Positions 1 to 64,000 of a stretch of DNA of 64,000 nt are shown here, piece after piece. Source of the stretch: Natrinema longum (lineage in GTDB: Archaea; Halobacteriota; Halobacteria; Halobacteriales; Natrialbaceae); NCBI RefSeq assembly GCF_017352095.1, contig NZ_CP071463.1, positions 1,860,001 to 1,924,000 on the forward strand, read 5' to 3'. Made by a program: the position numbers and the translations under genes. How positions within the stretch are numbered: the first letter of the stretch is position 1; each line of letters begins with the position of its first letter. The notes below the pieces were generated by a model. That model worked only from the letters and a program-made list of their open reading frames with translations. It was not told where the DNA came from and searched no databases.

Positions 1-242
1 CCGGCCTGGTGCTCGTCTTGCTCCCCCGACCGATCATCGCGCTCAGCCAGCATCTGGTCTACGCCGATACCGATGCGCTCGAACTCCAGCCGTGGGTGGT
101 TCCCGCAGCGCGCCTGCTCGGGGTGCTCTACCTGACCGTCACGCTGCTTTCGCGGAGCACAGGCGAGGAGCCGACGATCGATGCGGGGACCGACGACTCG
201 AGTCGCTCGTCGCGTCGGTTCCGGATCCGCTCGAGCCGGTGA
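1..242 (+). CDS. Partial small membrane protein (upstream tandem paralog)
   Basis: The reading frame is open from the window edge, so the true start lies upstream. The visible 80 or so residues contain a hydrophobic stretch and the block WVVPAARLLGVLYLT, followed by a polar tail. The same block recurs almost unchanged in the gene that starts 10 bp downstream, so the two are tandem duplicates. I do not recognise a named family. The likely location is the membrane and the function is unknown. Confidence 0.6.
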   Translation, partial: GLVLVLLPRPIIALSQHLVYADTDALELQPWVVPAARLLGVLYLTVTLLSRSTGEEPTIDAGTDDSSRSSRRFRIRSSR

Positions 243-252
243 AGGGCACCCG

Positions 253-678
253 ATGAGACGAACACTCGTGATCGCGTTCGGGATCCTCGAGCTCGTCGCG
301 CCCGGAGTGGTCGTCGACTACGGAGAACGACTCGCGTTCGAGGAGCCCGACGCCGGCCGACGCCGCCCCTGGACGCTCCCCATGGCTCGACTCGAGGGGA
401 TCGCGTTCTGCTGGGTGGGCGCTCGCGAAGCGGGGCTCCCGGCGGCCCTCGAGACGGCGCTCGCCGTCTACGGGCTCGTGCTGGCACTCCTCCCGCGAAC
501 GGTCGTCGAACTGAACCTCGGGCTGGCCTACGAGAACGCCGACGAACTCGAGGTGAAACGGTGGGTCGTGCCCGCGGCGCGGTTGCTCGGCGTCGTGTAC
601 CTGACCGCCGGGCTGTTCGCACGGCGGGTCGACGCGCCGACGGACGCGGACGTGACACACCGCGACGGACGGCAGTGA
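253..678 (+). CDS. Small membrane protein (downstream tandem paralog)
   Basis: This is a 141-residue protein with hydrophobic segments near residues 1-20, 45-85 and 110-130 and a short polar tail. The ATG at 253 was chosen because it opens directly into a hydrophobic N-terminus, whereas the upstream extension is Arg/Ser-rich and overlaps the preceding gene. The motif WVVPAARLLGVVYLT matches the preceding partial gene, which marks a tandem duplication. The 10-bp gap suggests co-transcription. Function unknown. Confidence 0.6.
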   Translation: MRRTLVIAFGILELVAPGVVVDYGERLAFEEPDAGRRRPWTLPMARLEGIAFCWVGAREAGLPAALETALAVYGLVLALLPRTVVELNLGLAYENADELEVKRWVVPAARLLGVVYLTAGLFARRVDAPTDADVTHRDGRQ

Positions 679-782
679 ACCGTCCGGCCGCAGTCGACGT
701 CGCGTTGGACGGGCTGCCGTCCCGAGTGACCGGGAACTCCACAGCCGGGTCGTGGGGTCGCCATCACTGACAGCGGCCCGTA

Positions 783-1490
783 CTAGTAACGGCGGACCTC
801 GACGCCGTCGTCGGTGCCGACGTAGGTCGCGTCGGCGACCCCGACGAACAGTCCGTGTTCGACGACCCCCGGACTCCGCGAGAGTCGCGTCGCCAGTCCG
901 TCGGGGTCGTCGATCGGCCCGAACGCACAGTCGACGACCAGGTTGCCGTTGTCGGTCACGACGGGGCCGTCCTTTCGCTCGGCGTCCCGGAGCGTGGGCT
1001 CGCCGCCCAGCGCCTGCACCCGATCGGCCGTGACGGTGTGGGCGTCGGGACGGACCTCGAGTGGCACCGAGCGGTGCAGTCGATCGGTCAGTTTCGAGGG
1101 ATCGGCGACGACGACGAACCGATCCGCGGCCGTGTCGACGAGCTTCTCGCGTGCGTGGGCCGCCCCGCCGCCCTTGATGAGCGCGCCGTAAGCGGCCGAC
1201 TCGGGATCGTCGACGACCTGATCCGCGCCGTCGATCGCGAGGTCGACGCCGTCGACCGCATCGAGCTCCGTCAAGGGGATTCCGGCCTCGAGCGCGAGCT
1301 GCCGGGACTGGAACGAGGTCGGAATCCCGCGGACATCGAGCCCGTCGTCGACGGCCCGACCGATCGCCCGGATCGCGTGGGCGGTCGTCGAGCCGGTACC
1401 GAGTCCGACGACGAATCCGTCCTCGACCGCCTCGGCCGCCCGTTCGCCGGCGCGACGTTTCGCTGCGCTGGAACCGCCATCCGTCTTCAT
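783..1490 (-). CDS. rpiA: Ribose-5-phosphate isomerase A
   Basis: The 235-residue protein interconverts ribose 5-phosphate and ribulose 5-phosphate for nucleotide and sugar metabolism in the cytoplasm. Family signatures visible are GLGTGSTTAHAI near residue 27 (phosphate loop), DGADQV near 85 and the KGGGAAHAREK segment near 105, whose Asp, Lys and Glu residues correspond to the catalytic set. Length is normal for RpiA. The ATG at 1490 is preferred, because the upstream in-frame extension is Arg-rich and has no family counterpart. It is transcribed alone, facing the preceding small-membrane genes. Confidence 0.93.
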   Translation of the reverse strand: MKTDGGSSAAKRRAGERAAEAVEDGFVVGLGTGSTTAHAIRAIGRAVDDGLDVRGIPTSFQSRQLALEAGIPLTELDAVDGVDLAIDGADQVVDDPESAAYGALIKGGGAAHAREKLVDTAADRFVVVADPSKLTDRLHRSVPLEVRPDAHTVTADRVQALGGEPTLRDAERKDGPVVTDNGNLVVDCAFGPIDDPDGLATRLSRSPGVVEHGLFVGVADATYVGTDDGVEVRRY

Positions 1491-1536
1491 GATTGTCCAA
1501 CCGAGCGGCGACGGCAAAAGCGTTGTAGCTTCGCGC

Positions 1537-2379
1537 TCACAGATCGACGCGGTCGAACCACGAGAGTCCCACTCCGAGCGGGACGAGCGCCCAGATCGCA
1601 AGCAGGACGAAGCCGAACCACGGCCGAGCGACGAGGGGCACGGTTTCGATGTCGTACATCGTCGTCAGCGCCAGCTGGGTCTCACCGAGGACGGCACTGA
1701 TAGCGGAGCCGTAGGCGGTGCCCGGCGGGAGCGAGCTGTAGACGAGATACCAGTCCGGAAGCGACTGGACGAGCAGCGTTCCCTCGGTCGCGAAGAGCAG
1801 CGCCTGTCCCACGAGCCCCCAGAGGAACCAAAAGAGGACGACAACGACGATCACGCCGACTGCCGCCCGCGTCGTCGACCGCGTCAGCGAGGAGATTCCG
1901 ACCCCGATACAGACGTAGACGAACCCGAACAACACCGTCACCAGCGTAAAGGCCACGTAGTCGACGAGCGAAACCGAGCCGACGAACGCGAAGAGTCCCG
2001 CCAGACCGACGGCAAAGCCGACCAGGATCGACACGGCGACGACGCCCGTCCGGCCGAGCACCTTCCCGAGAACGACGTCCCGACGGCGGTGGGGGAGTCC
2101 CAACAGGAACTTCAGACTGCCGCTCTCTCGCTCCCGTGCGATCGCCCCGTAGCCGACGATCAGGGCGATGATGGGGACGAGAAACCCCGCGGGCGTCTGT
2201 AACGCGAGGATCAGATCGATCGTCGACTGGGCACCGCCTTCCTCGAAGAGCTCCGAGGCCCACGACGCGACGAACGCACCGCCGGCGGTAAACAGGGCGA
2301 ACAACGCTGTCAGCCCGATCAGCACGCGCGATCGGACGGCATCGCGGAAGTCCTTCTTCGCGACGGCGATCGCGCTCAT
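1537..2379 (-). CDS. ABC exporter permease (ABC-2 type)
   Basis: The 280-residue integral membrane protein has about six membrane segments and begins MSAIAVAKKDFRDAVRSR, the usual amphipathic start of NosY/ABC-2 permeases. A hallmark GYGAIARERESGSLKFLLGLP loop follows the second segment. The start overlaps the stop of the upstream ATPase gene (ATGA at 2376-2379), so the two are translationally coupled and form one exporter. The substrate cannot be told from sequence; relatives include NosFY-like and multidrug-type exporters. Confidence 0.85.
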   Translation of the reverse strand: MSAIAVAKKDFRDAVRSRVLIGLTALFALFTAGGAFVASWASELFEEGGAQSTIDLILALQTPAGFLVPIIALIVGYGAIARERESGSLKFLLGLPHRRRDVVLGKVLGRTGVVAVSILVGFAVGLAGLFAFVGSVSLVDYVAFTLVTVLFGFVYVCIGVGISSLTRSTTRAAVGVIVVVVLFWFLWGLVGQALLFATEGTLLVQSLPDWYLVYSSLPPGTAYGSAISAVLGETQLALTTMYDIETVPLVARPWFGFVLLAIWALVPLGVGLSWFDRVDL

Positions 2380-3314
2380 CGGACCACCTGCGCTCCGTTG
2401 GAATCGTCGGACGTGTACGCCACGAACAAGTCCTCGAGGCTCGATTCGTCGGTTTCGAAGTCCTCGACGGTCACGCCGTACTCCTCGACGGTGTGCAAGA
2501 CGGTGGTTTTCGCCCGATCCTCGCAGGCGACGACGAGGGTCCGGTCCTCCGGCGTCACCGACGAGACCCCGTCGATCGACTCGAGCGCCTCGAGCGCGGC
2601 CGCGGAGTCGTCGGGGATCCGATCGAGCGTCACGCGAAGTCGGGTCTGGGTGGGCATGGCCTCGCGGAGCCCCTCGACGGTGTCTTCGGCGATCAGGGAG
2701 CCGTCCCGGAGGATGCCGACCCGATCGCAGACCGCCTCGACCTGACCGAGGACGTGCGAGGAGAAAAAGACCGTCGCGCCGCGGGCGTTCTCCTCGCGGA
2801 TGATCTCGCGCATCCGGCGGGCACCGTTCGGGTCGAGTCCCGTCGAGGGTTCGTCGAGGATCAGGAGATCCGGGTCGCCGACCAGCGCCGTCGCGAGGGT
2901 GAGCCGCTGGGCCATCCCCTTCGAGTAGCCGCCGGCTTTCTGCTCGGCCGCGTCGCCGATGCCGACCCGCTCGAGGAGGGCGTCGGCGTCGTCGTCGGCC
3001 CCTTTCGATTCGATGGCGAACTCGACGTGCTGGCGGCCGGTGAGCCGGTCGTAGAGGTCGACGCCTTCCGGGAGGATTCCGGTCCGGTTGCGGATCTCGA
3101 GACTGTCGGCTCGCACGTCGAGATCGAAGACCCGTACCTCGCCCGCGGTGGGCCGGATGAAATCGAGCAGGAGATTGATCGTCGTGGACTTCCCCGCCCC
3201 GTTGGGCCCGAGGAAGCCGTATATTTCGCCGCGCTCGACGGTGAGCGTCAGATCGTCGAGCGCCCGTTCGGTCGCGTACTGTTTCGTCACGGAGGAAATG
3301 TCGATAGCGGGCAC
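2376..3314 (-). CDS. ABC transporter ATP-binding protein
   Basis: The 312-residue ATPase is the partner of the downstream permease. The Walker A motif GPNGAGKST lies near residue 36, the signature YSKGMAQRL near 133, and Walker B LLILDEPSTGLDP near 153. A C-terminal extension after the nucleotide-binding domain is typical of the CcmA/DrrA-like exporter subfamily. The first gene of the pair begins about 20 nt from a perfect inverted repeat (3333-3345) that overlaps the place where its TATA box should be, so repression by a dedicated regulator is likely. Confidence 0.88.
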   Translation of the reverse strand: MPAIDISSVTKQYATERALDDLTLTVERGEIYGFLGPNGAGKSTTINLLLDFIRPTAGEVRVFDLDVRADSLEIRNRTGILPEGVDLYDRLTGRQHVEFAIESKGADDDADALLERVGIGDAAEQKAGGYSKGMAQRLTLATALVGDPDLLILDEPSTGLDPNGARRMREIIREENARGATVFFSSHVLGQVEAVCDRVGILRDGSLIAEDTVEGLREAMPTQTRLRVTLDRIPDDSAAALEALESIDGVSSVTPEDRTLVVACEDRAKTTVLHTVEEYGVTVEDFETDESSLEDLFVAYTSDDSNGAQVVR

Positions 3315-3332
3315 AGTTTAACTGCCGTACAA

Positions 3333-3345
3333 TTGTATCATACAA
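3333..3345. promoter_or_regulatory. Candidate operator for the ABC exporter
   Basis: TTGTATCATACAA is a perfect 6-1-6 inverted repeat. It sits 19-31 nt upstream of the ABC ATPase start at 3314, where a leaderless haloarchaeal promoter would have its TATA box. A second palindrome, TACAATTGTA, overlaps it at 3328-3337. A dimeric repressor site is an inference from position and symmetry. Confidence 0.4.
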
Positions 3346-3426
3346 ATAGCTTGCTTCGGTCTTCAACATCGGGAATCGCGTTTGAACGTCGTCGTGATTT
3401 CAGCGACAGAAAACGGGCAACAGGGG

Positions 3427-3433
3427 TATATAA
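3427..3433 (+). promoter_or_regulatory. TATA box for the 3.5-3.9 kb genes
   Basis: TATATAA stands out in the GC-rich context. It lies 34 nt before the ATG at 3467, consistent with an mRNA with a short leader running into the small ORF and the membrane protein gene at 3589. Confidence 0.4.
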
Positions 3434-3466
3434 CGTGTTACTTCTATATCAAATGTGATCGAACAG

Positions 3467-3592
3467 ATGACCGAACTCGATCCAGGTTCCAGCGACCGAA
3501 TCGATACCGATCGGTACCGACGACGTGGCGCTCGACCGGCCGGCTGTCTCAGCGGTCGGTCGGTCGGCCCTGCACGTGAGGTGGACGAATGA
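3467..3592 (+). CDS. Possible 41-residue small protein upstream of a membrane protein gene
   Basis: This short frame begins 34 nt after a clear TATATAA box and ends with TGA overlapping the ATG of the next gene (ATGA at 3589-3592). That is the typical spacing for translational coupling in this genome. The peptide starts MTELDPGSSDRIDTDRYRRR and is polar, Arg- and Asp-rich, with one Cys. I recognise no family. It could be a leader that controls the next gene, or a chance frame. Confidence 0.35.
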   Translation: MTELDPGSSDRIDTDRYRRRGARPAGCLSGRSVGPAREVDE

Positions 3593-3891
3593 GACTGCTC
3601 GCGACCCTCCCGTTACAGGCGGGTGCCGAGGAGATCGGGACGAACGTCCTCATCGCCATGGCGATCGGGATGCTCCTCGCACTGCTCATTACGATCGGCG
3701 CTGCCTACTGGGTGTACAAGGACGCGTCGAAGCGCGAGAACAACGAACTCGCGTGGGCGGTCGGTATCGGCGCGTTGCTGTTGCTCGCGTTTCCGCTCGG
3801 CATCGTCGCATTGATTCTGTACGTCGTCCTCCGCGGTGACGAGACGGCGTCGGAACCGATGCAAGGGGGAACCGCTGGCGGCGAGTGGTAA
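3589..3891 (+). CDS. Small two-span membrane protein
   Basis: The 100-residue protein has two membrane segments, near residues 20-43 and 58-82, separated by a charged loop (YKDASKRENNELAW). A Gly-rich polar tail follows. The layout resembles small haloarchaeal PLDc_N-like or signal-anchor membrane proteins, but no catalytic residues are visible. It is probably co-transcribed with the short frame before it. Confidence 0.65.
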   Translation: MRLLATLPLQAGAEEIGTNVLIAMAIGMLLALLITIGAAYWVYKDASKRENNELAWAVGIGALLLLAFPLGIVALILYVVLRGDETASEPMQGGTAGGEW

Positions 3892-4119
3892 TACTGCTCG
3901 ACAGAACGACGTGAAGCCGATCGCATGTCTGCGACCGTCCCCGCAGGTGACGACCCCACATTCGCGACCGGCTTCGTATTGACTGCTATCCAGTAGTATA
4001 ACTGCCGGATCGCCCGAGCATCGATCGACACTCGAGCCCCCAGCCACGGGTCCGGTTTCACGCACACGACACACATCGTTGCGCCGAACTTTTTTTGAGC
4101 CGTCCGTGGACGACCCGAC

Positions 4120-4884
4120 ATGGCACAGGAGACGGCGGTCGCCCTCTCGAACGTCCGCAAGACCTACCGCGTCGGCGAACCCGTCCACGCGCTCGATGGC
4201 ATCTCGCTCGAGGTCGCCCGTGGCTCCTACACCGCGATCATGGGGCCAAGCGGTTCCGGAAAGTCGACGCTGATGAACCTCGTGGGCTGTCTCGACACGC
4301 CCACCGAGGGGACGGTGGCAGTCGGCGGGCAGGAGATCGGAGCACTCGGGGACCGCGAACGGACGCGACTGCGGGGCACCGAGGTCGGCTTCGTCTTCCA
4401 GACGTTCAACCTGATGCCCCGGCTGAACGCCCTCGAGAACGTCGCACTGCCGCAGTTGTTTCAGGGGATCGATCGGCCCGAACGCCGAGATCGAGCGCGG
4501 GACCTGCTCGAGCGCGTCGGCCTCGGGGACCGGGCCGACCACCTGCCCAACGAACTGTCGGGAGGGCAGCGCCAGCGGGTCGCCCTCGCGCGGGCGCTGG
4601 TCAACGATCCGGCGATCGTACTGGCCGACGAACCCTCCGGGAACCTCGATACCGACACCGAGGCCGATATTTTGGATCTCTTCGACGAGTTTCACGAGGG
4701 TGGGACGACCATGCTCGTCGTCACGCACGAGCGCCACGTCGCCGAGCGGGCCGACCGGATCGTCCACCTGCTCGACGGGAAGATCGAGCGAATCGAGGAA
4801 CTCGACGAGGGAGCCACGAGCGGCGTCTCGAGCCGGAATTCGGGTTCTAGCAGGGAACCGGGGCCGGGGGTCGATCCCGAATGA
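4120..4884 (+). CDS. ABC transporter ATPase, LolD/MacB type
   Basis: The 254-residue nucleotide-binding subunit has Walker A GPSGSGKST at residues 42-50, a Q-loop in VFQTFNLMPRL, signature LSGGQRQRVALARAL and Walker B IVLADEPSGNLD. The PSGNLD D-loop and the NLMPRLNALENV stretch are typical of the LolD/MacB/FtsE subfamily that powers FtsX-fold permeases. Its stop overlaps the start of the permease gene (ATGA). A polar 30-residue tail follows the core. Its likely role is mechanotransmission or export at the cytoplasmic membrane; the substrate is unknown. Confidence 0.9.
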   Translation: MAQETAVALSNVRKTYRVGEPVHALDGISLEVARGSYTAIMGPSGSGKSTLMNLVGCLDTPTEGTVAVGGQEIGALGDRERTRLRGTEVGFVFQTFNLMPRLNALENVALPQLFQGIDRPERRDRARDLLERVGLGDRADHLPNELSGGQRQRVALARALVNDPAIVLADEPSGNLDTDTEADILDLFDEFHEGGTTMLVVTHERHVAERADRIVHLLDGKIERIEELDEGATSGVSSRNSGSSREPGPGVDPE

Positions 4885-6161
4885 ACCCCCTCGAGAGCCT
4901 GCGCCTCTCCTGGCGGTCGATCCGCGGACACAAACTCCGGTCGGCGCTGACGACGCTGGGGATCGTGATCGGCATCGCGGCGGTGATCGCGTTCGTCACG
5001 CTGGGCGCGAGCCTGCAGGCCGGCATCATCGGTGACATCAGTCCCGACGACCAGCGCAACGTCTACGGCTGGGCCGCCGAACCCGACACCGAGGGCGGCC
5101 CGCTGGCGGGCGCACAGCCCGTCTTCACCGGCGACGACCTCGAGGCGGTCGAGGACCTCGAGGACGTAGAGGCGGCCTACGGCTACGCGACGATTCAGAC
5201 ACAGGCGATCTCGAACGGCGACGAGACGGTCGTTCAGGGGAACGGACTGATCGCCTCGGGGCCGTCGTACATCCGCGAGGAGCGGTTGGCCGAGGGGAGA
5301 CAGTTCGAGATGGGCGAACGCGAGGCGGTGCTCAACCCCGCGGCGGCGAATCAGTTCGCGGAGAACGTCACCGTCGGCGACGAACTCACCGTGACCCTCC
5401 TCGGGGGCGAGCGAACGACGCTCGAGGTGGTCGGCATCACCGATACGAGCGAGGGCCAGAGCCCCTTCGAGGGATTCGAGTCCTCCCCGCGGGTCTACGT
5501 GCCGACGGATCCCTACTACACCGAACAGGCGTCGGGGATCGGACTCGGCGGGGACGGCGGTGAGACGGAGACGAACAGCGACGACGCCCGCTTCCTCGCG
5601 ATCATCATCGAAGCCCCGTCGACCGACGAGTCCGACATCGACGCGGCCCGCGAGAGCGCGACCGCCTACCTCGAGAGCGACGAGTCCGACGCGAGCGAAC
5701 TGCTGGGAGACGACCTCGAGGTCCAGTTCCGGACGAGTACGGAACTGCTCAGCCAGCTGCAGGACGTGCTGGATCTCCTGCGGAACTTCATCGTGGGGAT
5801 CGCGGCCATCTCCCTGTTGGTCGGGTCGATCGGGATCGCGAACATCATGCTCGTCAGCGTCACCGAGCGGACCCGCGAGATCGGCATCATGAAAGCCGTC
5901 GGCGCGCAGAACCGCGACGTCCTCGGTCTGTTCCTGACCGAAGCGGTGATTCTCGGCGTCATCGGCTCGATCCTGGGGACCGCCCTCGGCCTGGTCGGGG
6001 GCTATCTCGGCGCGCAGTACGTCGATCTGCCGCTGGTCTACCCCCTCGAGTACGTCGCACTCGCCATCGTCGTCGGGATGGTCGTTGGCATCCTCGCAGG
6101 GCTGTACCCGGCCTGGCGGGCAGCACGAACGGATCCGATCGACGCGCTCAGATACGAGTGA
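4881..6161 (+). CDS. ABC permease, MacB/FtsX family
   Basis: The 426-residue permease has one N-terminal membrane helix (about residues 17-42), a large external MacB-type core domain (about 45-285), and three C-terminal helices that form an FtsX domain. The conserved TERTREIGIMKAVGA motif sits between the last helices. GAXXGXXXG-like packing and the ending PAWRAARTDPIDALRYE are typical of the family. It is coupled to the upstream ATPase. Homologs export peptides or lipids, or transmit force; which applies here cannot be read. Confidence 0.9.
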   Translation: MNPLESLRLSWRSIRGHKLRSALTTLGIVIGIAAVIAFVTLGASLQAGIIGDISPDDQRNVYGWAAEPDTEGGPLAGAQPVFTGDDLEAVEDLEDVEAAYGYATIQTQAISNGDETVVQGNGLIASGPSYIREERLAEGRQFEMGEREAVLNPAAANQFAENVTVGDELTVTLLGGERTTLEVVGITDTSEGQSPFEGFESSPRVYVPTDPYYTEQASGIGLGGDGGETETNSDDARFLAIIIEAPSTDESDIDAARESATAYLESDESDASELLGDDLEVQFRTSTELLSQLQDVLDLLRNFIVGIAAISLLVGSIGIANIMLVSVTERTREIGIMKAVGAQNRDVLGLFLTEAVILGVIGSILGTALGLVGGYLGAQYVDLPLVYPLEYVALAIVVGMVVGILAGLYPAWRAARTDPIDALRYE

Positions 6162-6227
6162 CTGACAGGAGTGCCGGCCCAGTCGCGACCCGCTGTGGGT
6201 GTCGACAGCAGACCGGATGCGGTCGGA

Positions 6228-6839
6228 TCAGCGGTCCAGGCCTCGGTCACGATCGCGGTCCGGGTCCCGTTCTCGATCCGGACCCGATCGCCGGTCCGAG
6301 TTCGGTTCGTACTCCGGGTCAGAGTACCGATCCGGCTCCCGATCGGAGTCCGTCATCGGTTCCTGGCTCGAATCCCGTTCGCGGTCCGAGTCCGGCCCCT
6401 GAACGCGAGACGGGGCGCGAGCCGGAGCCTGCTCCGTCTCGAACCCGATCGTCTCTCGAGTCCGCCGCCGTCGCTCGGGGTATTCCCGCGCGAGGTACGC
6501 TCCGAGGTAGCCTCCGAGTAGCGACGGGCCGACGGTGTAGACGAGGAGGAAGAGCAACCCGGCGACGAACAGGACGAAGAGGACGGCGACCCCTTCGGCG
6601 GGGAAGCCAAAGCCGATGCCGATCCCGAGGAACCCGAAGACGAGGAACGCACCCGCCGCGATCGGGAGGAAGGTGATCGCGCCAGCGAGCGCGCCGACGA
6701 TCGCGCCGGCCCGTTCGTCCGGTCCCTCGAGGAATCCGGCGACGAGGCCGCCGAGAACGGTGGAGAAGGGGATAAATGAGAGGACGACGCCGACGACGGC
6801 TCCGACGATCGCGTTGATGATGGTTCGGCTGCGGACCAT
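6228..6839 (-). CDS. DUF5518-like membrane protein with low-complexity tail
   Basis: The 203-residue protein has an N-terminal Gly/Ala/Val-rich part with about four membrane helices (residues 8-130), which looks like the haloarchaeal DUF5518 group. A highly charged tail of Arg, Asp, Ser, Glu and Pro follows (about 131-203), ending in DR/PD repeats. The tail is encoded by GATCGG/TCCGGA-type tandem-like sequence and may vary in length between strains. Function unknown. Confidence 0.6.
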   Translation of the reverse strand: MVRSRTIINAIVGAVVGVVLSFIPFSTVLGGLVAGFLEGPDERAGAIVGALAGAITFLPIAAGAFLVFGFLGIGIGFGFPAEGVAVLFVLFVAGLLFLLVYTVGPSLLGGYLGAYLAREYPERRRRTRETIGFETEQAPARAPSRVQGPDSDRERDSSQEPMTDSDREPDRYSDPEYEPNSDRRSGPDRERDPDRDRDRGLDR

Positions 6840-6928
6840 ACGGAACGAACGACCGGCAGCGAGAAAAGTGTCGGTGGTCGATGGGGTCGCGTCGCCGGCG
6901 GCCGACGCCGGGGAAAACGGGACTTCGA

Positions 6929-8041
6929 TCAGTCGTCGACAGTGCGGGACTCCGACTCCTCGAACGTCGTTTCCGTGTCGACGGTGTCGTCCGACTGCGT
7001 CTCGAGGTCCGCCTCGACGAGGTCCGCGAACGTGGCGTCGGGGTTGACCTCGTCGGAGAGGAGGTCGACGGCTTCGACGAAGACCGCGACGATCAGCGGG
7101 CCGACGACGATCCCGATCGGCCCGAGCGTGAACAGACCGCCGGTGAAGCCGACGAAGTAGAGGCTCCCGGGCAACCCGGCCGAACGACGGGACAGCCGCG
7201 GTCGGACGACGATATCGGGGAGCCAGGCGATGAGTACGAGACCCAACACCCCGATCAGGGTCGCCGCGAGGAGATCGCCGGCGGCGACGTGATAGAGGGT
7301 GATCGGCGCGATGAGCATGCTCGGACCGATGATCGGAACGAACTGCAACACCGCAGCGGTGATCGACAGCGTCAGCGCGGCGTCGTATCCGAGCACCCAG
7401 AAGAGCGGATAGGCGATCGCCAGCGTCGCGACCGAGGTCGCGACCTGCAGGACGTAGATCGCGTACAGCGTCTCGCGTGCTCGCTTGGCCAGCGCGTACA
7501 CCACGTCACGGTAGCCGTGTGGGACCGGTGCGACGGCGGCTCGACCCGCCTCCTCGCCTTTGAGTAGCAGCCCGAACAGGAGGACGACGAACAGCGCGAA
7601 TTTGATCGCGAGCACCGGCAGTTCGAGCGCGAGCGACGTCGCAGCGCCGCTGAGATAGTCGACCGCGAGCGCCTGCACCTCGCCGGCCTCGAGCGTGTGC
7701 GTCGACTCGAGGACCGTGATCGACAGCTCTCGCGGGAGGCTCTCGACGGCCTCGAGTATCGGCTCGATGCGGAAGTACAGCGCCACGACGATCGGTGTGA
7801 AGACCGCGACCGCAGTCAGGAAGCCGATCAGCGTCGCCGCGAGCGCGCCCGTCCACTCCGTGAGACCGCGTCTGACGAGCCAGCCCTGGACGGGCAACAG
7901 GACGTAGGCGACGGTGAGCGCGAACAGGATCGTCCCGAGGACCTGGAGCAGGATACCGCCGGTGAGGACGCCGAGTGCGACGACGATACCTGCGAGGACG
8001 TAGCGGCGACGCCTGCGCGAGTCCCCCGTGGTCTCTGACAC
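6929..8041 (-). CDS. AI-2E family permease-like membrane protein
   Basis: With the GTG at 8041 the protein is 370 residues, begins VSETTGDSRRRRRY and enters the first helix at once. An in-frame GTG at 8143 would add 34 residues but would run across the divergent thiB promoter, so it is less likely. There are about eight membrane segments, with the family's long central extracellular segment and the conserved GPSMLIAPI and GPIGIVVGPL stretches near the end. Relatives (PF01594) include exporters and Na+/H+ antiporter-like proteins; the substrate is unknown. Confidence 0.8.
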   Translation of the reverse strand: MSETTGDSRRRRRYVLAGIVVALGVLTGGILLQVLGTILFALTVAYVLLPVQGWLVRRGLTEWTGALAATLIGFLTAVAVFTPIVVALYFRIEPILEAVESLPRELSITVLESTHTLEAGEVQALAVDYLSGAATSLALELPVLAIKFALFVVLLFGLLLKGEEAGRAAVAPVPHGYRDVVYALAKRARETLYAIYVLQVATSVATLAIAYPLFWVLGYDAALTLSITAAVLQFVPIIGPSMLIAPITLYHVAAGDLLAATLIGVLGLVLIAWLPDIVVRPRLSRRSAGLPGSLYFVGFTGGLFTLGPIGIVVGPLIVAVFVEAVDLLSDEVNPDATFADLVEADLETQSDDTVDTETTFEESESRTVDD

Positions 8042-8119
8042 AGCGGTGAGTCTCAGCCGAGCGACAAAGTCTTTCGGCTCTGAGACGGGCGTCGGAACGG
8101 AACGGCGGCGATCACGGGG

Positions 8120-8126
8120 CTTAAGA
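8120..8126 (+). promoter_or_regulatory. TATA-like box of the thiBPQ operon
   Basis: CTTAAGA lies 24-30 nt before the ATG at 8150, which predicts a leaderless mRNA starting at or near the thiB start codon. Confidence 0.45.
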
Positions 8127-8127
8127 C

Positions 8128-8149
8128 TACCCAGTACAACCACTGGGTA
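8128..8149. promoter_or_regulatory. Operator-like inverted repeat before thiB
   Basis: TACCCAGT-N6-ACTGGGTA is a perfect 8-bp inverted repeat. It fills the gap between the TATA-like box and the thiB start codon, so a bound dimer would block transcription initiation. Archaeal thiamine genes are known to be controlled by ThiN-domain ThiR-type regulators. Assigning this site to such a regulator is inference. Confidence 0.55.
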
Positions 8150-9295
8150 ATGAAACGTCGAACGTTCGTCGGCGCGGTCGGTGGAAGTACACTCGCCGGC
8201 GTCGCTGGCTGCTTGACCCGCGATGGGGGGGACGAGCAGGGCAACGGGACCGAGGACGGGGAGTCCGATTCGGAGACGCCGGATCCCGAGCCGGAGAACC
8301 CGGATCTCGAGGGGGAGTTACAGGTCGCGACCTACGAGTCGATGGTCGACGGCGACAACCCCGCCGGCCCGTGGCTCAAAGAGGCCTTCGAGGCGGCGTA
8401 TCCCGACGCCGAACTGAACTGGACCGTCCCGAGCGAAGGGGTCAATCAGTACATCAATCGAGCACAACAAAACGCCGGGATCGAAGCCGACGTGTATCTC
8501 GGACTCAACGTCGACGACCTCGTCCGGATCGACGACACCCTCGACGACGGCGGTCTCTTCCGGCAGCTGAACGTCGACCGCATCGACCGCGCCGAGCGGA
8601 TCCGCGACGGCCTGGACATGGGCGATCCACACGGCCGCGTGCTCGCCTACGATACGGGCTACATCAGCCTCGTCTACGACGAAACCGTCGTCGACGCGCC
8701 CGAGACGCTCGACGACCTGACGGAACCCGCCTACGAGGACGCACTGCTGGCACAGAACGCCCAGAGCTCGGATCCGGGTCGAGCGTTTCTGCTGTGGACG
8801 ATCGACGCCTACGGCGAGGACGGCTACCTCGAGTACTGGCGCGCCCTCGACGACAACGGGGTTCGCGTGCTCGACGATTGGTCCGAATCCTACTACGGCT
8901 CGTACATGAACGAGGAGCGCCCGATGGTAGTCTCGTATTCGACCGATCAGGTGTTCGCCAGCGCGGAAGGCTACGACATGAGCCGGCACCAGATCGCGTT
9001 CCCGGACGGGCAGGGCTATGCCAACCCCGAGGGAATGGGGATCTTCGAGGGAGCGAGCGAAGTCGACCTCGCCTACGAGTTCCTCGATTTCGCCCTCTCG
9101 AGCGATGCACAGGCCGAGATCGCCCAGCGGAACGTCCAGTTCCCGGCCGTCGAGTCCCAACACGTCGAACTCGACGAGGAGTTCGACCAGTACGCACACG
9201 AGCCGTCGGAGGCGGTAACGGTCGGTTACGACGAGCTTCGGGGCAACCTCGACGGCTGGGTCGAAGAGTGGGCACGCGAGTTCGCCGGCCGGTAA
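8150..9295 (+). CDS. thiB: Thiamine ABC transporter substrate-binding lipoprotein
   Basis: The 381-residue protein has a Tat-type signal (MKRRTFVGAVGGS) and lipobox LAGVAGC, with Cys near residue 21. This predicts export by Tat and lipid anchoring outside the membrane. An acidic, low-complexity linker (about 22-60) leads into a periplasmic-binding fold of the TbpA/iron-binding class, beginning ELQVATYESM. The operon order (binding protein, fused permease, ATPase) matches ThiBPQ. Related binding proteins for iron or spermidine share the fold, so the thiamine assignment rests on overall similarity and layout. Confidence 0.75.
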   Translation: MKRRTFVGAVGGSTLAGVAGCLTRDGGDEQGNGTEDGESDSETPDPEPENPDLEGELQVATYESMVDGDNPAGPWLKEAFEAAYPDAELNWTVPSEGVNQYINRAQQNAGIEADVYLGLNVDDLVRIDDTLDDGGLFRQLNVDRIDRAERIRDGLDMGDPHGRVLAYDTGYISLVYDETVVDAPETLDDLTEPAYEDALLAQNAQSSDPGRAFLLWTIDAYGEDGYLEYWRALDDNGVRVLDDWSESYYGSYMNEERPMVVSYSTDQVFASAEGYDMSRHQIAFPDGQGYANPEGMGIFEGASEVDLAYEFLDFALSSDAQAEIAQRNVQFPAVESQHVELDEEFDQYAHEPSEAVTVGYDELRGNLDGWVEEWAREFAGR

Positions 9296-9299
9296 TACC

Positions 9300-11213
9300 G
9301 TGTCTCGAGCGGGCGGATCCGGGCGTAGAGCGCGGCCCCGTGGGGGATTTGTGGCCGCGTACCGCTGGTTCGAGCGCCACGCGCTCTCGCTGACGGCACT
9401 GGTGACGGCCGCCGTTCTCGCCGTCATGCTCTACGTTCCGGTCGGGGTCGTCTTCGTCAACGCCGTGGTCGACGACGGAGCGGTGACGCTCGCGTTCTTT
9501 CGGGCGGTCCTCACCGATCCGTTCTACGTCGGGGTGCTCGCCGAGGTCTTCGCGGACCCCCTGGCCGTGGGAACGCACCTCGAGTCGCTCGTCGGCTGGC
9601 TCGCAGCCGTCTCGATCTCGGTCTCGGTCGAGTATCCGATCCCCGGAATCGCGGTGCCGATACCGTGGCCCGTCCTCGAGACGCCGGGTGTTCGAACGGG
9701 ACTGTTCGGCTTTACGGCCTATCAGGCGGTGCTGTCGACGATCGCGAGCGTCGCGCTGGGGCTGCCCGCCGCCTACGTCCTCGCGAACTACGAGTTCCGG
9801 GGTCGACGGACGCTGCGCTCGCTGACGATCCTCCCGTTCGTCCTGCCGGGGATCATGGTCGCCGTCGGCTTCTACGCGATGTTCGGGGAGGCGGGAACGC
9901 TCAATCAGCTGCTCGGAACCGTCGGACTCGGCCCGTATCCGTTCATCGAGTGGAATCCGTTAGCGATCGTGATCGTCGCTCACGCGTTCTACAACGCGCC
10001 CCTCGTGGCTCGCGTCACCGTCGCCGCCTGGGAGTCCGTCGACGTTCGGACCGTCGAAACCGCCCGCAGTCTCGGGGCCAGTCCGCGGCGTGCGTTCCGC
10101 GACGTGGTCGTCCCGCAACTGCTGCCCGCGGTCCTGACCGGCGCGCTCCTGACCTTCATCTTCACGTTCATGACGTTCCCCATCGTCCTCGCGCTGGGCG
10201 GGCTCCAGCTCGCGACCGTCGAGGTCTGGATCTACGACCGGGTCCGCCAGCTGGCCTACGCCGAGGCCGCCACGCTGGCCATCCTCGAGACGATCCTCTC
10301 GCTGGCCCTGACCTACGCCTACCTCCGGTACGAATCCGCACAGTCGGGGCTCGCTCGAGGGGCCACCGCGCCCTCTCGGACGCCGCTCTTTCCCGACCTG
10401 CGGACGGCACTGTCGCCCCGTCGGCTCGCGATCGTCGGCTACGGACTGGTCGCCGTCGTGATCTTCGTCGGCCCGATGGCGAGTCTCGTCCTCGGGAGCG
10501 TCACGGACGGCAGCGGGCTCACGGGTCGCCACTACGCCTTCCTGCTCGAGCGCCAGCTCGAGGGGGCATCGTACCAGACCCTGCCGTGGATCGCGGTCCG
10601 GAACTCGCTGCTGTTCGGCGTCGCGACGCTGGCCGTGGCGGTGCCGATGGGCGTGGTCGTCTCGGTGGTGACGACCCGCGCCGGTCGCAGCGGGGCGATC
10701 GTCGACGCGGTCGCGATGTTGCCGCTGGCGGTCAGCGGGGTCGTCTTCGGGATCGGGCTCTTGCAGGGCCTGGTCTTCGGGATTCCGCTGCCCGGCGGCT
10801 GGCGCTTCCAGGTGACGGGCGCGGTCGCGATCGTCGCCGCCCACGCCGTCGCGGCCTACCCCTTCGTCACGCGGAACGTCTCGCCGCTGCTCACCAATCT
10901 CGATCCGGCCCTCGTCGAGTCCGCGCGTGCGCTCGGGGCCTCCCGGTATCGTGCGCTCAGAGACGTGGAGCTGCCGCTGGTCGCCAGCGGGATCATCGCC
11001 GGCGCGGCCTTCGCCTTCGCCATCTCGATCGGTGAGTTCTCTTCGACGGTGATTTTGGCGGGCGGGGGCGACACCTACACGATGCCAGTCGCCGTCGAGC
11101 GGTATCTCGGCCGCCGCTCCGGTCCCGCGATCGCCATGGGGACGGTGTTGTTGTTCGTCACGGCCGCGAGCTTCGTCGTCGTCGACCGCGTCGGCGGGAG
11201 GTTCGAGGGATGA
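9300..11213 (+). CDS. thiP: Thiamine ABC transporter permease, two fused domains
   Basis: The 637-residue protein has about 12-13 membrane helices arranged as two binding-protein-dependent permease domains. Each carries the EAA loop that contacts the ATPase: VETARSLGASPRRAFRDVVVPQLLPA near residue 250 and VESARALGASRYRALRDVELPLVASG near 540. The start is a GTG 4 nt after thiB ends, and the stop overlaps the thiQ start (ATGA). The fused architecture is that of ThiP and of FbpB-type iron permeases. Confidence 0.8.
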   Translation: MSRAGGSGRRARPRGGFVAAYRWFERHALSLTALVTAAVLAVMLYVPVGVVFVNAVVDDGAVTLAFFRAVLTDPFYVGVLAEVFADPLAVGTHLESLVGWLAAVSISVSVEYPIPGIAVPIPWPVLETPGVRTGLFGFTAYQAVLSTIASVALGLPAAYVLANYEFRGRRTLRSLTILPFVLPGIMVAVGFYAMFGEAGTLNQLLGTVGLGPYPFIEWNPLAIVIVAHAFYNAPLVARVTVAAWESVDVRTVETARSLGASPRRAFRDVVVPQLLPAVLTGALLTFIFTFMTFPIVLALGGLQLATVEVWIYDRVRQLAYAEAATLAILETILSLALTYAYLRYESAQSGLARGATAPSRTPLFPDLRTALSPRRLAIVGYGLVAVVIFVGPMASLVLGSVTDGSGLTGRHYAFLLERQLEGASYQTLPWIAVRNSLLFGVATLAVAVPMGVVVSVVTTRAGRSGAIVDAVAMLPLAVSGVVFGIGLLQGLVFGIPLPGGWRFQVTGAVAIVAAHAVAAYPFVTRNVSPLLTNLDPALVESARALGASRYRALRDVELPLVASGIIAGAAFAFAISIGEFSSTVILAGGGDTYTMPVAVERYLGRRSGPAIAMGTVLLFVTAASFVVVDRVGGRFEG

Positions 11214-12247
11214 CAGAACTCGCTCTCGAGGGCGTCTCGAAGGTCTACGGCGGCACCGTTGCGCTCGAGGACGTCGATCTGACGGTCCGGGACGGGGAGT
11301 TTTTCACCCTCGTGGGTCCGTCCGGCTGCGGGAAGACGACCACCCTTCGAACGATCGCCGGCTTCGAGGGACCGACCGACGGGGCCGTCCGCTTCGACGA
11401 CCGGGAGATGACCGGCGTCCCGCCCGAGGAGCGCGACGTCGGCGTCGTCTTCCAGAGCTACGCACTGTTTCCACACATGAGCGTCGCCGAAAACGTCGGC
11501 TACGGCCTTCGATTTCGAGACCCTCCCGCCGGAACGGGGGTCGACGAACGCGTCGCCGACCTACTCGAGCTGGTCGATCTCGAGGGGATGGGCGAGCGCG
11601 ATCCCGAGTCGCTGTCGGGCGGCCAGCAGCAGCGAGTTGCGCTCGCTCGTGCACTCGCGCCGGCACCGGCTCTCCTCTTGCTCGACGAGCCGATGAGTGC
11701 ACTCGACGCCCAGCTTCGGGAATCGCTGCGCCGGCAGGTAACGCGGATCCAGTCGGAGCTCGGGATCACGACCGTCTACGTCACCCACGATCAGGCGGAG
11801 GCGCTGGCGATCTCCGATCGAGTCGCGGTCATGCACGACGGCCGGGTCGAGCAGGTCGGTCGACCCCAGGAGATCTATCGCGAACCCGCAACGCGGTTCG
11901 TCGCCGAGTTCGTCGGCGACAACAACGTCTTCGAGGGCGACGTACGGGGCCGAAACGGCGAGTACTCGCAGGTAGCGATCGACGGCGAGACGTTCTCGCT
12001 GCCGGCGATCCCCGACGGAACCGATCGCGCCACGTTCTGCGTGCGGCCGGGAGCGCTCTCGCAGGCCGCCGATCACAACCGGCTGCCGGTGACGGTCGAA
12101 ACCAGCGAGTTCCTCGGGGAAACCGTCCGGGTCAACGGCCGCTGGAACGGTCGCAGGATCGTCCTCCAGCTTCCGGATGTCCCCGAGAGCGACGAACTGA
12201 CCGTCGGGTTCGCACCCGACGACGCACACGTCATCGCCCAAGACTGA
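11210..12247 (+). CDS. thiQ: Thiamine ABC transporter ATPase
   Basis: The 345-residue ATPase has Walker A GPSGCGKTT near residue 36, Q-loop VVFQSYALFPHM, signature LSGGQQQRVALARAL, Walker B LLLLDEPMSALD and H-loop VTHDQ. A C-terminal TOBE-like regulatory domain (about 240-345) is present, as in Fbp/Pot-type ATPases. It is longer than bacterial ThiQ, and this class can also serve iron or spermidine importers. Context supports a three-gene importer that loads a vitamin precursor or ion across the membrane. Confidence 0.8.
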   Translation: MTELALEGVSKVYGGTVALEDVDLTVRDGEFFTLVGPSGCGKTTTLRTIAGFEGPTDGAVRFDDREMTGVPPEERDVGVVFQSYALFPHMSVAENVGYGLRFRDPPAGTGVDERVADLLELVDLEGMGERDPESLSGGQQQRVALARALAPAPALLLLDEPMSALDAQLRESLRRQVTRIQSELGITTVYVTHDQAEALAISDRVAVMHDGRVEQVGRPQEIYREPATRFVAEFVGDNNVFEGDVRGRNGEYSQVAIDGETFSLPAIPDGTDRATFCVRPGALSQAADHNRLPVTVETSEFLGETVRVNGRWNGRRIVLQLPDVPESDELTVGFAPDDAHVIAQD

Positions 12248-12330
12248 TTCGCACCCGACCTACCGGAGCCGCTCGGCATGCCGGAACACGCAGGTGATTT
12301 CTTTTCCGGCCAGCACTGGTAGCGGTCCAC

Positions 12331-12642
12331 ATGCAGATCACTCGACAGCTCCGGATCGACGTCGGGCGGCGGGAGGTCGACGTCGGGACCGAGATCACCG
12401 TCCGGGTCCGCGACGACCGGCGACAGCCCGTCGAGGGAGCCATCGTCTCGACGGAGACGAAATCGACACGAACCGACGAACGCGGGCTGTGTAACCTGCA
12501 GTTCGGTTCGCCGGGGTTCTGGAAACTCACCGCCGCGAAGTCCCCAACCGACCGCGTGGCGTACAAGCCGGCGTCGAGGCTCGTTCGGGTCGTCCCGAAC
12601 GCGGCCGCGCTCCGGCCGTATCGTTCGATCGGCTCCCGGTAA
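12331..12642 (+). CDS. Small carboxypeptidase-regulatory-like domain protein
   Basis: The 103-residue protein reads as one beta-rich fold. The segment ITVRVRDDRRQPVEGAIVST followed by TDERGLCNLQF has the pattern of a carboxypeptidase regulatory-like or Ig-like domain. No signal peptide is seen, so it is probably cytoplasmic. Its promoter would lie in the short gap after thiQ. Function unknown. Confidence 0.6.
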   Translation: MQITRQLRIDVGRREVDVGTEITVRVRDDRRQPVEGAIVSTETKSTRTDERGLCNLQFGSPGFWKLTAAKSPTDRVAYKPASRLVRVVPNAAALRPYRSIGSR

Positions 12643-12696
12643 CACCGCGTAATGGCATGGCACAGGGTTATCCCGGCCGCCGCCGTGTGGCGTACC

Positions 12697-12882
12697 ATGG
12701 CAGACACCAAAGAGAGTCGGGACGAGCAGGCCGACGACGCCGAAAAGCGCCAGCGCGAGCGTGAACTCGACGAGGCCCTCGAACGGGAGGACGAGGACGA
12801 ACCGCCGATCGAGGAAGAGACGGATGACGCCGAAACCGACGACGACGAGTCCGACGAAGAGCAGACGACGGGTGGGGAGTAG
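12697..12882 (+). CDS. Small acidic hypothetical protein
   Basis: The 61-residue protein is dominated by Glu and Asp (about half of residues after position 20), with an N-terminal MADTKESRDEQ. The ATG at 12697 was preferred over the in-frame ATG at 12652, because the latter adds a Trp/Val stretch unlike the rest. No fold is evident; it may be disordered. It converges on the SLC13 gene with a 5-bp gap. Confidence 0.5.
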   Translation: MADTKESRDEQADDAEKRQRERELDEALEREDEDEPPIEEETDDAETDDDESDEEQTTGGE

Positions 12883-12887
12883 CGTCG

Positions 12888-14849
12888 CTACAGCCCCCAG
12901 AAGAAATCGATCCCGAGGACGGTCACGACGGAGAGGAGCAACTGGAGCGGCGCGCCGACGCGGACGAAGTCCGTGAACTTGTAGCCGCCCGGCCCGTAGA
13001 CGAACAGGTTCGTCTGGTAGCCGACGGGCGTGAGGAACGCCGTCGAAGCCGCAAACGTCACCGCCAGCACGAACGCGAAGGGGTTCGCGCCGATCTGGTC
13101 GGCGGTCTCGACGGCGACCGGGAGCATCAACACGACGCTCGCGTTGTTGGAGATGACGCCCGTGATGAGCCCCGTCGCGAGGTAGAACACCCAGAGCACA
13201 CCGAGCGCCGGCAGATAGGTCCCGGTCGCGGCCACGAGCGTGCCCAGAAGGTCTGCCCCGCCGGTCTGCTCGAGGGCGATCCCCAGCGGGATGATGCCGG
13301 CCAGCAGGAAGATCACGTCCCACTCGACGGCGTCGTAGATTTCCGTCGGTTTGAGCACGCCCGTCGCGACCATCGCGACGACGCCCGCGAGCGCGGTGAC
13401 GAGGATCGGCAGGGAGAGCGCCGACATCGCCTCGAACGCGCCGACACCGGTCAGACCGGCGAGGGTGGTCCCGACCGCCCCCCACGGCACGGCGACGAAG
13501 CCGACGACGCCGGCCATGATCGCCGCCGCGTGGGGGATCTTCTCCGTGCGGTAGTCGGGTTCCTCGGGTTCGTGGGCGACGATGAAGTCGTCGTTTTGCG
13601 AGAGGCGGTCGATGCTGTCGGGTGCCGCCTGGACTAACAGCGTGTCGCCGACCCGAATGCGGCGTTCGTCCATGTCGCTGCGGACCGTCTCCCCTCGGCT
13701 GCGGAAGGCCAACACGGTCGCGTCGTAGCGCTGGCGGAACGTCGACGTCTCGAGCGACTCGCCCACGAGGAACGAGCCCCGAGGGACGACGACCTCGACC
13801 AGCGTGCGGTCGGGGATCTCGTCCGGCTCGAGTTCGGCGTCGGTCTCCGGACCGCCGTCGATCGTGAGCGTCTCGCGTTCGACGAGTTGCTGGACGGTCG
13901 GCCGGTCGGCCCGCAGCCGGAGCGTGTCGCCGGCTCGGATGGTTTTCTGGCCGATGGGTTCGATGAACTCCTCGCCGTCGCGGACGACCTGCAGGATGTC
14001 GGCGTCGAACGCGACGCGGTCGATGGCGTCGGCAACGGTCGAGCCGACGATCGGGGACTCCTCGTCGACGATCACCTCGGTCAGGTACTCCTCGATGTCG
14101 TACTCCGTGACGTAGTCCTCGTCGACGGGGACCCGCTCGGGGAGCAGCCGGTGGCCGACGGTCATGAGATAGAGGCTGCCGACGAGGAGGACGATGACGC
14201 CGAGCTTGGTGAACTCGAACATCGAGAAGGCGTGGAGTTCGGGGTACTCCGCGCCGAGGCGCGCGGAGACGTCGCTCGCGAGGATGTTCGTCGAGGTGCC
14301 GATCAGCGTGAGCATGCCGCCGAACATCGAGGCATACGAGAGCGGAATCAGCAGTTTCGACGGCGAAGTCTTGCCCTTGTGGGCGATGTCGGAGACGACG
14401 GGCACGAGGATGGCGACGACCGGCGTGTTGTTGATGAACCCGGAGATGGGGCCGCTGACGCCGATCGTGGCGAGCAGTTGTTTGTCGAGGTCTTCGCCGG
14501 CGAACGCGGACATCTTGCGGCCGATGATCTGGACGACACCCGTCTGGCTGATCCCCGAACTCAAAATGAGCATCGCCAGCACGGTGATCGTCGCCGAGTT
14601 GGAGAACCCGGAGGTCCCTTCAGCCGTCGAGATTTCGGTGAAGTTCACGACGCCATCGGCACCCAGGACCATCAACAACACCATGATCAGGATGGCGGTC
14701 ACGTCGATGGGCAGCCACTCGGTCACGAACAGTATCAGCGCGAGGGCGATGATCCCGAACACGACCAGCATCTGTGGGGTCGCAGTGAGACCGCCGGACT
14801 CCACAACCAGCGGAGCGATCCCGAGAGCCGAGGAGAGAACGCCGATCAC
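12888..14849 (-). CDS. SLC13/DASS-type anion permease with two TrkA-C domains
   Basis: The 653-residue membrane protein belongs to the divalent-anion:Na+ symporter family. Helices fill residues 1-215 and 420-653. Two regulatory TrkA-C (RCK-C) domains lie between them, near 225-300 and 315-400, with GDTLRLRADRP and GDTLLVQAAPD as their closing motifs. Substrate-loop signatures are FINNTPVVAI and SNNASVVLML, with a Ser-Asn-Thr type clamp. The GTG at 14849 is chosen; an ATG at 14771 is the alternative. Likely substrates are sulfate, phosphate or dicarboxylates. Confidence 0.85.
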   Translation of the reverse strand: MIGVLSSALGIAPLVVESGGLTATPQMLVVFGIIALALILFVTEWLPIDVTAILIMVLLMVLGADGVVNFTEISTAEGTSGFSNSATITVLAMLILSSGISQTGVVQIIGRKMSAFAGEDLDKQLLATIGVSGPISGFINNTPVVAILVPVVSDIAHKGKTSPSKLLIPLSYASMFGGMLTLIGTSTNILASDVSARLGAEYPELHAFSMFEFTKLGVIVLLVGSLYLMTVGHRLLPERVPVDEDYVTEYDIEEYLTEVIVDEESPIVGSTVADAIDRVAFDADILQVVRDGEEFIEPIGQKTIRAGDTLRLRADRPTVQQLVERETLTIDGGPETDAELEPDEIPDRTLVEVVVPRGSFLVGESLETSTFRQRYDATVLAFRSRGETVRSDMDERRIRVGDTLLVQAAPDSIDRLSQNDDFIVAHEPEEPDYRTEKIPHAAAIMAGVVGFVAVPWGAVGTTLAGLTGVGAFEAMSALSLPILVTALAGVVAMVATGVLKPTEIYDAVEWDVIFLLAGIIPLGIALEQTGGADLLGTLVAATGTYLPALGVLWVFYLATGLITGVISNNASVVLMLPVAVETADQIGANPFAFVLAVTFAASTAFLTPVGYQTNLFVYGPGGYKFTDFVRVGAPLQLLLSVVTVLGIDFFWGL

Positions 14850-15218
14850 GGTTGATAGTACGGGTTCGTTACTCCCCCCGCTTGAACCCCCCGATTCGGG
14901 ACCATAGCCGCCGTGGAATCGAGAGCCGTGTGGCGGTACTCCCACGCGTCGAACCGATCTCCACCTGAAGCGGCGGGGGATCGACGGAGAACGCAGACCG
15001 AGACGGCGGTCCCACGACCGTTTCGTGAACATCTTCGTGAGAATTCCTTTCGAGTGGGAACTGAACACGGCACTCAAGTGCGTTCTTCGAGGACGAACGC
15101 GTACGGAGACGGCCATCGCTCGAGTTCGTCCCCCATCGCGACTGTGGTCGAGCCTCGAGGGCCGGAGTCGAGTTCCGGGCACCGAACCGAGCGGTGGATA
15201 TCGACTCGAAGACGAGCC
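14850..15218. other. Intergenic region, 369 bp, no supported gene
   Basis: The region separates the divergent SLC13 and small membrane genes. A plus-strand frame is open from 14913 into the next gene, but its first 102 codons encode a low-complexity Arg/Ser/Thr stretch, so I treat it as non-coding. No strong repeat was seen. Confidence 0.5.
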
Positions 15219-15545
15219 ATGAACGACTACACGCTCTTCATCGCGACCGCGAACACGGCGACGGTACTGACAGGTGGTGCAGTCGCACTGCTGGCCTATC
15301 GAGCGTTCCGACGAACCGGTGCCACCGCACTGCGAGCGGTCGCCGTCGGCTTCGGCGTCATCGTCGTCGGGTCGCTCCTCGGCGGGGGTGTCCACCTGTT
15401 CGGCGGGAGCCTCGGCGTCGGCAATCCGGTCGGGCTCGGGGTCGCCATCCAGAGTGGGGCCACCGCACTCGGGTTCGGGATCCTGTTGTACTCGCTGTAC
15501 GCAGAAACGGCGGACATGACCGTTAGCCACGAACTATCGCTATGA
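15219..15545 (+). CDS. Small three-span membrane protein
   Basis: The 108-residue protein has three hydrophobic segments, near residues 8-28, 40-66 and 74-95, and short polar ends. It begins [17 protein letters not shown]. Its TGA overlaps the ATG of the FAD synthase gene (ATGA at 15542-15545), so the two are coupled. The fold resembles small haloarchaeal membrane proteins found beside transcription regulators. Function unknown. Confidence 0.65.
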
Positions 15546-16039
15546 CTGAGAGCGCACCACCACAGGCCACCCGCGTCGTCGCACAGGGCACCTTCGACCT
15601 TCTCCATCCCGGGCACGTCCACTACCTCGAGGCAGCCGCCACGATGGGCGAGGAACTCCACGTCGTCGTTGCCCGTGCGGAGAGCGTCACTCACAAACCG
15701 GCACCCGTCCTGTCGGGCGAACAGCGACGCACCGTCGTCGCGGGGCTCGAGGCGGTCGATCACGCCCGGCTCGGCCACCCGGAGGATTTCTCGGTTCCGA
15801 TCCGCGAGATCGATCCCGACGTGCTCGTCCTCGGGCACGACCAGCACCACGACGACGACGAAATCGAACGGCTGCTCGCCGAGTGGGGGATCGACTGCCG
15901 CGTCGAACGCGCGAGCGGACTCGAACCCGACGGAACCGAGGTGTACTCGAGCAGCGAGATCGTCGAACGGGTGCTCGCGGAGCGAAAGCGAGATCCGGAC
16001 GGGAACCGCGTGCCACTCGAGTCCGGGTCCGACGATTGA
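15542..16039 (+). CDS. ribL: Archaeal FAD synthase (cytidylyltransferase fold)
   Basis: The 165-residue nucleotidyltransferase has the adenylyl/cytidylyltransferase signatures [14 protein letters not shown] (HxGH) near residue 17 and [10 protein letters not shown] near 137, with the connecting [11 protein letters not shown] segment. Archaeal RibL transfers AMP from ATP to FMN to make FAD. Length and the Cys-poor core fit the group, although a glycerol-3-phosphate cytidylyltransferase role is a possible alternative. It ends 19 bp from the convergent helicase gene. Confidence 0.8.
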
Positions 16040-16058
16040 ACGTCGAGGGCGCTGGCCG

Positions 16059-18449
16059 TTACCGCGACCCGAGCCGCCCCCGGAAGCGCTCGAGGCCGAC
16101 GTCGAGCATGTCCGGGCTCACCGTCTGGAACTCGCCGTCGTCGGGAAGGTACGGCCGAACGGAGTCCCAGCTGTCACGGGCGTAGCGCTCGTCGAGTAAG
16201 ACGCGAACGCCGACGTCCTCGGGGCTGCGGATGACGCGGCCGATCGCCTGCCGGGCCTTCCGGACTGCGGGAATCGTGAGTGCGTACGTGAAGCCGTCGC
16301 CGAACTCGTCGTCGTAGGCCCGGCGAACGGCCGTGGTTCGCGGGCTCGAGGTGTTGACGATCGGCACGCCACAGACGACCGCGGCGGCGAGGCGGTCGCC
16401 GCTGTAGTCGACGCCCTCGGTCAGCGTGCCCCGGAGGCTCGTGACGAGTACCTTCCCCTCGCCCGCGAAGAACTCGTCTTTGAGCGACTGGGTCGTCTCG
16501 TCGTCGCTCGCGGCATCGAGCAGGACCGGTTTGTCGACCCGATCCTCGAGAACGCCGGCGGTCCACTCGGCTTCGGCGTAACTGGGCATCCCGACGAGGA
16601 CGTTGCCGGGAAGCCGGGCGACCTTCCCGATCGCGTCGGCGTAGGATCGTCGCGTCGGATTGTCTTCGCCCGGACTCCCGCGATTGTCGTAGGTGAACTT
16701 CGGCGCGGCGACCGCGAAGCTCTCGCGGTTCTCCGCCGGGAAGTGCAGGCCGTACCGGCGCTCGACGACCGGCCGGTCCTCCTCGCGGGCGAGGTACTGG
16801 AGGCCCGTGACTTCCGTGAACGCGTCCATCGGCTCGAGGGTCGCACTCATGAGTATTCCGCCGCCGAAGTGTCCGAGGCGGTCGCCGATGGCGTCGCTCG
16901 GCACGCAGTTGTGCAACGAGAGACGCGCGTTGTAGGCCCGCCGCCACGAGTCCGCCGGCTCGGTGTCGTCCCAGGTGCGCTCGAGTTCGATCTCTCGAAA
17001 GTAGTCGGTGTGGCCGCGGCGATACCACTCCCCGAGCACGCGCCCGACGGCGGGTGCGGCGCGGGTTCGGTCCTCGTCTTCGGCCTCGTTCAGGACTCGT
17101 TCGACGATCGCGCCGACGGCCTCGGCGCGGACCCAGTCGGCGTCGCCGTAGCCCGCCTCCCTGGCCCACTCCGAGAGTTCGTCCTCGGCGGGCTCGCCCG
17201 GGTCGCGGAGCGGGATCTCCTCGTCGTGAAGGTCGGTCAGGTTCGATTGCCAGCCCCGGTAGTTCCGGTCGAGATGGGCCCTGACCCGGCGGTCGAGTTC
17301 CTCCCGGAGGTCCCGGACGAACTCGAGCGTTCGATTGAGTTCCTCGAACGAGACGTCGCTATCGGTCAGTTCTCCGCGGACGAGGTCGGCGTCGGCGGTC
17401 TTGGAACCACCTTCGGCCTGCCGTCCCTCGCGTTCGAACTTGATTGGCTGGATGACCCGCGAGAGTTCGGTTTCGGCGTCCCGGAGCGTGCTGTCGGCGA
17501 TCCCGTCGCTGACGAGATCGCGCACGCGCGGCTCGAGCATGTGGGCTTCGTCGCAGACGACGAAGGTCGACTCGTCGAGTAGCGCGCCGGTAAAGGAGCC
17601 GACCGTCCGCGGATCGAAGGCGTGGTAGTAGTTCCCGATCACGACCTCGACCTCGCCGAGGGCAGCCCCCATCACGGAGTGGGGACAGGTGCCGTGTGCG
17701 ACCGACCGGGCGACCAGGTCCTCGGGCGTGACCATCCCCACGTCGGTGAAGTCGTAGGGAACTGCTTCTGCGGCCGATCCGTTCTCCTCGTCGTCGGGCA
17801 GGTCCTCGAGGTACTGCGCGTAGAACGGACAGTACTCCGTTTCGGCCCCGACGGGACCACCCTCACCGTACTCGGGAAGCTCGGGCGGGTAGGGCGTGGG
17901 TTCGCCCGCGGTCTCGAGGAACGTGTTTTTCGACCCGCTGCCGCTGTCGGCCAGCCCGATCTGCTGGCTTCGGGCGCGAGCGGCCAGGTTTTTGGCCGTC
18001 GTGTCGCCGCCCTCGCCGGTGAGGTCGCGGGTGCGATCCCGCAAGGTCTCGCAGCGATCGTAGACGTTGCCGTCGTCGATCCCCGCCGCGTTCTCACGGT
18101 TGTACGGACAGACGTCGGCCTTCCCGACGAGCGTGAGTCCCGAAATCGGGTCCCAATCGGCGGGGAGGGTCTCGTTGATCGTCTCGAGGTCCGCTTCGAA
18201 CTGGCGCAGTTGCTGTTTGACGCTCGTGAGCACGAGCACGCGTTCGTAGTCAGTGTCGGGATCGCGCACGAGGTCGATCCCCGCCGTGAGCGCGATCATC
18301 GTCTTTCCGGTGCCACAGGCACCCTCGATGACGGTGTAGCCGCCTTCCTGCCCGGTGTCGATGGCCGTCTCGATGCCGTCGACCTGAGGCTCGTAGGGCT
18401 GCTCGTGGCCGAACACTGTCCGCCAGTCCGTCATGCTGCCAGTACTCAT
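16059..18449 (-). CDS. XPD/Rad3-like Fe-S DNA helicase
   Basis: The 796-residue superfamily 2 helicase has Walker A GACGTGKT at residues 43-50 and DEAH near 300. The first half contains a Cys set (VCPYN, DRCETL, EYCPFY, GTCPHS), which is the expected 4Fe-4S domain of XPD-type helicases. C-terminal motif VI is visible as AIGRVIRSPEDVG near 745. It should unwind DNA 5'-3' in repair or recombination. It is longer than crenarchaeal XPD (about 550), as haloarchaeal members usually are. Convergent with ribL. Confidence 0.88.
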   Translation of the reverse strand: MSTGSMTDWRTVFGHEQPYEPQVDGIETAIDTGQEGGYTVIEGACGTGKTMIALTAGIDLVRDPDTDYERVLVLTSVKQQLRQFEADLETINETLPADWDPISGLTLVGKADVCPYNRENAAGIDDGNVYDRCETLRDRTRDLTGEGGDTTAKNLAARARSQQIGLADSGSGSKNTFLETAGEPTPYPPELPEYGEGGPVGAETEYCPFYAQYLEDLPDDEENGSAAEAVPYDFTDVGMVTPEDLVARSVAHGTCPHSVMGAALGEVEVVIGNYYHAFDPRTVGSFTGALLDESTFVVCDEAHMLEPRVRDLVSDGIADSTLRDAETELSRVIQPIKFEREGRQAEGGSKTADADLVRGELTDSDVSFEELNRTLEFVRDLREELDRRVRAHLDRNYRGWQSNLTDLHDEEIPLRDPGEPAEDELSEWAREAGYGDADWVRAEAVGAIVERVLNEAEDEDRTRAAPAVGRVLGEWYRRGHTDYFREIELERTWDDTEPADSWRRAYNARLSLHNCVPSDAIGDRLGHFGGGILMSATLEPMDAFTEVTGLQYLAREEDRPVVERRYGLHFPAENRESFAVAAPKFTYDNRGSPGEDNPTRRSYADAIGKVARLPGNVLVGMPSYAEAEWTAGVLEDRVDKPVLLDAASDDETTQSLKDEFFAGEGKVLVTSLRGTLTEGVDYSGDRLAAAVVCGVPIVNTSSPRTTAVRRAYDDEFGDGFTYALTIPAVRKARQAIGRVIRSPEDVGVRVLLDERYARDSWDSVRPYLPDDGEFQTVSPDMLDVGLERFRGRLGSR

Positions 18450-18651
18450 CGTCGGTCAGTCATAGCGTTGACGGACTGGAGTGGCCCCGCCTCGAGTGAT
18501 AAAGGTCGGGATCCGAGCGTCGAGACGAGTCTCTCGAGGGAGACCCGCGACGGCGCTTCGTCACGACTCGAGCCGATAGACGGTAGTGGAACGGGGACGA
18601 ACGGATCTCCGTCTCTAACTGTCGTCCCCTCGATTGCTGTCGGCGTGATGC

Positions 18652-18659
18652 TTTACTTA
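18652..18659 (+). promoter_or_regulatory. TATA box of the 18.7 kb gene
   Basis: TTTACTTA lies 22-29 nt before the GTG at 18681, which predicts a leaderless transcript and supports that start. Confidence 0.45.
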
Positions 18660-18680
18660 GCTGAGTCCCTACGGTCACGT

Positions 18681-18917
18681 GTGAAAGTCCCGCACTCACT
18701 CGAGAACGTCGATCGAGACGCCGTCGTTCGCACGTTCGAATACGACACCGGCAGCGTTATCGCCGTCGATTTCGGTAACACGGCAGCCGACATTTCGGTC
18801 GACGTCGTGGGCTCGACTGCGATCATCGTGGCGGACGACGACCAGTTCGAGTTCGAATTGCCGCCCGAGGCGAGCGACGTCTCCGCTCGAAACGGCGTGC
18901 TCACGATCGAAGAGTAA
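18681..18917 (+). CDS. Small Hsp20-like haloarchaeal protein
   Basis: The 78-residue protein starts at a GTG and reads VKVPHSLENVDRDAVVRTFEYDTGS. It alternates beta-like strands and ends in NGVLTIEE, a pattern seen in small Hsp20/alpha-crystallin-like proteins of haloarchaea. No membrane segment is present. An upstream ATG at 18648 is possible but overlaps the TATA box. Probably a cytoplasmic protein of unknown function. Confidence 0.65.
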   Translation: MKVPHSLENVDRDAVVRTFEYDTGSVIAVDFGNTAADISVDVVGSTAIIVADDDQFEFELPPEASDVSARNGVLTIEE

Positions 18918-19075
18918 CGCCACGTTCGACCCGGCACCACCCACCGATTCGACTCTCAGTCGCTCGTCCTGTGGTTTGACCGTCCCGTAAGCGTTTTTGC
19001 GGTGTCCACACCGGTCTCCTGAGACGGACTGGACCGAAACGCAACGCCTTCCCGGATCCGTCGACTACCCCGACT

Positions 19076-19651
19076 ATGAGCGATGCCATCGACGTCGACC
19101 GCTGGCGCGAGGAACTCGAGTCGAAACGCGCCGAGAAAGACGAGTTCTTCGCCGATCACCCGCAGTCGCCGATCCCGCCCGAAGAGCGCGAGGACTTCGA
19201 GGGACTCGAGTACTTCGATCCGGATCCGACCTACCGCGTGACCGCGACGGCGACGGTCCACGACGATCCCGAGGTCGTCCTGATGGACACCACCGCGGGC
19301 CGAGAGATGCGCTATCTCCGCGTCGCGACGCTGGCGTTCGAACTCGACCGCGAGGACGACGCCCTAGAAGACGGCACCTTCGAACTCGCGGCCTACCGAC
19401 AGGAGAGTCCGAACGAACAGCCGCTGTTCGTCCCGTTCCGGGACAAGACGACGGGCCAGCAGAGCTACCAGGGCGGTCGGTACATGGAACTCGAACCGGA
19501 GCGGGATCTCGAGGACGGCGACGAACTCGTCGTTGACTTCAACCTGGCGTACTCCCCGTTCTGTGCCTACAGCGAGACGTTCGACTGCCCGCTCCCGCCC
19601 GAGGAGAACTGGCTCGACGTGACGATTCCGGCCGGCGAACAGCACGAGTAG
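19076..19651 (+). CDS. DUF1684 family protein
   Basis: The 191-residue protein carries the DUF1684 core: a Trp-Arg start, the DPTYRVTATATVH strand, LFVPFRDKTTGQQSYQGGRYMEL, and the closing DFNLAYSPFCAYSETFDCPLPPEENWLDV. The two Cys in the last block and the FRD..SYGGGRYL-type motif are conserved in bacterial and haloarchaeal members. The biochemical role is unknown. It ends convergent with the methyltransferase gene about 225 bp away, and that gap holds nothing I recognise. Confidence 0.85.
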   Translation: MSDAIDVDRWREELESKRAEKDEFFADHPQSPIPPEEREDFEGLEYFDPDPTYRVTATATVHDDPEVVLMDTTAGREMRYLRVATLAFELDREDDALEDGTFELAAYRQESPNEQPLFVPFRDKTTGQQSYQGGRYMELEPERDLEDGDELVVDFNLAYSPFCAYSETFDCPLPPEENWLDVTIPAGEQHE

Positions 19652-19877
19652 GTGACCCACCCTCCTTCGCTCGAGGACGACAACCTCGCTCGTTGAGAGT
19701 GGGCCTCCGCCTCGAAAACGGTGACCGATCGCGCCCGTAGCGGTTCCCACCGGAGAGGGGTGGGTTTCGACTCGAGTCAACTGATGCTTGACGGCCTGTG
19801 CCCATCGATCTCGTACCTCGAGTGGAAACCAGGGGGTTCCGACCGGCGATTCGGCCAGCGAAACGGATCCTCCGGTG

Positions 19878-20558
19878 TCAGGGGGCAACGCCGACGGTAA
19901 GCAGCGTGCCGAACTCGCGGTAGCGCTCGACCATCTCCTCGCGGCTGTCCCAGTCGTCGGTCGGGAACTCCGCTTCGCTGGGGATGGTGATCTCGCGGTC
20001 GGGGATGGTGTCCTGTTCGGCGACGGACAGCCCCGCTTCGCGGAAGGCCTCGCGATACTGCTGGCGGTCCCAGCGGGTCATCTCGACGGTGATGAACTCC
20101 TGCCACTCGTGGGAGTGGACGTTCTCCTCGTAGTAGTTGACCGCACAGTAGACGGTTCCGCCGGGTCGGAGGATCCGTGCGATTTCCTCGAGCGTGTGGT
20201 GGGGATCCGCCGCGTAGTAGAACGCCTCCATCGACCAGACGTGATCGATCGAGTCGTCGGCAAAGGGGAGGTCGTCGAAGTCCCCGACGACGTAGCCGAC
20301 GGCCTCGTCGTCGGTGTACCCCGCTGCGTTGCGGGCCATCTCGGGTGACCCATCGAGACCATACACCCGGCCGGCGGCTTTCGTGTCACGAAGCGCGCGC
20401 CCGGCGTAACCGCTGCCACAACCGAGATCGAGAACGGTGTCGCCGGCTTCGACCGGCATCCGCGCGAGGGCGTGCTTTGCGGTGTGCCAGTGGCGGTCCT
20501 CCATACCCTTGTCGCGGCCGCTCGTCGCCCAGTCGTCGAACTCCTCGCGTACGCTCAT
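19878..20558 (-). CDS. SAM-dependent methyltransferase, class I
   Basis: The 226-residue protein starts MSVREEFDDWATSGRDKGMEDRHW. Its SAM-binding motif I VLDLGCGSGYAGRAL lies near residue 48, with YGLDGSPEMARNA following and the post-II motif ILRPGGTVYCAVNYYEEN near 130. The substrate is not evident; the fold is that of small UbiE/Coq5-like methyltransferases. An in-frame upstream extension to 20648 was rejected as it has no family look. Monocistronic. Confidence 0.85.
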   Translation of the reverse strand: MSVREEFDDWATSGRDKGMEDRHWHTAKHALARMPVEAGDTVLDLGCGSGYAGRALRDTKAAGRVYGLDGSPEMARNAAGYTDDEAVGYVVGDFDDLPFADDSIDHVWSMEAFYYAADPHHTLEEIARILRPGGTVYCAVNYYEENVHSHEWQEFITVEMTRWDRQQYREAFREAGLSVAEQDTIPDREITIPSEAEFPTDDWDSREEMVERYREFGTLLTVGVAP

Positions 20559-20797
20559 ATGACGGATTGTGGGGTCCGCGGGCCTAAACGCGTTCGCATC
20601 CACACAGTCGTCGGGTTCGATTCGCGGACTGGTATTCAGAGATGCCACGCCACACTGCCACGCAGTGGTGTCCAGGGCCGACGTCGAGCGTAACGCGCGT
20701 ATCGCGAGCCGATCCCACGAGCCGAACTCCTCGTTTCGGGGACGCTCCTCGGGGGATGCCCACCGTTCTCACGGAACCGAGAACCACCGACAGTTTC

Positions 20798-20813
20798 TTT
20801 AGGCTTGCCTAAA
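20798..20813. promoter_or_regulatory. DtxR/Idr-type iron box
   Basis: TTTAGGCTTGCCTAAA is a perfect 7-2-7 palindrome that closely matches DtxR-family (IdeR/Idr/SirR) operators, TTAGG-N4-6-CCTAA. The nearest downstream reading frame is a 44-codon GTG frame at 20837, for which the right half, CTAAAT, would also serve as TATA box. No iron gene lies beside it. The match is seen directly; regulation is inferred. Confidence 0.55.
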
Positions 20814-20836
20814 TCATTGGGAGTGAAGGGTCGTCG

Positions 20837-20971
20837 GTGACCGAAATCCGTGGGCATCCGGATTTCGTTCGACGCTCGGTGAGTCGTACTGTCCCACCCT
20901 CGCCAGTTTGCCAGACCCTTCCTTCCGTTCCGGAACTAATTCCCCGACAGGAGAGACATCCGCACGCTTAA
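20837..20971 (+). CDS. Possible 44-residue small protein under the iron box
   Basis: A GTG frame begins 23-28 nt downstream of CTAAAT within the iron-box palindrome, the exact spacing of a leaderless start. It encodes VTEIRGHPDFVRRSVSRT, continues Pro-rich with one Cys, and ends at 20971. The termination codon lies inside the TATA-like CTTAAG of the next gene. No family is recognised; it may be a chance frame. Confidence 0.3.
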   Translation: MTEIRGHPDFVRRSVSRTVPPSPVCQTLPSVPELIPRQERHPHA

Positions 20972-20999
20972 GGGAGTGCCGAAAGTTGTTCACGCCACT

Positions 21000-21578
21000 A
21001 TGGAGTATGCGCTTGAAATAGACGGCACACCGGAGACGGTACCGGGTGGGACCGGCGTCCTCCTCTTGCATCCGAGCACCGGCGAAACCGACCGCATCGA
21101 CACCGATTTCCTCAAGATCGACACCGACAACTTCCTCGTCGTCTCGACCCGAACCACCGCCCGTGAAGTCAGGCAGAAACTCGAGTACTACGACGTCGAC
21201 GAAGAGCGTGCCGAAATTCTGGATACGCTGAGCATCGAACGCGGCTACTCCCGGCGCTCTTCCGACACCGTCCACTACGTCGCCGCCCCCGACGACGTCG
21301 ACGGTATCGTCGACCACATCGACGGCTTCCTCGCCGACCACGACGGCAAACTCCGCATCAGCTTCGACTCCGTCACCGAACTCGCCTACTACGCCGGCGA
21401 CGAGCAGGCCCTCGAGGCCGTCGAACGGATCCTCGAGTTGCTCGTAGAACACGACGCCGTCGGTCTCTTTCATCTCTCGGAGGAACCCCACGACGAAGCG
21501 CTCGTCGACGAGTTCCGTGCCCTGTTCGACGGGATCATCGACCTCGACGAGGACGGCAGCGTCGACGCCGAGTTCTGA
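21000..21578 (+). CDS. Haloarchaeal DUF7090-like protein, degenerate RecA/KaiC fold
   Basis: The 192-residue protein begins MEYALEIDGTPETVPGGTGVLLLHPSTGETDRID. The strand-loop LLLHPSTGE takes the place of a P-loop but lacks the GxxGxGK(T/S) pattern, so nucleotide binding is doubtful. Later segments (VSTRTTAREV, KLRISFDSVTELAYY) look like KaiC/RecA core strands. It ends acidic (DLDEDGSVDAEF). The ATG at 21000 follows a CTTAAG box at about 30 nt. Confidence 0.6.
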   Translation: MEYALEIDGTPETVPGGTGVLLLHPSTGETDRIDTDFLKIDTDNFLVVSTRTTAREVRQKLEYYDVDEERAEILDTLSIERGYSRRSSDTVHYVAAPDDVDGIVDHIDGFLADHDGKLRISFDSVTELAYYAGDEQALEAVERILELLVEHDAVGLFHLSEEPHDEALVDEFRALFDGIIDLDEDGSVDAEF

Positions 21579-22165
21579 GCGCCACCATGACGTCGTGGGT
21601 TCCCACGAAGAGCGCCACGAGAGGTCCCGACAGGGTACCGGAACGGTTCGAAACAGCGGTACCGGTCCAACGGACCTGCCCAGAGCACCGCTACCGCTCC
21701 TCCCCAGATACCCAGAGCACCTACCGGAAACCCACAGAAGCGCATACTGAACGACCGTCTGCGGTGGCGCGTGCTGACCGACAGTGAGCCACGGGGAGGC
21801 CCGAACGACGTGAGGGCCGACGGAAGCGAGCGGTGACCGGAGGGAACCGCGAGACGATGGCGAACTGTCGGTCGAACGCACGCGAGGGATGAGTGAGCGA
21901 CGAGCGGGGGTGAACGACGTGAACCCCTCGAGTCGCGAACGAATCGGTTGGGGAGGGCGTGGAACTTCACCGGTGCCAGCCAGAGCAGGACGCCCGCCGT
22001 GTTACTTCCCGCTGTGCACGGCACACGGACATCGACTCAACAGACGGACACCGACTCAATAGACGGACATCGACGGATGCCAACCCAACAGACGGGATTC
22101 GAGGCCGCCAAAACACGACGACACGACGCCGCGGAGACTCGAGCCGAACCGATGGGGCGACATCG
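21579..22165. other. Intergenic region, 587 bp
   Basis: No coding frame was convincing. It contains a short tandem repeat at 22027-22075 and purine-rich sequence with GAGC/GACG words typical of decayed haloarchaeal DNA. The flanking genes converge here, so it is a long 3'-3' region. Confidence 0.5.
22027..22075. repeat. 19-bp tandem repeat, about 2.5 units
   Basis: Unit GGACATCGACTCAACAGAC (22027-22045) is followed by a copy with two changes (22046-22064) and a partial third (from 22065). It lies in the convergent intergenic region; no function is apparent. Confidence 0.6.
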
Positions 22166-22948
22166 CTACTCCTCGAGCGAGTCGAACGTCTTCTGGGCCC
22201 ACTGGACCGCGTACTCCGGTCCGTGGTCCAGATACGCCTCGGTATCGAGCGCCGCGAAGGGAGCCGGGAGTTCGACCGCGTGCTTGATCGCCGCACACGC
22301 CAGCTCCGTCGCGTCCGCGAAGTCCGTCTCGCCGCGCGCGACCGCACGCGGGAGCCCCGACACGCGGTCCTCGAGTCGCGTCCCCGCGTCCTGCCAGGCG
22401 TCGGCGAGTTCCGGATGCTCGTCGTGCCAGTCCGCGAAGACATCGCGCGTCTGGAGCCCGACCCACCCGTCGTACAGCGCCGCCGCGACCTGGTACGTCC
22501 CGTTCGGGTCGAGCGCGACCGCGCGATCGAGGTCACGATACGTCTCCTCGAAAAAGCCGATGAACTGTTCGGGCACCTCGAGGTCGACCTGAACGAGCGC
22601 TTCGGCGATCAGGAAGTCGACGAACGACTCCGGTGAGCCCTCGACCCGCGGTTTGACGAGTACGATCGGCGGCTCGGTCTGACGGGTCCAGACGACGCTG
22701 CCGTCCCCCGGCATCCCGATGGTGAAATCCGAGCTCGCATACCGGGCCAGGAGGGTCGGCGCGTCGTCGGGCAGCCAGGCGTCGGGGTAGCTCGCCGGCT
22801 CGAGTGCATCGACGAGCAAGCCGAGGTCCTCGGCCTGTGCGGGGGCCAACGTCTCGAAATCCCGCTCGCAGTCGAGAACCTGCACGTCGGGCGTGCGGGT
22901 CTCGCGGACGGCCTCGACCCGGTCCGAAAGCGCTCGAGCCCGAAACAT
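22166..22948 (-). CDS. Conserved haloarchaeal hypothetical protein
   Basis: The 260-residue soluble, acidic protein begins MFRARALSDRVEAVRETRTPDVQVLDCERDF. It is mostly helical by composition, with a Trp-rich middle (YDGWVGLQTRDVFADWHDEHPEL) and the C-terminal QWAQKTFDSLEE. No enzyme signature was found. Its ATG overlaps the stop of the 30-codon gene upstream (TGATG), so the two are translationally coupled. It probably belongs to a haloarchaea-only family. Confidence 0.7.
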   Translation of the reverse strand: MFRARALSDRVEAVRETRTPDVQVLDCERDFETLAPAQAEDLGLLVDALEPASYPDAWLPDDAPTLLARYASSDFTIGMPGDGSVVWTRQTEPPIVLVKPRVEGSPESFVDFLIAEALVQVDLEVPEQFIGFFEETYRDLDRAVALDPNGTYQVAAALYDGWVGLQTRDVFADWHDEHPELADAWQDAGTRLEDRVSGLPRAVARGETDFADATELACAAIKHAVELPAPFAALDTEAYLDHGPEYAVQWAQKTFDSLEE

Positions 22949-23040
22949 CAGGCGCCGAGGGCTCCCTGGAAGACGAGCAGGATCGATAGCAACGCCGATA
23001 CGGCGACCGTGGCGAGAACGACCTTGGTTGCGGTACTCAT
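22948..23040 (-). CDS. 30-residue single-span membrane peptide
   Basis: The peptide MSTATKVVLATVAVSALLSI continues with a hydrophobic run to residue 30 and forms one membrane helix (about 6-28). Its stop overlaps the next gene's start (TGATG at 22946-22950). A TTTAAGCG box at 23064-23071 lies 24-31 nt before the ATG, the spacing of a leaderless promoter. Promoter, coupling and composition together support a real gene. Function unknown; SecG- or Sss1-like small membrane partners are only analogies. Confidence 0.55.
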   Translation of the reverse strand: MSTATKVVLATVAVSALLSILLVFQGALGA

Positions 23041-23408
23041 ATTCGTGGGGTGGTGTCGGCGTCGCTTAAATCCACCTGTCTCTGCTCGCACTCGGTCGGT
23101 TCCACTCGCTCTCCGACGTGGAAACCGCGGTTTCCAGACTGAGTCGGGAGTACGACCACCCTCGGGAGACGGTACCCCATCGTTTCTCGTCGACACCGTG
23201 ATACCCGAGCGGTAGCCGATAGCAATGATCGACCGCTCGGCCGATCGGTCGGCTCACCGGGACCAGACGATGATTTCGCGTGGAACGGAGACTGTCTCGA
23301 GGAGAACGGGAAGTTCAGGGGAGCCGCAGCGTGCAGTCGAAACGATCCGGTGGTATGGAGAGCGGAGATGGGATGCCCGATCGTGATCGCGTCCGGCTAT
23401 CGTCGAGG
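23041..23408. other. Intergenic region, 368 bp, with palindrome
   Basis: The region lies between the oapC stop and the promoter of the 30-codon gene. It holds a perfect 18-bp palindrome at 23119-23136 and no convincing coding frame. Confidence 0.5.
23119..23136. repeat. 18-bp perfect palindrome
   Basis: TGGAAACCGCGGTTTCCA reads the same on both strands. It lies about 50 bp upstream of the promoter of the 30-codon gene, and could be an operator or a hairpin. Each half carries TGGAAAC, reminiscent of the ORB core, but the G-rich tail is absent. Confidence 0.5.
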
Positions 23409-24248
23409 TTACTCGTCGCCGTCGTCGCCGTGCCAGGAATCCGGGACGTCGATGACGTACCGGCCGTCTTCTTGCAGCGAGATGATGTACTCGTCGCGGT
23501 TGTAGAGTTCCATCAAATTGAGTTCGTACTGTCCCGGCCTGACGATCTTGATGCTCTCGAACTGTTCGTTGAGTTCCGCACGCAGTTCTTCGATCGACGG
23601 TCGCTGACCGCTGGGTTCGCTGACGACGCGACCGTGCTCCGGCGGCTGGTCGGTATCGTCCCTCCCGTCGGCGTCGTCGCTACCGTCGGCATCGCCGGCG
23701 TGAGATGGCAGATCGTCCGTAGGAACGACATCGCTGCGGGCGTCCGCTTGTGCCGAGTTCTCGTCGGTCGCCATCGTCGCGGTCGTCTCACGATCGGACC
23801 GCGTCGACCACTCTGCTTCCGCTCGGTCGTCGCTCCCGTCGAATTCCGCTCGGTCGTCGGCCTCGGTCTCACTCGAGGAGTCATTGGCCGTCTCCTCCGA
23901 AGAACCAGCTCGATCGGCAGGTCGGCGTGCCGTCTCGGGCCACTCGTCGAACCCTCCCTCCGGCGTCGTGCTCGAGTCGTCGGAACCCGGAGAGGATTCA
24001 GCGGACACCCAGTCGCGAACCGTCTCCGCGGCACGCGTCGTGACGCTGTCCGACTCCGAAGCGGGAGCCTCCGCTGGCGGGCTCGCAGTATCGCCCGCTC
24101 CCGAGTCCGCGGATCCGGTGGACGATTCGGCTGCGGCCGTCGGCGGCGCGAACTGGAACTTGTTCCCGCCACAGTCGGGACACCCCGACAGCATCTCCTT
24201 GGAGCCGTCGGCGAACGTTCGGCCGCAGTTCGTACACTGATGTGGCAT
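23409..24248 (-). CDS. oapC: Zinc-ribbon protein OapC/ArvC
   Basis: The 279-residue protein has an N-terminal zinc ribbon with Cys at residues 5, 8, 23 and 26 (CTNC and CPDC). A long acidic, Ser/Glu/Asp-rich disordered linker follows (about 33-215), and a conserved C-terminal domain (RPSIEELRAELNEQFESIKIV to PDSWHGDDGDE). In haloarchaea it is encoded with the small GTPase OapA/ArvA and OapB/ArvB, linked to origin association and extracellular vesicle formation. The start overlaps the oapB stop by one base (TAATG). Confidence 0.85.
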   Translation of the reverse strand: MPHQCTNCGRTFADGSKEMLSGCPDCGGNKFQFAPPTAAAESSTGSADSGAGDTASPPAEAPASESDSVTTRAAETVRDWVSAESSPGSDDSSTTPEGGFDEWPETARRPADRAGSSEETANDSSSETEADDRAEFDGSDDRAEAEWSTRSDRETTATMATDENSAQADARSDVVPTDDLPSHAGDADGSDDADGRDDTDQPPEHGRVVSEPSGQRPSIEELRAELNEQFESIKIVRPGQYELNLMELYNRDEYIISLQEDGRYVIDVPDSWHGDDGDE

Positions 24249-24649
24249 TAGTTACGGGACACGAGCGCGCTGATGAGCGTTTCGTCCTTGTGGAGCGTCT
24301 CGATCTGATTGGCAGGACCGATCACCGTCAGCTTCGCTTCCCCCGCGTCGCTTCCCATGATACGGCCAAGCAGGGACGAATCCCTGGTCTCGGACTTGGG
24401 ATAGGTCTCGATCTCGATCCCGTTGAACTCGTCGGGGCTGATTTCGGCCATCGTGACCTCGATGAGCCGGCTTTCCTCGTCGGGCGTCAGACCTTCCTCC
24501 AGGATGACGATGTTGCCGTCGTGGACGCCGTCGAGGATCATCCTGATCTTCTCCATCGTTGCCATTCCGTCCATGCGCTCGCCGCTGATCAGGTCGATCT
24601 GTACGCCGTCGGGTGCGTCCGAGTCGTCCGCGTTGGTTGCTTTTGGCAT
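24248..24649 (-). CDS. oapB: OapB/ArvB, partner of the OapA GTPase
   Basis: The 133-residue protein begins MPKATNADDSDAPDGVQIDLISGERMDGM. The family's conserved helical segment MEKIRMILDGVHDGNIVILEEGL and the C-terminal TVIGPANQIETLHKDETLISALVS are visible. A GTG at 24658 would overlap the oapA stop directly, but the ATG at 24649 matches the usual N-terminus better. It is the middle gene of the oapA-oapB-oapC operon. It has no catalytic motif and probably binds the GTPase. Confidence 0.85.
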   Translation of the reverse strand: MPKATNADDSDAPDGVQIDLISGERMDGMATMEKIRMILDGVHDGNIVILEEGLTPDEESRLIEVTMAEISPDEFNGIEIETYPKSETRDSSLLGRIMGSDAGEAKLTVIGPANQIETLHKDETLISALVSRN

Positions 24650-24654
24650 CGTGG

Positions 24655-25293
24655 TCACCCGAAGTACTCCGCGATGTTGTCGTACACTTCGTCCATGTTC
24701 TCGCCTTCCTTCGCCGAGAGGGGGACGGTCTTGTGCTGTGGGAAGGCGTCCTCGATCCGCTTGACGCTCGACTCCTTGAGGTCGATCTTGTTCGCGAAGA
24801 TCAAAACGGGGAGCTCGCGGGATTCGATGATGCCGATCAGCATGGTGTTGACCTGCGTAATCGGATCCTCCGCGCTATCCAGAACGTAGATGACGCCGTC
24901 GACGTCTTCTCGGAGCCAGTGCATCGCCTCGGCGACCCCCTCGGTCGCTTCGCGGGAACGGCGAATGGCGTCCTCTTTGTCCATCTCGTCGGTGAATTCT
25001 TCGTAGTCGACTTTCGTCGTCACGCCGGGCGTGTCGACGATGTCGATCGTCACCGTCTTTCCGTTCCGTTCGATCTCGACGTCTTCCTTCCTGCGTGCAC
25101 GACGCGTTTCGTGGGGGACGTGACTCTCCGCACCCACTGCATCACCGGTCCAGTCACGAGCAATACGGTTTGCGAGCGTCGTCTTGCCAGCATTGGGCGG
25201 ACCGTAGATACCGATTCGTTTGGGCTCCTGTTCCGAAAACAGGCGATCCGTAGCCCGAGAGATACTATCTTTGAGTTCTGTGAACAGTCCCAT
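24655..25293 (-). CDS. oapA: Era-like small GTPase OapA/ArvA
   Basis: The 212-residue GTPase has G1 GPPNAGKT at residues 31-38, G3 DTPG near 89, G4 NKID near 168 and G5 SAK near 194. An N-terminal amphipathic helix (MGLFTELKDSISRATDRLF) probably attaches it to the membrane. In Haloferax volcanii the homolog drives vesicle budding (ArvA) and its gene sits next to the replication origin (hence oapA). Here it heads the oapABC operon and faces an origin-like region, which preserves half of that neighbourhood. Confidence 0.92.
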   Translation of the reverse strand: MGLFTELKDSISRATDRLFSEQEPKRIGIYGPPNAGKTTLANRIARDWTGDAVGAESHVPHETRRARRKEDVEIERNGKTVTIDIVDTPGVTTKVDYEEFTDEMDKEDAIRRSREATEGVAEAMHWLREDVDGVIYVLDSAEDPITQVNTMLIGIIESRELPVLIFANKIDLKESSVKRIEDAFPQHKTVPLSAKEGENMDEVYDNIAEYFG

Positions 25294-25483
25294 CTATTGG
25301 GCCCTCCAGCACCGCGGGGTGCATCTGCGCGTACTACAAACTGTACCCACTTAAGCCTACGTCAGACGTATAGAATATTCGACGACACCGAATTAGTATC
25401 GACGGTAACTGTCCTCGAATCTGTAAGACGGATCGGAGCGTCAGAGGCGAAACGATAGCTGGTTGCGAACGGGTGTCAGGATA

Positions 25484-25531
25484 CTATGCATCCTACACCA
25501 GAGAGTGCTATGCATCGTATGCCAGAGTGTG
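25484..25531 (+). repeat. 24-bp tandem direct repeat with ATGCAT cores
   Basis: Copies at 25484-25507 and 25508-25531 agree at 20 of 24 positions. Both begin CTATGCATC and end with CCAGAG-N-GTG. They lie outside the ORB pair, on the oapA side of the origin region. Confidence 0.65.
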
Positions 25532-25597
25532 CCAGAAGACCGCACACCACGATAGATAATATCGTACTAGTATAGAACGGCTGTCCGTGTTCCGAGA

Positions 25598-25622
25598 CCC
25601 CCACCCCTTCGTTTCAAGTGGA
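25598..25622 (-). repeat. Origin recognition box (ORB), left copy
   Basis: Read on the minus strand the box starts TCCACTTGAAACGAAGGGG and ends with the G-string TGGGGG. It differs from the right copy at a single base. The dyad half plus G-string matches haloarchaeal and crenarchaeal Orc1/Cdc6 sites. Confidence 0.75.
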
Positions 25623-25739
25623 GAGTGACGAGGGAGTGGGTGAGGAAATGGGATGAACGGTCCCGATCGAGGGGAGTCCAGCCCCGTGTTTCGACTCGAG
25701 TCGGGTTTCAGGGTGATTTCGGCGGCGAATTCACCGATA

Positions 25740-25880
25740 GCGATCGCTCTAGTAATATAGGAACGAGTCTAGCAACCTAGGCAGCCAAGAGAAGCAGTTC
25801 TAGCAGGAACTAGTAAATACAAACAATACCCTAGTAAAGTAATTCGGTCTGCTAGTTCTGCGGATACTGTTTCCTCGCCA
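25740..25880. other. AT-rich candidate DNA-unwinding element
   Basis: This stretch is clearly richer in A and T than its surroundings and carries CTAGTAA at 25749, 25810 and 25831, plus related CTAG words. Lying between the inverted ORBs, it is the expected melting site. Confidence 0.55.
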
Positions 25881-25940
25881 TAGACATAAAACTTCCCGTC
25901 CAAAAATGCCATCGAACCCCCACCCACCTCTGTGACTCGT

Positions 25941-25965
25941 TCCACCTGAAACGAAGGGGTGGGGG
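25941..25965 (+). repeat. Origin recognition box (ORB), right copy
   Basis: The box starts TCCACCTGAAACGAAGGGG and ends in a G-string. It is the inverted counterpart of the left ORB, 319 bp away edge to edge, with its G-string pointing outwards to the TFB gene. An extra CCCCCACCC run sits just before it (about 25914-25926). Confidence 0.75.
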
Positions 25966-26188
25966 GCCACTCCCGATATCCCACGATCCATCAAACGCAC
26001 TCTCACTCGCTGACCCGAACTGACTGTAACTTCTCCCGACGGCGGACCTTACGCGATCCCGAGTCTATAGCGGAGTGAAGTTCTGTATCGGATCGATATT
26101 AAAACGAGGTCGAAAACCGCGCGTCTACGCTCCCACCGCGCTCATTCCGTTCCGATCCGTCGATTCTCCCTCTACCTTCCGGTGGAGA

Positions 26189-27154
26189 TCAATCGTGAAT
26201 TCCCATCGCCTCGATCTGTTCCTGATACCGGTTCCGAATGGTGACTTCCGTCACCTGTGCGACATCAGATACCTCTCGCTGGGTCTTCTTTTCGTTACAG
26301 AGCAACGAGGCTGCGTAGATCGCGGCGGCGGCGTAGCCGGTCGGCGACTTCCCGGAGAGCAGTCCTTTCTCGGTCGTCGTATCGATGATCTCGTTTGCTT
26401 TCACCTGGACTTCCTCGGAGAGCTCGAGTTCCGAGCAAAAGCGGGGCACGTACTTCTTGGGGTTGACTGGCTCCATCTCGAGGTTGAGTTCCTGGGCGAC
26501 GTAGCGATAGGTGCGGCCGATCTCCTTGCGCTCGACCCGTGAGACCGCGGCGACTTCCTCGAGCGATCGGGGAATACCTTCCATGCGACAGGCAGCGTAG
26601 AGCGTACTGGTCGCGACGCCCTCGATCGAGCGGCCGCGGATGAGGTCTTCGTCGAGTGCGCGCCGGTAGATGACGCAGGCGACTTCGCGGACGGATCGCG
26701 GGATCGCCAGCGAGGAGGCCATCCGGTCGGTCTCGGAGAGGGCGAACTGGAGGTTCCGCTCGCCGGCGTCTTTGGTTCGGATTCGTTCCTGCCACTTTCG
26801 CAGGCGGCGCATCTGGTTGCGTTTGTCCGAGGAGATCGACCGACCGTAGGCGTCCTGGTTCTTCCAGTCGATCGACGTCGTTAGCCCCTTGTCGTGCATC
26901 GTCTGGGTCGTCGGCGCGCCGACGCGGGACTTGTTCTGGCGTTCGGAGTGGTTGAACGCACGCCACTCGGGCCCGTGGTCGATGTTTGCCTGTTCGACGA
27001 TGAGTCCACACTGATCGCAAACGAGTTCGCCCTGATCTTCGCTTTTGACGAGCGTCCCGCTCTCACACTCGTCACACACCCGTTCACGCTCCGACTCCTG
27101 TGTTTTGGTTGTCGTTTCAGGATCGCGTTCGCGCTGACGGGTGGGGCTTGCCAT
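26189..27154 (-). CDS. tfb: Transcription initiation factor IIB (TFB)
   Basis: The 321-residue general transcription factor recruits RNA polymerase to TBP-bound promoters. An N-terminal zinc ribbon has Cys at 27, 30, 46 and 49 and is followed by the B-finger/linker ([19 protein letters not shown]). Two cyclin-like repeats follow, near 125-205 and 220-310. The ATG at 27154 follows a CTTAAG box at 26-33 nt. Haloarchaea carry several TFB paralogs; this one borders the origin-like region, where an orc1 gene would be expected. Confidence 0.93.
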
Positions 27155-27334
27155 TTCATGTTGATAACGATGTTCCAAGGACTTAAGGACTCGCCACCGA
27201 AGACACGCGCCCGGATCGATCGCTCGGATCCCATATTCCGGCTTCCCGGCCGACAAAGACGATCTCGAGGGGAAACGACGGTCTCGAGGAGGACCGAATC
27301 CTACTGGGACGGGTTTCGAACGTCCCGGACGAGT

Positions 27335-28858
27335 TCAAACGTACCCGAAGAGCGTTCCGACCAGTACGAGCACCCACATGACCGTGCCGACGAGCAGCAT
27401 ATCGTTGAATTTCGACCGCCGAGTGGCTCGTTTGGCAGCGCCGGCGGCGATCAGGCCGAGTGCAACGACGACGAGCATCCGTTGGAGGACGACATCGACC
27501 GGGAGCGCGTTGACGCCGAGCAGGCTGTAGTCGAGCCAGATCGCGACTGCGAGCGAGCCGGCGGCGACGACGGCGGCGTCGAGTCGTCGCGTGAGCCCGC
27601 GTGCGAGCAGATAGGTTGCGACCGGAATTCCGATCCCGATCACTGGGTACAACAGCGCGGCGATCTGGTGTGGCGTCAGAAACCCGGCCTGGCGCTCGAG
27701 GGCGAGCCCACCCATTCGAACGCCGAGATACAGCGCCAGGATCGTAAAGACGAGGAGGACGTGGCCGGCCTCGAGACGGGCGTAGGCGGCGACCAGCCGG
27801 CGGCGATCGACGTCGGTCAGGTGGTCGTCGATCGCGGTGGCTGTCCCTTGGGCGACGCGTTCGCTCGTGGACTCGCCGGTCCCGGCGGGACCGCTGGCGT
27901 GGCGTCTGCGGGTTCGGACCCCGACTATCGTCGGAACGACCAGCAGCCCGGCGAGTTCGACGACGGTCGCCCAGCCGTCGGCGTCGGCGGAGTTTCTGTT
28001 GTCGAGATACATTCGGTGGACGTTCTCTTGGACGTCGACTCGCGGGTGTTCCATGAAGTCGTTCTCGACTTTCGTCTGGGCGTCCTGTGAGCCGTGGACG
28101 CGGTGACGGAGCGTAAACCAGTCGAAGTGTTCCGAGTGCGTCTGCATGATGACCCAGTCGTCGTCCTCGTTGGGGCTCTCGTAGAGTCGAATGTGGTATC
28201 GTTGTCCGTAGTAGTCGCCGTCCTCGAGTTGGCGGGTTTCGGTCGTCCAGTAGCCACTCTCGTTCGGCCCAGGGTCGACGTACGCATAGCGAGTGCCACC
28301 GTCGGCCTGCCCCCAGTCGAGATTCGGGGCAGGACCCAGCGGTTCGGCCGGCGGCGCGTCGTCGGTGGCGTTCGTCGACGAGTTGTTCGGCGCTGGTTCG
28401 GTGCCGTTTTCGTCGATCGCTTCAATTTCGCCGTCGCCGGTCGGATCGGTTTCGTTATCGGATTCGTTCCCGCTAGTCGGCTCGGTTTCGTTGTCTGATT
28501 CGTTCCCGCCGGTAAGCGAGTAGGTATCCGGGAGCGCTTCTTCCTCCGATTCGTTGATTTCGGACCAGTCGCCGTCGTTGGCGTTGGTCAGGACGCGCTC
28601 GACGTCGTCGGTGTCGCCGCGGACGACGACGTTGATCGGACTCGTCCGCTTGAACCCTTCCCGCGCGCTGAGATACTGCCAGAAACTGCTTTCGGAGTCC
28701 TCGAGCGAGACGAGTTCCGGCGTCGGCTTCGCCTCGGTCTGGGTCGTCGTGGCGGGTGCGGTCTGGTCGGCTGACAGCGACACCAGCAGCGACGGTCCTC
28801 CGACGAGCAAGAACGCGAGAACGAGCAAAACGACCGTGATTACGATCGAGCGGCGCAT
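27335..28858 (-). CDS. Haloarchaeal membrane protein with large external domain
   Basis: The 507-residue protein has an N-terminal membrane anchor (residues 4-28) and a large acidic external part up to about residue 295. The external part contains a Ser/Asn/Glu/Thr-rich spacer with the duplicated unit GNESDNET(E/D)PT near 118-140 and several N-x-(S/T) sites. A C-terminal membrane bundle of about six helices follows (300-507). The external domain has the Trp/Tyr-rich stretch YYGQRYHIRLYESP. I recognise no enzyme motif. Confidence 0.7.
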   Translation of the reverse strand: MRRSIVITVVLLVLAFLLVGGPSLLVSLSADQTAPATTTQTEAKPTPELVSLEDSESSFWQYLSAREGFKRTSPINVVVRGDTDDVERVLTNANDGDWSEINESEEEALPDTYSLTGGNESDNETEPTSGNESDNETDPTGDGEIEAIDENGTEPAPNNSSTNATDDAPPAEPLGPAPNLDWGQADGGTRYAYVDPGPNESGYWTTETRQLEDGDYYGQRYHIRLYESPNEDDDWVIMQTHSEHFDWFTLRHRVHGSQDAQTKVENDFMEHPRVDVQENVHRMYLDNRNSADADGWATVVELAGLLVVPTIVGVRTRRRHASGPAGTGESTSERVAQGTATAIDDHLTDVDRRRLVAAYARLEAGHVLLVFTILALYLGVRMGGLALERQAGFLTPHQIAALLYPVIGIGIPVATYLLARGLTRRLDAAVVAAGSLAVAIWLDYSLLGVNALPVDVVLQRMLVVVALGLIAAGAAKRATRRSKFNDMLLVGTVMWVLVLVGTLFGYV

Positions 28859-28981
28859 CTATCCATAGCTAGCGACAGGGAATACATCAAACTATCTGCC
28901 CGAGACGATATGTTTCCCTCCGAGAGGGACGATTTCGACCGAGCACATCGTCGTCCCTGTCGTTTCGAGGGGGGCGGCTAT

Positions 28982-29410
28982 TCAAACGCCGGGTCCGACG
29001 GTGGTGACGGGAACGGGGGCCTCGCGGACGACCCGCTGGGAGACGCTTCCGACGACGTTGCGTTCGTACTCGTCACCGCTGGTTCCCATGACGATCAGAT
29101 CCGTCCCGTTGGTCGCGGCGTAATCGACGATACACTCGGCGGGGTGGCCGGTTTCGACGGCGGTCACTGTCTCGACGCCGTGATCGGTAGCGCGCGTCGC
29201 CGCCTCGTCGACCGCCTCGCGAGCGGTGGTCTCGAGGTCCTCGCGGACGCGCTCGATGCGGTCGTCGTCGAGCACGAGAAACGCGCGGTCGTCGACGACC
29301 GAAAGGACGTGCAGGGTTGCGTTTCTGGTGGCCGCGACGTCGATCGCGTGGTCCGCGACGGTCGCCGCGTGCTCACTGCCGTCCGTCGGAAAGAGGATCG
29401 TCTCGTACAT
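28982..29410 (-). CDS. Universal stress protein, UspA family
   Basis: The 142-residue protein starts MYETILFPTDGSEHAATVADHAIDVA and ends with the nucleotide-loop-like GTSGDEYERNVVGSVSQRVVREAPVPV. The G-x2-G-x9-G-S/T pattern is present in altered form: GTSGD replaces the common GTHGR, so ATP binding may be weaker. Single-domain length is typical. It is probably a cytoplasmic stress or signalling protein; its partner is unknown. Confidence 0.88.
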   Translation of the reverse strand: MYETILFPTDGSEHAATVADHAIDVAATRNATLHVLSVVDDRAFLVLDDDRIERVREDLETTAREAVDEAATRATDHGVETVTAVETGHPAECIVDYAATNGTDLIVMGTSGDEYERNVVGSVSQRVVREAPVPVTTVGPGV

Positions 29411-29614
29411 CGCTGTCTACGTAGACCACTCGCCCGGACGGAAAAAGGGGTTTCCTTCCGTTCCCCTGGCTGGGAACATCGCGTCGAACCGCGTCTCGGG
29501 TCCACGTCGGGCCCACCACGGCGGCTGTGGTCCGGTTCGTCCTGCCCTCGAGGCCCCACCGGTTCGAGCCGACGCCGTCAACGTGTGGGCCCCAGCCGTC
29601 TCGACGTGTGTCAC

Positions 29615-29977
29615 CTAGACGCCTGGAATGCCGAGTGCGTCGGGCGTCACGAACCCGACGACGGCGAAGGCGTAGACGATCGCGACCGCGACGATCCAGG
29701 CGATGAAGCCGATCGCGACCGCCGATCCCCAGCCACCGGGATAGCGCCAGTTGATGACCCCGACCCAGATGATCAACATCAACAGGACGCCCAGAATGGG
29801 AACCCACCCGACGAAGAAACTCGTAATCGCCCAGGCGACCGCGCCGATCAGCGCGGTCACCGCCGCGTTCACGACGCTCGCATCCCGGTCTAACACCAGC
29901 CGCGCGCCTGCGAGAATACCGATCGTTCCCACGAGCAGGCTCAGGACGAAGATCAGGACGGAGTCGGCGGCAGCCAT
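29615..29977 (-). CDS. Four-span membrane protein
   Basis: The 120-residue protein has about four membrane helices (residues 5-28, 36-58, 60-76, 84-110). The conserved-looking RDASVVNAAVTALIGAVAWAI and VINWRYPGGW loops are visible. It ends 1 bp from the amphi-Trp gene's stop and reads the same way, so they form an operon. Function unknown. Confidence 0.7.
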   Translation of the reverse strand: MAAADSVLIFVLSLLVGTIGILAGARLVLDRDASVVNAAVTALIGAVAWAITSFFVGWVPILGVLLMLIIWVGVINWRYPGGWGSAVAIGFIAWIVAVAIVYAFAVVGFVTPDALGIPGV

Positions 29978-29978
29978 G

Positions 29979-30218
29979 TTAGGGTTTCCAGCTCAGTTCG
30001 ATCTCGACCGTCTCACGGTTCCCCCGGAGCATCGACGAGCGTTCGACGACCTCGACGGATACGTCGACGTTCTGGGGCGGGTCGAGCGACACGTTCTTGT
30101 TCCCGACCGGCACGGTGACTGCCTCCTCGCTTTGCCCGAACTCCGTCGCGAGTTCCTGGAGGTAGGCGGCGAGTTCGTCTCGAGGGAGCGTCTCGTCGGC
30201 TGTCGTCCGTTGCGCCAT
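29979..30218 (-). CDS. Amphi-Trp domain protein
   Basis: The 79-residue protein starts MAQRTTADETLPRDELAAYLQELA and ends ETVEIELSWKP, the repeating amphipathic-strand-plus-Trp ending that names the amphi-Trp family. It has a helix followed by strands. The ATG at 30218 is preferred, as a TATA-like TACTTTTG lies 25-32 nt upstream on the minus strand. First gene of a two-gene operon with the four-span membrane protein. Role unknown. Confidence 0.8.
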   Translation of the reverse strand: MAQRTTADETLPRDELAAYLQELATEFGQSEEAVTVPVGNKNVSLDPPQNVDVSVEVVERSSMLRGNRETVEIELSWKP

Positions 30219-30259
30219 GCGGGGATATCGAACAGCTGCCCGCAAAAGTATGGGCTGCA

Positions 30260-30278
30260 AACGTGTTCCTAACACGTT
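30260..30278. promoter_or_regulatory. Inverted repeat upstream of the amphi-Trp operon
   Basis: AACGTGTT-CCT-AACACGTT is a perfect 8-bp inverted repeat about 10 bp upstream of the predicted TATA box (30243-30250). The position suits an activator; it also follows the KaiC-like gene's stop at 30351 and could be a terminator. Confidence 0.4.
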
Positions 30279-30350
30279 GTTACTGCCGGAACCGCTGTTG
30301 TAACGGACGACTGATTCCCCAGCTAGGTCACTGCCTCGCGGGACCGGTCG

Positions 30351-31415
30351 CTAGAACAGGTTGGCTTGCTGATATACGGAGATCCCGTCGGCCGTGATCT
30401 CGTACGGTTTCTTTTCTCGAGAGTGGTTGGCGTCGCGGATCTTCTGAATCTCGATCGCCATCCGGGTTTCCCGGAAGTCGTCCGGCCGGACGTACTGGAG
30501 GACGAAGACGGCATCCGTGAGATACTCGACGATGCCGTATCGGGAGGCGTAAGGCGTCTCCTCGGATGCCTCGCTCGTCAACAACGCGGTGACGCCTGCC
30601 TCCTTCAAGCTCCGGGAAAAATCGTATATTTCGTTGCGACGTTTCGCTCGATCCTCGTACATCATCTCGAGCAAAGAAACCGAGTCGAGGACGAGCCGCG
30701 AGGCGTCGAACTCCTCGACGAGCGTGGGGAGTTCGTTCCGGATCGAGGCCAGACTGTTGGCCATCTCGATCGGATCGACGTCGACGACGGCGAGTTGGCC
30801 GTCGGCGACGTACTCGTCGAACGCGTATCCCTTTTCGGTTGCGCTGTTGATGACTCGATCGCGGCTTTCCTCGAGCGTGATGAAGACCGCTCGCTCGCCC
30901 TGCTCGAGTCCGTGGGTGAGAAACTGGAGGCCGAACGTGGTCTTGCCGGTTCCGGCGCTGCCCATCGTAACGATGAGCGACCGCTCGGGAACGCCACCCT
31001 GGATCATCCGATCGAGCCCCTCGATGCCGAGTTCGAGTCGCGAGAGTTCGGAGTCGATCTCCTCGTCGAAGTCGGGTTCGTCGCTCCCCCCCAACACGAA
31101 ATCGAGATCGTCGAACCCCTCGGGACCGCTGGTAGCGGCCCCATCGGCCGCAGCGTCGGTCATCGGGGCGTCGACGTCCTGGAGGGCGTCGCCGAACTCC
31201 TCCTCGAACAGGGGGTCATCGTCGTCGGTCGCCTCCGCCACGTCCCCCTCCCGTGTCGAGTTCGACTCGGTGTCAGCGTCGTGCTTGCCGGCGTCGTCGC
31301 CCGCCGAACCGTCGCTAGCGGTGGGTTCGGCTTCGGGTGTCGGCGGCGTTCGCTCCTCGTCCGTCTCCTCGTCGTCGAGTGCCCGTTCGAACCAGTCGTC
31401 GGTGTCGTCACTCAC
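30351..31415 (-). CDS. KaiC/RAD55-like ATPase
   Basis: With the GTG at 31415 the protein is 354 residues. An acidic disordered N-terminus (about 1-125) precedes a single RecA/KaiC domain. It has Walker A GSAGTGKTTFGLQFL near 152, the EE-type switch TLEESRDRV and Walker B RLVLDSVSLLEMMY. The C-terminal half continues to AIEIQKIRDANHSREKKPYEI. Single-domain KaiC-like ATPases are common in haloarchaea as signalling or motility scaffolds; which process applies is not visible. A GTG at 31424 is an alternative start. Confidence 0.8.
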   Translation of the reverse strand: MSDDTDDWFERALDDEETDEERTPPTPEAEPTASDGSAGDDAGKHDADTESNSTREGDVAEATDDDDPLFEEEFGDALQDVDAPMTDAAADGAATSGPEGFDDLDFVLGGSDEPDFDEEIDSELSRLELGIEGLDRMIQGGVPERSLIVTMGSAGTGKTTFGLQFLTHGLEQGERAVFITLEESRDRVINSATEKGYAFDEYVADGQLAVVDVDPIEMANSLASIRNELPTLVEEFDASRLVLDSVSLLEMMYEDRAKRRNEIYDFSRSLKEAGVTALLTSEASEETPYASRYGIVEYLTDAVFVLQYVRPDDFRETRMAIEIQKIRDANHSREKKPYEITADGISVYQQANLF

Positions 31416-31646
31416 GGCGACCACCCGGCGTGGGTCCGGTCTTGGGCGAGCGTCGCTGGCGGATCCGACTGCTGGTGACGACAGCGACGTGACGGGGGGT
31501 ACTCGAGTAGACGGTGGCCATAGGTGACACTGCGACGGAATCGTCGCGGGAGTTCACGTATCCGAAGTCGTTCCAACCGGATTAACTTTGTTGCTGTCGG
31601 CGGGACAAGCGTGGCTTTTTCATCACGGGGCGGGTATCCGCCGACG

Positions 31647-32483
31647 ATGGACGTTGCCGTCGGAATCGTCGCCCAGCGTGAGAACGAACGTGCACAGACA
31701 CTCGCCGGGAGCCTCGTGGAGACCCTCGAGCGCGAGGGGTCGAACGTCGTCGTCGACGAAGCGACCGGCGAGGCACTCGAGGCGACGGCCGTCCCGGTCG
31801 CCGCGATGGCGGGTCGTGACCTCGTCGTGAGCATCGGCGGTGATGGAACGCTGTTGTTCACGGCCCGCGAGGTGGGTTCGACGCCGCTTCTCGGGATCAA
31901 CCTCGGCGAAGTCGGCTTCCTCAACGCCGTCGCGCCCGCGGATGCGGTCGACGTCGTCACTGCTCTCGTGACCGAACTCGAGGAAACGGGGACCGTCGCG
32001 GGCCGCGAACTGACGCGGCTCCGGGCGACCGGAGTCGGCGAGGACTGGACGCTCGAGCCCGCCCTCAACGAGGTCGTCGTCCACGGGCCCCGCCGGGGGA
32101 ACGGCGGTGGCGCGACCGTCGACATCCGCGTCGACGGCCAGCAGTACGCCGAGAGCCACGCCGACGGCGTGCTCGTGGCCACGCCGACGGGCTCGACCGC
32201 CTACAACTTGAGCGAGGGGGGGCCACTCCTCCACCCGACTGCGGAGACCCTCGTGGTCACGCAAATGGCCGCGACCGAGTCGATGCCGCCGCTGGTCGTC
32301 GAACCGGACACCGAACTCACCCTCACCGTCTCCGACACCGACACCGCGTACGTGATCAGTGACGGCCGCAACCGACAGCGCCTCGAGCCCCCGTCGACGG
32401 TATCGGTCTCCCTCGCCGCCGAATCCGTCAGGCTCGTCGGCCCACGGGGGAATTTCTTCGACGCGCTCGACAAACTGGAGTAG
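31647..32483 (+). CDS. ppnK: NAD kinase
   Basis: The 278-residue kinase phosphorylates NAD to NADP. The hallmark GGDGT is at residues 64-68, followed by the NLGEVGFL motif near 85 and TPTGSTAYNLSEGGPLLHP (conserved NAD-binding stretch) near 180. Length is normal for archaeal PpnK. It diverges from the KaiC-like gene and meets the DsbA-like gene end to end with no gap: the stops are at 32481-32483 and 32484-32486. Confidence 0.92.
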   Translation: MDVAVGIVAQRENERAQTLAGSLVETLEREGSNVVVDEATGEALEATAVPVAAMAGRDLVVSIGGDGTLLFTAREVGSTPLLGINLGEVGFLNAVAPADAVDVVTALVTELEETGTVAGRELTRLRATGVGEDWTLEPALNEVVVHGPRRGNGGGATVDIRVDGQQYAESHADGVLVATPTGSTAYNLSEGGPLLHPTAETLVVTQMAATESMPPLVVEPDTELTLTVSDTDTAYVISDGRNRQRLEPPSTVSVSLAAESVRLVGPRGNFFDALDKLE

Positions 32484-33137
32484 TTACTGGTCGCCTTCCA
32501 CGAGTCGCTCGAGGTGTTCCGGCGGCACCGCGCCGCGGGCGACGTGCCCGTCCGAGAGGAAGGTCGGAACGCCGGTGATGCCCGTCTGCTGGGCCTGGGC
32601 GAATCGATCCTCGAGTTCGGCCCGGCGGCTCTCGTCTGCGATCGCCTCGCGAATCTCGTCGGCCGGTAGGTCGACGTCGTCGGCGAGGTCGGCGAGTACT
32701 TCGACGTCGCCGATGTCGCGTCCGTCCTGCCACAGCGCCGTGTAGATCGCCTCGTCGAACGCCTCCCAGCGGTCGGGATACGCTCCGTTGACGTACCACG
32801 AGGCGACCTGCGCGTCGAACGAATCGATATCGGTCGCGATGTCCAGCGTCATCTCGACGCCGTACTCCTCCTGTAGCCGACGGACGTTCTGTTTGGCCTG
32901 CTCGTAGTAGCCCTCGTCCTTCCCGTCGTCGGCGTCGTGATCGATGGAGCCGTCCGGGTTTCGCTTCCCGCGTCGCAGGTCGAAGGGATGCCACTCGACG
33001 GCGAGTGGCTCGTCGCGACCGTCGCGGTACTGCTCGAGCGAGCGCGTCCCCAGATAACAGAACGGACAGACGTAGTCCGCGTAGATCGTTAGTCGATCCC
33101 CGGTCTCCGGCGTCGATCCGGTATCGGCGTCAGCCAT
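32484..33137 (-). CDS. DsbA/FrnE-type thiol oxidoreductase
   Basis: The 217-residue thioredoxin-fold protein has the redox motif CPFC at residues 24-27, a long helical insertion (about 70-165) and the cis-Pro loop GITGVPTFLSDG near 187. This is the DsbA/FrnE family, which oxidises or isomerises cytoplasmic thiols or acts as a 2-hydroxychromene-2-carboxylate isomerase-like protein. No signal peptide is present, so it is cytoplasmic. Confidence 0.9.
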   Translation of the reverse strand: MADADTGSTPETGDRLTIYADYVCPFCYLGTRSLEQYRDGRDEPLAVEWHPFDLRRGKRNPDGSIDHDADDGKDEGYYEQAKQNVRRLQEEYGVEMTLDIATDIDSFDAQVASWYVNGAYPDRWEAFDEAIYTALWQDGRDIGDVEVLADLADDVDLPADEIREAIADESRRAELEDRFAQAQQTGITGVPTFLSDGHVARGAVPPEHLERLVEGDQ

Positions 33138-33244
33138 GGATTCGGTAGGTGTCCGTTACGGAAAAGTCGCCGGTCACCGGCAGTCGAGCGACGGCCAGCC
33201 GAGACGAGGCACGGACGCGGCTCGAGGAGTCGCTCTCCGGGCGG

Positions 33245-34009
33245 TCAGCTCTCGGTTCCGGTCGCTACCCGGCTCGCACTGTCGGCATTCGACTTCGTCA
33301 CGTCCGGCAGGTTCGGATCTCGGTAGGGGTTGTGACCGTACGCGGGCAGCTCGTCGTCGAGTTGGGATTTGAGGACCCGGCGCAGGCGATTCAGGCTGGT
33401 CGTATCCAGCCCGTATTCGGCCGCGAGCCGCTTGAACGACTCTTCGTCGGTAATGTCGTGGGCCCGGTACTGTGTGAACAGGTCCTCCATCCGGTCGGCG
33501 GACAGTTCCTGCGCGTCGATCTCGTCGAGCCCGAAGTACTGCTGTCGGTCGACGTCGACGACGTGACGGATCACGACCAGTGCGACCTTGGGAATCGCCC
33601 GCTGGCTCCCGAACTCGGTGAGGTCGATCTCGTCCATGACGCCGAGCGCGAGATCGCGCTGCCAGGGCGTCACCTCGAGGGCGTTACATAGCGCCTGCGT
33701 GGTTCGCAGCCGGTCGAGACGGTGGGCGCGCTCGCTGTAGCCCGGCGTCGCCGCGTGCTGTTCGTCGTGGAGGCGGCGCACGCTCTCGGAGAGGTCACCC
33801 TCGGGCGACTCCGCGCGGCCGATGACCGTCGCGCTCGGCGTGACGACGCCCCACCGGCGGACCGTCGAATCGCGCTGGACGTCCGCCCGCGAGAGCGACC
33901 CGGACCCCGGACGGGTCTCGAGGCGGCGCTCGTCGTCGGGGGCGACGCCGTCTGCAGCCCCAACGGGTCGCTCGGAATCGGGACTCGGGTCGGCACCGTC
34001 GTCTTGCAT
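33245..34009 (-). CDS. DNA-directed RNA polymerase subunit epsilon (haloarchaeal)
   Basis: The 254-residue protein has an acidic N-terminus, then a conserved block beginning RRWGVVTPSATVIGRAESPEG and AHRLDRLRTTQALCNALEVTPWQRDLALGVMDEIDLTEFGSQRAIPKVALVVIRHVVDVDRQ. That block looks like the haloarchaeal protein annotated as RNA polymerase epsilon, with a cyclin/TFB-like helical fold. The ATG at 34009 gives the best N-terminus. How it contacts polymerase is not known to me. Confidence 0.7.
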   Translation of the reverse strand: MQDDGADPSPDSERPVGAADGVAPDDERRLETRPGSGSLSRADVQRDSTVRRWGVVTPSATVIGRAESPEGDLSESVRRLHDEQHAATPGYSERAHRLDRLRTTQALCNALEVTPWQRDLALGVMDEIDLTEFGSQRAIPKVALVVIRHVVDVDRQQYFGLDEIDAQELSADRMEDLFTQYRAHDITDEESFKRLAAEYGLDTTSLNRLRRVLKSQLDDELPAYGHNPYRDPNLPDVTKSNADSASRVATGTES

Positions 34010-34192
34010 CGTCTGTCGCTCGGAGAGGGAGAGTAAAAAAGGCTCGCTCCGCGCAATACCCTTGGAAACCGGACACACAACGTTTCTAACAGGAACGTGT
34101 GCAAAGGAGATCTCGCACGTGACTGGCGCTGTCGCTCCGGTATCGGCGACGTTCTACTTCGTGACCGGGACCGTCCGTCCGCGAAAAGCCCT

Positions 34193-34226
34193 TCGTAGCT
34201 TCACCTTGTGACCAGAGGTACTTAAA
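34193..34226. repeat. Dispersed 34-bp element, copy 1
   Basis: TCGTAGC, then TTCACCTTGTGAC, then seven variable bases and ACTTAAA. The inverted repeat TCAC-CTT-GTGA is followed 8 bp later by a TATA-like ACTTAAA (TTTAAGT on the minus strand). It lies 184 nt upstream of the minus-strand epsilon gene. Confidence 0.75.
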
Positions 34227-34330
34227 CGACGGTCGCTCGAAGGACGACCAGCCATCGAGCAGTGTCGGACTGCCGACAGCCCGGGCTGTGGTGAATCGAA
34301 TCTCCCGCAAAACCGGGGGCGTCTCTCCCG

Positions 34331-34364
34331 TCGTAGCCTGACCTTGTGACGAGAGATACTTAAA
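34331..34364. repeat. Dispersed 34-bp element, copy 2
   Basis: Same order and spacing as copy 1, but TTCACC is CTGACC, so the inverted repeat is weakened. Ends ACTTAAA. Just downstream of the RlaP-like gene's stop. Confidence 0.75.
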
Positions 34365-34392
34365 TGGACCCGCGGATCGACGACCGAAGTCG

Positions 34393-35313
34393 CTACTGGA
34401 CGGCTGCGAGTAACTCGTCGAGATACTGGTCCAGCCGTTCGGTCTCGGGGCCGGCTCTCGCGTGTATTTCGGGGTCGATCGGGGTCGGTGGGTGAGCGAA
34501 CTCGCGGCCGACGGCGTCGCCGATCGGGACTCCGCCCTCACCCCTTCGTTTCCGCTCGAGCAGCTCGCGAGCGCGTTCGATCCGCTCGGGGTCGAAGACT
34601 GTCGGTGCCTGCTCGTCCAGGAACCGCTCGAACTCGAGGGCCGGCAACTCGTGGTCACCACGCTCGCCGGTTTCTTCGAGGTAGTACGCGGACATCGCCG
34701 CTCGATAGATCGTCAGATTTCGCTTCACCGTGGGTTTCGTTTGCGTCTCGGTAAACCGCTCGTCGTCGGCCGGGACGGTCATCGTTCCGTTGTCGGTTTC
34801 GACGACGAACGCCTCGTCGTCGGCGTCGACGATCGGGAAGAGTTCGTCGTCGGTGCGGACCAGATGCTGTGAGATGTACTTGCGATAGTTGCTCGTCGCG
34901 ATGCCACGCCACGTGTGATACAGGTCGATCGGGTTGTAGGTCCGCTCGAGGTAGTCGGCGAGGTCGGTGAGGTCGTACGCGCGTCGATACCGGATCGGGC
35001 TCCGCAGCAGGTCGATCGCGCTCTCGTTCGACTCGGAAAGCAGTCGGACGAACGTCCGTCCGTCCCAGCCCTGATATTCGAACTCGCTTCGGTCCTCGAC
35101 GATCGTTTCGGGGGGACCCTCGAGATGGGCGTATCGGCGCAGATCGGTCGGCGCGTAGACGAAGCCGACATCGTAGTCGCTGTCGGGGCTCGCCCCGCCC
35201 CAGGCGTGGCTCCCGCGGGCGACCGCGACGGCGACCGCGACGTCGTACGTACGTTCGATCGCCCGCAGGTGGTCGTCGACCGTTTCGTGGATGCGTGGGA
35301 GAACAGTGGCCAT
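34393..35313 (-). CDS. RlaP-type nucleotidyltransferase
   Basis: The 306-residue protein begins MATVLPRIHETVDDHLRAIE. Its nucleotidyltransferase motif GSHAWGGASPDSDYDVGFVYA lies near residue 34, with the two catalytic Asp in DSDYD. The family (PF10127, YcgL/RlaP) is sometimes linked to RNA ligase systems, but no ligase gene is nearby. The rest is helical and acidic, with the closing RLDQYLDELLAAVQ. Substrate unknown. Confidence 0.8.
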   Translation of the reverse strand: MATVLPRIHETVDDHLRAIERTYDVAVAVAVARGSHAWGGASPDSDYDVGFVYAPTDLRRYAHLEGPPETIVEDRSEFEYQGWDGRTFVRLLSESNESAIDLLRSPIRYRRAYDLTDLADYLERTYNPIDLYHTWRGIATSNYRKYISQHLVRTDDELFPIVDADDEAFVVETDNGTMTVPADDERFTETQTKPTVKRNLTIYRAAMSAYYLEETGERGDHELPALEFERFLDEQAPTVFDPERIERARELLERKRRGEGGVPIGDAVGREFAHPPTPIDPEIHARAGPETERLDQYLDELLAAVQ

Positions 35314-35369
35314 GGCTGTGGCTCGAGTGTCGAACGGAGACGAGAGAACGCCGGCGTGCCAAATGCCCT

Positions 35370-35403
35370 TCGTAGCTTCACCTTGTGACGGGAGACACTT
35401 AAA
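35370..35403. repeat. Dispersed 34-bp element, copy 3
   Basis: TCGTAGC, TTCACCTTGTGAC, then seven bases and ACTTAAA. It lies 57 nt upstream of the minus-strand RlaP-like gene start (35313), and beyond the stop of the S2P gene. Confidence 0.75.
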
Positions 35404-35459
35404 GAACGATCCGGACGGCGCTGTTACGTGAGTTCACAGTTGTCGCCCCGGCGAGTGGG

Positions 35460-36599
35460 CTACCCCGCGACCTCACTCCCGAAGCCACGTCGAACCGTCA
35501 TGGCGTGTGCGTAATCGGCTTTCGAGAGCACACCGACGAGTTCCCCGTTCTCCTCGACCAGTGCGTTCGCGTTCCCCGACTGGTTCAGAACGGCCAGCGT
35601 CTCGAAGGCGTCGGCGGTCGACTCGATGCGGGACACAGCCTCCATCACGTCCTCGATGCGGGTCGTCCCGCGGTCGTTGCCGCGAGCCGTGCGGAGGTCC
35701 GCGAGCGTGACGACACCGATGACCGCCCCGGCATCGTCCGTCACCAGATGGATCGACCGACGGTCGCGAAGCAGCTGGTCGCCGAACTCCTCGACCGTCG
35801 TGTCGGCCGAGACCGTCGGGGGATCCTTGGTCATGATGTCCCCGACCGTGATTCCCTCGAGCAGTTCGTCGAGGAGCACCGATCGCGATTCCGTCGTCGC
35901 GGCTCCGTAGATGAAGAAGGCGAGCAGGAGGAGGATGAGCTGGAAGGTGAAGACGCCGACGATGGCGAACAGGAACGCAAACGCGACCCCGACCCGCGCC
36001 GCGATTCGCGTTGCGGTGCCGTACGGACGGGAGCGAGCCAGGAGGGCGCGGAAGATCCGTCCGCCGTCCATCGGGAAGGCGGGAAGGAGGTTGAACCCTG
36101 CCAGTAGCAGGTTCGTGACCGCCAGATAGCCGACGACGAACCGCACCGCGTGGAGAGAGGTCGGCGCGACGAGCACGCCCGCATAGCAGACGGCGGCGAT
36201 GAGGACGCTCGTGATGGGGCCGGCGATGGCGATCCAGAACTCCCGGTCCCACTCCTTCGGGAACGTTTTCAGCGACGCTATCCCGCCGAGGATCCACAGG
36301 GTGATCGAATCGATTTCGATGCCATACCGTAGTGCGGCCCACGAGTGGCCGAGTTCGTGCAGGGTAACGCTCACGAACAAGCCGACTGCTGCCGTGATAC
36401 CGATGAGCCACGGCATCGCCCCGGCCCGGAGCCTGGAGAGGTCGAATCCCACACCGGTGAACCCTTCGATGAACCCGGCGTACAGTTCGATCTGCTGGCC
36501 GCTTCCGATGAGCCACGCGAGGATCGGGAGGAAGATCAGCAACGAAGTGTTGATTCGAATAGGAATCTCCCAGATCTCCGTGATAGTGTAACTTCGCAC
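35460..36599 (-). CDS. Site-2 protease-like metalloprotease with CBS domains
   Basis: The 379-residue intramembrane protease of the M50B family has HELGH at residues 81-85 and the second metal-ligand motif NLLPAFPMDGGR near 175, each within hydrophobic helices. Two CBS domains form the C-terminus (about 245-300 and 310-375), suggesting control by adenosine nucleotides. It should cut membrane-anchored regulators. Length and architecture match archaeal S2P-CBS proteins. Confidence 0.9.
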   Translation of the reverse strand: MRSYTITEIWEIPIRINTSLLIFLPILAWLIGSGQQIELYAGFIEGFTGVGFDLSRLRAGAMPWLIGITAAVGLFVSVTLHELGHSWAALRYGIEIDSITLWILGGIASLKTFPKEWDREFWIAIAGPITSVLIAAVCYAGVLVAPTSLHAVRFVVGYLAVTNLLLAGFNLLPAFPMDGGRIFRALLARSRPYGTATRIAARVGVAFAFLFAIVGVFTFQLILLLLAFFIYGAATTESRSVLLDELLEGITVGDIMTKDPPTVSADTTVEEFGDQLLRDRRSIHLVTDDAGAVIGVVTLADLRTARGNDRGTTRIEDVMEAVSRIESTADAFETLAVLNQSGNANALVEENGELVGVLSKADYAHAMTVRRGFGSEVAG

Positions 36600-37049
36600 A
36601 CGTCCTGCTAGGACCTCGGGGCCTTAGGTGACCTGAAAGCGATTCTTCGATGGTCCGCAGCGTTTATTCGCGCGAGATAATCACAGTCCCTCCGGAGCGG
36701 TCTGCTGCCCGTAAGAAAGCGATCGGAGCCACCGAACCGATTCACGCTGCTCGCAACCCTGTCGTGCGATCGGGTGGACAGTGACGTTCAGTGACAACCG
36801 TATTTCGCATCGACCGATCTCCGAACCGTTCGCGAGCGGGAGACAGCCGACTCTCGAGAACGAACGCATCGCGACTACCGAAGTAACGAACTAGAGAACG
36901 GCGGTCGCCCCGTCATAGCTTCACCTTGTGACGGGAACCACTTAAAGAAACGACGACCCGCTCGAGACGGCAACGGTACTATCGGGTCCGTCGAGCCAAC
37001 AACTACTGGTTCCGAAAGGTTGAATCGATCGCTCCCCTGAATGCGGGCA
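36600..37049. other. Intergenic region, 450 bp
   Basis: The region between the divergent S2P and mptA genes contains copy 4 of the dispersed element (36913-36946). The rest has no convincing coding frame. Confidence 0.55.
36913..36946. repeat. Dispersed 34-bp element, copy 4
   Basis: TCATAGC, TTCACCTTGTGAC, then seven bases and ACTTAAA. On the plus strand, ACTTAAA is about 105 nt before mptA; on the minus strand it could drive the S2P gene with a leader of about 310 nt. Confidence 0.75.
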
Positions 37050-37976
37050 ATGAGTCATCAGTTGCCGGACGTGCAGGCGACGTCACCCGACGTCACCGTC
37101 GGCCTGAGCCAGGTCGGCGTTACCGGCGTCGACAAGCTCGTCAAGATCGCCCGCGAGGGGAAGCGGCCGATCGTTCTCACTGCCGAGTTCGAGGTCTTCG
37201 TCGATCTTCCCGGCTGGCGCAAGGGCGCGGACATGAGCCGCAACATGGAAGTAATCGACGAGATCCTGGAGGACGCCACCCGCGAGGAGGCCTACGGCGT
37301 CGAGGAGGTCTGTGGCGAGGCCGCCGAACGGCTCCTCGAGCGCCACGATTACACGTCGCGGGCGGAGGTCTCGATGGAGGCCGAGTTCATGCGGCGCGAA
37401 CAGACCCCTGCCAGCGATCGCGAGACCCAACACACCGTCGACATCGTCGCGTCGGCGACGGCGACCGAGGACGGCACCCGCGAGGAGATCGGTGCACGGG
37501 TCACCGGCATGACCGTCTGTCCCTGCTCGCAGGGCATGTCGACGGCCCGCGCGAAGCAGACGCTCGAGGATCTGGGCGTCGAGGAGGAGACGATCACGGA
37601 GTTCCTCGAGGAAGTGCCACAGCCTGGCCACTCCCAGCGGGGTCACGCGACGCTGACTGTCGAAGCCAACGGCGATCCGTCCGTCGATCTGAACGACATC
37701 ATCGACATCGCTCGGGACTCGATGAGTGCGCGGATCTACAACCTCGCGAAGCGGCCCGACGAGGACTACATGACCTACGACGCCCACGCCGACGCGAAGT
37801 TCGTCGAGGACTGCGTCCGTGCGCTGGCGGAAGGCGTCGTCGACGAGTTCGACCACTTAGCCGACGACGCGGTGATCACGATGAGCCAGTCCAACGACGA
37901 GTCGATCCACCAGCACAACGCCCACGCCGAGCGGATCGTCGAAATGGGGACGCTTCGCGACGAGATCAGCAACTAG
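37050..37976 (+). CDS. mptA: GTP cyclohydrolase MptA (FolE2 type)
   Basis: The 308-residue enzyme opens GTP to 7,8-dihydroneopterin 2',3'-cyclic phosphate for pterin and archaeosine synthesis. It begins [23 protein letters not shown]. The metal/substrate loop [15 protein letters not shown] lies near residue 156, and [12 protein letters not shown] and [26 protein letters not shown] follow. The ATG at 37050 is chosen over 37041. Its stop overlaps the convergent TrmB-like gene's stop within CTAG. Confidence 0.92.
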
Positions 37977-38776
37977 AACTCGAGGGGCTCGGCCTGTTCC
38001 CAGCGCGGCACGAACTCCTCGTGGACGTTCGCGGCGAACTCCGGATCCTTCAGGTCGATCATGCCGAAGGCCTCGCCCGAGGACAGCGGGTTGGGTACCT
38101 GGATACACACCTCGACGCCGTCGATGAGGTTGAACGACCCCGTGACGTCGTCGTGCGTGCGGACGTCGAAGTCGTCGCGTTGCTGTAAGGTCTCCCGGTA
38201 GCGCCTGCCCACCTCCTCCGACATCGAGCCGACCATCTCGCGAGTCATCAACAGGTCGACCGAGACCCCGCGATCGAGCGCGTCCTCGAGTTGGGCGTTG
38301 ATCTCCTCGCTGACCGCCTGCATGTCCCACTGGGGGGAGGGGTGTGAGGACACCATTACGATGTCCCGATCGGCGGCTGCCAGCCGCTCCAAGAGGAGAT
38401 CGATCGTCTCCTCGGGGCCGACGGCGGCGGTCCAGAACTGTTCTTCGACCGGCTCGGCCGCGTCGAGTTCGTCGGCGAGGTCGTCGACGATCGACTCGTA
38501 CTGATCGGCCTTTTCCTCGAGTTCGCGTTTCTTGTCCTCGAGCAACCGATCGAGGGCCGTCGAGGGCTCGACGGCGACGTACTTCTTCGGGCGGCTCGCG
38601 GTCTGGCTCCGGACCAGGTTGTACTGTTCGATACTGTTTAACACGTCGTAGATCCGCCCCATCGGGACGTCGCTCGCCCGGGACAACTCCTTGGCCGTTG
38701 TGGGGCCGGTGGTGAGCAACGATCGGTAGGCTCGAGCTTCGTACTCGGAAAGCCCGAGATCCCTGAGACTGGCCAT
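37973..38776 (-). CDS. TrmB-family transcriptional regulator
   Basis: The 267-residue protein begins [21 protein letters not shown], the winged-helix TrmB domain (about 5-75), with recognition-helix region [20 protein letters not shown] coiled-coil linker and a C-terminal sensor-like domain follow, with a PLD-like HPSPQWDM region. TrmB proteins usually sense sugars or sugar phosphates and bind operators near metabolic genes. The target here is not visible. It converges on mptA with a 4-nt overlap. Confidence 0.85.
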
Positions 38777-38858
38777 GTCGAAACGCAATCCACTGAAGAA
38801 ACATAAACGCTGTGGTAGTTTGGCGATGCGACGGGTTCGGCCGGTAGGGAGCCGAGCG

Positions 38859-40508
38859 TCAGTCGAGAACGGTCCGAACGCGTTCGCTCAACTCGGCCGG
38901 AGTTTCGGCAGGAGCTGACACGTGATCGCCCCGCTCGGCCCGCGCCGTTCCAGCCGCGAGGCCGTCGGCGTCGGGAACGACGACTTTCTCGTGGTCCGCG
39001 AGCCGAAGCGCCGCCCGATGGAGGTCCGAACCGGGGTCGGTTGCGACCCGGATCACCAGCGGACCCTCGAGCAGTCGGGAGACGGCCGTCGCGTAGCGGG
39101 CGATCTGGACCCCGAAGCGCTCGCTGGCCCCGGCGAATGCCTCGAGCGTCTCCCGTGCGAACTCGCGGTATCGATCCTCGCCGGTCAGGGCCGCCAGATC
39201 GATCAACGCGTCCGCGAACGCGACGTTCGAATCGAGCGGCCGTAGCGGCCGATCGCACAGGCCGACGCCCTCGGCGGGGCCGTCGAGGAACGAATCCTCG
39301 TCGTGGAGCCGGTCGATCGTCGTCTCCGCGACGGCCGTCGCGTCCGCGAGCGTCTCCGTCTCGAGGGTGCTCGCGGCCGTCGTCAGTGCCGCCAGCAGAC
39401 GGGCCTGGTTCGTGAGGAGACACACCGCGTCGCCGTCGTGATCGAGTTCGACGTCGTCTTCGCGTGCGTGGGCGACGACGCCATCGACGAGCAAGTCCTC
39501 GCGGACGGTTGCGAGCGCCCGTTCGGCGTACCGGCGGGCGCGTTCGTTGTCGGTATACGAGTAGTACGTGAGCAGCCCCTCGATCGCGAGGGCGTTGGAG
39601 CCGGCGAAGATCCCGTCGTCGACCGGTGGCTCGGCGGCAGCGGCTCGATCCGTCGCGTCGAGACTGTGGGCGTCCGCCGCTCCGGGGGCCTGGCTGTTCG
39701 CGAACGCGTCGGCCTCGTCGTTCCACAGCGTCGTCGTCAGGAACTCGATCGTCCGATCGGCTGGCTCGCGGTACTCGTCCTTCCCAGTCAGCAGGTAGGC
39801 GTTGGCGAAGGCCCGGACGAGCGCGCCGTTGGAATCAAGCAGTTTCTCGCGCTGGAGGCCCGACCAGTCGCGATCGGTCGCGAACCGATAAAAGCCGCCG
39901 TCGTACTCGTCTAACAGGTTCGCGCCGACCGCGTCGTACGATCGCAACGCCATCTCCCGGTCGCGTTTCAACGCGAACTCGAGGGCGTCGGGCAGCGGGA
40001 ACTTCGGGCTCTCCCCCCAGCCCCCGGCAGTCTCGTCGTAGGTGTCGGTGAGGTGTCCGAGCATGCCCGTTTCGATATCGGGGGCCAACTCGCCGGCTGG
40101 CGGGTTGTCCTCCCGCAGCGGCCGGGGGACGCGCGCCGCGCCGCTACCTTTGGTCTGCCACATGGTTCGGACGCTGTCGAGGACCTGTCGCATCCCGTCG
40201 GGACCGAGATAGCCCGCGCCTGTCAGCACCGAGCCATCGGGGGCGAGAAAGACCGTCGAGGGGAACCCACCCATGTTGTAGCGATCGCGAACGCGCGGAT
40301 AGCGATCCACGTCGACGCGGACGGGGACGAAACTGTCGTTGACGTTGGCCGCGATCCGGGGCTCCGAATACGTCTCCTCGTCCATCTCGTGGCAGTGATC
40401 GCACCACGTCGCGGTCAGCGAGAGCAAGACGGGACGGTCGGCCGACGCCGCTTCGTCGAAGGCCGCCGCTCCCCACTCGCGCCACTCGACGCGGGTCGTA
40501 TCGTCCAT
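38859..40508 (-). CDS. DUF255 thioredoxin-domain protein (YyaL/SPATA20-like)
   Basis: The 549-residue protein has an N-terminal thioredoxin-like domain with ATWCDHCHEMDEETYSEPRIA near 38-58 (CDHC redox motif), then a large helical domain with (alpha/alpha) toroid-like character, including GGWGESPKFPLPD and DGGFYRFATDRDW. Bacterial and human homologs have uncertain functions. The start is set at MDDTTRVEW (40508); 40523 is an alternative. Confidence 0.88.
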   Translation of the reverse strand: MDDTTRVEWREWGAAAFDEAASADRPVLLSLTATWCDHCHEMDEETYSEPRIAANVNDSFVPVRVDVDRYPRVRDRYNMGGFPSTVFLAPDGSVLTGAGYLGPDGMRQVLDSVRTMWQTKGSGAARVPRPLREDNPPAGELAPDIETGMLGHLTDTYDETAGGWGESPKFPLPDALEFALKRDREMALRSYDAVGANLLDEYDGGFYRFATDRDWSGLQREKLLDSNGALVRAFANAYLLTGKDEYREPADRTIEFLTTTLWNDEADAFANSQAPGAADAHSLDATDRAAAAEPPVDDGIFAGSNALAIEGLLTYYSYTDNERARRYAERALATVREDLLVDGVVAHAREDDVELDHDGDAVCLLTNQARLLAALTTAASTLETETLADATAVAETTIDRLHDEDSFLDGPAEGVGLCDRPLRPLDSNVAFADALIDLAALTGEDRYREFARETLEAFAGASERFGVQIARYATAVSRLLEGPLVIRVATDPGSDLHRAALRLADHEKVVVPDADGLAAGTARAERGDHVSAPAETPAELSERVRTVLD

Positions 40509-40645
40509 ATCGGAGCGACGCACGTGGCGAGGGTAAGCCCTTCGTTCGCGTGTGCCCTCCCGCGTTCGCGACCGGCTCGCTCGAGGGCGCGGTGCGGGCG
40601 GGGCTGAGAGTAAAGGATTTTCACTCTTCGGAGCCTAGTCGAGGT

Positions 40646-41242
40646 ATGCTCCGGTGGATCTTCGCGCTGTTGCTCATCCCGTTTCTCGACGCCGTGTTGC
40701 TCGCGGTGATCGTTACCCAGTTCGGGTTCCTCAGCTGGGTCGGGATGATCCTCCTCGTCGTCCTGACGGGCCTGGTCGGGATGTTGCTCGTCCGTGCGGA
40801 AGGCCGACGGACGATCCGGAAGATGCAACGGTCGATGGCCGAGGGAACCCCACCGACGAACGAACTGCTCGACGGCGGGCTGTTGATCGCCGCTGGCGCG
40901 TTCCTGTTGACGCCCGGGCTGGTGACCGACGCCATCGGGTTCCTGCTCGCCGTTCCGCTGACCCGGATCCCGATCCGTGCCGCGCTCAAGCGGTTCGTGA
41001 TCGTCCCCTACGCGGACAAGAAGACGGGCGGGTTCGCCAGCGGCGGCGTCTGGACGTTCGGGTTCCCGGAGGGTGGACCCGGCCAGGAACGGACCGAGTC
41101 GGCTGATAGCGGAACGTACGACCTCGGTGAGGATGCATACTCCGTCGCCGGCGACGACGAGGACGCCTACACGATCGATTTCGGCGACGAACGGACGGAC
41201 GATGCGGACGACGAGCCAGACGACGATCCCCTCGGTCGGTAG
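40646..41242 (+). CDS. FxsA family membrane protein
   Basis: The 198-residue protein has four membrane helices (about 1-22, 25-47, 78-98, 100-112) and begins MLRWIFALLLIPFLDAVLLAVIV. The FxsA signatures GLVGMLLVRAEGRRTI and LTPGLVTDAIGFLL are visible. The C-terminal third is polar and acidic. The role is unclear; bacterial FxsA was linked to phage F exclusion. Just downstream is a tRNA gene. Confidence 0.85.
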   Translation: MLRWIFALLLIPFLDAVLLAVIVTQFGFLSWVGMILLVVLTGLVGMLLVRAEGRRTIRKMQRSMAEGTPPTNELLDGGLLIAAGAFLLTPGLVTDAIGFLLAVPLTRIPIRAALKRFVIVPYADKKTGGFASGGVWTFGFPEGGPGQERTESADSGTYDLGEDAYSVAGDDEDAYTIDFGDERTDDADDEPDDDPLGR

Positions 41243-41268
41243 CGGTTCGCACGGGTCCGGGAGAAAGA

Positions 41269-41282
41269 AACGTTTAAACGTT
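41269..41282 (+). promoter_or_regulatory. tRNA-Ile promoter (palindromic TATA)
   Basis: AACGTTTAAACGTT is a 14-bp palindrome with the TATA box TTTAAA at 41273-41278. It lies about 40 nt before the tRNA, so transcription would begin about 15 nt ahead of the mature 5' end. Confidence 0.45.
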
Positions 41283-41318
41283 CCACCGGGCAACTACCGA
41301 GTGCGACGAAGGAGCGGC

Positions 41319-41392
41319 GGGCCAATAGCTCAATTAGGTTGAGCGCCACTCTGATAAGGTGGAGGCTCTCGGTTCAAATCCGAGTTGGCCCA
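41319..41392 (+). tRNA. tRNA-Ile (anticodon GAT)
   Basis: The 74-nt gene folds as a cloverleaf. Acceptor GGGCCAA pairs with TTGGCCC, the D-loop is AGCTCAATTAGGTTGAGC, the anticodon loop CTGATAA has GAT at 41353-41355, and the T-loop is GGTTCAAATCC. The discriminator is A, and CCA is not encoded. No intron is seen. Its 3' end is duplicated downstream. Confidence 0.95.
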
Positions 41393-41419
41393 TACTTTTG
41401 CGGCGAGCAATTTCGCGAG
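41371..41419 (+). repeat. tRNA-Ile 3' end direct repeat, copy 1 (attL-like)
   Basis: This 49-bp segment spans the T-arm, acceptor 3' strand and 27 bp downstream. It recurs at 41510-41558 with 47 of 49 positions identical. It is inside and just beyond the functional tRNA. Confidence 0.8.
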
Positions 41420-41434
41420 CCGTAAGTATTGAAT

Positions 41435-41452
41435 CCAACTCGGATTTGAACC
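41435..41452 (-). repeat. Inverted tRNA T-arm fragment
   Basis: CCAACTCGGATTTGAACC is the exact reverse complement of 18 bp of the tRNA-Ile T-arm. It lies between the two direct copies, making three T-arm copies within 190 bp. Confidence 0.75.
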
Positions 41453-41509
41453 CTGGAAGTCGCATGCCCACAGCCGAACGGAGTGAGGCGAGCAGGACCG
41501 TCTTCCTCC

Positions 41510-41558
41510 GGTTCAAATCCGAGTTGGCCCATATTTTTGCGGCGAGCGATTTCGCGAG
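41510..41558 (+). repeat. tRNA-Ile 3' end direct repeat, copy 2 (attR-like)
   Basis: The second copy of the 49-bp segment, 139 bp downstream of the first, lacks the 5' part of the tRNA. The pattern is what is left at a tRNA integration site after an element has been lost. Confidence 0.8.
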
Positions 41559-41644
41559 TCGAGCCGGCGACTGACCTGTCTCTCGAGTTCCGTCCCGACG
41601 AGCCTCTCGTCGCTTTCGATGGATCGAGTGCGCTCGCCCTCGAG

Positions 41645-41652
41645 TTTAAATA
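41645..41652 (+). promoter_or_regulatory. TATA box of the NucS-N/zinc-ribbon gene
   Basis: TTTAAATA is 23-30 nt before the ATG at 41675, which supports that start and a leaderless transcript. Confidence 0.5.
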
Positions 41653-41674
41653 CGAACGCGGGGCCAGACCTCCC

Positions 41675-42451
41675 ATGATCGACGACGCGATCCGCGTGCT
41701 CGCGGGTGACTGCACCGTCATCGCCGAAGACAGCGACCGGGAGGAGTATCGCGGACGAGTCACGACGATCGTCAAGCCGGACAACACCGTCCTCGTCCAC
41801 GATATCGACGGCTACCAGCCCGTCGCGTGGCTGACGCGGGCCGACAGCGTCTCGAGCGATCGCAGGGACGGCTTCACGCTCGTGGCGAAAAAGGACACGC
41901 AGACGCTGCGGATCGCCGCCCACGAACGGGAGGGGTTCGCCCATTACCCCTCCTCCGCGGCCGGCACGCCCGTGGGCACGTGTCCCGACTGCGGGGGCGC
42001 GCTCGTGCGCTCGAGTGGCGTCCACTGCGTCGGCTGTGGCGATCGGTACGGCGTGCCGGCGGACGCGACGGTTCGGGACGAACAGTGCGACTGTGACTGC
42101 GGGCTCCCGAAAATGCGGGTCGAGCGCGGCCTCGCGTTCAACGTCTGTCTCGATCGCGGCTGTGAGTCCCTCGACGCGGCGGTCAAACAGGCGTTCGACC
42201 GCGAGTGGCCGTGTCCGGCCCCGGACTGTGACGGCGACCTGCGGATCCTCCGCCGCGGCGGACTCATCGCCGGTTGCGAACACTACCCCGACTGCGATAC
42301 CGGCTTCGCCGTTCCCGCCGGCGTCGTCGACGGCGAATGCGGCTGCGGGCTCCCGACGTTCGAAACCGCCAGCGGCATCCGCTGTCTCGACGCGACCTGC
42401 GACCGTGCGCTCGAGGCCCCACTCGAGACGGAATCCGCGGCCGACGACTGA
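41675..42451 (+). CDS. NucS-N-like (DUF91) and topoisomerase-type zinc-ribbon protein
   Basis: The 258-residue protein begins MIDDAIRVLAGDCTVIAEDSDREE. Residues about 1-85 match the DNA-binding N-domain of NucS/EndoMS (YRGRVTTIVKPDNTVLVHDIDGYQPVAWL), but the nuclease C-domain of that enzyme is absent. Instead, four Cys clusters follow (CPDC/CVGC near 100-115, CDCDC near 130, CPAPDC/CEHYPDC near 175-205, CGCG/CLDATC near 220-245), typical of topoisomerase C4 zinc ribbons. It probably binds ssDNA or branched DNA. Role unknown. Confidence 0.7.
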   Translation: MIDDAIRVLAGDCTVIAEDSDREEYRGRVTTIVKPDNTVLVHDIDGYQPVAWLTRADSVSSDRRDGFTLVAKKDTQTLRIAAHEREGFAHYPSSAAGTPVGTCPDCGGALVRSSGVHCVGCGDRYGVPADATVRDEQCDCDCGLPKMRVERGLAFNVCLDRGCESLDAAVKQAFDREWPCPAPDCDGDLRILRRGGLIAGCEHYPDCDTGFAVPAGVVDGECGCGLPTFETASGIRCLDATCDRALEAPLETESAADD

Positions 42452-42562
42452 CCGTCCGAGCGCGAGTGGGACGTCGCGGTACGGTCGTCCGGCCAGCAGC
42501 CGATCCCAGCCGACGAGGGATCGATCCGCAGCCACTTAGTGCCAGCCAGTCAAAACCCGGCT

Positions 42563-43627
42563 ATGTCACTCGAGGGGCGGTTCGAGACGGACGAGGGTGT
42601 CGTCTACGTGGGGGGCGATGCGCGCCAGCGGTATCACGACTCGCGGGGGTATGGCTATCCGCTCGAGGGCAACGAGATCGCGCTCGCGCCCGTCGAGGCG
42701 GCGCACCTGCTCTACCGGGGGGACCTCGAGCGGGTCGTCCACGGAGAAAGCGGCGAGCGATTGGGATTCAGGGAATTCGTTTCCCGCGAACCCGGCGACG
42801 ATTTCGGCGTCCGGTTTCTCGTCTACGCGGATCTGCGCTCGCGGGGGTTTTACCTCTCGCCGAACGCGGAGCCGTGGGTGCCGGACCCGCCCGGCGGCGA
42901 GGCGGACTTCGCGGTCTTCCCCCGTGGGAAGGGGCCCCGCGACGGCGAGATCGCCTACGCCCTGCGGATCGTCGGCGAGCGAACCGATATCCCCGCCGCC
43001 GAACTTCGGCCGGGCGTCCTGGCGGTCGTCGACGAGGAGAGCGAAATCACGTACTTCGAGGTCGGACGCCGGGATCCGACCGGAACGTCCGGTTCCGACG
43101 CCACGCTCCCCGAGGCCTGCGAAGCCGACCTCCTCGCCGATCGGGTCGTGGTCTGGGAGCCGCCGACCTCCCTCTACGAGCACACGTTCTACGGCCAACC
43201 TCTCGAGGGCCGGGAGTACGACGAGCCGACGCTGCAGTGTTCCCTGCTCGAGGCGGCCTATCTCGCCGAGCGGGGAGCGATCGATCTCGAATCCGAAACG
43301 GTCCGCGAGCGGGGCCGCGAGGTCGAGGGGGAACGGTTCGATCGGCGACTGATCGTCTACACGGCCCTGCGGGAACGCGGGGTCGTTCCGAAAACGGGCT
43401 ACAAATTCGGTGCGGATTTCCGGACCTACGCCGACGTGGACTCCGTCGAGAACCTCGGCCACTCCGAACTACTCGTTCGGGTCCATCCGGCGGGATACGT
43501 CTTCGAACCCCGCGATCTGGCGCTGGACGTTCGGCTCGCCCACGGCGTCCGGAAGACGATGGTGTTCGCGCTGGTCGATCCCGAGGCGGGGATCGAGTGG
43601 TGGTCCCTCGAGCGACTGACCCCCTGA
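42563..43627 (+). CDS. endA: tRNA-splicing endonuclease
   Basis: The 354-residue fused-repeat endonuclease removes introns from pre-tRNAs and pre-rRNA. The second half carries the catalytic Tyr/His/Lys in TGYKFGADFRTY, GHSELLVRVH and LAHGVRKTMVFALVD. The first half (about 1-170) is the degenerate structural repeat. The length and two-repeat form fit haloarchaeal EndA. The ATG at 42563 begins MSLEGRFETDEGVVYVGG. In many haloarchaea trpS follows directly; here 3.3 kb separates them. Confidence 0.93.
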   Translation: MSLEGRFETDEGVVYVGGDARQRYHDSRGYGYPLEGNEIALAPVEAAHLLYRGDLERVVHGESGERLGFREFVSREPGDDFGVRFLVYADLRSRGFYLSPNAEPWVPDPPGGEADFAVFPRGKGPRDGEIAYALRIVGERTDIPAAELRPGVLAVVDEESEITYFEVGRRDPTGTSGSDATLPEACEADLLADRVVVWEPPTSLYEHTFYGQPLEGREYDEPTLQCSLLEAAYLAERGAIDLESETVRERGREVEGERFDRRLIVYTALRERGVVPKTGYKFGADFRTYADVDSVENLGHSELLVRVHPAGYVFEPRDLALDVRLAHGVRKTMVFALVDPEAGIEWWSLERLTP

Positions 43628-43730
43628 TCGGTCCTCGAGTCGGACGTCTACTCCCGCGAGCGGGAGCCTGATCGACGGGCGAATCGTGGTGTCCGATAGT
43701 CTGAAAACCCCAACGGCCGAGGATCGGAGC

Positions 43731-44861
43731 ATGCAACTCGAGGTGATCGGCGTCGGCGGCGCGGGCTGTCGGATCGCCGATGCGATCCGGGCGGCGGAGC
43801 CGGCGGACCACTCGTTTCTCACTGACGTCTTCGCGTTCGACACCGACGCGGACGACCTCGCGCGAACCGTCATTCCCGAGTCACATCGGTTTCAGTACGG
43901 CGAGGACGCGAGCGATCCCGACGCCGGCCTCGAGCGAGGGCTGGCGATCGGCCAGGAGTCCGTCGACGAACTGCTCGGGGCGCTCGAGGGGGGTCGGGGG
44001 ACCTCGCTGGCGGCCGACGCCGTGCTCCTCACGGTCGGTCTCGGGGGGGCGACCGGCGGCGGCACGGCTCCCGCACTCGTCGCGGCGCTGCAGCGTCGAT
44101 ACGACGCGCCGGTCTACGTCCTCGCGACGCTGCCTGCCGACCGGGAGTTCGACGCGGAGGCCGAGACGTCGAGTGCTGGCCATCGAACGAGCGATCACGC
44201 CGACGACGGGCCACCGCGGCCCGACGCGGCAGCGAACGCGATCGAGAGTCTCGAGCGACTCGACGGGCTCGCGAGCGCGATCATCGCGTTCGATACCGAC
44301 GCGTGGCTCCGCCCTGGCGAAGGGCTCGTCGACGGTCGCGATCGCTGTAACCGCAACCTGGCGACGCGAGTTGCGGCCGTCTTCGCCAGCGGTGGCGATT
44401 CGGACGGTGCGGTCGCCCAGACGGTCATCGATACGAGCGACGTCCGCCGCATTCTGGGTGACGAGTCGGCCATCGTCACGCTCGGATACGGCGAGCAGAC
44501 GGTCGAAACGAGCGGCTCGCGGTTCGGCCTCGGCCTCCTGCCGTCGGAGCCCGACGTCGAGACGAGCGAGGCAGTCAGTGCCATCGAGACCGTGGTCCGC
44601 AAGGGGATCCGCGGCAAGCACACCCTCGAGTGTGATCCCGTGACGGCCGAGCGCGGCCTGTTGATCGTCGGTGGGCCGCCGGCGTGGCTCAACCGCCGGG
44701 CGATCGCCGAGGGGCGACGAACGCTCGAGTCGGCCATCGGCGGCTCGGGAATCCTCGGCGGCGACGCGCCCCGACCGGACGGCGATCGCGTCTTCGCGGC
44801 GGTCGTCTTCGCGGGCGTGAAATCGGATCGACTCGAAGAATTACGGGCTGCGGCCGACTGA
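43731..44861 (+). CDS. FtsZ/tubulin-like GTPase of the non-canonical type
   Basis: The 376-residue protein starts MQLEVIGVGGAGCRIADAIRAAEP, a Rossmann-type start as in FtsZ. The tubulin signature appears as GGATGGGTAPALV near residue 104, instead of the classic GGGTGTG. The T7-like loop is TVIDTSDVRRIL near 235. The C-terminal domain ends with RVFAAVVFAGVKSDRLEELRAAAD. It resembles haloarchaeal FtsZ paralogs of unknown role rather than FtsZ1/2 or CetZ. Polymerisation would need to be shown. Confidence 0.7.
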   Translation: MQLEVIGVGGAGCRIADAIRAAEPADHSFLTDVFAFDTDADDLARTVIPESHRFQYGEDASDPDAGLERGLAIGQESVDELLGALEGGRGTSLAADAVLLTVGLGGATGGGTAPALVAALQRRYDAPVYVLATLPADREFDAEAETSSAGHRTSDHADDGPPRPDAAANAIESLERLDGLASAIIAFDTDAWLRPGEGLVDGRDRCNRNLATRVAAVFASGGDSDGAVAQTVIDTSDVRRILGDESAIVTLGYGEQTVETSGSRFGLGLLPSEPDVETSEAVSAIETVVRKGIRGKHTLECDPVTAERGLLIVGGPPAWLNRRAIAEGRRTLESAIGGSGILGGDAPRPDGDRVFAAVVFAGVKSDRLEELRAAAD

Positions 44862-44894
44862 CCTCGATGTCGGCCGCCGGCGGCCGCGAAACCG

Positions 44895-45803
44895 CTACCC
44901 GAACGCCTCGAGGAATCGCGTTCCCAGCACGACTTCCGTCCCCGCTAGCCCGACCGAGCAAAACAGTGTGAGATCGTCGTCGTTCGAACGACCCAGGTGG
45001 GGCTCCTCGAGGATGTCGGCGAGTTCGACCAGGCGCTCGCGATGCTCGTCGGTCGCGATGTGGGGCCGATCGTAGTCGTCGACCTGTGGGATCGAATCGG
45101 TGGCGACGACGTCGGCGCGGTCGACGACCGCGAGCGGGAGTTCGTGGCCGTCTCGGAACCGCGGGCCGATCGTCGTGACGTGGGTGCCGGCCTCGAGCCA
45201 GCCGGGATCGAAGACCGGCTCCTCGCTGTCGGTCGCACAGACGAGCGCGTCCGCCTTGCGGACGACCGGTTCGGGATCGTCGACCGCACGGACCGGTGGC
45301 CCGACCTCGGCGGCGACCATCTCCGCGAACGACGCCCGGCTCTGGGCCGTCGGACTGTAGACCAGTACCTCGTTGAAGTCGCGGGCGGCACACGCCGCGC
45401 CGACCTGCGCTCGAGCCTGGTGTCCCGAGCCGAGGATTCCGAGTGTCTCGCCGTCAGCGCGGGCGAGAGCGTCGATCGCCACCCCGCCGATGCCGCCCGT
45501 TCGGAGCCTGCCGATCGCGTGACCGACGAACAGCCCCTCGAACCTGCCCGTCGTCGAATCGAGGACCGCGACCAGTTCTGTGTGGCCGTCGCCGCTCGTG
45601 TAGGTCTCGTAGAGCCGGAAGCCGGCCGCGTTGACCGGGCCGGTTGCGGCCCCCGCAGTGAAGACGAGATCGCCCTCGCCGGCGTCGACGTGCCAGCGCG
45701 GCGGGGCCTCGAGCGTCCCCGCGGCCCGCATGGCGTCGACGACCTGCTGGTAGTCGAACTGCGAGTAGACATCGCCGTCCCTCAGAACGGGAAAATCGGT
45801 CAT
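44895..45803 (-). CDS. Ornithine cyclodeaminase/alanine dehydrogenase-like protein
   Basis: The 302-residue protein begins MTDFPVLRDGDVYSQFDYQQVVDAM. It has an NAD-binding loop GILGSGHQARAQVGA near residue 118 and the OCD/mu-crystallin signatures YETYTSGDGHTELVAVLDSTTGRFEGLFVGHAIGRLRTGG upstream of it. Substrates in the family include ornithine, alanine and sarcosine-like imines; which applies here cannot be read. The start is the ATG at 45803. Confidence 0.85.
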   Translation of the reverse strand: MTDFPVLRDGDVYSQFDYQQVVDAMRAAGTLEAPPRWHVDAGEGDLVFTAGAATGPVNAAGFRLYETYTSGDGHTELVAVLDSTTGRFEGLFVGHAIGRLRTGGIGGVAIDALARADGETLGILGSGHQARAQVGAACAARDFNEVLVYSPTAQSRASFAEMVAAEVGPPVRAVDDPEPVVRKADALVCATDSEEPVFDPGWLEAGTHVTTIGPRFRDGHELPLAVVDRADVVATDSIPQVDDYDRPHIATDEHRERLVELADILEEPHLGRSNDDDLTLFCSVGLAGTEVVLGTRFLEAFG

Positions 45804-46381
45804 GATCGTCGCATTACTCGGGGAGACCATAACAAGTGTGGGGCGGAGGCCGTTCGTGAACTCCTCCGGTTCGCCCGGAATCGCGGCCCCGTCGTGCTCG
45901 AGCGGCTTTTCGTACCAGTAGTCGGTAATACGGTTTCTTTATTCGGAGTTAGACGTGAAATCCACGTTCAGTATAGGTCAAGCAGTTGTCGCTGCGATTA
46001 CTGGTCTCTCTACAATTTGTTAAAATCCGCCTGCGGACTATAGAACGTCTTTGCAGCACTCGACTTCTATTGGTTTCACTCAGTTACCTGTGAGTGAACT
46101 GTTTTGACGAGAGCGGTGGACACCCAATTCATCAAGAACAAGATGTATTCGAAAGCAATAGACTACTCACGTGCATCTGAATATCGGGCTTCATCGCAAA
46201 CTCGAGTGACCGTTTGTGCTCCACAAGTACCAAATCGATCCAGTCGTTAATCCCAGGTCAGGTGGTTGATCTCGGACACGACCCGCTCAGAAATCGGTCC
46301 GTCTCATTTTATTGTTGATAAAATAATACTTCTCCGACATTCCAAATCTATTTTAATCGCCCAATTGTACTCGCAATAGTT
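45804..46381. other. AT-rich intergenic islet, 578 bp, with IS remnant
   Basis: The base composition drops well below the surroundings after about 45940. It contains the decayed IS6-type transposase piece (46079-46251). The following SnoaL-like gene starts right at its end. Confidence 0.65.
46079..46251 (-). pseudogene. Decayed IS6-family (ISH14/15-like) transposase, N-terminal part
   Basis: On the minus strand from 46251, the frame reads INDWIDLVLVEHKRSLEFAM, continues KPDIQMHVSSLLLSNTS, hits a stop, and resumes in other frames as LDELGVHRSRQ and TVHSQVTE. This follows the usual N-terminus of haloarchaeal IS6 transposases (DWIxLxFVERERTPxFAMKLGIQLHLAGLSLSNTVSILxxLGVxRSRxTVHxWV). At least two frameshifts and no catalytic domain mean it is dead. 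Confidence 0.7.
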
Positions 46382-46765
46382 ATGACTGCCCAAGAAAACG
46401 TTGAGATTCTCCGAGAATCGATCGAACTGCACAATGACCCCGAAACGCGCGATCAGTACCTTGATGACTACAGTGAAGACCTCGTACTACACGGGGCTAA
46501 CGCCGAGAGCTACGAGGAGTTGGCGGCCTTCTACGAGACTGTCTGGGAGGCAATCCCTGATCTGAAAGTGACACTTGAAAGTGTAATCGCCGAGGATGAC
46601 GAGGTTGCGGTACGGTACTCCTGGGAGGGAACGCACGCTGTTACAGGCGAGGAAGTGTCCCTGGAAAGCGGCCTAACGTGGTACCGGTTCGAAGACGGTA
46701 AAATCGTCGAACGCTGGGTCGCCTCGGGAACCGGCGGTGCGATTCGAGATGTCATCGAACCGTAA
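46382..46765 (+). CDS. SnoaL-like/NTF2-fold protein
   Basis: The 127-residue protein begins MTAQENVEILRESIELHNDPETRDQYLDDY. It has the SnoaL-like/ketosteroid-isomerase-like pattern: an N-terminal helix pair, the AEDDEVAVRYSWEGTHAV strand pair and EDGKIVERWVASGTGG. The family acts as polyketide cyclases, isomerases or ligand carriers. It lies next to the IS remnant and has lower GC than its neighbours, so transfer is possible. Function cannot be assigned. Confidence 0.75.
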   Translation: MTAQENVEILRESIELHNDPETRDQYLDDYSEDLVLHGANAESYEELAAFYETVWEAIPDLKVTLESVIAEDDEVAVRYSWEGTHAVTGEEVSLESGLTWYRFEDGKIVERWVASGTGGAIRDVIEP

Positions 46766-46956
46766 CTGACTCTACTCATCCGATTTGGTGCCCGCGCGTT
46801 CGCCGGCCTCGTCCCTGCTCGCGGATCGTCGCTGGCTGCGGGCCGATCGTCACCCCGTGAATTTCCAGTTCCCACCCTCTTTAGTTTCGCTGAGCGAATA
46901 TTTCGGCGTCGGCGAAGCCGAAGGCTTTTGCGCGCTGGCGCGTCAAAACGCACCTA

Positions 46957-48546
46957 ATGACCGGAGACGACCCACTCGAGGAGGAGTCCGGGGAACCGAC
47001 GACCGGGGAACCGCTGACCGATGGAGGTGCCGCTGGTGCCGACGACATGGCACTGGACCCCTGGGGATCTTCGAGCGTCTCCGACTACCGCAAACTGTTC
47101 GAGGAGTTCGGCATCGAGGAGTTCGACGAAATACTCGAGCAGGTGCCAAACCCCCACTACCTGATGCGTCGGGGCGTCATCTTCGGCCACCGGGACTACC
47201 GCCCGGTCGCGCAGGCCCTGCAAAACGACGAGCCGGCCGCCGTTCTGTCGGGGTTCATGCCCACCGGCGATCCACACATCGGGCACAAGCTGGTCTTCGA
47301 CGAGATCATCTGGCACCAGGAGCAGGGAGCCGACGCCTACGGCCTGATCGCCGACCTCGAGGCCAACTCGGCCCGCGGGCTGAGCTGGGACGAGATCGAC
47401 GAGCACGCGCGTAACTACCTCCTCTCGTTGCTCGCGCTCGGCTTCGACCCCGAGGAGGGGGAACTCTACCGACAGTCGACCAACCGCGAGGTGCAGGATC
47501 TGGCCTTCGATCTGGGCGCGGAGGCGAACTTCTCGGAGTTCCAGGCGATCTACGGGTTCGACGGCGAGACCGACGTTTCCCACATGCAGTCGGTCGTCAC
47601 CCAGATGGCCGACATCCTCTACCCGCAACTCGAGGAGCCGAAACCGACCGTGATCCCGGTCGGCCCGGACCAGGATCCCCACGTCCGGCTGGCCCGTGAC
47701 CTCGCCGAGCGAATGCGCTTTTTCAAGGTCTCGAAGGCCTACGCGAGCTTCGAACTCGACGACGACGAGCGCACACTCGTCGCCGACTTCTACGAGCGAC
47801 TCGACCCCGCCGACTTCGACGACGATACCCTTCGGTGCGTCCACGTCGCCGAGGCGCTCGAGGAGACGCCGCTGTCGGACCTGGACGTAAGCGCGGACGC
47901 GCTGAGTTCGGCCCTGACGAAATTGAACGAAGCCGGCATGGAGCCGGTCCGCCACCGGACCCGCTTTTTCGATCGGCGGGCGACCGACGACGCCTTCGAC
48001 GCGCTGATCGACGCCATCGAGGGCGAGAAACGGGTCTACGAGAGCCACGTCGACGCCTTCGAGATCGACCGCGCCGCGGCCGAGGAACTCGCCCGGGAGG
48101 TCGAGGTCGACAACGGCGGCTACGGCTTTCAGCCCCCCTCGTCGATCTATCACCGCTTTATGACCGGGCTGACCGGCGGCAAGATGTCCTCCTCGATCCC
48201 GGCGAGCCACATCTCGCTGCTCGACGATCCCGAAGACGGCTACGACAAGGTCAAGGCGGCGACGACCGGCGGCCGCGAGACCGCCGAGGAACAACGCGAG
48301 AAGGGCGGAAAGGCCGACGAGTGTCCCGTCTACGAACTCTACGCCTATCTGCTGGCCGGGGACGACGACGAGTTCGCAAAACGGGTCTACGACGAGTGCG
48401 TCGGCGGCGAACGGCTCTGTGGCGACTGCAAGGAGCAGGCAGCCCAGCTCATGCGGGAGTTCCTCGCGGAACACCAGGAGAAACGCGAGGAGGTCGAAGA
48501 CCTGCTCGAGGACGCCGATATCGAACTCGAGTCACCGCGACGGTGA
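46957..48546 (+). CDS. trpS: Tryptophan--tRNA ligase
   Basis: The 529-residue class I synthetase charges tRNA-Trp. The HIGH motif appears as GDPHIGHK near residue 104-111 and KMSKS as GGKMSSS near 406-412. SGFMPTGDPHIGHKLVFDEIIWHQ is typical of archaeal TrpS. The acidic N-terminal 40 residues are a haloarchaeal adaptation. Unlike the Phe genes, I see no leader peptide upstream. It is separated from endA by the 43.7-46.8 kb block. Confidence 0.95.
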   Translation: MTGDDPLEEESGEPTTGEPLTDGGAAGADDMALDPWGSSSVSDYRKLFEEFGIEEFDEILEQVPNPHYLMRRGVIFGHRDYRPVAQALQNDEPAAVLSGFMPTGDPHIGHKLVFDEIIWHQEQGADAYGLIADLEANSARGLSWDEIDEHARNYLLSLLALGFDPEEGELYRQSTNREVQDLAFDLGAEANFSEFQAIYGFDGETDVSHMQSVVTQMADILYPQLEEPKPTVIPVGPDQDPHVRLARDLAERMRFFKVSKAYASFELDDDERTLVADFYERLDPADFDDDTLRCVHVAEALEETPLSDLDVSADALSSALTKLNEAGMEPVRHRTRFFDRRATDDAFDALIDAIEGEKRVYESHVDAFEIDRAAAEELAREVEVDNGGYGFQPPSSIYHRFMTGLTGGKMSSSIPASHISLLDDPEDGYDKVKAATTGGRETAEEQREKGGKADECPVYELYAYLLAGDDDEFAKRVYDECVGGERLCGDCKEQAAQLMREFLAEHQEKREEVEDLLEDADIELESPRR

Positions 48547-48594
48547 CCGAGCGCGGAGACGGCGCTCGAATCCGAGGACGGTGCTCGGTCGTGC

Positions 48595-50586
48595 TCAATC
48601 GATCTCGGTAGCGTCGGTGAATTCGAACCGAGCGCCGCCGGCGGCGCTCTCGACGAGCCGGAGCTCCCAGCCGTGTGCCTCAGCGATCGTCTCGACGATC
48701 GCGAGGCCGAACCCGGTCCCAGTGGACGTCGTCGAATAGCCGTTGTCGAACACGCGCTGGCGTTCGTCCGGCGGGATCCCGCGACCGTCGTCCTCGACGT
48801 AGAACCCGTCGTCGAGTCCGCCGACGGTGACCGTGATCTCATCGTCGCCGTGTTCCGTGGCGTCCTGTCGGGTCTGCGAGTCGGGGTTCGTGGGGCCGTG
48901 TTCGATGGCGTTTCGGAACAGGTTCTCCAGCAGCTGGCGCGCTCGTCCCTCGTCGGCGTGAATCGTCACCGAACCGTCGAATCGAAGGGACCCAGCGTTC
49001 GTTTCGACGGTTCGCCAGCAGTCGGCCGCGAGCCGTTGTAGATCGACGGCCGCGAGCGAGTCGACGTGCTCGCCCTGTCGTGCGAGGGCCAACAGGTCCT
49101 CGATGAGTCCGTCCATTCGGTCGATCGCGTCACGGCAGTGATCGAACTGTTCCGCATCGCCCGTTTCCGCGGCCATCTCCAGCGAGCCCGCGAGGACGTT
49201 CAACGGGTTCCGGAGGTCGTGGCTCACGATGCTGGCGAACCGCTCGAGTTGGTCGTTCGTGCGCTCGAGTTCGCGCTCGCGTCGCTTGCGTTCGGTGATG
49301 TCGTGGGCGGAGGCGATGAGCGAAACCACGTCGTCCTCGTCGTTCGTGACCGGACGGATCGTCCCGACGACGGTGAACGTATCGGCCTCCTTGCCGGCGT
49401 GTTCGCGCTCGTATTCGACGTATTCGCCGTTCGCCGCGCGGTCGATCCACCGACGGAGGTCCTCCCTTGCGCCGTCGTCCCACCAGGGCGTCTCCCAGAA
49501 CGGCTCGCCCCGTATCGCCGCGTGGTCGGACTCGACGTACGTCATCGCGGTCCGGTTGACCCGACGGACCGTCCCGTCGGGATCGAGCAGTGCGGCGAGC
49601 ATCTTCGGGTCCTCGAAGACGGCCTCGAATCGTCGTTCGGACCGCTGTAACTCCCGTCTTCGATCGTCGAGTTCGGTGATATCCCGTCCCTCCGGGACGA
49701 GCAGCGTTACGGTTCCCTGTTCGTCCCGAACGGGACGGATCGAAAAGTCGATGATCGCGGTTTCGTCCGCGCCCTGTACTTCGATCTTCCGGCGGACGAA
49801 CTCACCGCCGGCGGCCCGTTCGACGTCCGCTTTCGTCTGCCGCTGGAGTGACTCCGAACGACGGAACCAGTAGGCCTCCCAGATGGGGGTTCCGATGACC
49901 GCGTCACGGTCGATGCCGCCGAACTCGAGCGCGGCGTCGTTGGCCTCGATCACCGTCCCGTCGGGCTCGAGCAATCCCGTGAACTGGTAGGTTCGGTTGA
50001 AGATCGATTCGTACCGGTCGTCTCCCGCCCCGTCCGTGACGGCGGGAACGGAGCCGGAGGGGCTGCCGTCGGGGTCGTCGCTGGAGTCGACGCGACCGTG
50101 CTGACTCCCGGACCGGTCGACACGATGGCGATCCCCGTCTCGCTGGGCCGAGGCCGACTGTCGGTTTCGTAAGGCGAGCGATTGACGCCGACGGACGAGC
50201 AGGGACTGCAGTCGACGCCGGAAGGTCGCGCTATCGAGTGGCGTCCGGAGGACCGCATCGACGAGTATCGGGTCGTCGCTGGTGTGGGGATCCGGCAGCG
50301 ACATCGCATCCGCTCGCGGATCGCAACGTATCACTACGACGGGGCAAAACGCCGGTCGTCGGGCGCGCCGTCGCAACTCCGACTCGTACGTGGCAAAGCG
50401 GTCGGCCTCGACGACGACCAGATCCGCATCCGAAACGGATCGGTCGGTCGTGAGTTCGTACCGGTCGGTCAGCAGGTCCCGGACCGTCGTTCGACACCCG
50501 TCGTCCCCGATCAGTAGCTGTATCGTCTCGCAATCGTCGGGTCGCCGTTGGATCGTCTCCTCGTCGTGTGACGTCCGTTCGGTCAT
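48595..50586 (-). CDS. PAS-domain sensor histidine kinase with N-terminal receiver-like domain
   Basis: The 663-residue kinase has an N-terminal receiver-like domain (about 15-135) that lacks a clear phospho-Asp pocket. Two PAS domains follow (about 195-305 and 320-430). The H-box SHDLRNPLNVLAGSLEMAAE has its His near residue 455, and the catalytic ATPase domain has LLENLFRNAIEHG, DDGRGIPPDERQRVF and GTGFGLAIVETIAEAHGW. No membrane helix is seen, so it senses a cytoplasmic signal. No response regulator is adjacent. Confidence 0.9.
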   Translation of the reverse strand: MTERTSHDEETIQRRPDDCETIQLLIGDDGCRTTVRDLLTDRYELTTDRSVSDADLVVVEADRFATYESELRRRARRPAFCPVVVIRCDPRADAMSLPDPHTSDDPILVDAVLRTPLDSATFRRRLQSLLVRRRQSLALRNRQSASAQRDGDRHRVDRSGSQHGRVDSSDDPDGSPSGSVPAVTDGAGDDRYESIFNRTYQFTGLLEPDGTVIEANDAALEFGGIDRDAVIGTPIWEAYWFRRSESLQRQTKADVERAAGGEFVRRKIEVQGADETAIIDFSIRPVRDEQGTVTLLVPEGRDITELDDRRRELQRSERRFEAVFEDPKMLAALLDPDGTVRRVNRTAMTYVESDHAAIRGEPFWETPWWDDGAREDLRRWIDRAANGEYVEYEREHAGKEADTFTVVGTIRPVTNDEDDVVSLIASAHDITERKRRERELERTNDQLERFASIVSHDLRNPLNVLAGSLEMAAETGDAEQFDHCRDAIDRMDGLIEDLLALARQGEHVDSLAAVDLQRLAADCWRTVETNAGSLRFDGSVTIHADEGRARQLLENLFRNAIEHGPTNPDSQTRQDATEHGDDEITVTVGGLDDGFYVEDDGRGIPPDERQRVFDNGYSTTSTGTGFGLAIVETIAEAHGWELRLVESAAGGARFEFTDATEID

Positions 50587-50843
50587 GGAGCGCCGAGACG
50601 TCGGTTCGACTCGTTCGCGAACCGTCCTCGAGAGAGCCGTCGATTCTCACCCCATCGTTCGGCACGGCCGCTTTCCCAGCCCGGAATCCGAGCGAGATAC
50701 CCCTTCGAATCGGTCATCGTCGGTGTAGACGGAATCGAGCGTCTTGGACGTTGTGGCAGCGACCCCCCCGGAGTGACCGGTCGTCGAGCGGCGACTCGCG
50801 GAGACGTCGGCTGTGCTCGCGGTGACGGGTCCGTGTCTGACGA

Positions 50844-50853
50844 AGATATATAC
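50844..50853 (+). promoter_or_regulatory. TATA box of the 50.9 kb gene
   Basis: GATATATACG is 22-31 nt before the ATG at 50875, consistent with a leaderless promoter divergent from the histidine kinase gene. Confidence 0.5.
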
Positions 50854-50874
50854 GGTCAGTTGTGAATACGAAAA

Positions 50875-52185
50875 ATGGTGATGGCTCGGCCCGCCCGCGA
50901 TCCGACCGACGACCTGCTGGTCGCTGCCGACGTCCTCGGATCGTTCGGTGTCACGGCGACGGATCTCGCCGGCGAGCCGGCCGAGGAGAACGGCCTCGAG
51001 GACGCAGTGGCCGACGTCCTTTCGACGGGCGTCGATCGGACGGCGGTGCTCCGGCGGACCATCGCGCGAAGCGACCGTGGAATCGACTGTACGGCGCGGT
51101 ACTCACGGGCTGATCTCGAGGCGGAACTCGAGGCCGCCTTCGAGGCGATCGGCTGGTCGTTCGCGAGTTCGGCCACGTCCGGGAGACTGGAACTGACCGC
51201 GACCGATCCCCACGGGCGGAGCCGCGAGGCGACAGTTACCTATCCCGAAACGCCCCTCGCATCCGATAACCTCCCCGCGGTCCTGTGGACGATCACCGAG
51301 ACGGTCCTCGCCGGGACCGACGCACGGTTCGTCCTCCTCTCGTCGGGCGTCGATCGCTGGCGTGGCGCGCTGGCGGCCGAACCCGAACTCGAGCGACTCC
51401 GCGAGCGGTACGGACCGCGGATCGAGGCGTTCGATCGTCCGCTGTGTCCCGAGTACGGACTCGCGGCGTACGTTCCCGGGGCGGAACCCGACGGGTCGTC
51501 GGCACTCGGAGCCGATAGCCACGGTTTCGAACCCCACGACGACCCCTGGCCACCGTGGGCACTCGAGTACGAGACCCACGGACGAAGCGACCCGGATCCC
51601 GGGAGCGTCGACTCCCTCATCGAGGACGCCGAGCCGTCTTCGGCGGCGACCGACTCGACCCGGCCGTCGACCTCGGAGGCGTCCACGTCGGACGAGCGAC
51701 GCGAAATCGACGGCTTCGAACTCCGCGGCGCGCCGTCGGTTTCGCGGACCCGTCCTGAGGGGTCGACCGAGACGGGCGACTCCGGACGGTCGTCGGGCGA
51801 CTCGAGTCGCCCCGATCGATCGGCGGGGGCCGACGAGTCGTCGACGCGGACGACCGAGTTCGGGACGCTGTCGGGATCGACCACGACCACGCGCGTCGAG
51901 AACGACTCGTTCGGGACGGATCTCGACCCCCAGTCCGAGGACGACCGTTACCGTGCCGTCGGTGCGGCGCTCGATGCCGGTGGAACGGTCTCCGTTCGAG
52001 GCTTGCTCGAGGACGACGAGTTCCTCCCGGAGCTACCGGCCGTCGAGCCCACCGAGACCCGTATCGAGTTCGACGACGAGTGTGCCCCCGTCGAGCCCCC
52101 CGATGCGACCGCAGCGGCCGAGGAGTCGGGATTCGAGTGGGTCGAGACGGGCTCGCTCGAGACGATGCGGCTCTCGGATGGATAG
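50875..52185 (+). CDS. Conserved haloarchaeal hypothetical protein with acidic linker
   Basis: The 436-residue soluble protein has a structured N-terminal half (about 1-195; MVMARPARDPTDDLLVAADV, PEYGLAAYVPGAEPDG). A Ser/Asp/Thr/Arg-rich disordered linker (about 200-345) and a short C-terminal piece (YRAVGAALDAGGTVSVRGLLEDDEFLPELP to the end) follow. No enzyme motif was seen. The ATG at 50875 has a good TATA box. It has its own promoter and lies just before the pheST leader. Confidence 0.65.
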   Translation: MVMARPARDPTDDLLVAADVLGSFGVTATDLAGEPAEENGLEDAVADVLSTGVDRTAVLRRTIARSDRGIDCTARYSRADLEAELEAAFEAIGWSFASSATSGRLELTATDPHGRSREATVTYPETPLASDNLPAVLWTITETVLAGTDARFVLLSSGVDRWRGALAAEPELERLRERYGPRIEAFDRPLCPEYGLAAYVPGAEPDGSSALGADSHGFEPHDDPWPPWALEYETHGRSDPDPGSVDSLIEDAEPSSAATDSTRPSTSEASTSDERREIDGFELRGAPSVSRTRPEGSTETGDSGRSSGDSSRPDRSAGADESSTRTTEFGTLSGSTTTTRVENDSFGTDLDPQSEDDRYRAVGAALDAGGTVSVRGLLEDDEFLPELPAVEPTETRIEFDDECAPVEPPDATAAAEESGFEWVETGSLETMRLSDG

Positions 52186-52214
52186 TCCTGCCGTGTGGTA
52201 GCTCACATCACAAC

Positions 52215-52221
52215 GTTTTTA
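52215..52221 (+). promoter_or_regulatory. TATA box of the pheST leader transcript
   Basis: GTTTTTA lies 25-31 nt before the ATG of the 28-codon leader frame at 52246, so a leaderless mRNA would start at that codon rather than near pheS. Confidence 0.55.
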
Positions 52222-52245
52222 CGCCGCTCACGAGTGGCCTCGAGT

Positions 52246-52332
52246 ATGGCAGCCGAATCCCAGGTTCGTGCCAGTGACGGCACCCGACCACAGCGACCGC
52301 GATCGGGATTCGGTTTCTTCTTCGCCCGGTGA
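52246..52332 (+). CDS. Phe-rich leader peptide upstream of pheST (candidate)
   Basis: The 28-residue frame starts at the expected leaderless position and ends in FGFFFAR. Four of its last seven residues are Phe, at positions 22, 24, 25 and 26, and all four use TTC. Its last codons form the 5' arm of a hairpin (GCCCGG pairing with CCGGGC around the stop). Two more 7-bp hairpins follow before pheS at 52469. This is the layout of an amino-acid attenuation leader like bacterial pheM-pheST. It has not been shown to be translated. Confidence 0.65.
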   Translation: MAAESQVRASDGTRPQRPRSGFGFFFAR

Positions 52333-52339
52333 CCCGGGC
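52324..52339 (+). promoter_or_regulatory. Hairpin over the leader stop codon
   Basis: GCCCGG (52324-52329) and CCGGGC (52334-52339) pair with loop TGAC, which contains the TGA stop. A ribosome finishing the leader would melt it; a ribosome stalled at the TTC codons would not. Confidence 0.45.
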
Positions 52340-52348
52340 CGGTGGACT

Positions 52349-52375
52349 CGCGAGCCCTCACATCGAGTGCTCGCG
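52349..52375 (+). promoter_or_regulatory. Second leader hairpin
   Basis: CGCGAGC (52349-52355) and GCTCGCG (52369-52375) form a perfect 7-bp stem with a 13-nt loop. Confidence 0.45.
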
Positions 52376-52400
52376 GCGAAACCGACCGTTCGAGGCCCCA

Positions 52401-52418
52401 GCGGGGAGCCGTCCCCGC
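52401..52418 (+). terminator. Third leader hairpin, possible attenuator
   Basis: GCGGGGA and TCCCCGC form a 7-bp stem with the tetraloop GCCG. An upstream CCCC run (52396-52399) could pair with the GGGG instead, so alternative folding is possible. There is no oligo-T tract right after it. Confidence 0.35.
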
Positions 52419-52468
52419 ACAGTATCGGAACCGCTAACTAACCGACACGCAGGGATACGAACAAGCGA

Positions 52469-53995
52469 ATGCAACTGCCAGCACAACAGGTCGCGGTCTT
52501 GGAGACCGCGAACGCGGACGAGGCAACGTCCGTCGACGCCCTCGCCGCGGCGACCGAACTCCCGCCCGAAACCGTCACCGGGGCCGTCTTCGAACTCGAG
52601 GACGAGGGACTGGTCGCCGTCAGCGAACGCGTCGACGAAACGGTCACGCTCACCGACGAGGGACACGACTACGCCGAGACGGGACTGCCCGAGATCCGAC
52701 TCTACGAGGCCGCCCTCGAGGCCGGTGCCGACGCCGACCCCGTCTCGATGGGGCAGGTCATCGGTGCGTCGGGGCTTGAGGGCGGTGCGGTCGACATCGC
52801 GCTCTCGAACTACGCGCGCAAGGGCTACGGCGTCATCGACAGCGGCGAGCTCACCGCCGATGCCGACGCGGATCCGGACGCCGACGCGGAGGCGAACGCG
52901 CTCGCGGCGCTCGACGACGTGGACGATGCGCCGGTCGATAGCGTCGCCGTCGACGAGGACATTATCGACCAGCTCGAGCGCCGCGGCCTGCTCGAGCGCC
53001 GCGAGTCGACGGTCCGCGAGGTAACCCTGACCGAGCGCGCGGTGACGGAGCTGATGGCGGGGATCGAGACGGCCGAGACGGTCGGTCAGGTCACGCCGGA
53101 GCTACTCACCAGCGGCGAGTGGGAGGACGTCGAGTTCTCCGAGTACAACGTCGAGGCCGACGCCGAGCGCTTCGACGGCGGCAAGGTCCACATCCTGCGC
53201 CAGACTGCCGAGCGCGTCAAAGACGTCCTCGTCGGCATGGGCTTCCAGGAGATGGAAGGCCCCCACGTCGACGCGGACTTCTGGATCAACGACTGCCTGT
53301 TCATGCCCCAGGACCATCCCGCACGCACCCACTGGGACCGGTTCGCCCTCGAGCAGCCGACCCACATCGACGACCTCCCCGACGACCTCGTCGACCGCGT
53401 CGAGCGCGCCCACAAAGAAGGCGTCGGCCCGGACGGCGAGGGGTATCACTCGCCGTGGGACGAGGACTTCGCGCGGGCGCTCGCGCTGCGCGGGCACACC
53501 ACGTCGCTGTCGACGCGCTATCTCTCCGGCGAGGAGATCGGCGATCTCGAGCCGCCACAGCGGTACTTCAGCGTCGAGAAGGTGTACCGCAACGACACGC
53601 TCGACCCGACGCATCTGCTCGAGTTCTTCCAGATCGAGGGCTGGGTGATGGCCGAGGACCTCTCGGTGCGCGATCTGATGGGAACCTTCGAGGAGTTCTA
53701 CGCCCAGTTCGGGATCACGGACATCCAGTTCAAACCCCACTACAACCCCTACACGGAGCCGAGTTTCGAGCTGTTTGGCACCCACCCGACGACCGGCGAA
53801 CTCGTCGAGATCGGCAACTCGGGGATCTTCCGCGAGGAGATGCTCGAGCCGCTGGGCGTCGAGTGTGACGTGATGGCCTGGGGACTCGCTCTCGAGCGAC
53901 TGCTCATGCTGATGTACGGCTTCGAGGACATCCGCGACATCCACGGGACGCTGTGTGACCTGGAACTGCTGCGCGAAACGGAGGTGACCTACTGA
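52469..53995 (+). CDS. pheS: Phenylalanine--tRNA ligase alpha subunit
   Basis: The 508-residue class II synthetase subunit begins MQLPAQQVAVLETANADEATSV, a winged-helix N-domain (about 1-75) typical of archaeal PheS. The catalytic core carries motif 2 YFSVEKVYRNDTLDPTHLLEFFQIEGW near 380 and motif 3 MAWGLALERLLML near 472. PheT follows with a TGATG overlap, so the subunits are co-translated. The gene is under a long leader with a candidate Phe attenuator. Confidence 0.96.
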   Translation: MQLPAQQVAVLETANADEATSVDALAAATELPPETVTGAVFELEDEGLVAVSERVDETVTLTDEGHDYAETGLPEIRLYEAALEAGADADPVSMGQVIGASGLEGGAVDIALSNYARKGYGVIDSGELTADADADPDADAEANALAALDDVDDAPVDSVAVDEDIIDQLERRGLLERRESTVREVTLTERAVTELMAGIETAETVGQVTPELLTSGEWEDVEFSEYNVEADAERFDGGKVHILRQTAERVKDVLVGMGFQEMEGPHVDADFWINDCLFMPQDHPARTHWDRFALEQPTHIDDLPDDLVDRVERAHKEGVGPDGEGYHSPWDEDFARALALRGHTTSLSTRYLSGEEIGDLEPPQRYFSVEKVYRNDTLDPTHLLEFFQIEGWVMAEDLSVRDLMGTFEEFYAQFGITDIQFKPHYNPYTEPSFELFGTHPTTGELVEIGNSGIFREEMLEPLGVECDVMAWGLALERLLMLMYGFEDIRDIHGTLCDLELLRETEVTY

Positions 53996-55758
53996 TGCCC
54001 ACGGTCGATATCGACCCCGACGAACTGCGTGACCTGACCGGCCACGACGAGAAGAGCGACGAAGAGCTACAGGAAGACCTGTTCGGGCTCGGCCTCGAGT
54101 TCGAGGGACGGACGGAGGACGGCGAGTTCGAACTCGAGTTCGCACCCGACCGGCTCGATCGACTCTCCGTCGAGGGCGTCGCCCGCTCGATGCGCTACCA
54201 GTACGGCGACGCACGCGGGGTACACGTCCCCTCGCCCAACTCTCCCGACTGGACGATCGAGGTCGCGGCGTCGGTCCCCGACGAGCGTCCATACGTCACC
54301 GGCGCGGTGATCCGCGACGTCGATCTCGACGAGGAGGCCCTCGAGTCGCTCATCCAACTCCAGGAGAAGCTCCACGCGACGATGGGCCGCAAGCGCGCGA
54401 AGGGTGCGATCGGGATCCACGACCTGACGATGCTGAAGGGCACCGCTGCGACGGAGGGCAACCCGACGATCCAGTACGTCGGCGTCGAACCGGACGAGGA
54501 CCGGTTCGTCCCCCTCGACTCCGATCAGGAGATGACGCCGGCGGACGTGCTCGAGGACCACGGGACGGGCCAGACCTACGCCGATCTCGTCAGCGAGTAC
54601 GACCGCTATCCCGCGATCTACGACAGCATCGGTCTGTTCTCGTTCCCGCCGGTCATCAACGGCCGGCGCACCGAGGTGTCGACGGACTCGCGGGACCTGT
54701 TCGTCGAGATGACCGGCACCGATCAGTGGACGATCGACAAGATGCTGAACATCGTCTGCTACGCGCTGTCGGCTCGGGGAGCCACGCTCGAGGAGGTGAC
54801 GGTCGAGTATCCGGATAGCGAGTCCGCGAACGCGGACTCGAACGGGAGCCGGACTGCGTCCGGCGGACGCGAGCTCGTCCGGCCCGACCTCTCGATGAAG
54901 ACGAAGACGGTCGCCCACGACCGCATCGAGACCATCCTCGGCATCGGGCTCGATCCCGACGACGTGATCGACCTCGCCGAGCGGTCGGGGCTCGAGGCGG
55001 CGAAAGAAGAGAACGAGAACGCCGATCTCGTCTACGAGGTCACTATCCCGCCCTACCGCGTCGACGTGCTCCACCCGCTGGACGTCATCGACGACCTCGG
55101 GCGGGCCTACGGCTTCAACGAACTCGAGCCTCGCTACCCCGACGTGGGGACCGTCGGCGGCCGCCACGAGCGCTCCCGACTCGAGCGCGCGGTCCGTGAG
55201 GGCCTCGTCGGCCTGGGCTTCGAGGACCTGCTGAACTTCCACATGATCAGCGAGGAAGAGAACTACGACCGGCTCGACGTGGCCCCCGGTGACGACGTCT
55301 ACGGGGCCGGCGAGCCGGCGACGATCAAAGAGCCCTACAGCGAGGACTTCACCATGCTGCGGACCTGGGTCATGCCGTCGCTGTTGATGGTCCTCGAGCG
55401 CAACACCCACCGCTCGTACCCGCAGAACCTCGCCGAGATCGGCTTCGCGGCCGCGGTCGACGAGAGCGAAAACACCGGCGTCAGCGAGGGTCGCCGCGTC
55501 GGGGCCGTCCTCGCCCACCACGACGCCGGCTACGAGGACGCCAAGGCACGGCTGCAGGCGCTCGCCCGCAACTTCGACGTCGACCTCGAGACGCCCCCCA
55601 CCGACCACCCGACCTTCATTTCGGGTCGAACCGCGGCGGTCGTCATCGACGGCGAGGAAGTCGGCGTCATCGGCGAGGTCCACCCGAAGGTGCTCGTCGA
55701 ACACGACCTCGAGGTGCCGGTGTCGGCCTTCGAGTTCGACCTCGAGGCGCTCCGATAG
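53995..55758 (+). CDS. pheT: Phenylalanine--tRNA ligase beta subunit
   Basis: The 587-residue subunit completes the alpha2-beta2 enzyme. It begins MPTVDIDPDELRDLTGHDEKSDEELQ and has the B3/B4 editing-domain-type segment near 90-260, the B5 repeats near 290-370 and a class II-like core near 380-587 (MLRTWVMPSLLMVLERNTHRSYPQNLAEIG). No insertion or truncation is apparent. It ends before a stem-loop at 55911. Confidence 0.95.
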   Translation: MPTVDIDPDELRDLTGHDEKSDEELQEDLFGLGLEFEGRTEDGEFELEFAPDRLDRLSVEGVARSMRYQYGDARGVHVPSPNSPDWTIEVAASVPDERPYVTGAVIRDVDLDEEALESLIQLQEKLHATMGRKRAKGAIGIHDLTMLKGTAATEGNPTIQYVGVEPDEDRFVPLDSDQEMTPADVLEDHGTGQTYADLVSEYDRYPAIYDSIGLFSFPPVINGRRTEVSTDSRDLFVEMTGTDQWTIDKMLNIVCYALSARGATLEEVTVEYPDSESANADSNGSRTASGGRELVRPDLSMKTKTVAHDRIETILGIGLDPDDVIDLAERSGLEAAKEENENADLVYEVTIPPYRVDVLHPLDVIDDLGRAYGFNELEPRYPDVGTVGGRHERSRLERAVREGLVGLGFEDLLNFHMISEEENYDRLDVAPGDDVYGAGEPATIKEPYSEDFTMLRTWVMPSLLMVLERNTHRSYPQNLAEIGFAAAVDESENTGVSEGRRVGAVLAHHDAGYEDAKARLQALARNFDVDLETPPTDHPTFISGRTAAVVIDGEEVGVIGEVHPKVLVEHDLEVPVSAFEFDLEALR

Positions 55759-55910
55759 GGCCGGGAACGAAGCGAGCGGTTCTTTTTCGGCCGGCTGTCT
55801 CGAGGGACTCCGCTGACCGCGGGCGTCGCGACGAACGCCAGAAGCAGGGGCTGTCGTGCGAAGACTCGTGGCGCGGGAACCGATAGTAGCCACCGAAGGT
55901 CACTGCACAT

Positions 55911-55937
55911 CTAATCGCGCGACAGCGTTGCGATTAG
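55911..55937. terminator. Stem-loop between convergent pheT and hisA
   Basis: CTAATCGC and GCGATTAG pair perfectly around an 11-nt loop. The position between two converging genes suggests a two-way terminator. Confidence 0.4.
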
Positions 55938-55950
55938 TGCGTCAATCGTT

Positions 55951-56715
55951 TCAACGGCTACTACCGTCGTCGGCGTCGACCGCGGCCTGTGTCTCCGCGA
56001 GCGTGAAGTTCCCCTCGTAGAGCGCGCTGCCGACGACGACCGCAGCGGCACCGGCGTCCGCCAGCTCTCGCACGTCCGCGAGCGTCGCGACGCCGCCGCT
56101 GGCGATCACGGGGATATCCGTCGCCGCGACCAGTTCGCGGACGGGGTCGGTCGCGACGCCCTCGAGTCGCCCCTCGACGTCGACGTTCGTAAAGAGGATC
56201 GCGGCGGCCCCGAGCTCCGCGTAGCGTTCGGCGGCCTCGACCGGACTGATTCCCGCGCCTTCGGTCCATCCCTCGACGACGACCTCGCCGTCTTTCGCGT
56301 CGAGGCTGACGACCACGCTGTCGGGGTGGGTCTCGCTGATTTCGGCGACGATCTCGGGGTGTTCGACTGCTGCAGTGCCGAGGATGACGCGGTCGACGCC
56401 CCGCTCGAGCAGATCGATCGCACCCTCGGCGGTGCGGATCCCACCGCCGAGCTGGGTCGGCACGTCGACGGCGTCGATCACCGCGTCGATGGCGTCGGCG
56501 TTCGCCCGTTCACCCTCGAACGCGCCGTCGAGGTCGACGAGGTGGAGCGTCGTCGCGCCGGCGTCGATCCACCGCCGGGCCGCCTCGACGGGATCGCCGT
56601 AGGTCGTCTCCGTCCCCCGCTCTCCCTGGACGAGCTGGACGACCTCGCCGTCCTGGATGTCGACCGCCGGAATCACCTCGAAGCTCCCGAACCGACCGCT
56701 CGCGTCGTCGTTCAT
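55951..56715 (-). CDS. hisA: Phosphoribosylformimino-5-aminoimidazole carboxamide ribotide isomerase
   Basis: The 254-residue (beta/alpha)8 enzyme of histidine synthesis opens with FEVIPAVDIQDGEVVQLVQGE (catalytic Asp in the first strand). The TQLGGGIRTAEGA phosphate loop near residue 88 and the second catalytic Asp in VDVEGRLEG are visible. VIASGGVATLADV is the second phosphate site. The ATG at 56715 is chosen, as the upstream extension is unlike family members. Other his genes are not in the window. Confidence 0.93.
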   Translation of the reverse strand: MNDDASGRFGSFEVIPAVDIQDGEVVQLVQGERGTETTYGDPVEAARRWIDAGATTLHLVDLDGAFEGERANADAIDAVIDAVDVPTQLGGGIRTAEGAIDLLERGVDRVILGTAAVEHPEIVAEISETHPDSVVVSLDAKDGEVVVEGWTEGAGISPVEAAERYAELGAAAILFTNVDVEGRLEGVATDPVRELVAATDIPVIASGGVATLADVRELADAGAAAVVVGSALYEGNFTLAETQAAVDADDGSSR

Positions 56716-57002
56716 ACTCGAGTGGGCGAGGCCGGCGCGAGTAAAAGCGACGGTTTCGCCGAACGACCACCGTCCTTCCACTGTCCGCGTTCGCGCCCGC
56801 AGTAACGTTCCTCGCGCTGATGAGTACGAGACGGTCGTGATCGGCAGTCACGGGGAACCGTCGCGGAACGGCTGTTCGTCGGGAACGTCGCTGAAATGCC
56901 CGTTCGCCGGTCGCCGGTGCCGGTCGTAGTCGTTCGGTGAGTGGAGTGCAGTTCGAACGGTCCCACTGACTGATGGTTGCCGACGCTGACGCGAATAGGC
57001 GC

Positions 57003-57010
57003 GCTTTTAC
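57003..57010 (+). promoter_or_regulatory. TATA box of the phosphate transporter gene
   Basis: GCTTTTAC-type box about 25-32 nt before the GTG at 57035, supporting that start and a leaderless mRNA. Confidence 0.4.
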
Positions 57011-57034
57011 GGTCGGATCGCATGACTATCGAAC

Positions 57035-58216
57035 GTGCCGGAAGTACTACTTATCGTCGGGATCCTCACCGCGATCTTCGTCGGCTACAATATTGGCGGA
57101 TCGACGACCGGTCCCGCCTTCGGCCCAGCCGTCGGCGCGAACGTGATCACGAAGGTGATGGCTGCCGGGCTGATGTCTGTCTTCTTCTTCATCGGAGCCT
57201 ACACCATCGGCCCGAACGTCGTCGATACGCTCGGTACGGATCTCGTCAACGACACGTCGATCTTTACGCTCCGATCGAACGTCGCCGTGCTCTTCTTTAT
57301 CGGCGGCGCGTTGTTCGTCGGCAACTACGCGGGCGTTCCCGCGTCGACGTCGATGACTGCAGTCGGGGCGATCGCCGCGCTCGGGCTCGCAACGGGCGAA
57401 CTCAACTGGGATATACTCGGCGAGATCGCCGTCTGGTGGATCGTCGCGCCGATCCTCGGGTTCTGGGTCGCCGGCGTCGTCGGCCGGTACTTCTACCCCC
57501 GGATCAACGCCTGGGTCGCGATCGAAAGCAAAGAGGGCGGCCGACCGATGGTCTCGGTCGATCGGTCGGGACTCGTCCCGCGACTCCAGTTCGGGGTCGA
57601 CGCCAATCGGCGGGAGATCACCGGTGCGCTGGTCGTCGTTGCGATCGGCTGTCTGATGGGATTCTCGTCGGGGACGAGCAACATCGCCAACGCGATCGCG
57701 CCGATCTACGGGACCGGTGACGTCGATATGGTGCCGCTGATCCTGATCGGCTCGGCGGCGGTCGCGGTCGGCTGTTTCACCATCGCTCGCCGCACCCTCG
57801 ACACCCTCGGCAACGACATCACGCACCTTCCGCTGACGGCCGCGATCGTCGTCGCCGTCATCAGTTCGGGGATCGTCATCGGTCTCTCGTCGATCGGCAT
57901 CCCCGCGAGCTTCGTCGTCATCGCGACGATGAGTATCGTCGGGCTGGGCTGGGGACGAGCGACCCGCACGACGACGCTGTCCGGTGTCAGAGCCGGCGAG
58001 GAGACCCGCGTCTCGGTCGGCGCACTGACCGCCGATGAGGAAGGTGAACGCTCCCCCAAGATCGGCGAGGAAGAGCCGGCGGACATCCCGAAAGCGTCGG
58101 ACCTGTTCGATCCCTCGACGACGGCCCGTGTGATCCTCATGCAAAACGTCGTACCGGCCATCTCGACGGTCGGAGCCTACCTCACCTTCCGATTCGTCCC
58201 GGTCTTCGGGTTCTAA
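57035..58216 (+). CDS. PiT-family inorganic phosphate transporter
   Basis: The 393-residue permease has about 10-11 membrane helices and the PiT inverted repeats. The first half has YNIGGSTTGPAFGPAVGANVITKVMAAGL and VPASTSMTAVGAIAAL; the second has SSGTSNIANAIAPIYG and LGNDITHLPLTAA. A cytoplasmic loop near 325-365 is acidic. It should carry phosphate with a cation. The GTG at 57035 is used. Adjacent PhoU-like genes were not seen. Confidence 0.88.
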   Translation: MPEVLLIVGILTAIFVGYNIGGSTTGPAFGPAVGANVITKVMAAGLMSVFFFIGAYTIGPNVVDTLGTDLVNDTSIFTLRSNVAVLFFIGGALFVGNYAGVPASTSMTAVGAIAALGLATGELNWDILGEIAVWWIVAPILGFWVAGVVGRYFYPRINAWVAIESKEGGRPMVSVDRSGLVPRLQFGVDANRREITGALVVVAIGCLMGFSSGTSNIANAIAPIYGTGDVDMVPLILIGSAAVAVGCFTIARRTLDTLGNDITHLPLTAAIVVAVISSGIVIGLSSIGIPASFVVIATMSIVGLGWGRATRTTTLSGVRAGEETRVSVGALTADEEGERSPKIGEEEPADIPKASDLFDPSTTARVILMQNVVPAISTVGAYLTFRFVPVFGF

Positions 58217-58414
58217 TCGGTTGGCGAACACCTCGAGACCGGCTCGCTGTCGTAACGGCCCCCTATCGCCCCCTCGACGGGAGCGAACGGGGAGAGGCAT
58301 CAGATATTTTAGATCCGGCAAGGGATACGCCGTCCCTACGAATACGTTCGGACATTTCTTTTTCTCTTCCGTTTGCCCACTATTCTTGTAACGAACTATC
58401 GAATTCTTGCCTTC

Positions 58415-58428
58415 GAATTGGTCAATTC
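58415..58428. promoter_or_regulatory. Inverted repeat upstream of ferredoxin
   Basis: GAATTG-GT-CAATTC is a perfect 6-2-6 inverted repeat about 66 nt before the ferredoxin start. A regulatory role is inferred from symmetry alone. Confidence 0.3.
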
Positions 58429-58493
58429 CGGCTCAAAGACAATTTAGGACTGAACAGCAAGCTATACCAGTGCGGGACTCGAATCGCCGGATG

Positions 58494-58883
58494 ATGCCCA
58501 CGGTAGAATACCTCAACTACGAAGTACTGGACGATCAGGGCTGGGACATGGACGACGACGACCTCTTCGAACAGGCTGCCGACGCTGGCCTCGACGATGA
58601 GGACTACGGCACGCTCGACGTCGCCGAGGGCGAATACATCCTCGAGGCGGCCGAAGCACAGGGCTACGACTGGCCCTTCTCGTGTCGCGCCGGTGCCTGT
58701 GCGAACTGTGCCGCGATCGTCTTCGAGGGCGAGATCGAGATGGACATGCAGCAGATCCTCTCGGACGAGGAAGTCGAGGACAAAAACGTCCGCTTGACCT
58801 GCATCGGATCGGCCGAGACCGACGAGGTCAAGATCGTCTACAACGCAAAGCACCTCGACTACCTGCAGAACCGCGTCATCTAA
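58494..58883 (+). CDS. 2Fe-2S ferredoxin
   Basis: The 129-residue ferredoxin begins [32 protein letters not shown], the acidic N-terminal extension characteristic of haloarchaeal [2Fe-2S] ferredoxins. Cluster ligands are in [10 protein letters not shown] (three Cys) and a fourth in LTCIGS. It serves as the electron carrier for 2-oxoacid oxidoreductases. The start is the second of two adjacent ATGs (58491/58494), chosen from the known N-terminus. Confidence 0.95.
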
Positions 58884-59034
58884 GCAACAGCAGTTAACGA
58901 TTGGTAACAGCCGGGGCGCGGTTCATCACCTCGGTCTCATGTTTTTGCGCCTTCGATAGCGACACTGCTCCCTCGGTTGCTCGACAGTCGAAACGGTGGT
59001 GTGTCTCTCTATGACTTGGGACGAGCAGGTGATG

Positions 59035-59043
59035 GGAGGCGTG
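59035..59043 (+). repeat. Target site duplication, left copy
   Basis: GGAGGCGTG immediately precedes the IS left end and is repeated exactly after its right end. Confidence 0.8.
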
Positions 59044-59977
59044 GGCCGTGTTTAGACGCTAGTAATATTGCCTCTATGTCGGGAATTCTAGGAAATGAAG
59101 CGAGCACAGGTGGATGTGCACTCCAAACTGGCCCGCTTCACCGAACGATGCGTCGAATTGTCTCAAAAAGCTGTCGGAAGCGGTTCAACAGAACCTCTCA
59201 GCAAAGGAAAAGATGGCTACGCTGATTGGGTGATCGTAGCGATCCACGGTCTTCGAGAATACCTCGATCACTCCTACCGACGGTTGCTAGACGTTCTTCG
59301 AGAAATGCCTGCTATTGTCGCCAAACTCGGCCTTTCACCGGATGAGCTGCCGGACTTCACCACCGTTTGTGCTCGAAAACAAGATCTCAAGATGCCCGTC
59401 TGGCGGATGCTGTTGCAGCTGTCGGCGGAACTGTTCGATACCGGAGAGGTACAAGCAATCGACTCAACCAGCATCGCTCATCGCTCGTCCAGCCATAACT
59501 ACGCAAAGCGCGTCAAAGGAACGTTTGAGTCGGTCAAAGCCACTATTCTCGTAGACTGTTCTACGCGAGCTATTCTCGACGTACACTGCTCGATGAACCT
59601 ACCACACGACACGCAGATTGCGTGGCAAGTCCTGAAAAGAAACCTCAGCAACGTGGAAACTATCGTTGCTGACAAAGGGTTTGATTGGGATGAACTTCGG
59701 CAGATGCTGCGAAATGAGGGGATTAGACCGGTGATCAAGCATCGTGAGTTCTATTCGCTGGACGCCGCACACAATGCTCGGATTGATGATGAAACCTACC
59801 ATCAACGATCTATCGCAGAATCGATGTTTTTCGCGTTGCGCAAGCGATTCGGTTCAACACTTAAGGCAAGAACGTGGTTTGGACAGTTCCGAGAACTCGT
59901 CCTTAAGGCCGCCGTCAGAAACATTGAACAATCGCTCAGGGCCTAACTCAGATGATTTCCACCGTCTAAACAAGACC
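59044..59977 (+). mobile_element. IS5-type insertion sequence, complete (934 bp)
   Basis: The ends are imperfect inverted repeats (GGCCGTGTTTAGACG left, GGTCTTGTTTAGACG right, 13 of 15 match). A perfect 9-bp target duplication GGAGGCGTG flanks it. It contains one transposase gene. Removing it and one duplicate restores a continuous intergenic sequence. The exact end may shift by one base. The intact duplication indicates a recent insertion. Confidence 0.85.
59095..59946 (+). CDS. IS5-family transposase
   Basis: The 283-residue DDE transposase fills the element. The first Asp is in EVQAIDSTSIAHRS (about residue 124), the second in IVADKGFDWDELRQ, and the Glu in QRSIAESMFFALRKRFG. No internal stop or frameshift is visible, so it could be active. 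Base composition is lower in GC than the neighbours, as expected for a mobile gene. Confidence 0.9.
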   Translation: MKRAQVDVHSKLARFTERCVELSQKAVGSGSTEPLSKGKDGYADWVIVAIHGLREYLDHSYRRLLDVLREMPAIVAKLGLSPDELPDFTTVCARKQDLKMPVWRMLLQLSAELFDTGEVQAIDSTSIAHRSSSHNYAKRVKGTFESVKATILVDCSTRAILDVHCSMNLPHDTQIAWQVLKRNLSNVETIVADKGFDWDELRQMLRNEGIRPVIKHREFYSLDAAHNARIDDETYHQRSIAESMFFALRKRFGSTLKARTWFGQFRELVLKAAVRNIEQSLRA

Positions 59978-59986
59978 GGAGGCGTG
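59978..59986 (+). repeat. Target site duplication, right copy
   Basis: GGAGGCGTG follows the IS right end; identical to the left copy. Confidence 0.8.
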
Positions 59987-60079
59987 TATTCAGCACCGCT
60001 CTCTCAAATTTAGCATCGATCGAACGAGAGGGGGTATACGGCATAGTCAGCACCCAGCTGAAGCGATTTCCACCGAAAT

Positions 60080-61369
60080 CTAGTCTTCAGACACTGCCCG
60101 GGTCGGCGTTTCTGTCGCAGGGGAAGGTGGCTCGTGTGTGCCGAAATCGGGGTGGGTCTCCTCCATCCAGACGTACACGATCGCCCCGGAGATGAACATC
60201 AGGATCGCAGTCATGTAGAACGCAGCCTCGGCGTTCACGAACTGCATCGAGAGGCCGATCGAGATCGCACCGACTCCGTAGCCGGAGTCCCGCCACATCC
60301 GGTACACGCCCATTCCAGCCGACCGCCACGTCGGGTGGGCTGCGTCGCTAGGGACCGTCATCAGGTTTGGATACAGCAACGCCATACCCAACCCGGAGGC
60401 GGCGGCCAGAGCGGCCCACGGGAGATACCCATCGACGAACACCATCCCGAGGACGCCGGCCCCTGCGAGGAACATTCCCCAGATCACGGGAGGGCGGCGG
60501 CCGATACGGTCTGCAAGCCCTCCGGTCGCGATCTGGAGGAAATACATCGCGCTGTGGACGCCGACGACGACACCGACTGCTGCGATGCCGAGCCCCTGGC
60601 TCGTGAGATACAGCGGCACTGCGATCCAGAACAGGGTATCGACGAAGTTCTCGATGTGACCAGCCTGTGCCGCGGCGAACAAGGTCCTGTCCCCGTACGT
60701 TGCTCGCTTCAGCACCTCGCGAAACGGGAGATTCGCATCGTGGTGATCATCGTCACCTTCGGCCTGTGCGTACTGGACGGTTTCCGTGATCAGGAAGATC
60801 GAGATGAGGAACGCCAGCACGACGACCACCGCGAGGAAGTAGAACGGTTCGGGACGGAGACTCCACTGGCCAGCGATGACGCCCGTAATCCACGCACCGA
60901 CGGCGACGCCGGAGTAGCCAAACGCCTCGTCGATACCGACTGCGAGACCGCGCTGGTCGGGACCTGCGAGGTCGATTTTGGCGTTGATCGCCATGCTCCA
61001 GGTCAGTGCCTGGTTGATGCCGAGGAGGATGTTCCCGACCGTGATCCAGCCCCAACTGGGAGCGACGATGAGAATAACCGGGAGGGGCAACGCGGTTGCC
61101 CACCCGAGGATGAGGACTGGCTTGCGGCCGTACTCTTCGCCCCACTTCCCGGCGTAGAGGTTGAGCAAGGCCTTGACGAACCCGAACGAGGCGACGAACG
61201 AGCCGATGACCAGAAAGGACTCGACGCCGAGTACGTCCTCGCCCAGAACGGGCACGACGGTGCGCTCGGACCCGATAGTCAGCCCGGTGGCGAACACTAA
61301 CAGAACGTGCAAAGAGAACTGTCCGAGGTGCTCGCGGATCCCCTGCTTGAGTTCAGTTGTCGTACCCAT
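60080..61369 (-). CDS. Major facilitator superfamily transporter
   Basis: The 429-residue transporter has 12 membrane segments with a hydrophilic loop in the middle (about 205-225; AQAEGDDDHHDANLPFREVLKR). MFS loop motifs GKWGEEYGRKPVLILGW (loop 2-3) and GGLADRIGRRPPVIWGM (loop 8-9) are visible. It starts 3 bp after the rhodanese-MBL gene stops, so they share an operon. The link to sulfur chemistry is from context; the substrate is unknown. Confidence 0.85.
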   Translation of the reverse strand: MGTTTELKQGIREHLGQFSLHVLLVFATGLTIGSERTVVPVLGEDVLGVESFLVIGSFVASFGFVKALLNLYAGKWGEEYGRKPVLILGWATALPLPVILIVAPSWGWITVGNILLGINQALTWSMAINAKIDLAGPDQRGLAVGIDEAFGYSGVAVGAWITGVIAGQWSLRPEPFYFLAVVVVLAFLISIFLITETVQYAQAEGDDDHHDANLPFREVLKRATYGDRTLFAAAQAGHIENFVDTLFWIAVPLYLTSQGLGIAAVGVVVGVHSAMYFLQIATGGLADRIGRRPPVIWGMFLAGAGVLGMVFVDGYLPWAALAAASGLGMALLYPNLMTVPSDAAHPTWRSAGMGVYRMWRDSGYGVGAISIGLSMQFVNAEAAFYMTAILMFISGAIVYVWMEETHPDFGTHEPPSPATETPTRAVSED

Positions 61370-61372
61370 CGA

Positions 61373-62485
61373 TTACTCGGCCGCGCAGTTGTTGGGCCCC
61401 AGTTCCAAATCGGCCAGTTCGTCTGCAGGAATCGATTCCTGACCGACGTTCGTTCGCTTGACGCGCTCGAAATTCGGCGGATGTTCCGGGATGTCCGAAG
61501 CGAGTTCTCGGACGAATTCCTCACGGTCGCGTTCGAGATCCTCGTTCCGTTCTCTCACCTCGCCGAGGGTCGCCGTCACCGGCGGATCGGGAGAGCCAGG
61601 ATCGTGCGCCGGTAAGACGACAGTGTCGTCCGATCGGTCCAGCAACCGCTGGAGGCTCTCGTAGAGCGTCGCGGCGTTTCCTTCGATGTCGGCGTCTTCG
61701 ATCCCGGCTTCGACGCCGAGTTCGACGCGACCCACGCTCGTGTGGAAGAGCGTATCCCCCGTAATTAACGCTGCACCACCGATATCGAACGAGACGCTCC
61801 CCTCGCTGTGTCCCGGCGTGTGGATGACCTCGAGATCGAGCTGGCCGACCGTCACGGTTTGCCCCTCCTCGACGGGCGTTGCGTCGATAGCGAGCGCGTC
61901 CTCGGGATGGAGATAGTACGGCACGCCGTGACGGTCGGCGAGTTCCCCAGCGCCCGAAACGTGGTCTGCGTGTGCGTGCGTGTCGAAGACGCCAACGAGT
62001 TCGGCGTCGTAGTCCTCGAGAATCGCTTCGTATTCCTCGAGATACTGCGACGGATCGAACACGACGGCGTCTCCGTCCGAGATGAGGACGTGCGAGAGGC
62101 AGCCTTTCCCCGGACGTGCAACCTGAACGAGCGTGTCATCGAGATCGACAGGAACGGGTGCGTGCCGGTGGACACGACTCCAGCCGTTCATCCCGTCCGT
62201 GAGCGTCTCGGCGTCGTACTCGAGTTCCTGCAGCACGTCCGTTGCGGTTTGCGACACGATGCCTGCAGTACAGACGGTAACGATCTCCATCCCATCTGGA
62301 AGGTCTCCGAGGGCGTCCTTTGCCGCGTTCGGGTCGTCGGTTAGTTGGTCGTAGACGTCGACGTTAACGCTGTCCGGAATATGCCAGTCGTCGTACTCCT
62401 CTTCGTGGCGAATATCAAGCACGAGCAGGCCGTCGTCGCCGGCCTGTAACCGTTCACTGAGCTTTTCAGGGCGTATCTCTGACAT
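61373..62485 (-). CDS. Rhodanese-metallo-beta-lactamase fusion (persulfide dioxygenase-like)
   Basis: The 370-residue protein has an N-terminal rhodanese domain (about 1-105) with active-site loop VCTAGIVS (Cys near residue 72). A metallo-beta-lactamase domain follows (about 120-330) with THAHADH and the later HTPGHSEGSVSF and DTLFHTSVGR metal ligands. Persulfide dioxygenases join these domains, usually in the opposite order. It probably oxidises persulfide sulfur in the cytoplasm. First gene of the operon with the MFS gene. Confidence 0.85.
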   Translation of the reverse strand: MSEIRPEKLSERLQAGDDGLLVLDIRHEEEYDDWHIPDSVNVDVYDQLTDDPNAAKDALGDLPDGMEIVTVCTAGIVSQTATDVLQELEYDAETLTDGMNGWSRVHRHAPVPVDLDDTLVQVARPGKGCLSHVLISDGDAVVFDPSQYLEEYEAILEDYDAELVGVFDTHAHADHVSGAGELADRHGVPYYLHPEDALAIDATPVEEGQTVTVGQLDLEVIHTPGHSEGSVSFDIGGAALITGDTLFHTSVGRVELGVEAGIEDADIEGNAATLYESLQRLLDRSDDTVVLPAHDPGSPDPPVTATLGEVRERNEDLERDREEFVRELASDIPEHPPNFERVKRTNVGQESIPADELADLELGPNNCAAE

Positions 62486-62494
62486 CGGTAGTCA

Positions 62495-62504
62495 CTCGTA
62501 CGAG
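62495..62504. promoter_or_regulatory. Palindrome in the divergent sulfur-cluster promoter
   Basis: CTCGTACGAG lies 10-19 nt upstream of the rhodanese-MBL start and 71 nt from the HTH gene start. Position suits an operator. Confidence 0.3.
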
Positions 62505-62574
62505 AAGTAGTAGAATATGGGTAGTGCGGGACATGACCGGCACCGTTAATTTTCTTCAGACCATTTCTACGTGT

Positions 62575-63309
62575 ATGAGCCTTTACGAGGCCTCGTTTCG
62601 GGTCAAACACGAGTGTCCGTACCGAGAAATCTCGGAGCAGTACCCGGACCTCACGATCCGTGAGTGGTACCTGAGCGACTGCCAAGTGATCGAAATCACC
62701 TCCTCGGAATCTCCGGCCGACGAATTACTCGAGGAAATCGATCAGTTGGGGACGATCCTCCACAGATCGATCGACGAGTCCGGCCTCCACGTCGTCACGC
62801 AGTCCTGTCTCTGTTCGTTAGAGGGCTCGATCATCGAACGGTTCGAGGAGTACAATTGCCTGTACCAGCCGCCGACGATTCATCGCCAGGGCTGGGAGCA
62901 CTATACGATCATCGCGTTCGACGAGAGTGATATTCAGGCGCTCCATCACGATTTGGAGGCCGACCGTGATATCGAAGTGCTCTCGAAGACGGCGATTACG
63001 GAACAGCAAATCCCTCACAGTATGTTGGCTCCGGTCGATCAGTTGTTCGAAGACGTGACCGAACGGCAGATGGCGGCGCTTCGACTGGCGCTCGAAAGTG
63101 GATACTACGAACAACCACGGAAGACGTCGCTCCGGGACTTAGCCGATCGGACGGCCGTTGCTCGATCGACGTACGAGGAACACCTTCGAAAGGCAGAGAA
63201 CAAACTGCTCACCAACGCGGGACAGTTCTTGCGACTGGTCACCGCGACCTCGTCGGCCGATCCGCTACAAATAAAAAAGACAGGGCAGGCGGACCAGGCT
63301 GCCGACTAA
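62575..63309 (+). CDS. Bat-type HTH-10 transcriptional regulator
   Basis: The 244-residue protein begins MSLYEASFRVKHECPYREISEQYPDL. The C-terminal HTH-10 domain (about 165-220) has VTERQMAALRLALESGYYEQPRKTSLRDLADRTAVARSTYEEHLRKAENKL, the classic bacterio-opsin activator helix. The N-terminal half has Cys residues (HECPY, QSCLCS) that could sense thiols or sulfur species. It diverges from the rhodanese-MBL operon, so it likely controls it. Confidence 0.85.
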   Translation: MSLYEASFRVKHECPYREISEQYPDLTIREWYLSDCQVIEITSSESPADELLEEIDQLGTILHRSIDESGLHVVTQSCLCSLEGSIIERFEEYNCLYQPPTIHRQGWEHYTIIAFDESDIQALHHDLEADRDIEVLSKTAITEQQIPHSMLAPVDQLFEDVTERQMAALRLALESGYYEQPRKTSLRDLADRTAVARSTYEEHLRKAENKLLTNAGQFLRLVTATSSADPLQIKKTGQADQAAD

Positions 63310-63342
63310 CTGAACGTGTGTCTTCGGAAACAGAGTCTTTGA

Positions 63343-63666
63343 CTAACCGATAGTAAGCACCTTATCTGCCTTCTCGATGATTCGGAGACAGTCTTCCATC
63401 GTTGCACGAGGCCTGAGGTCGTCCGCTTCGAGGTCGCGAGAATCGAGACACGTCCCGCAGGCGTAGCGCTGTCCCCCGTTTTGGACGTACTTGCGCATCA
63501 CGCCGTGTGGATTGAACTTCTGGTGTTCCAGGTCCGGTGCCTCGACGCCATCGCCGAGGAGAAAGACTTCGACTGTCTGATCCGAATCAAGCGCCGTGTT
63601 TGCGAGACGGAACGCGTTCCAGACACGCTCAGGGTCGTTGGTCTCCAGGATGATACCAAGGTGCAT
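63343..63666 (-). CDS. DsrE-family sulfur relay protein
   Basis: The 107-residue protein begins MHLGIILETNDPERVWNAFRLANTAL. It has the DsrE/DsrF fold pattern and the loop YACGTCLDSRDL, with two Cys as CGTC near residues 71-74. Such proteins carry sulfur atoms or persulfides for sulfur oxidation or tRNA thiolation. It converges with the HTH regulator. The start is the ATG at 63666; the longer upstream frame is not family-like. Confidence 0.85.
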   Translation of the reverse strand: MHLGIILETNDPERVWNAFRLANTALDSDQTVEVFLLGDGVEAPDLEHQKFNPHGVMRKYVQNGGQRYACGTCLDSRDLEADDLRPRATMEDCLRIIEKADKVLTIG

Positions 63667-64000
63667 ACGAAAGCTTCGGTAGTGCGTTACTTGGGCCCTG
63701 GTGGTGATTCTCTCACAGGGGAAACCACGACCACTAATTATCATGGAGAACGGGTCAGAGTCACGTTGAAGCGTTCAAGAACGGATGCTGAGTCCGATAC
63801 GCTACTACGGCCTCGTTGAAACCCTCCGTCGGTGATCGGTTTCGGGATGTCTGCTGAATACGGAGCGCATATTAGTTACGAGATCGGCGTCGAAGTCAGT
63901 TCCAGCGAGGGCGTGTTCCTGCCGTTCAACGGCTCCCGTACCCGTCGAACGGGACTGATGCAGGGGATACCGGCCCACCGTGGTTGACCAATCGTTCAAT
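63667..64000. other. Right-hand edge region, no supported gene
   Basis: A minus-strand frame reaches the window edge (63805 on) but its residue composition looks like shadow coding. The segment near 63810-63875 has the feel of IS-end sequence found in other haloarchaea, but I cannot define ends. Confidence 0.35.

Follow-up and report, generated by a model that had tools for sequence, protein, structure and literature searches.

We analysed a window of 64 kb (positions 1,860,001-1,924,000) from a genome assembled as one 3.59-Mb contig, whose GTDB species is the one that includes Natrinema ejinorense. At window 25598-25966, adjoining oapABC, lies a conserved haloarchaeal origin of the oriC1 type (Table 1). 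Its left box, TCCACTTGAAACGAAGGGGTGGGGG (25598-25622, minus strand), and its right box, TCCACCTGAAACGAAGGGGTGGGGG (25941-25965, plus strand), are equal at 24 of 25 bases, as stated in the original prediction, which had noticed two inverted 25-bp boxes around an AT-rich core. The core is likewise present: AT content reaches up to 60%, against about 35% for the region, and seven CTAG sites fall within about 100 bp (25749-25852), against a window average of 0.42 per kb. Columns of this core are kept across 12 origins, some of them without an adjacent orc1. The repeat finder showed that the ORB boxes are part of an inverted repeat, I1, whose 48-nt arms are 77% complementary and lie 272 nt apart. 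ORB-consensus sites (at most three mismatches) number three in the window, against 0.01 expected from shuffles, and nine in the whole genome, all of them within 1.72-1.90 Mb, with none for the backward control. A weight matrix built from the ORBs of relatives gave no score of 12 or more in 200 kb of background.

Table 1. Features of the origin and of its two flanks, in window coordinates (G074, near relative used for synteny)
Feature	Position	Strand	Basis or remark
oapC	23409-24248	-	Pfam PF09845, 97.3 bits
oapB	24248-24649	-	Pfam PF09846, 143.5 bits
oapA (= arvA), small GTPase	24655-25293	-	Pfam GTPase domains; 91-99% identical in most family genomes
Left ORB with G-string	25598-25623	-	CTCCACTTGAAACGAAGGGGTGGGGG; weight-matrix score 39.2
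G-rich inner arm of I1, adjoining left ORB	25624-25645		Part of 48-nt inverted repeat
AT-rich, CTAG-dense core, candidate duplex-unwinding element	25741-25880		AT content and CTAG density
Conserved core motif TGCTAGTTCTGCGGATACTGTTTC	25850-25873	+	Sole genome-wide match (at most three mismatches)
C-rich inner arm of I1, adjoining right ORB	25918-25939		Part of inverted repeat I1
Right ORB with G-string	25940-25966	+	TTCCACCTGAAACGAAGGGGTGGGGGG; weight-matrix score 36.8
Junction spacer, right ORB to TFB stop	25967-26188		T-rich on TFB strand
TFB gene, in usual orc1 place, reading towards origin	26189-27154	-	Pfam TFIIB, 175.5 bits
Transplanted block with TFB (-357 to -344 kb in G074)	26193-41561		Synteny blocks

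Pfam domains confirm both neighbours that had been predicted, oapABC on one flank and a TFB gene on the orc1 flank, and the window is without any orc1/cdc6 match, again as claimed. The orthologue of this TFB gene is found elsewhere in relatives of the genus; in G074, a near relative that keeps the ancestral order and that we used as the reference for synteny, its distance to the origin is about 357 kb. Homology to the orc1-side spacer of the relatives stops directly after the right ORB. Downstream of TFB, the T-rich junction spacer contains GGTTTTCGACCTCGTTTTAATA, and the T-rich tracts between TFB and the origin may limit read-through of TFB towards the origin.

Two lone ORB-like sites were observed outside the origin. 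The weaker one (window 34537-34560, score 22.3) has a counterpart in N. ejinorense JCM 13890. The other, at 1828347-1828370, is on the same strand as tRNA-Gln(CTG) and follows its 3' end by about 48 bp; a strict pattern detected a similarly spaced ORB in no fewer than 41 of the 116 family genomes (backward control 0), commonly about 25-40 kb from oapA, and this putative site possibly serves Orc1 titration or control.

A genome-wide search for the initiator family gave one weak, divergent match besides seven orc1/cdc6-like genes of full length. Some 160 kb away from the origin, at 1,725,491-1,727,260, lies the canonical haloarchaeal Orc1 gene: its product scores 652.8 bits against the NF001625 equivalog cut-off of 501 bits, which none of the other orc/cdc6-like genes passes. 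The original prediction had left open whether the initiator gene was moved or lost. Loss is ruled out, since the canonical Orc1 is encoded on the same chromosome, while displacement is upheld: compared with G074, the orc1 piece has changed place and the origin has stayed with oapABC. The gene order in relatives, which we compared as the prediction had proposed, agrees, in that orc1 neighbours the ORB pair and oapABC in the relatives mapped. Near three other orc genes (at about 2933, 1266 and 161 kb) we observed inverted repeats unlike the oriC1 ORBs, which are candidate further origins.

The relocated orc1 has kept binding-site-like sequences of its own. One ORB is found just upstream of its start and one inside the gene, as in relatives, and a closely spaced inverted ORB pair lies about 2.7 kb past its end, again as in relatives; in total, six ORB-like sites occur at 1,724,894-1,730,009. 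The pair (1729926-1730009, about 60 bp apart) sits inside the polymerase D small-subunit gene and has moved with orc1. Both the orc1 promoter box and the boxes in the polymerase gene fit the same ORB matrix as the origin boxes. Upstream of the relocated orc1 the DNA shows no AT-richness, and neither CTAG nor the core motif occurs there.

Comparison with G074 locates the breakpoints. The left arm is collinear through oapABC and the origin, up to just beyond the right ORB, where the order jumps to the block from -357 to -344 kb of G074, with TFB, and later to +68.6 kb. The orc1 piece, 6 kb long (G074 +1.1 to +7.1 kb) and carrying the polymerase D small-subunit gene too, is now found among fragments from G074 -117, -229 and -139 kb, and the segment that follows it in G074 (+7 to +14 kb) is now at 1.22 Mb. 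Since the piece with orc1, those next to it and the +7 to +14 kb segment are scattered over several places and orientations, several events are needed and a simple single inversion is rejected. Ten genes near the junctions were scanned for domains, and no transposase domain turned up among them. A cluster of short palindromic repeats lies at the breakpoint to the left of the relocated orc1 (about 1724480-1724880) and also occurs at about -121 kb in G074. Elsewhere, a stretch of about 23 kb (1828563-1851739), beginning beside the tRNA-Gln gene, is not matched by any of the G074 stretches compared; its scanned genes resemble those for sugar uptake and metabolism.

In N. ejinorense JCM 13890, of the same GTDB species, TFB, origin and oapA are joined as they are here, and orc1 is likewise at the distant site. 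As the two strains share the rearrangement, all differences between them postdate it. We aligned the ORB-core-ORB segment of the two strains and found 343 of 368 positions matched (93% identity; 25 mismatches and 4 gap columns), against 295 of 366 in the near flanks (81%; 71 mismatches and 186 gap columns). The difference gives a Fisher p of 3e-7 for mismatches alone, a value that takes sites as independent and comes from one comparison in one species. The core has thus been conserved while the flanks decayed, which suggests, at the level of sequence, continued selection on the origin after the split. A conserved origin is not necessarily a much-used one: several more orc genes and possible origins are present in this genome, and H. 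volcanii remains viable even when it lacks its origins (PMC4010727).

We then placed this arrangement within the family Natrialbaceae. In 105 of 116 genomes, no more than about 6.5 kb separates orc1 from oapA (in five of these 105, the pair spans contig ends and the contig was assumed to be circular). The two genes are apart in a further 10, and G086, where they fall on different contigs, is counted in neither group. Of 80 named haloarchaeal loci, 76 offered 4 kb of room or more, and orc1 stands beside oapA in 74 of the 76, the exceptions being Natrinema ejinorense and Saliphagus infecundisoli. Within Natrinema, the genomes examined have orc1 beside oriC1, N. ejinorense excepted. The pieces do not always sort in the same way. 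In N. ejinorense the origin has stayed with oapA. The ORB pair has gone with orc1 in S. infecundisoli (G114) and G020, oapA being 137 and 98 kb off, respectively, with no ORB pair at oapA in either genome. Genus g24, in five genomes, has the ORB pair apart from both, 148 kb-1.3 Mb from orc1 and 43-367 kb from oapA; the two boxes are about 320 bp apart, as is usual, and a carbonic anhydrase gene adjoins the pair in three of the five. Pairwise alignments within g24 have 0-1 gap columns in the core and 2-74 in the flanks. The separated genomes (N. ejinorense, G020, G114 and g24) fall in four genera, two of which, g1 and g9, also hold species with the ancestral order, while the other two are separated in every genome examined; counting by genus rather than on a tree, we estimate that orc1 and oapA have come apart in four lineages. 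The oapA gene itself varies in two family genomes: in G106 (L090 9071-11116) it contains an in-frame intein in the GTPase P-loop region, with intein splicing and LAGLIDADG domains, and in G109 it gives the same split match.

Judged by its inverted ORBs with halophile G-strings, its AT-rich core, its place beside oapABC and the canonical Orc1 encoded in the genome, the element is an oriC1 by descent. In haloarchaea, origins have been predicted on condition that an orc/cdc6 gene adjoins them (PMC3528665); here TFB adjoins and the nearest canonical orc1 is about 160 kb off, so that we describe the element as an oriC1 orthologue without initiator-gene linkage. Taking together what can be read from the DNA, that is, the anatomy of the origin, the position of orc1, the rearrangement, its recurrence in the second strain and the conservation of the core, we consider it very probable that this is an ancestral oriC1 whose orc1 was moved away by rearrangement and that works with Orc1 supplied in trans. 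Most likely the origin fires, and Orc1 made about 160 kb away is probably what fires it. Service in trans is likely because orc1 has moved away and because plasmid assays show that Cdc6/Orc1 can act in this manner: in H. volcanii and H. hispanica, origin-only plasmids replicate with Cdc6 supplied from elsewhere in the cell (PMC3936714, PMC4010727). The rearrangement would have taken orc1 and the polymerase D small-subunit gene about 160 kb off on the same chromosome, and the TFB block would have taken the place of orc1, the ORBs, G-rich repeats and core remaining beside oapABC. Orc1 from the distant locus would then diffuse to the ORBs and bind them, and the bound protein would open the core and load MCM.

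Alternatively, the origin may have been silent since orc1 left, the chromosome starting elsewhere and the conserved sequence being a relic, or else a control site bound by Orc1. We consider this improbable, although the other orc genes, three of them with the inverted repeats mentioned above (2,933, 1,266 and 161 kb), could provide such starts, and Haloferax mediterranei is known to have dormant origins (PMC4595724). GC skew lends activity at 1,885.7 kb no support either: it is weak, with no clear switch there, over the 344 contiguous kb and scattered stretches sampled. However, the core too, and not the ORBs alone, was kept after the split in both strains, and in g24 the ORB pair and core are gapless or nearly so while the flanks vary. 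It is also conceivable, with a very small probability, that another Orc/Cdc6 paralogue took over oriC1, as the genome has at least six other orc/cdc6-like genes. Yet the genome retains an intact canonical Orc1, and the promoter box of orc1 itself belongs to the ORB type of the origin, whereas three paralogue loci have inverted repeats of another type and the rest have no ORB-type match; moreover, each H. hispanica origin depends on its own Cdc6 (PMC3936714). We give an equally slight chance to the possibility that the active oriC1 travelled with orc1 and uses the ORBs around that gene. The six ORB-like sites there agree with it, as does the minimum of the cumulative GC skew, which falls near 1.725 Mb in the sampled stretch, although the skew is too weak to mark an origin and we gave this minimum no weight as evidence; but the locus has no AT-rich stretch, CTAG or core motif, the mapped relatives have such orc1-associated sites (5', inside and downstream) besides their main ORB pair, and in G074 the skew forms a broad peak, not a dip, near the origin. 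Finally, that orc1 truly adjoins oapA in the source strain, which the original prediction had named as a refutation, is hardly credible: origins and repeats can be misassembled, but the independent JCM 13890 assembly repeats the junctions, and we reject an artefact.

An ancestral oriC1 served in trans by a displaced orc1 remains our preferred reading, and it bears on how archaeal origins are defined. Reviews treat them as replicator-initiator pairs (PMC3528665, PMC4010727). Action in trans was already known from plasmids; what is new is a natural chromosome with an oriC1 that lacks an adjacent initiator gene, together with signs of continued selection on the unlinked oriC1 and with lineages that split origin, orc1 and oapABC differently. 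We lean towards a wider interpretation, in which the oriC1 of Natrialbaceae would be a self-sufficient cis element, parted from its initiator, from oapABC or, as in g24, from both in at least four lineages and still selected, so that replicator-initiator linkage would be dispensable on natural chromosomes. The oapABC genes are now known as the vesicle-forming ArvABC (PMC10927574), and the three-way split in g24, where the origin is apart from oapABC, argues against a necessary link between the two. Prediction based on adjacency can miss a main origin, and the split lineages are natural test cases for a role of linkage in timing or copy control.

The closest known systems are oriC1-cdc6A of Haloarcula hispanica (PMC3936714) and the oriC1 of other haloarchaea (PMC3528665), which are alike in their inverted ORBs with long G-strings and share the inner G-rich inverted repeat, the AT-rich core and the flanking oapA GTPase gene. 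The G-rich arm next to the left ORB looks similar to the G-rich enhancer repeat inside the H. hispanica origin, although the inner repeat of the latter is perfect and the arms here are imperfect (PMC3936714). The main difference is that orc1/cdc6 is directly adjacent in those origins, whereas TFB is adjacent here. Within the same genus, oriC10 of Natrinema sp. J7 is a predicted origin without an adjacent cdc6, reported to replicate on plasmid pFJ6, and is not shown to be oriC1 (PMC5350488). The Sulfolobus origins (reviewed in PMC4010727) are alike in having oriC1 ORBs recognised by Cdc6-1/Orc1-type initiators; there, an initiator gene adjoins each origin and is needed, whereas in the present chromosome the initiator gene is distant.
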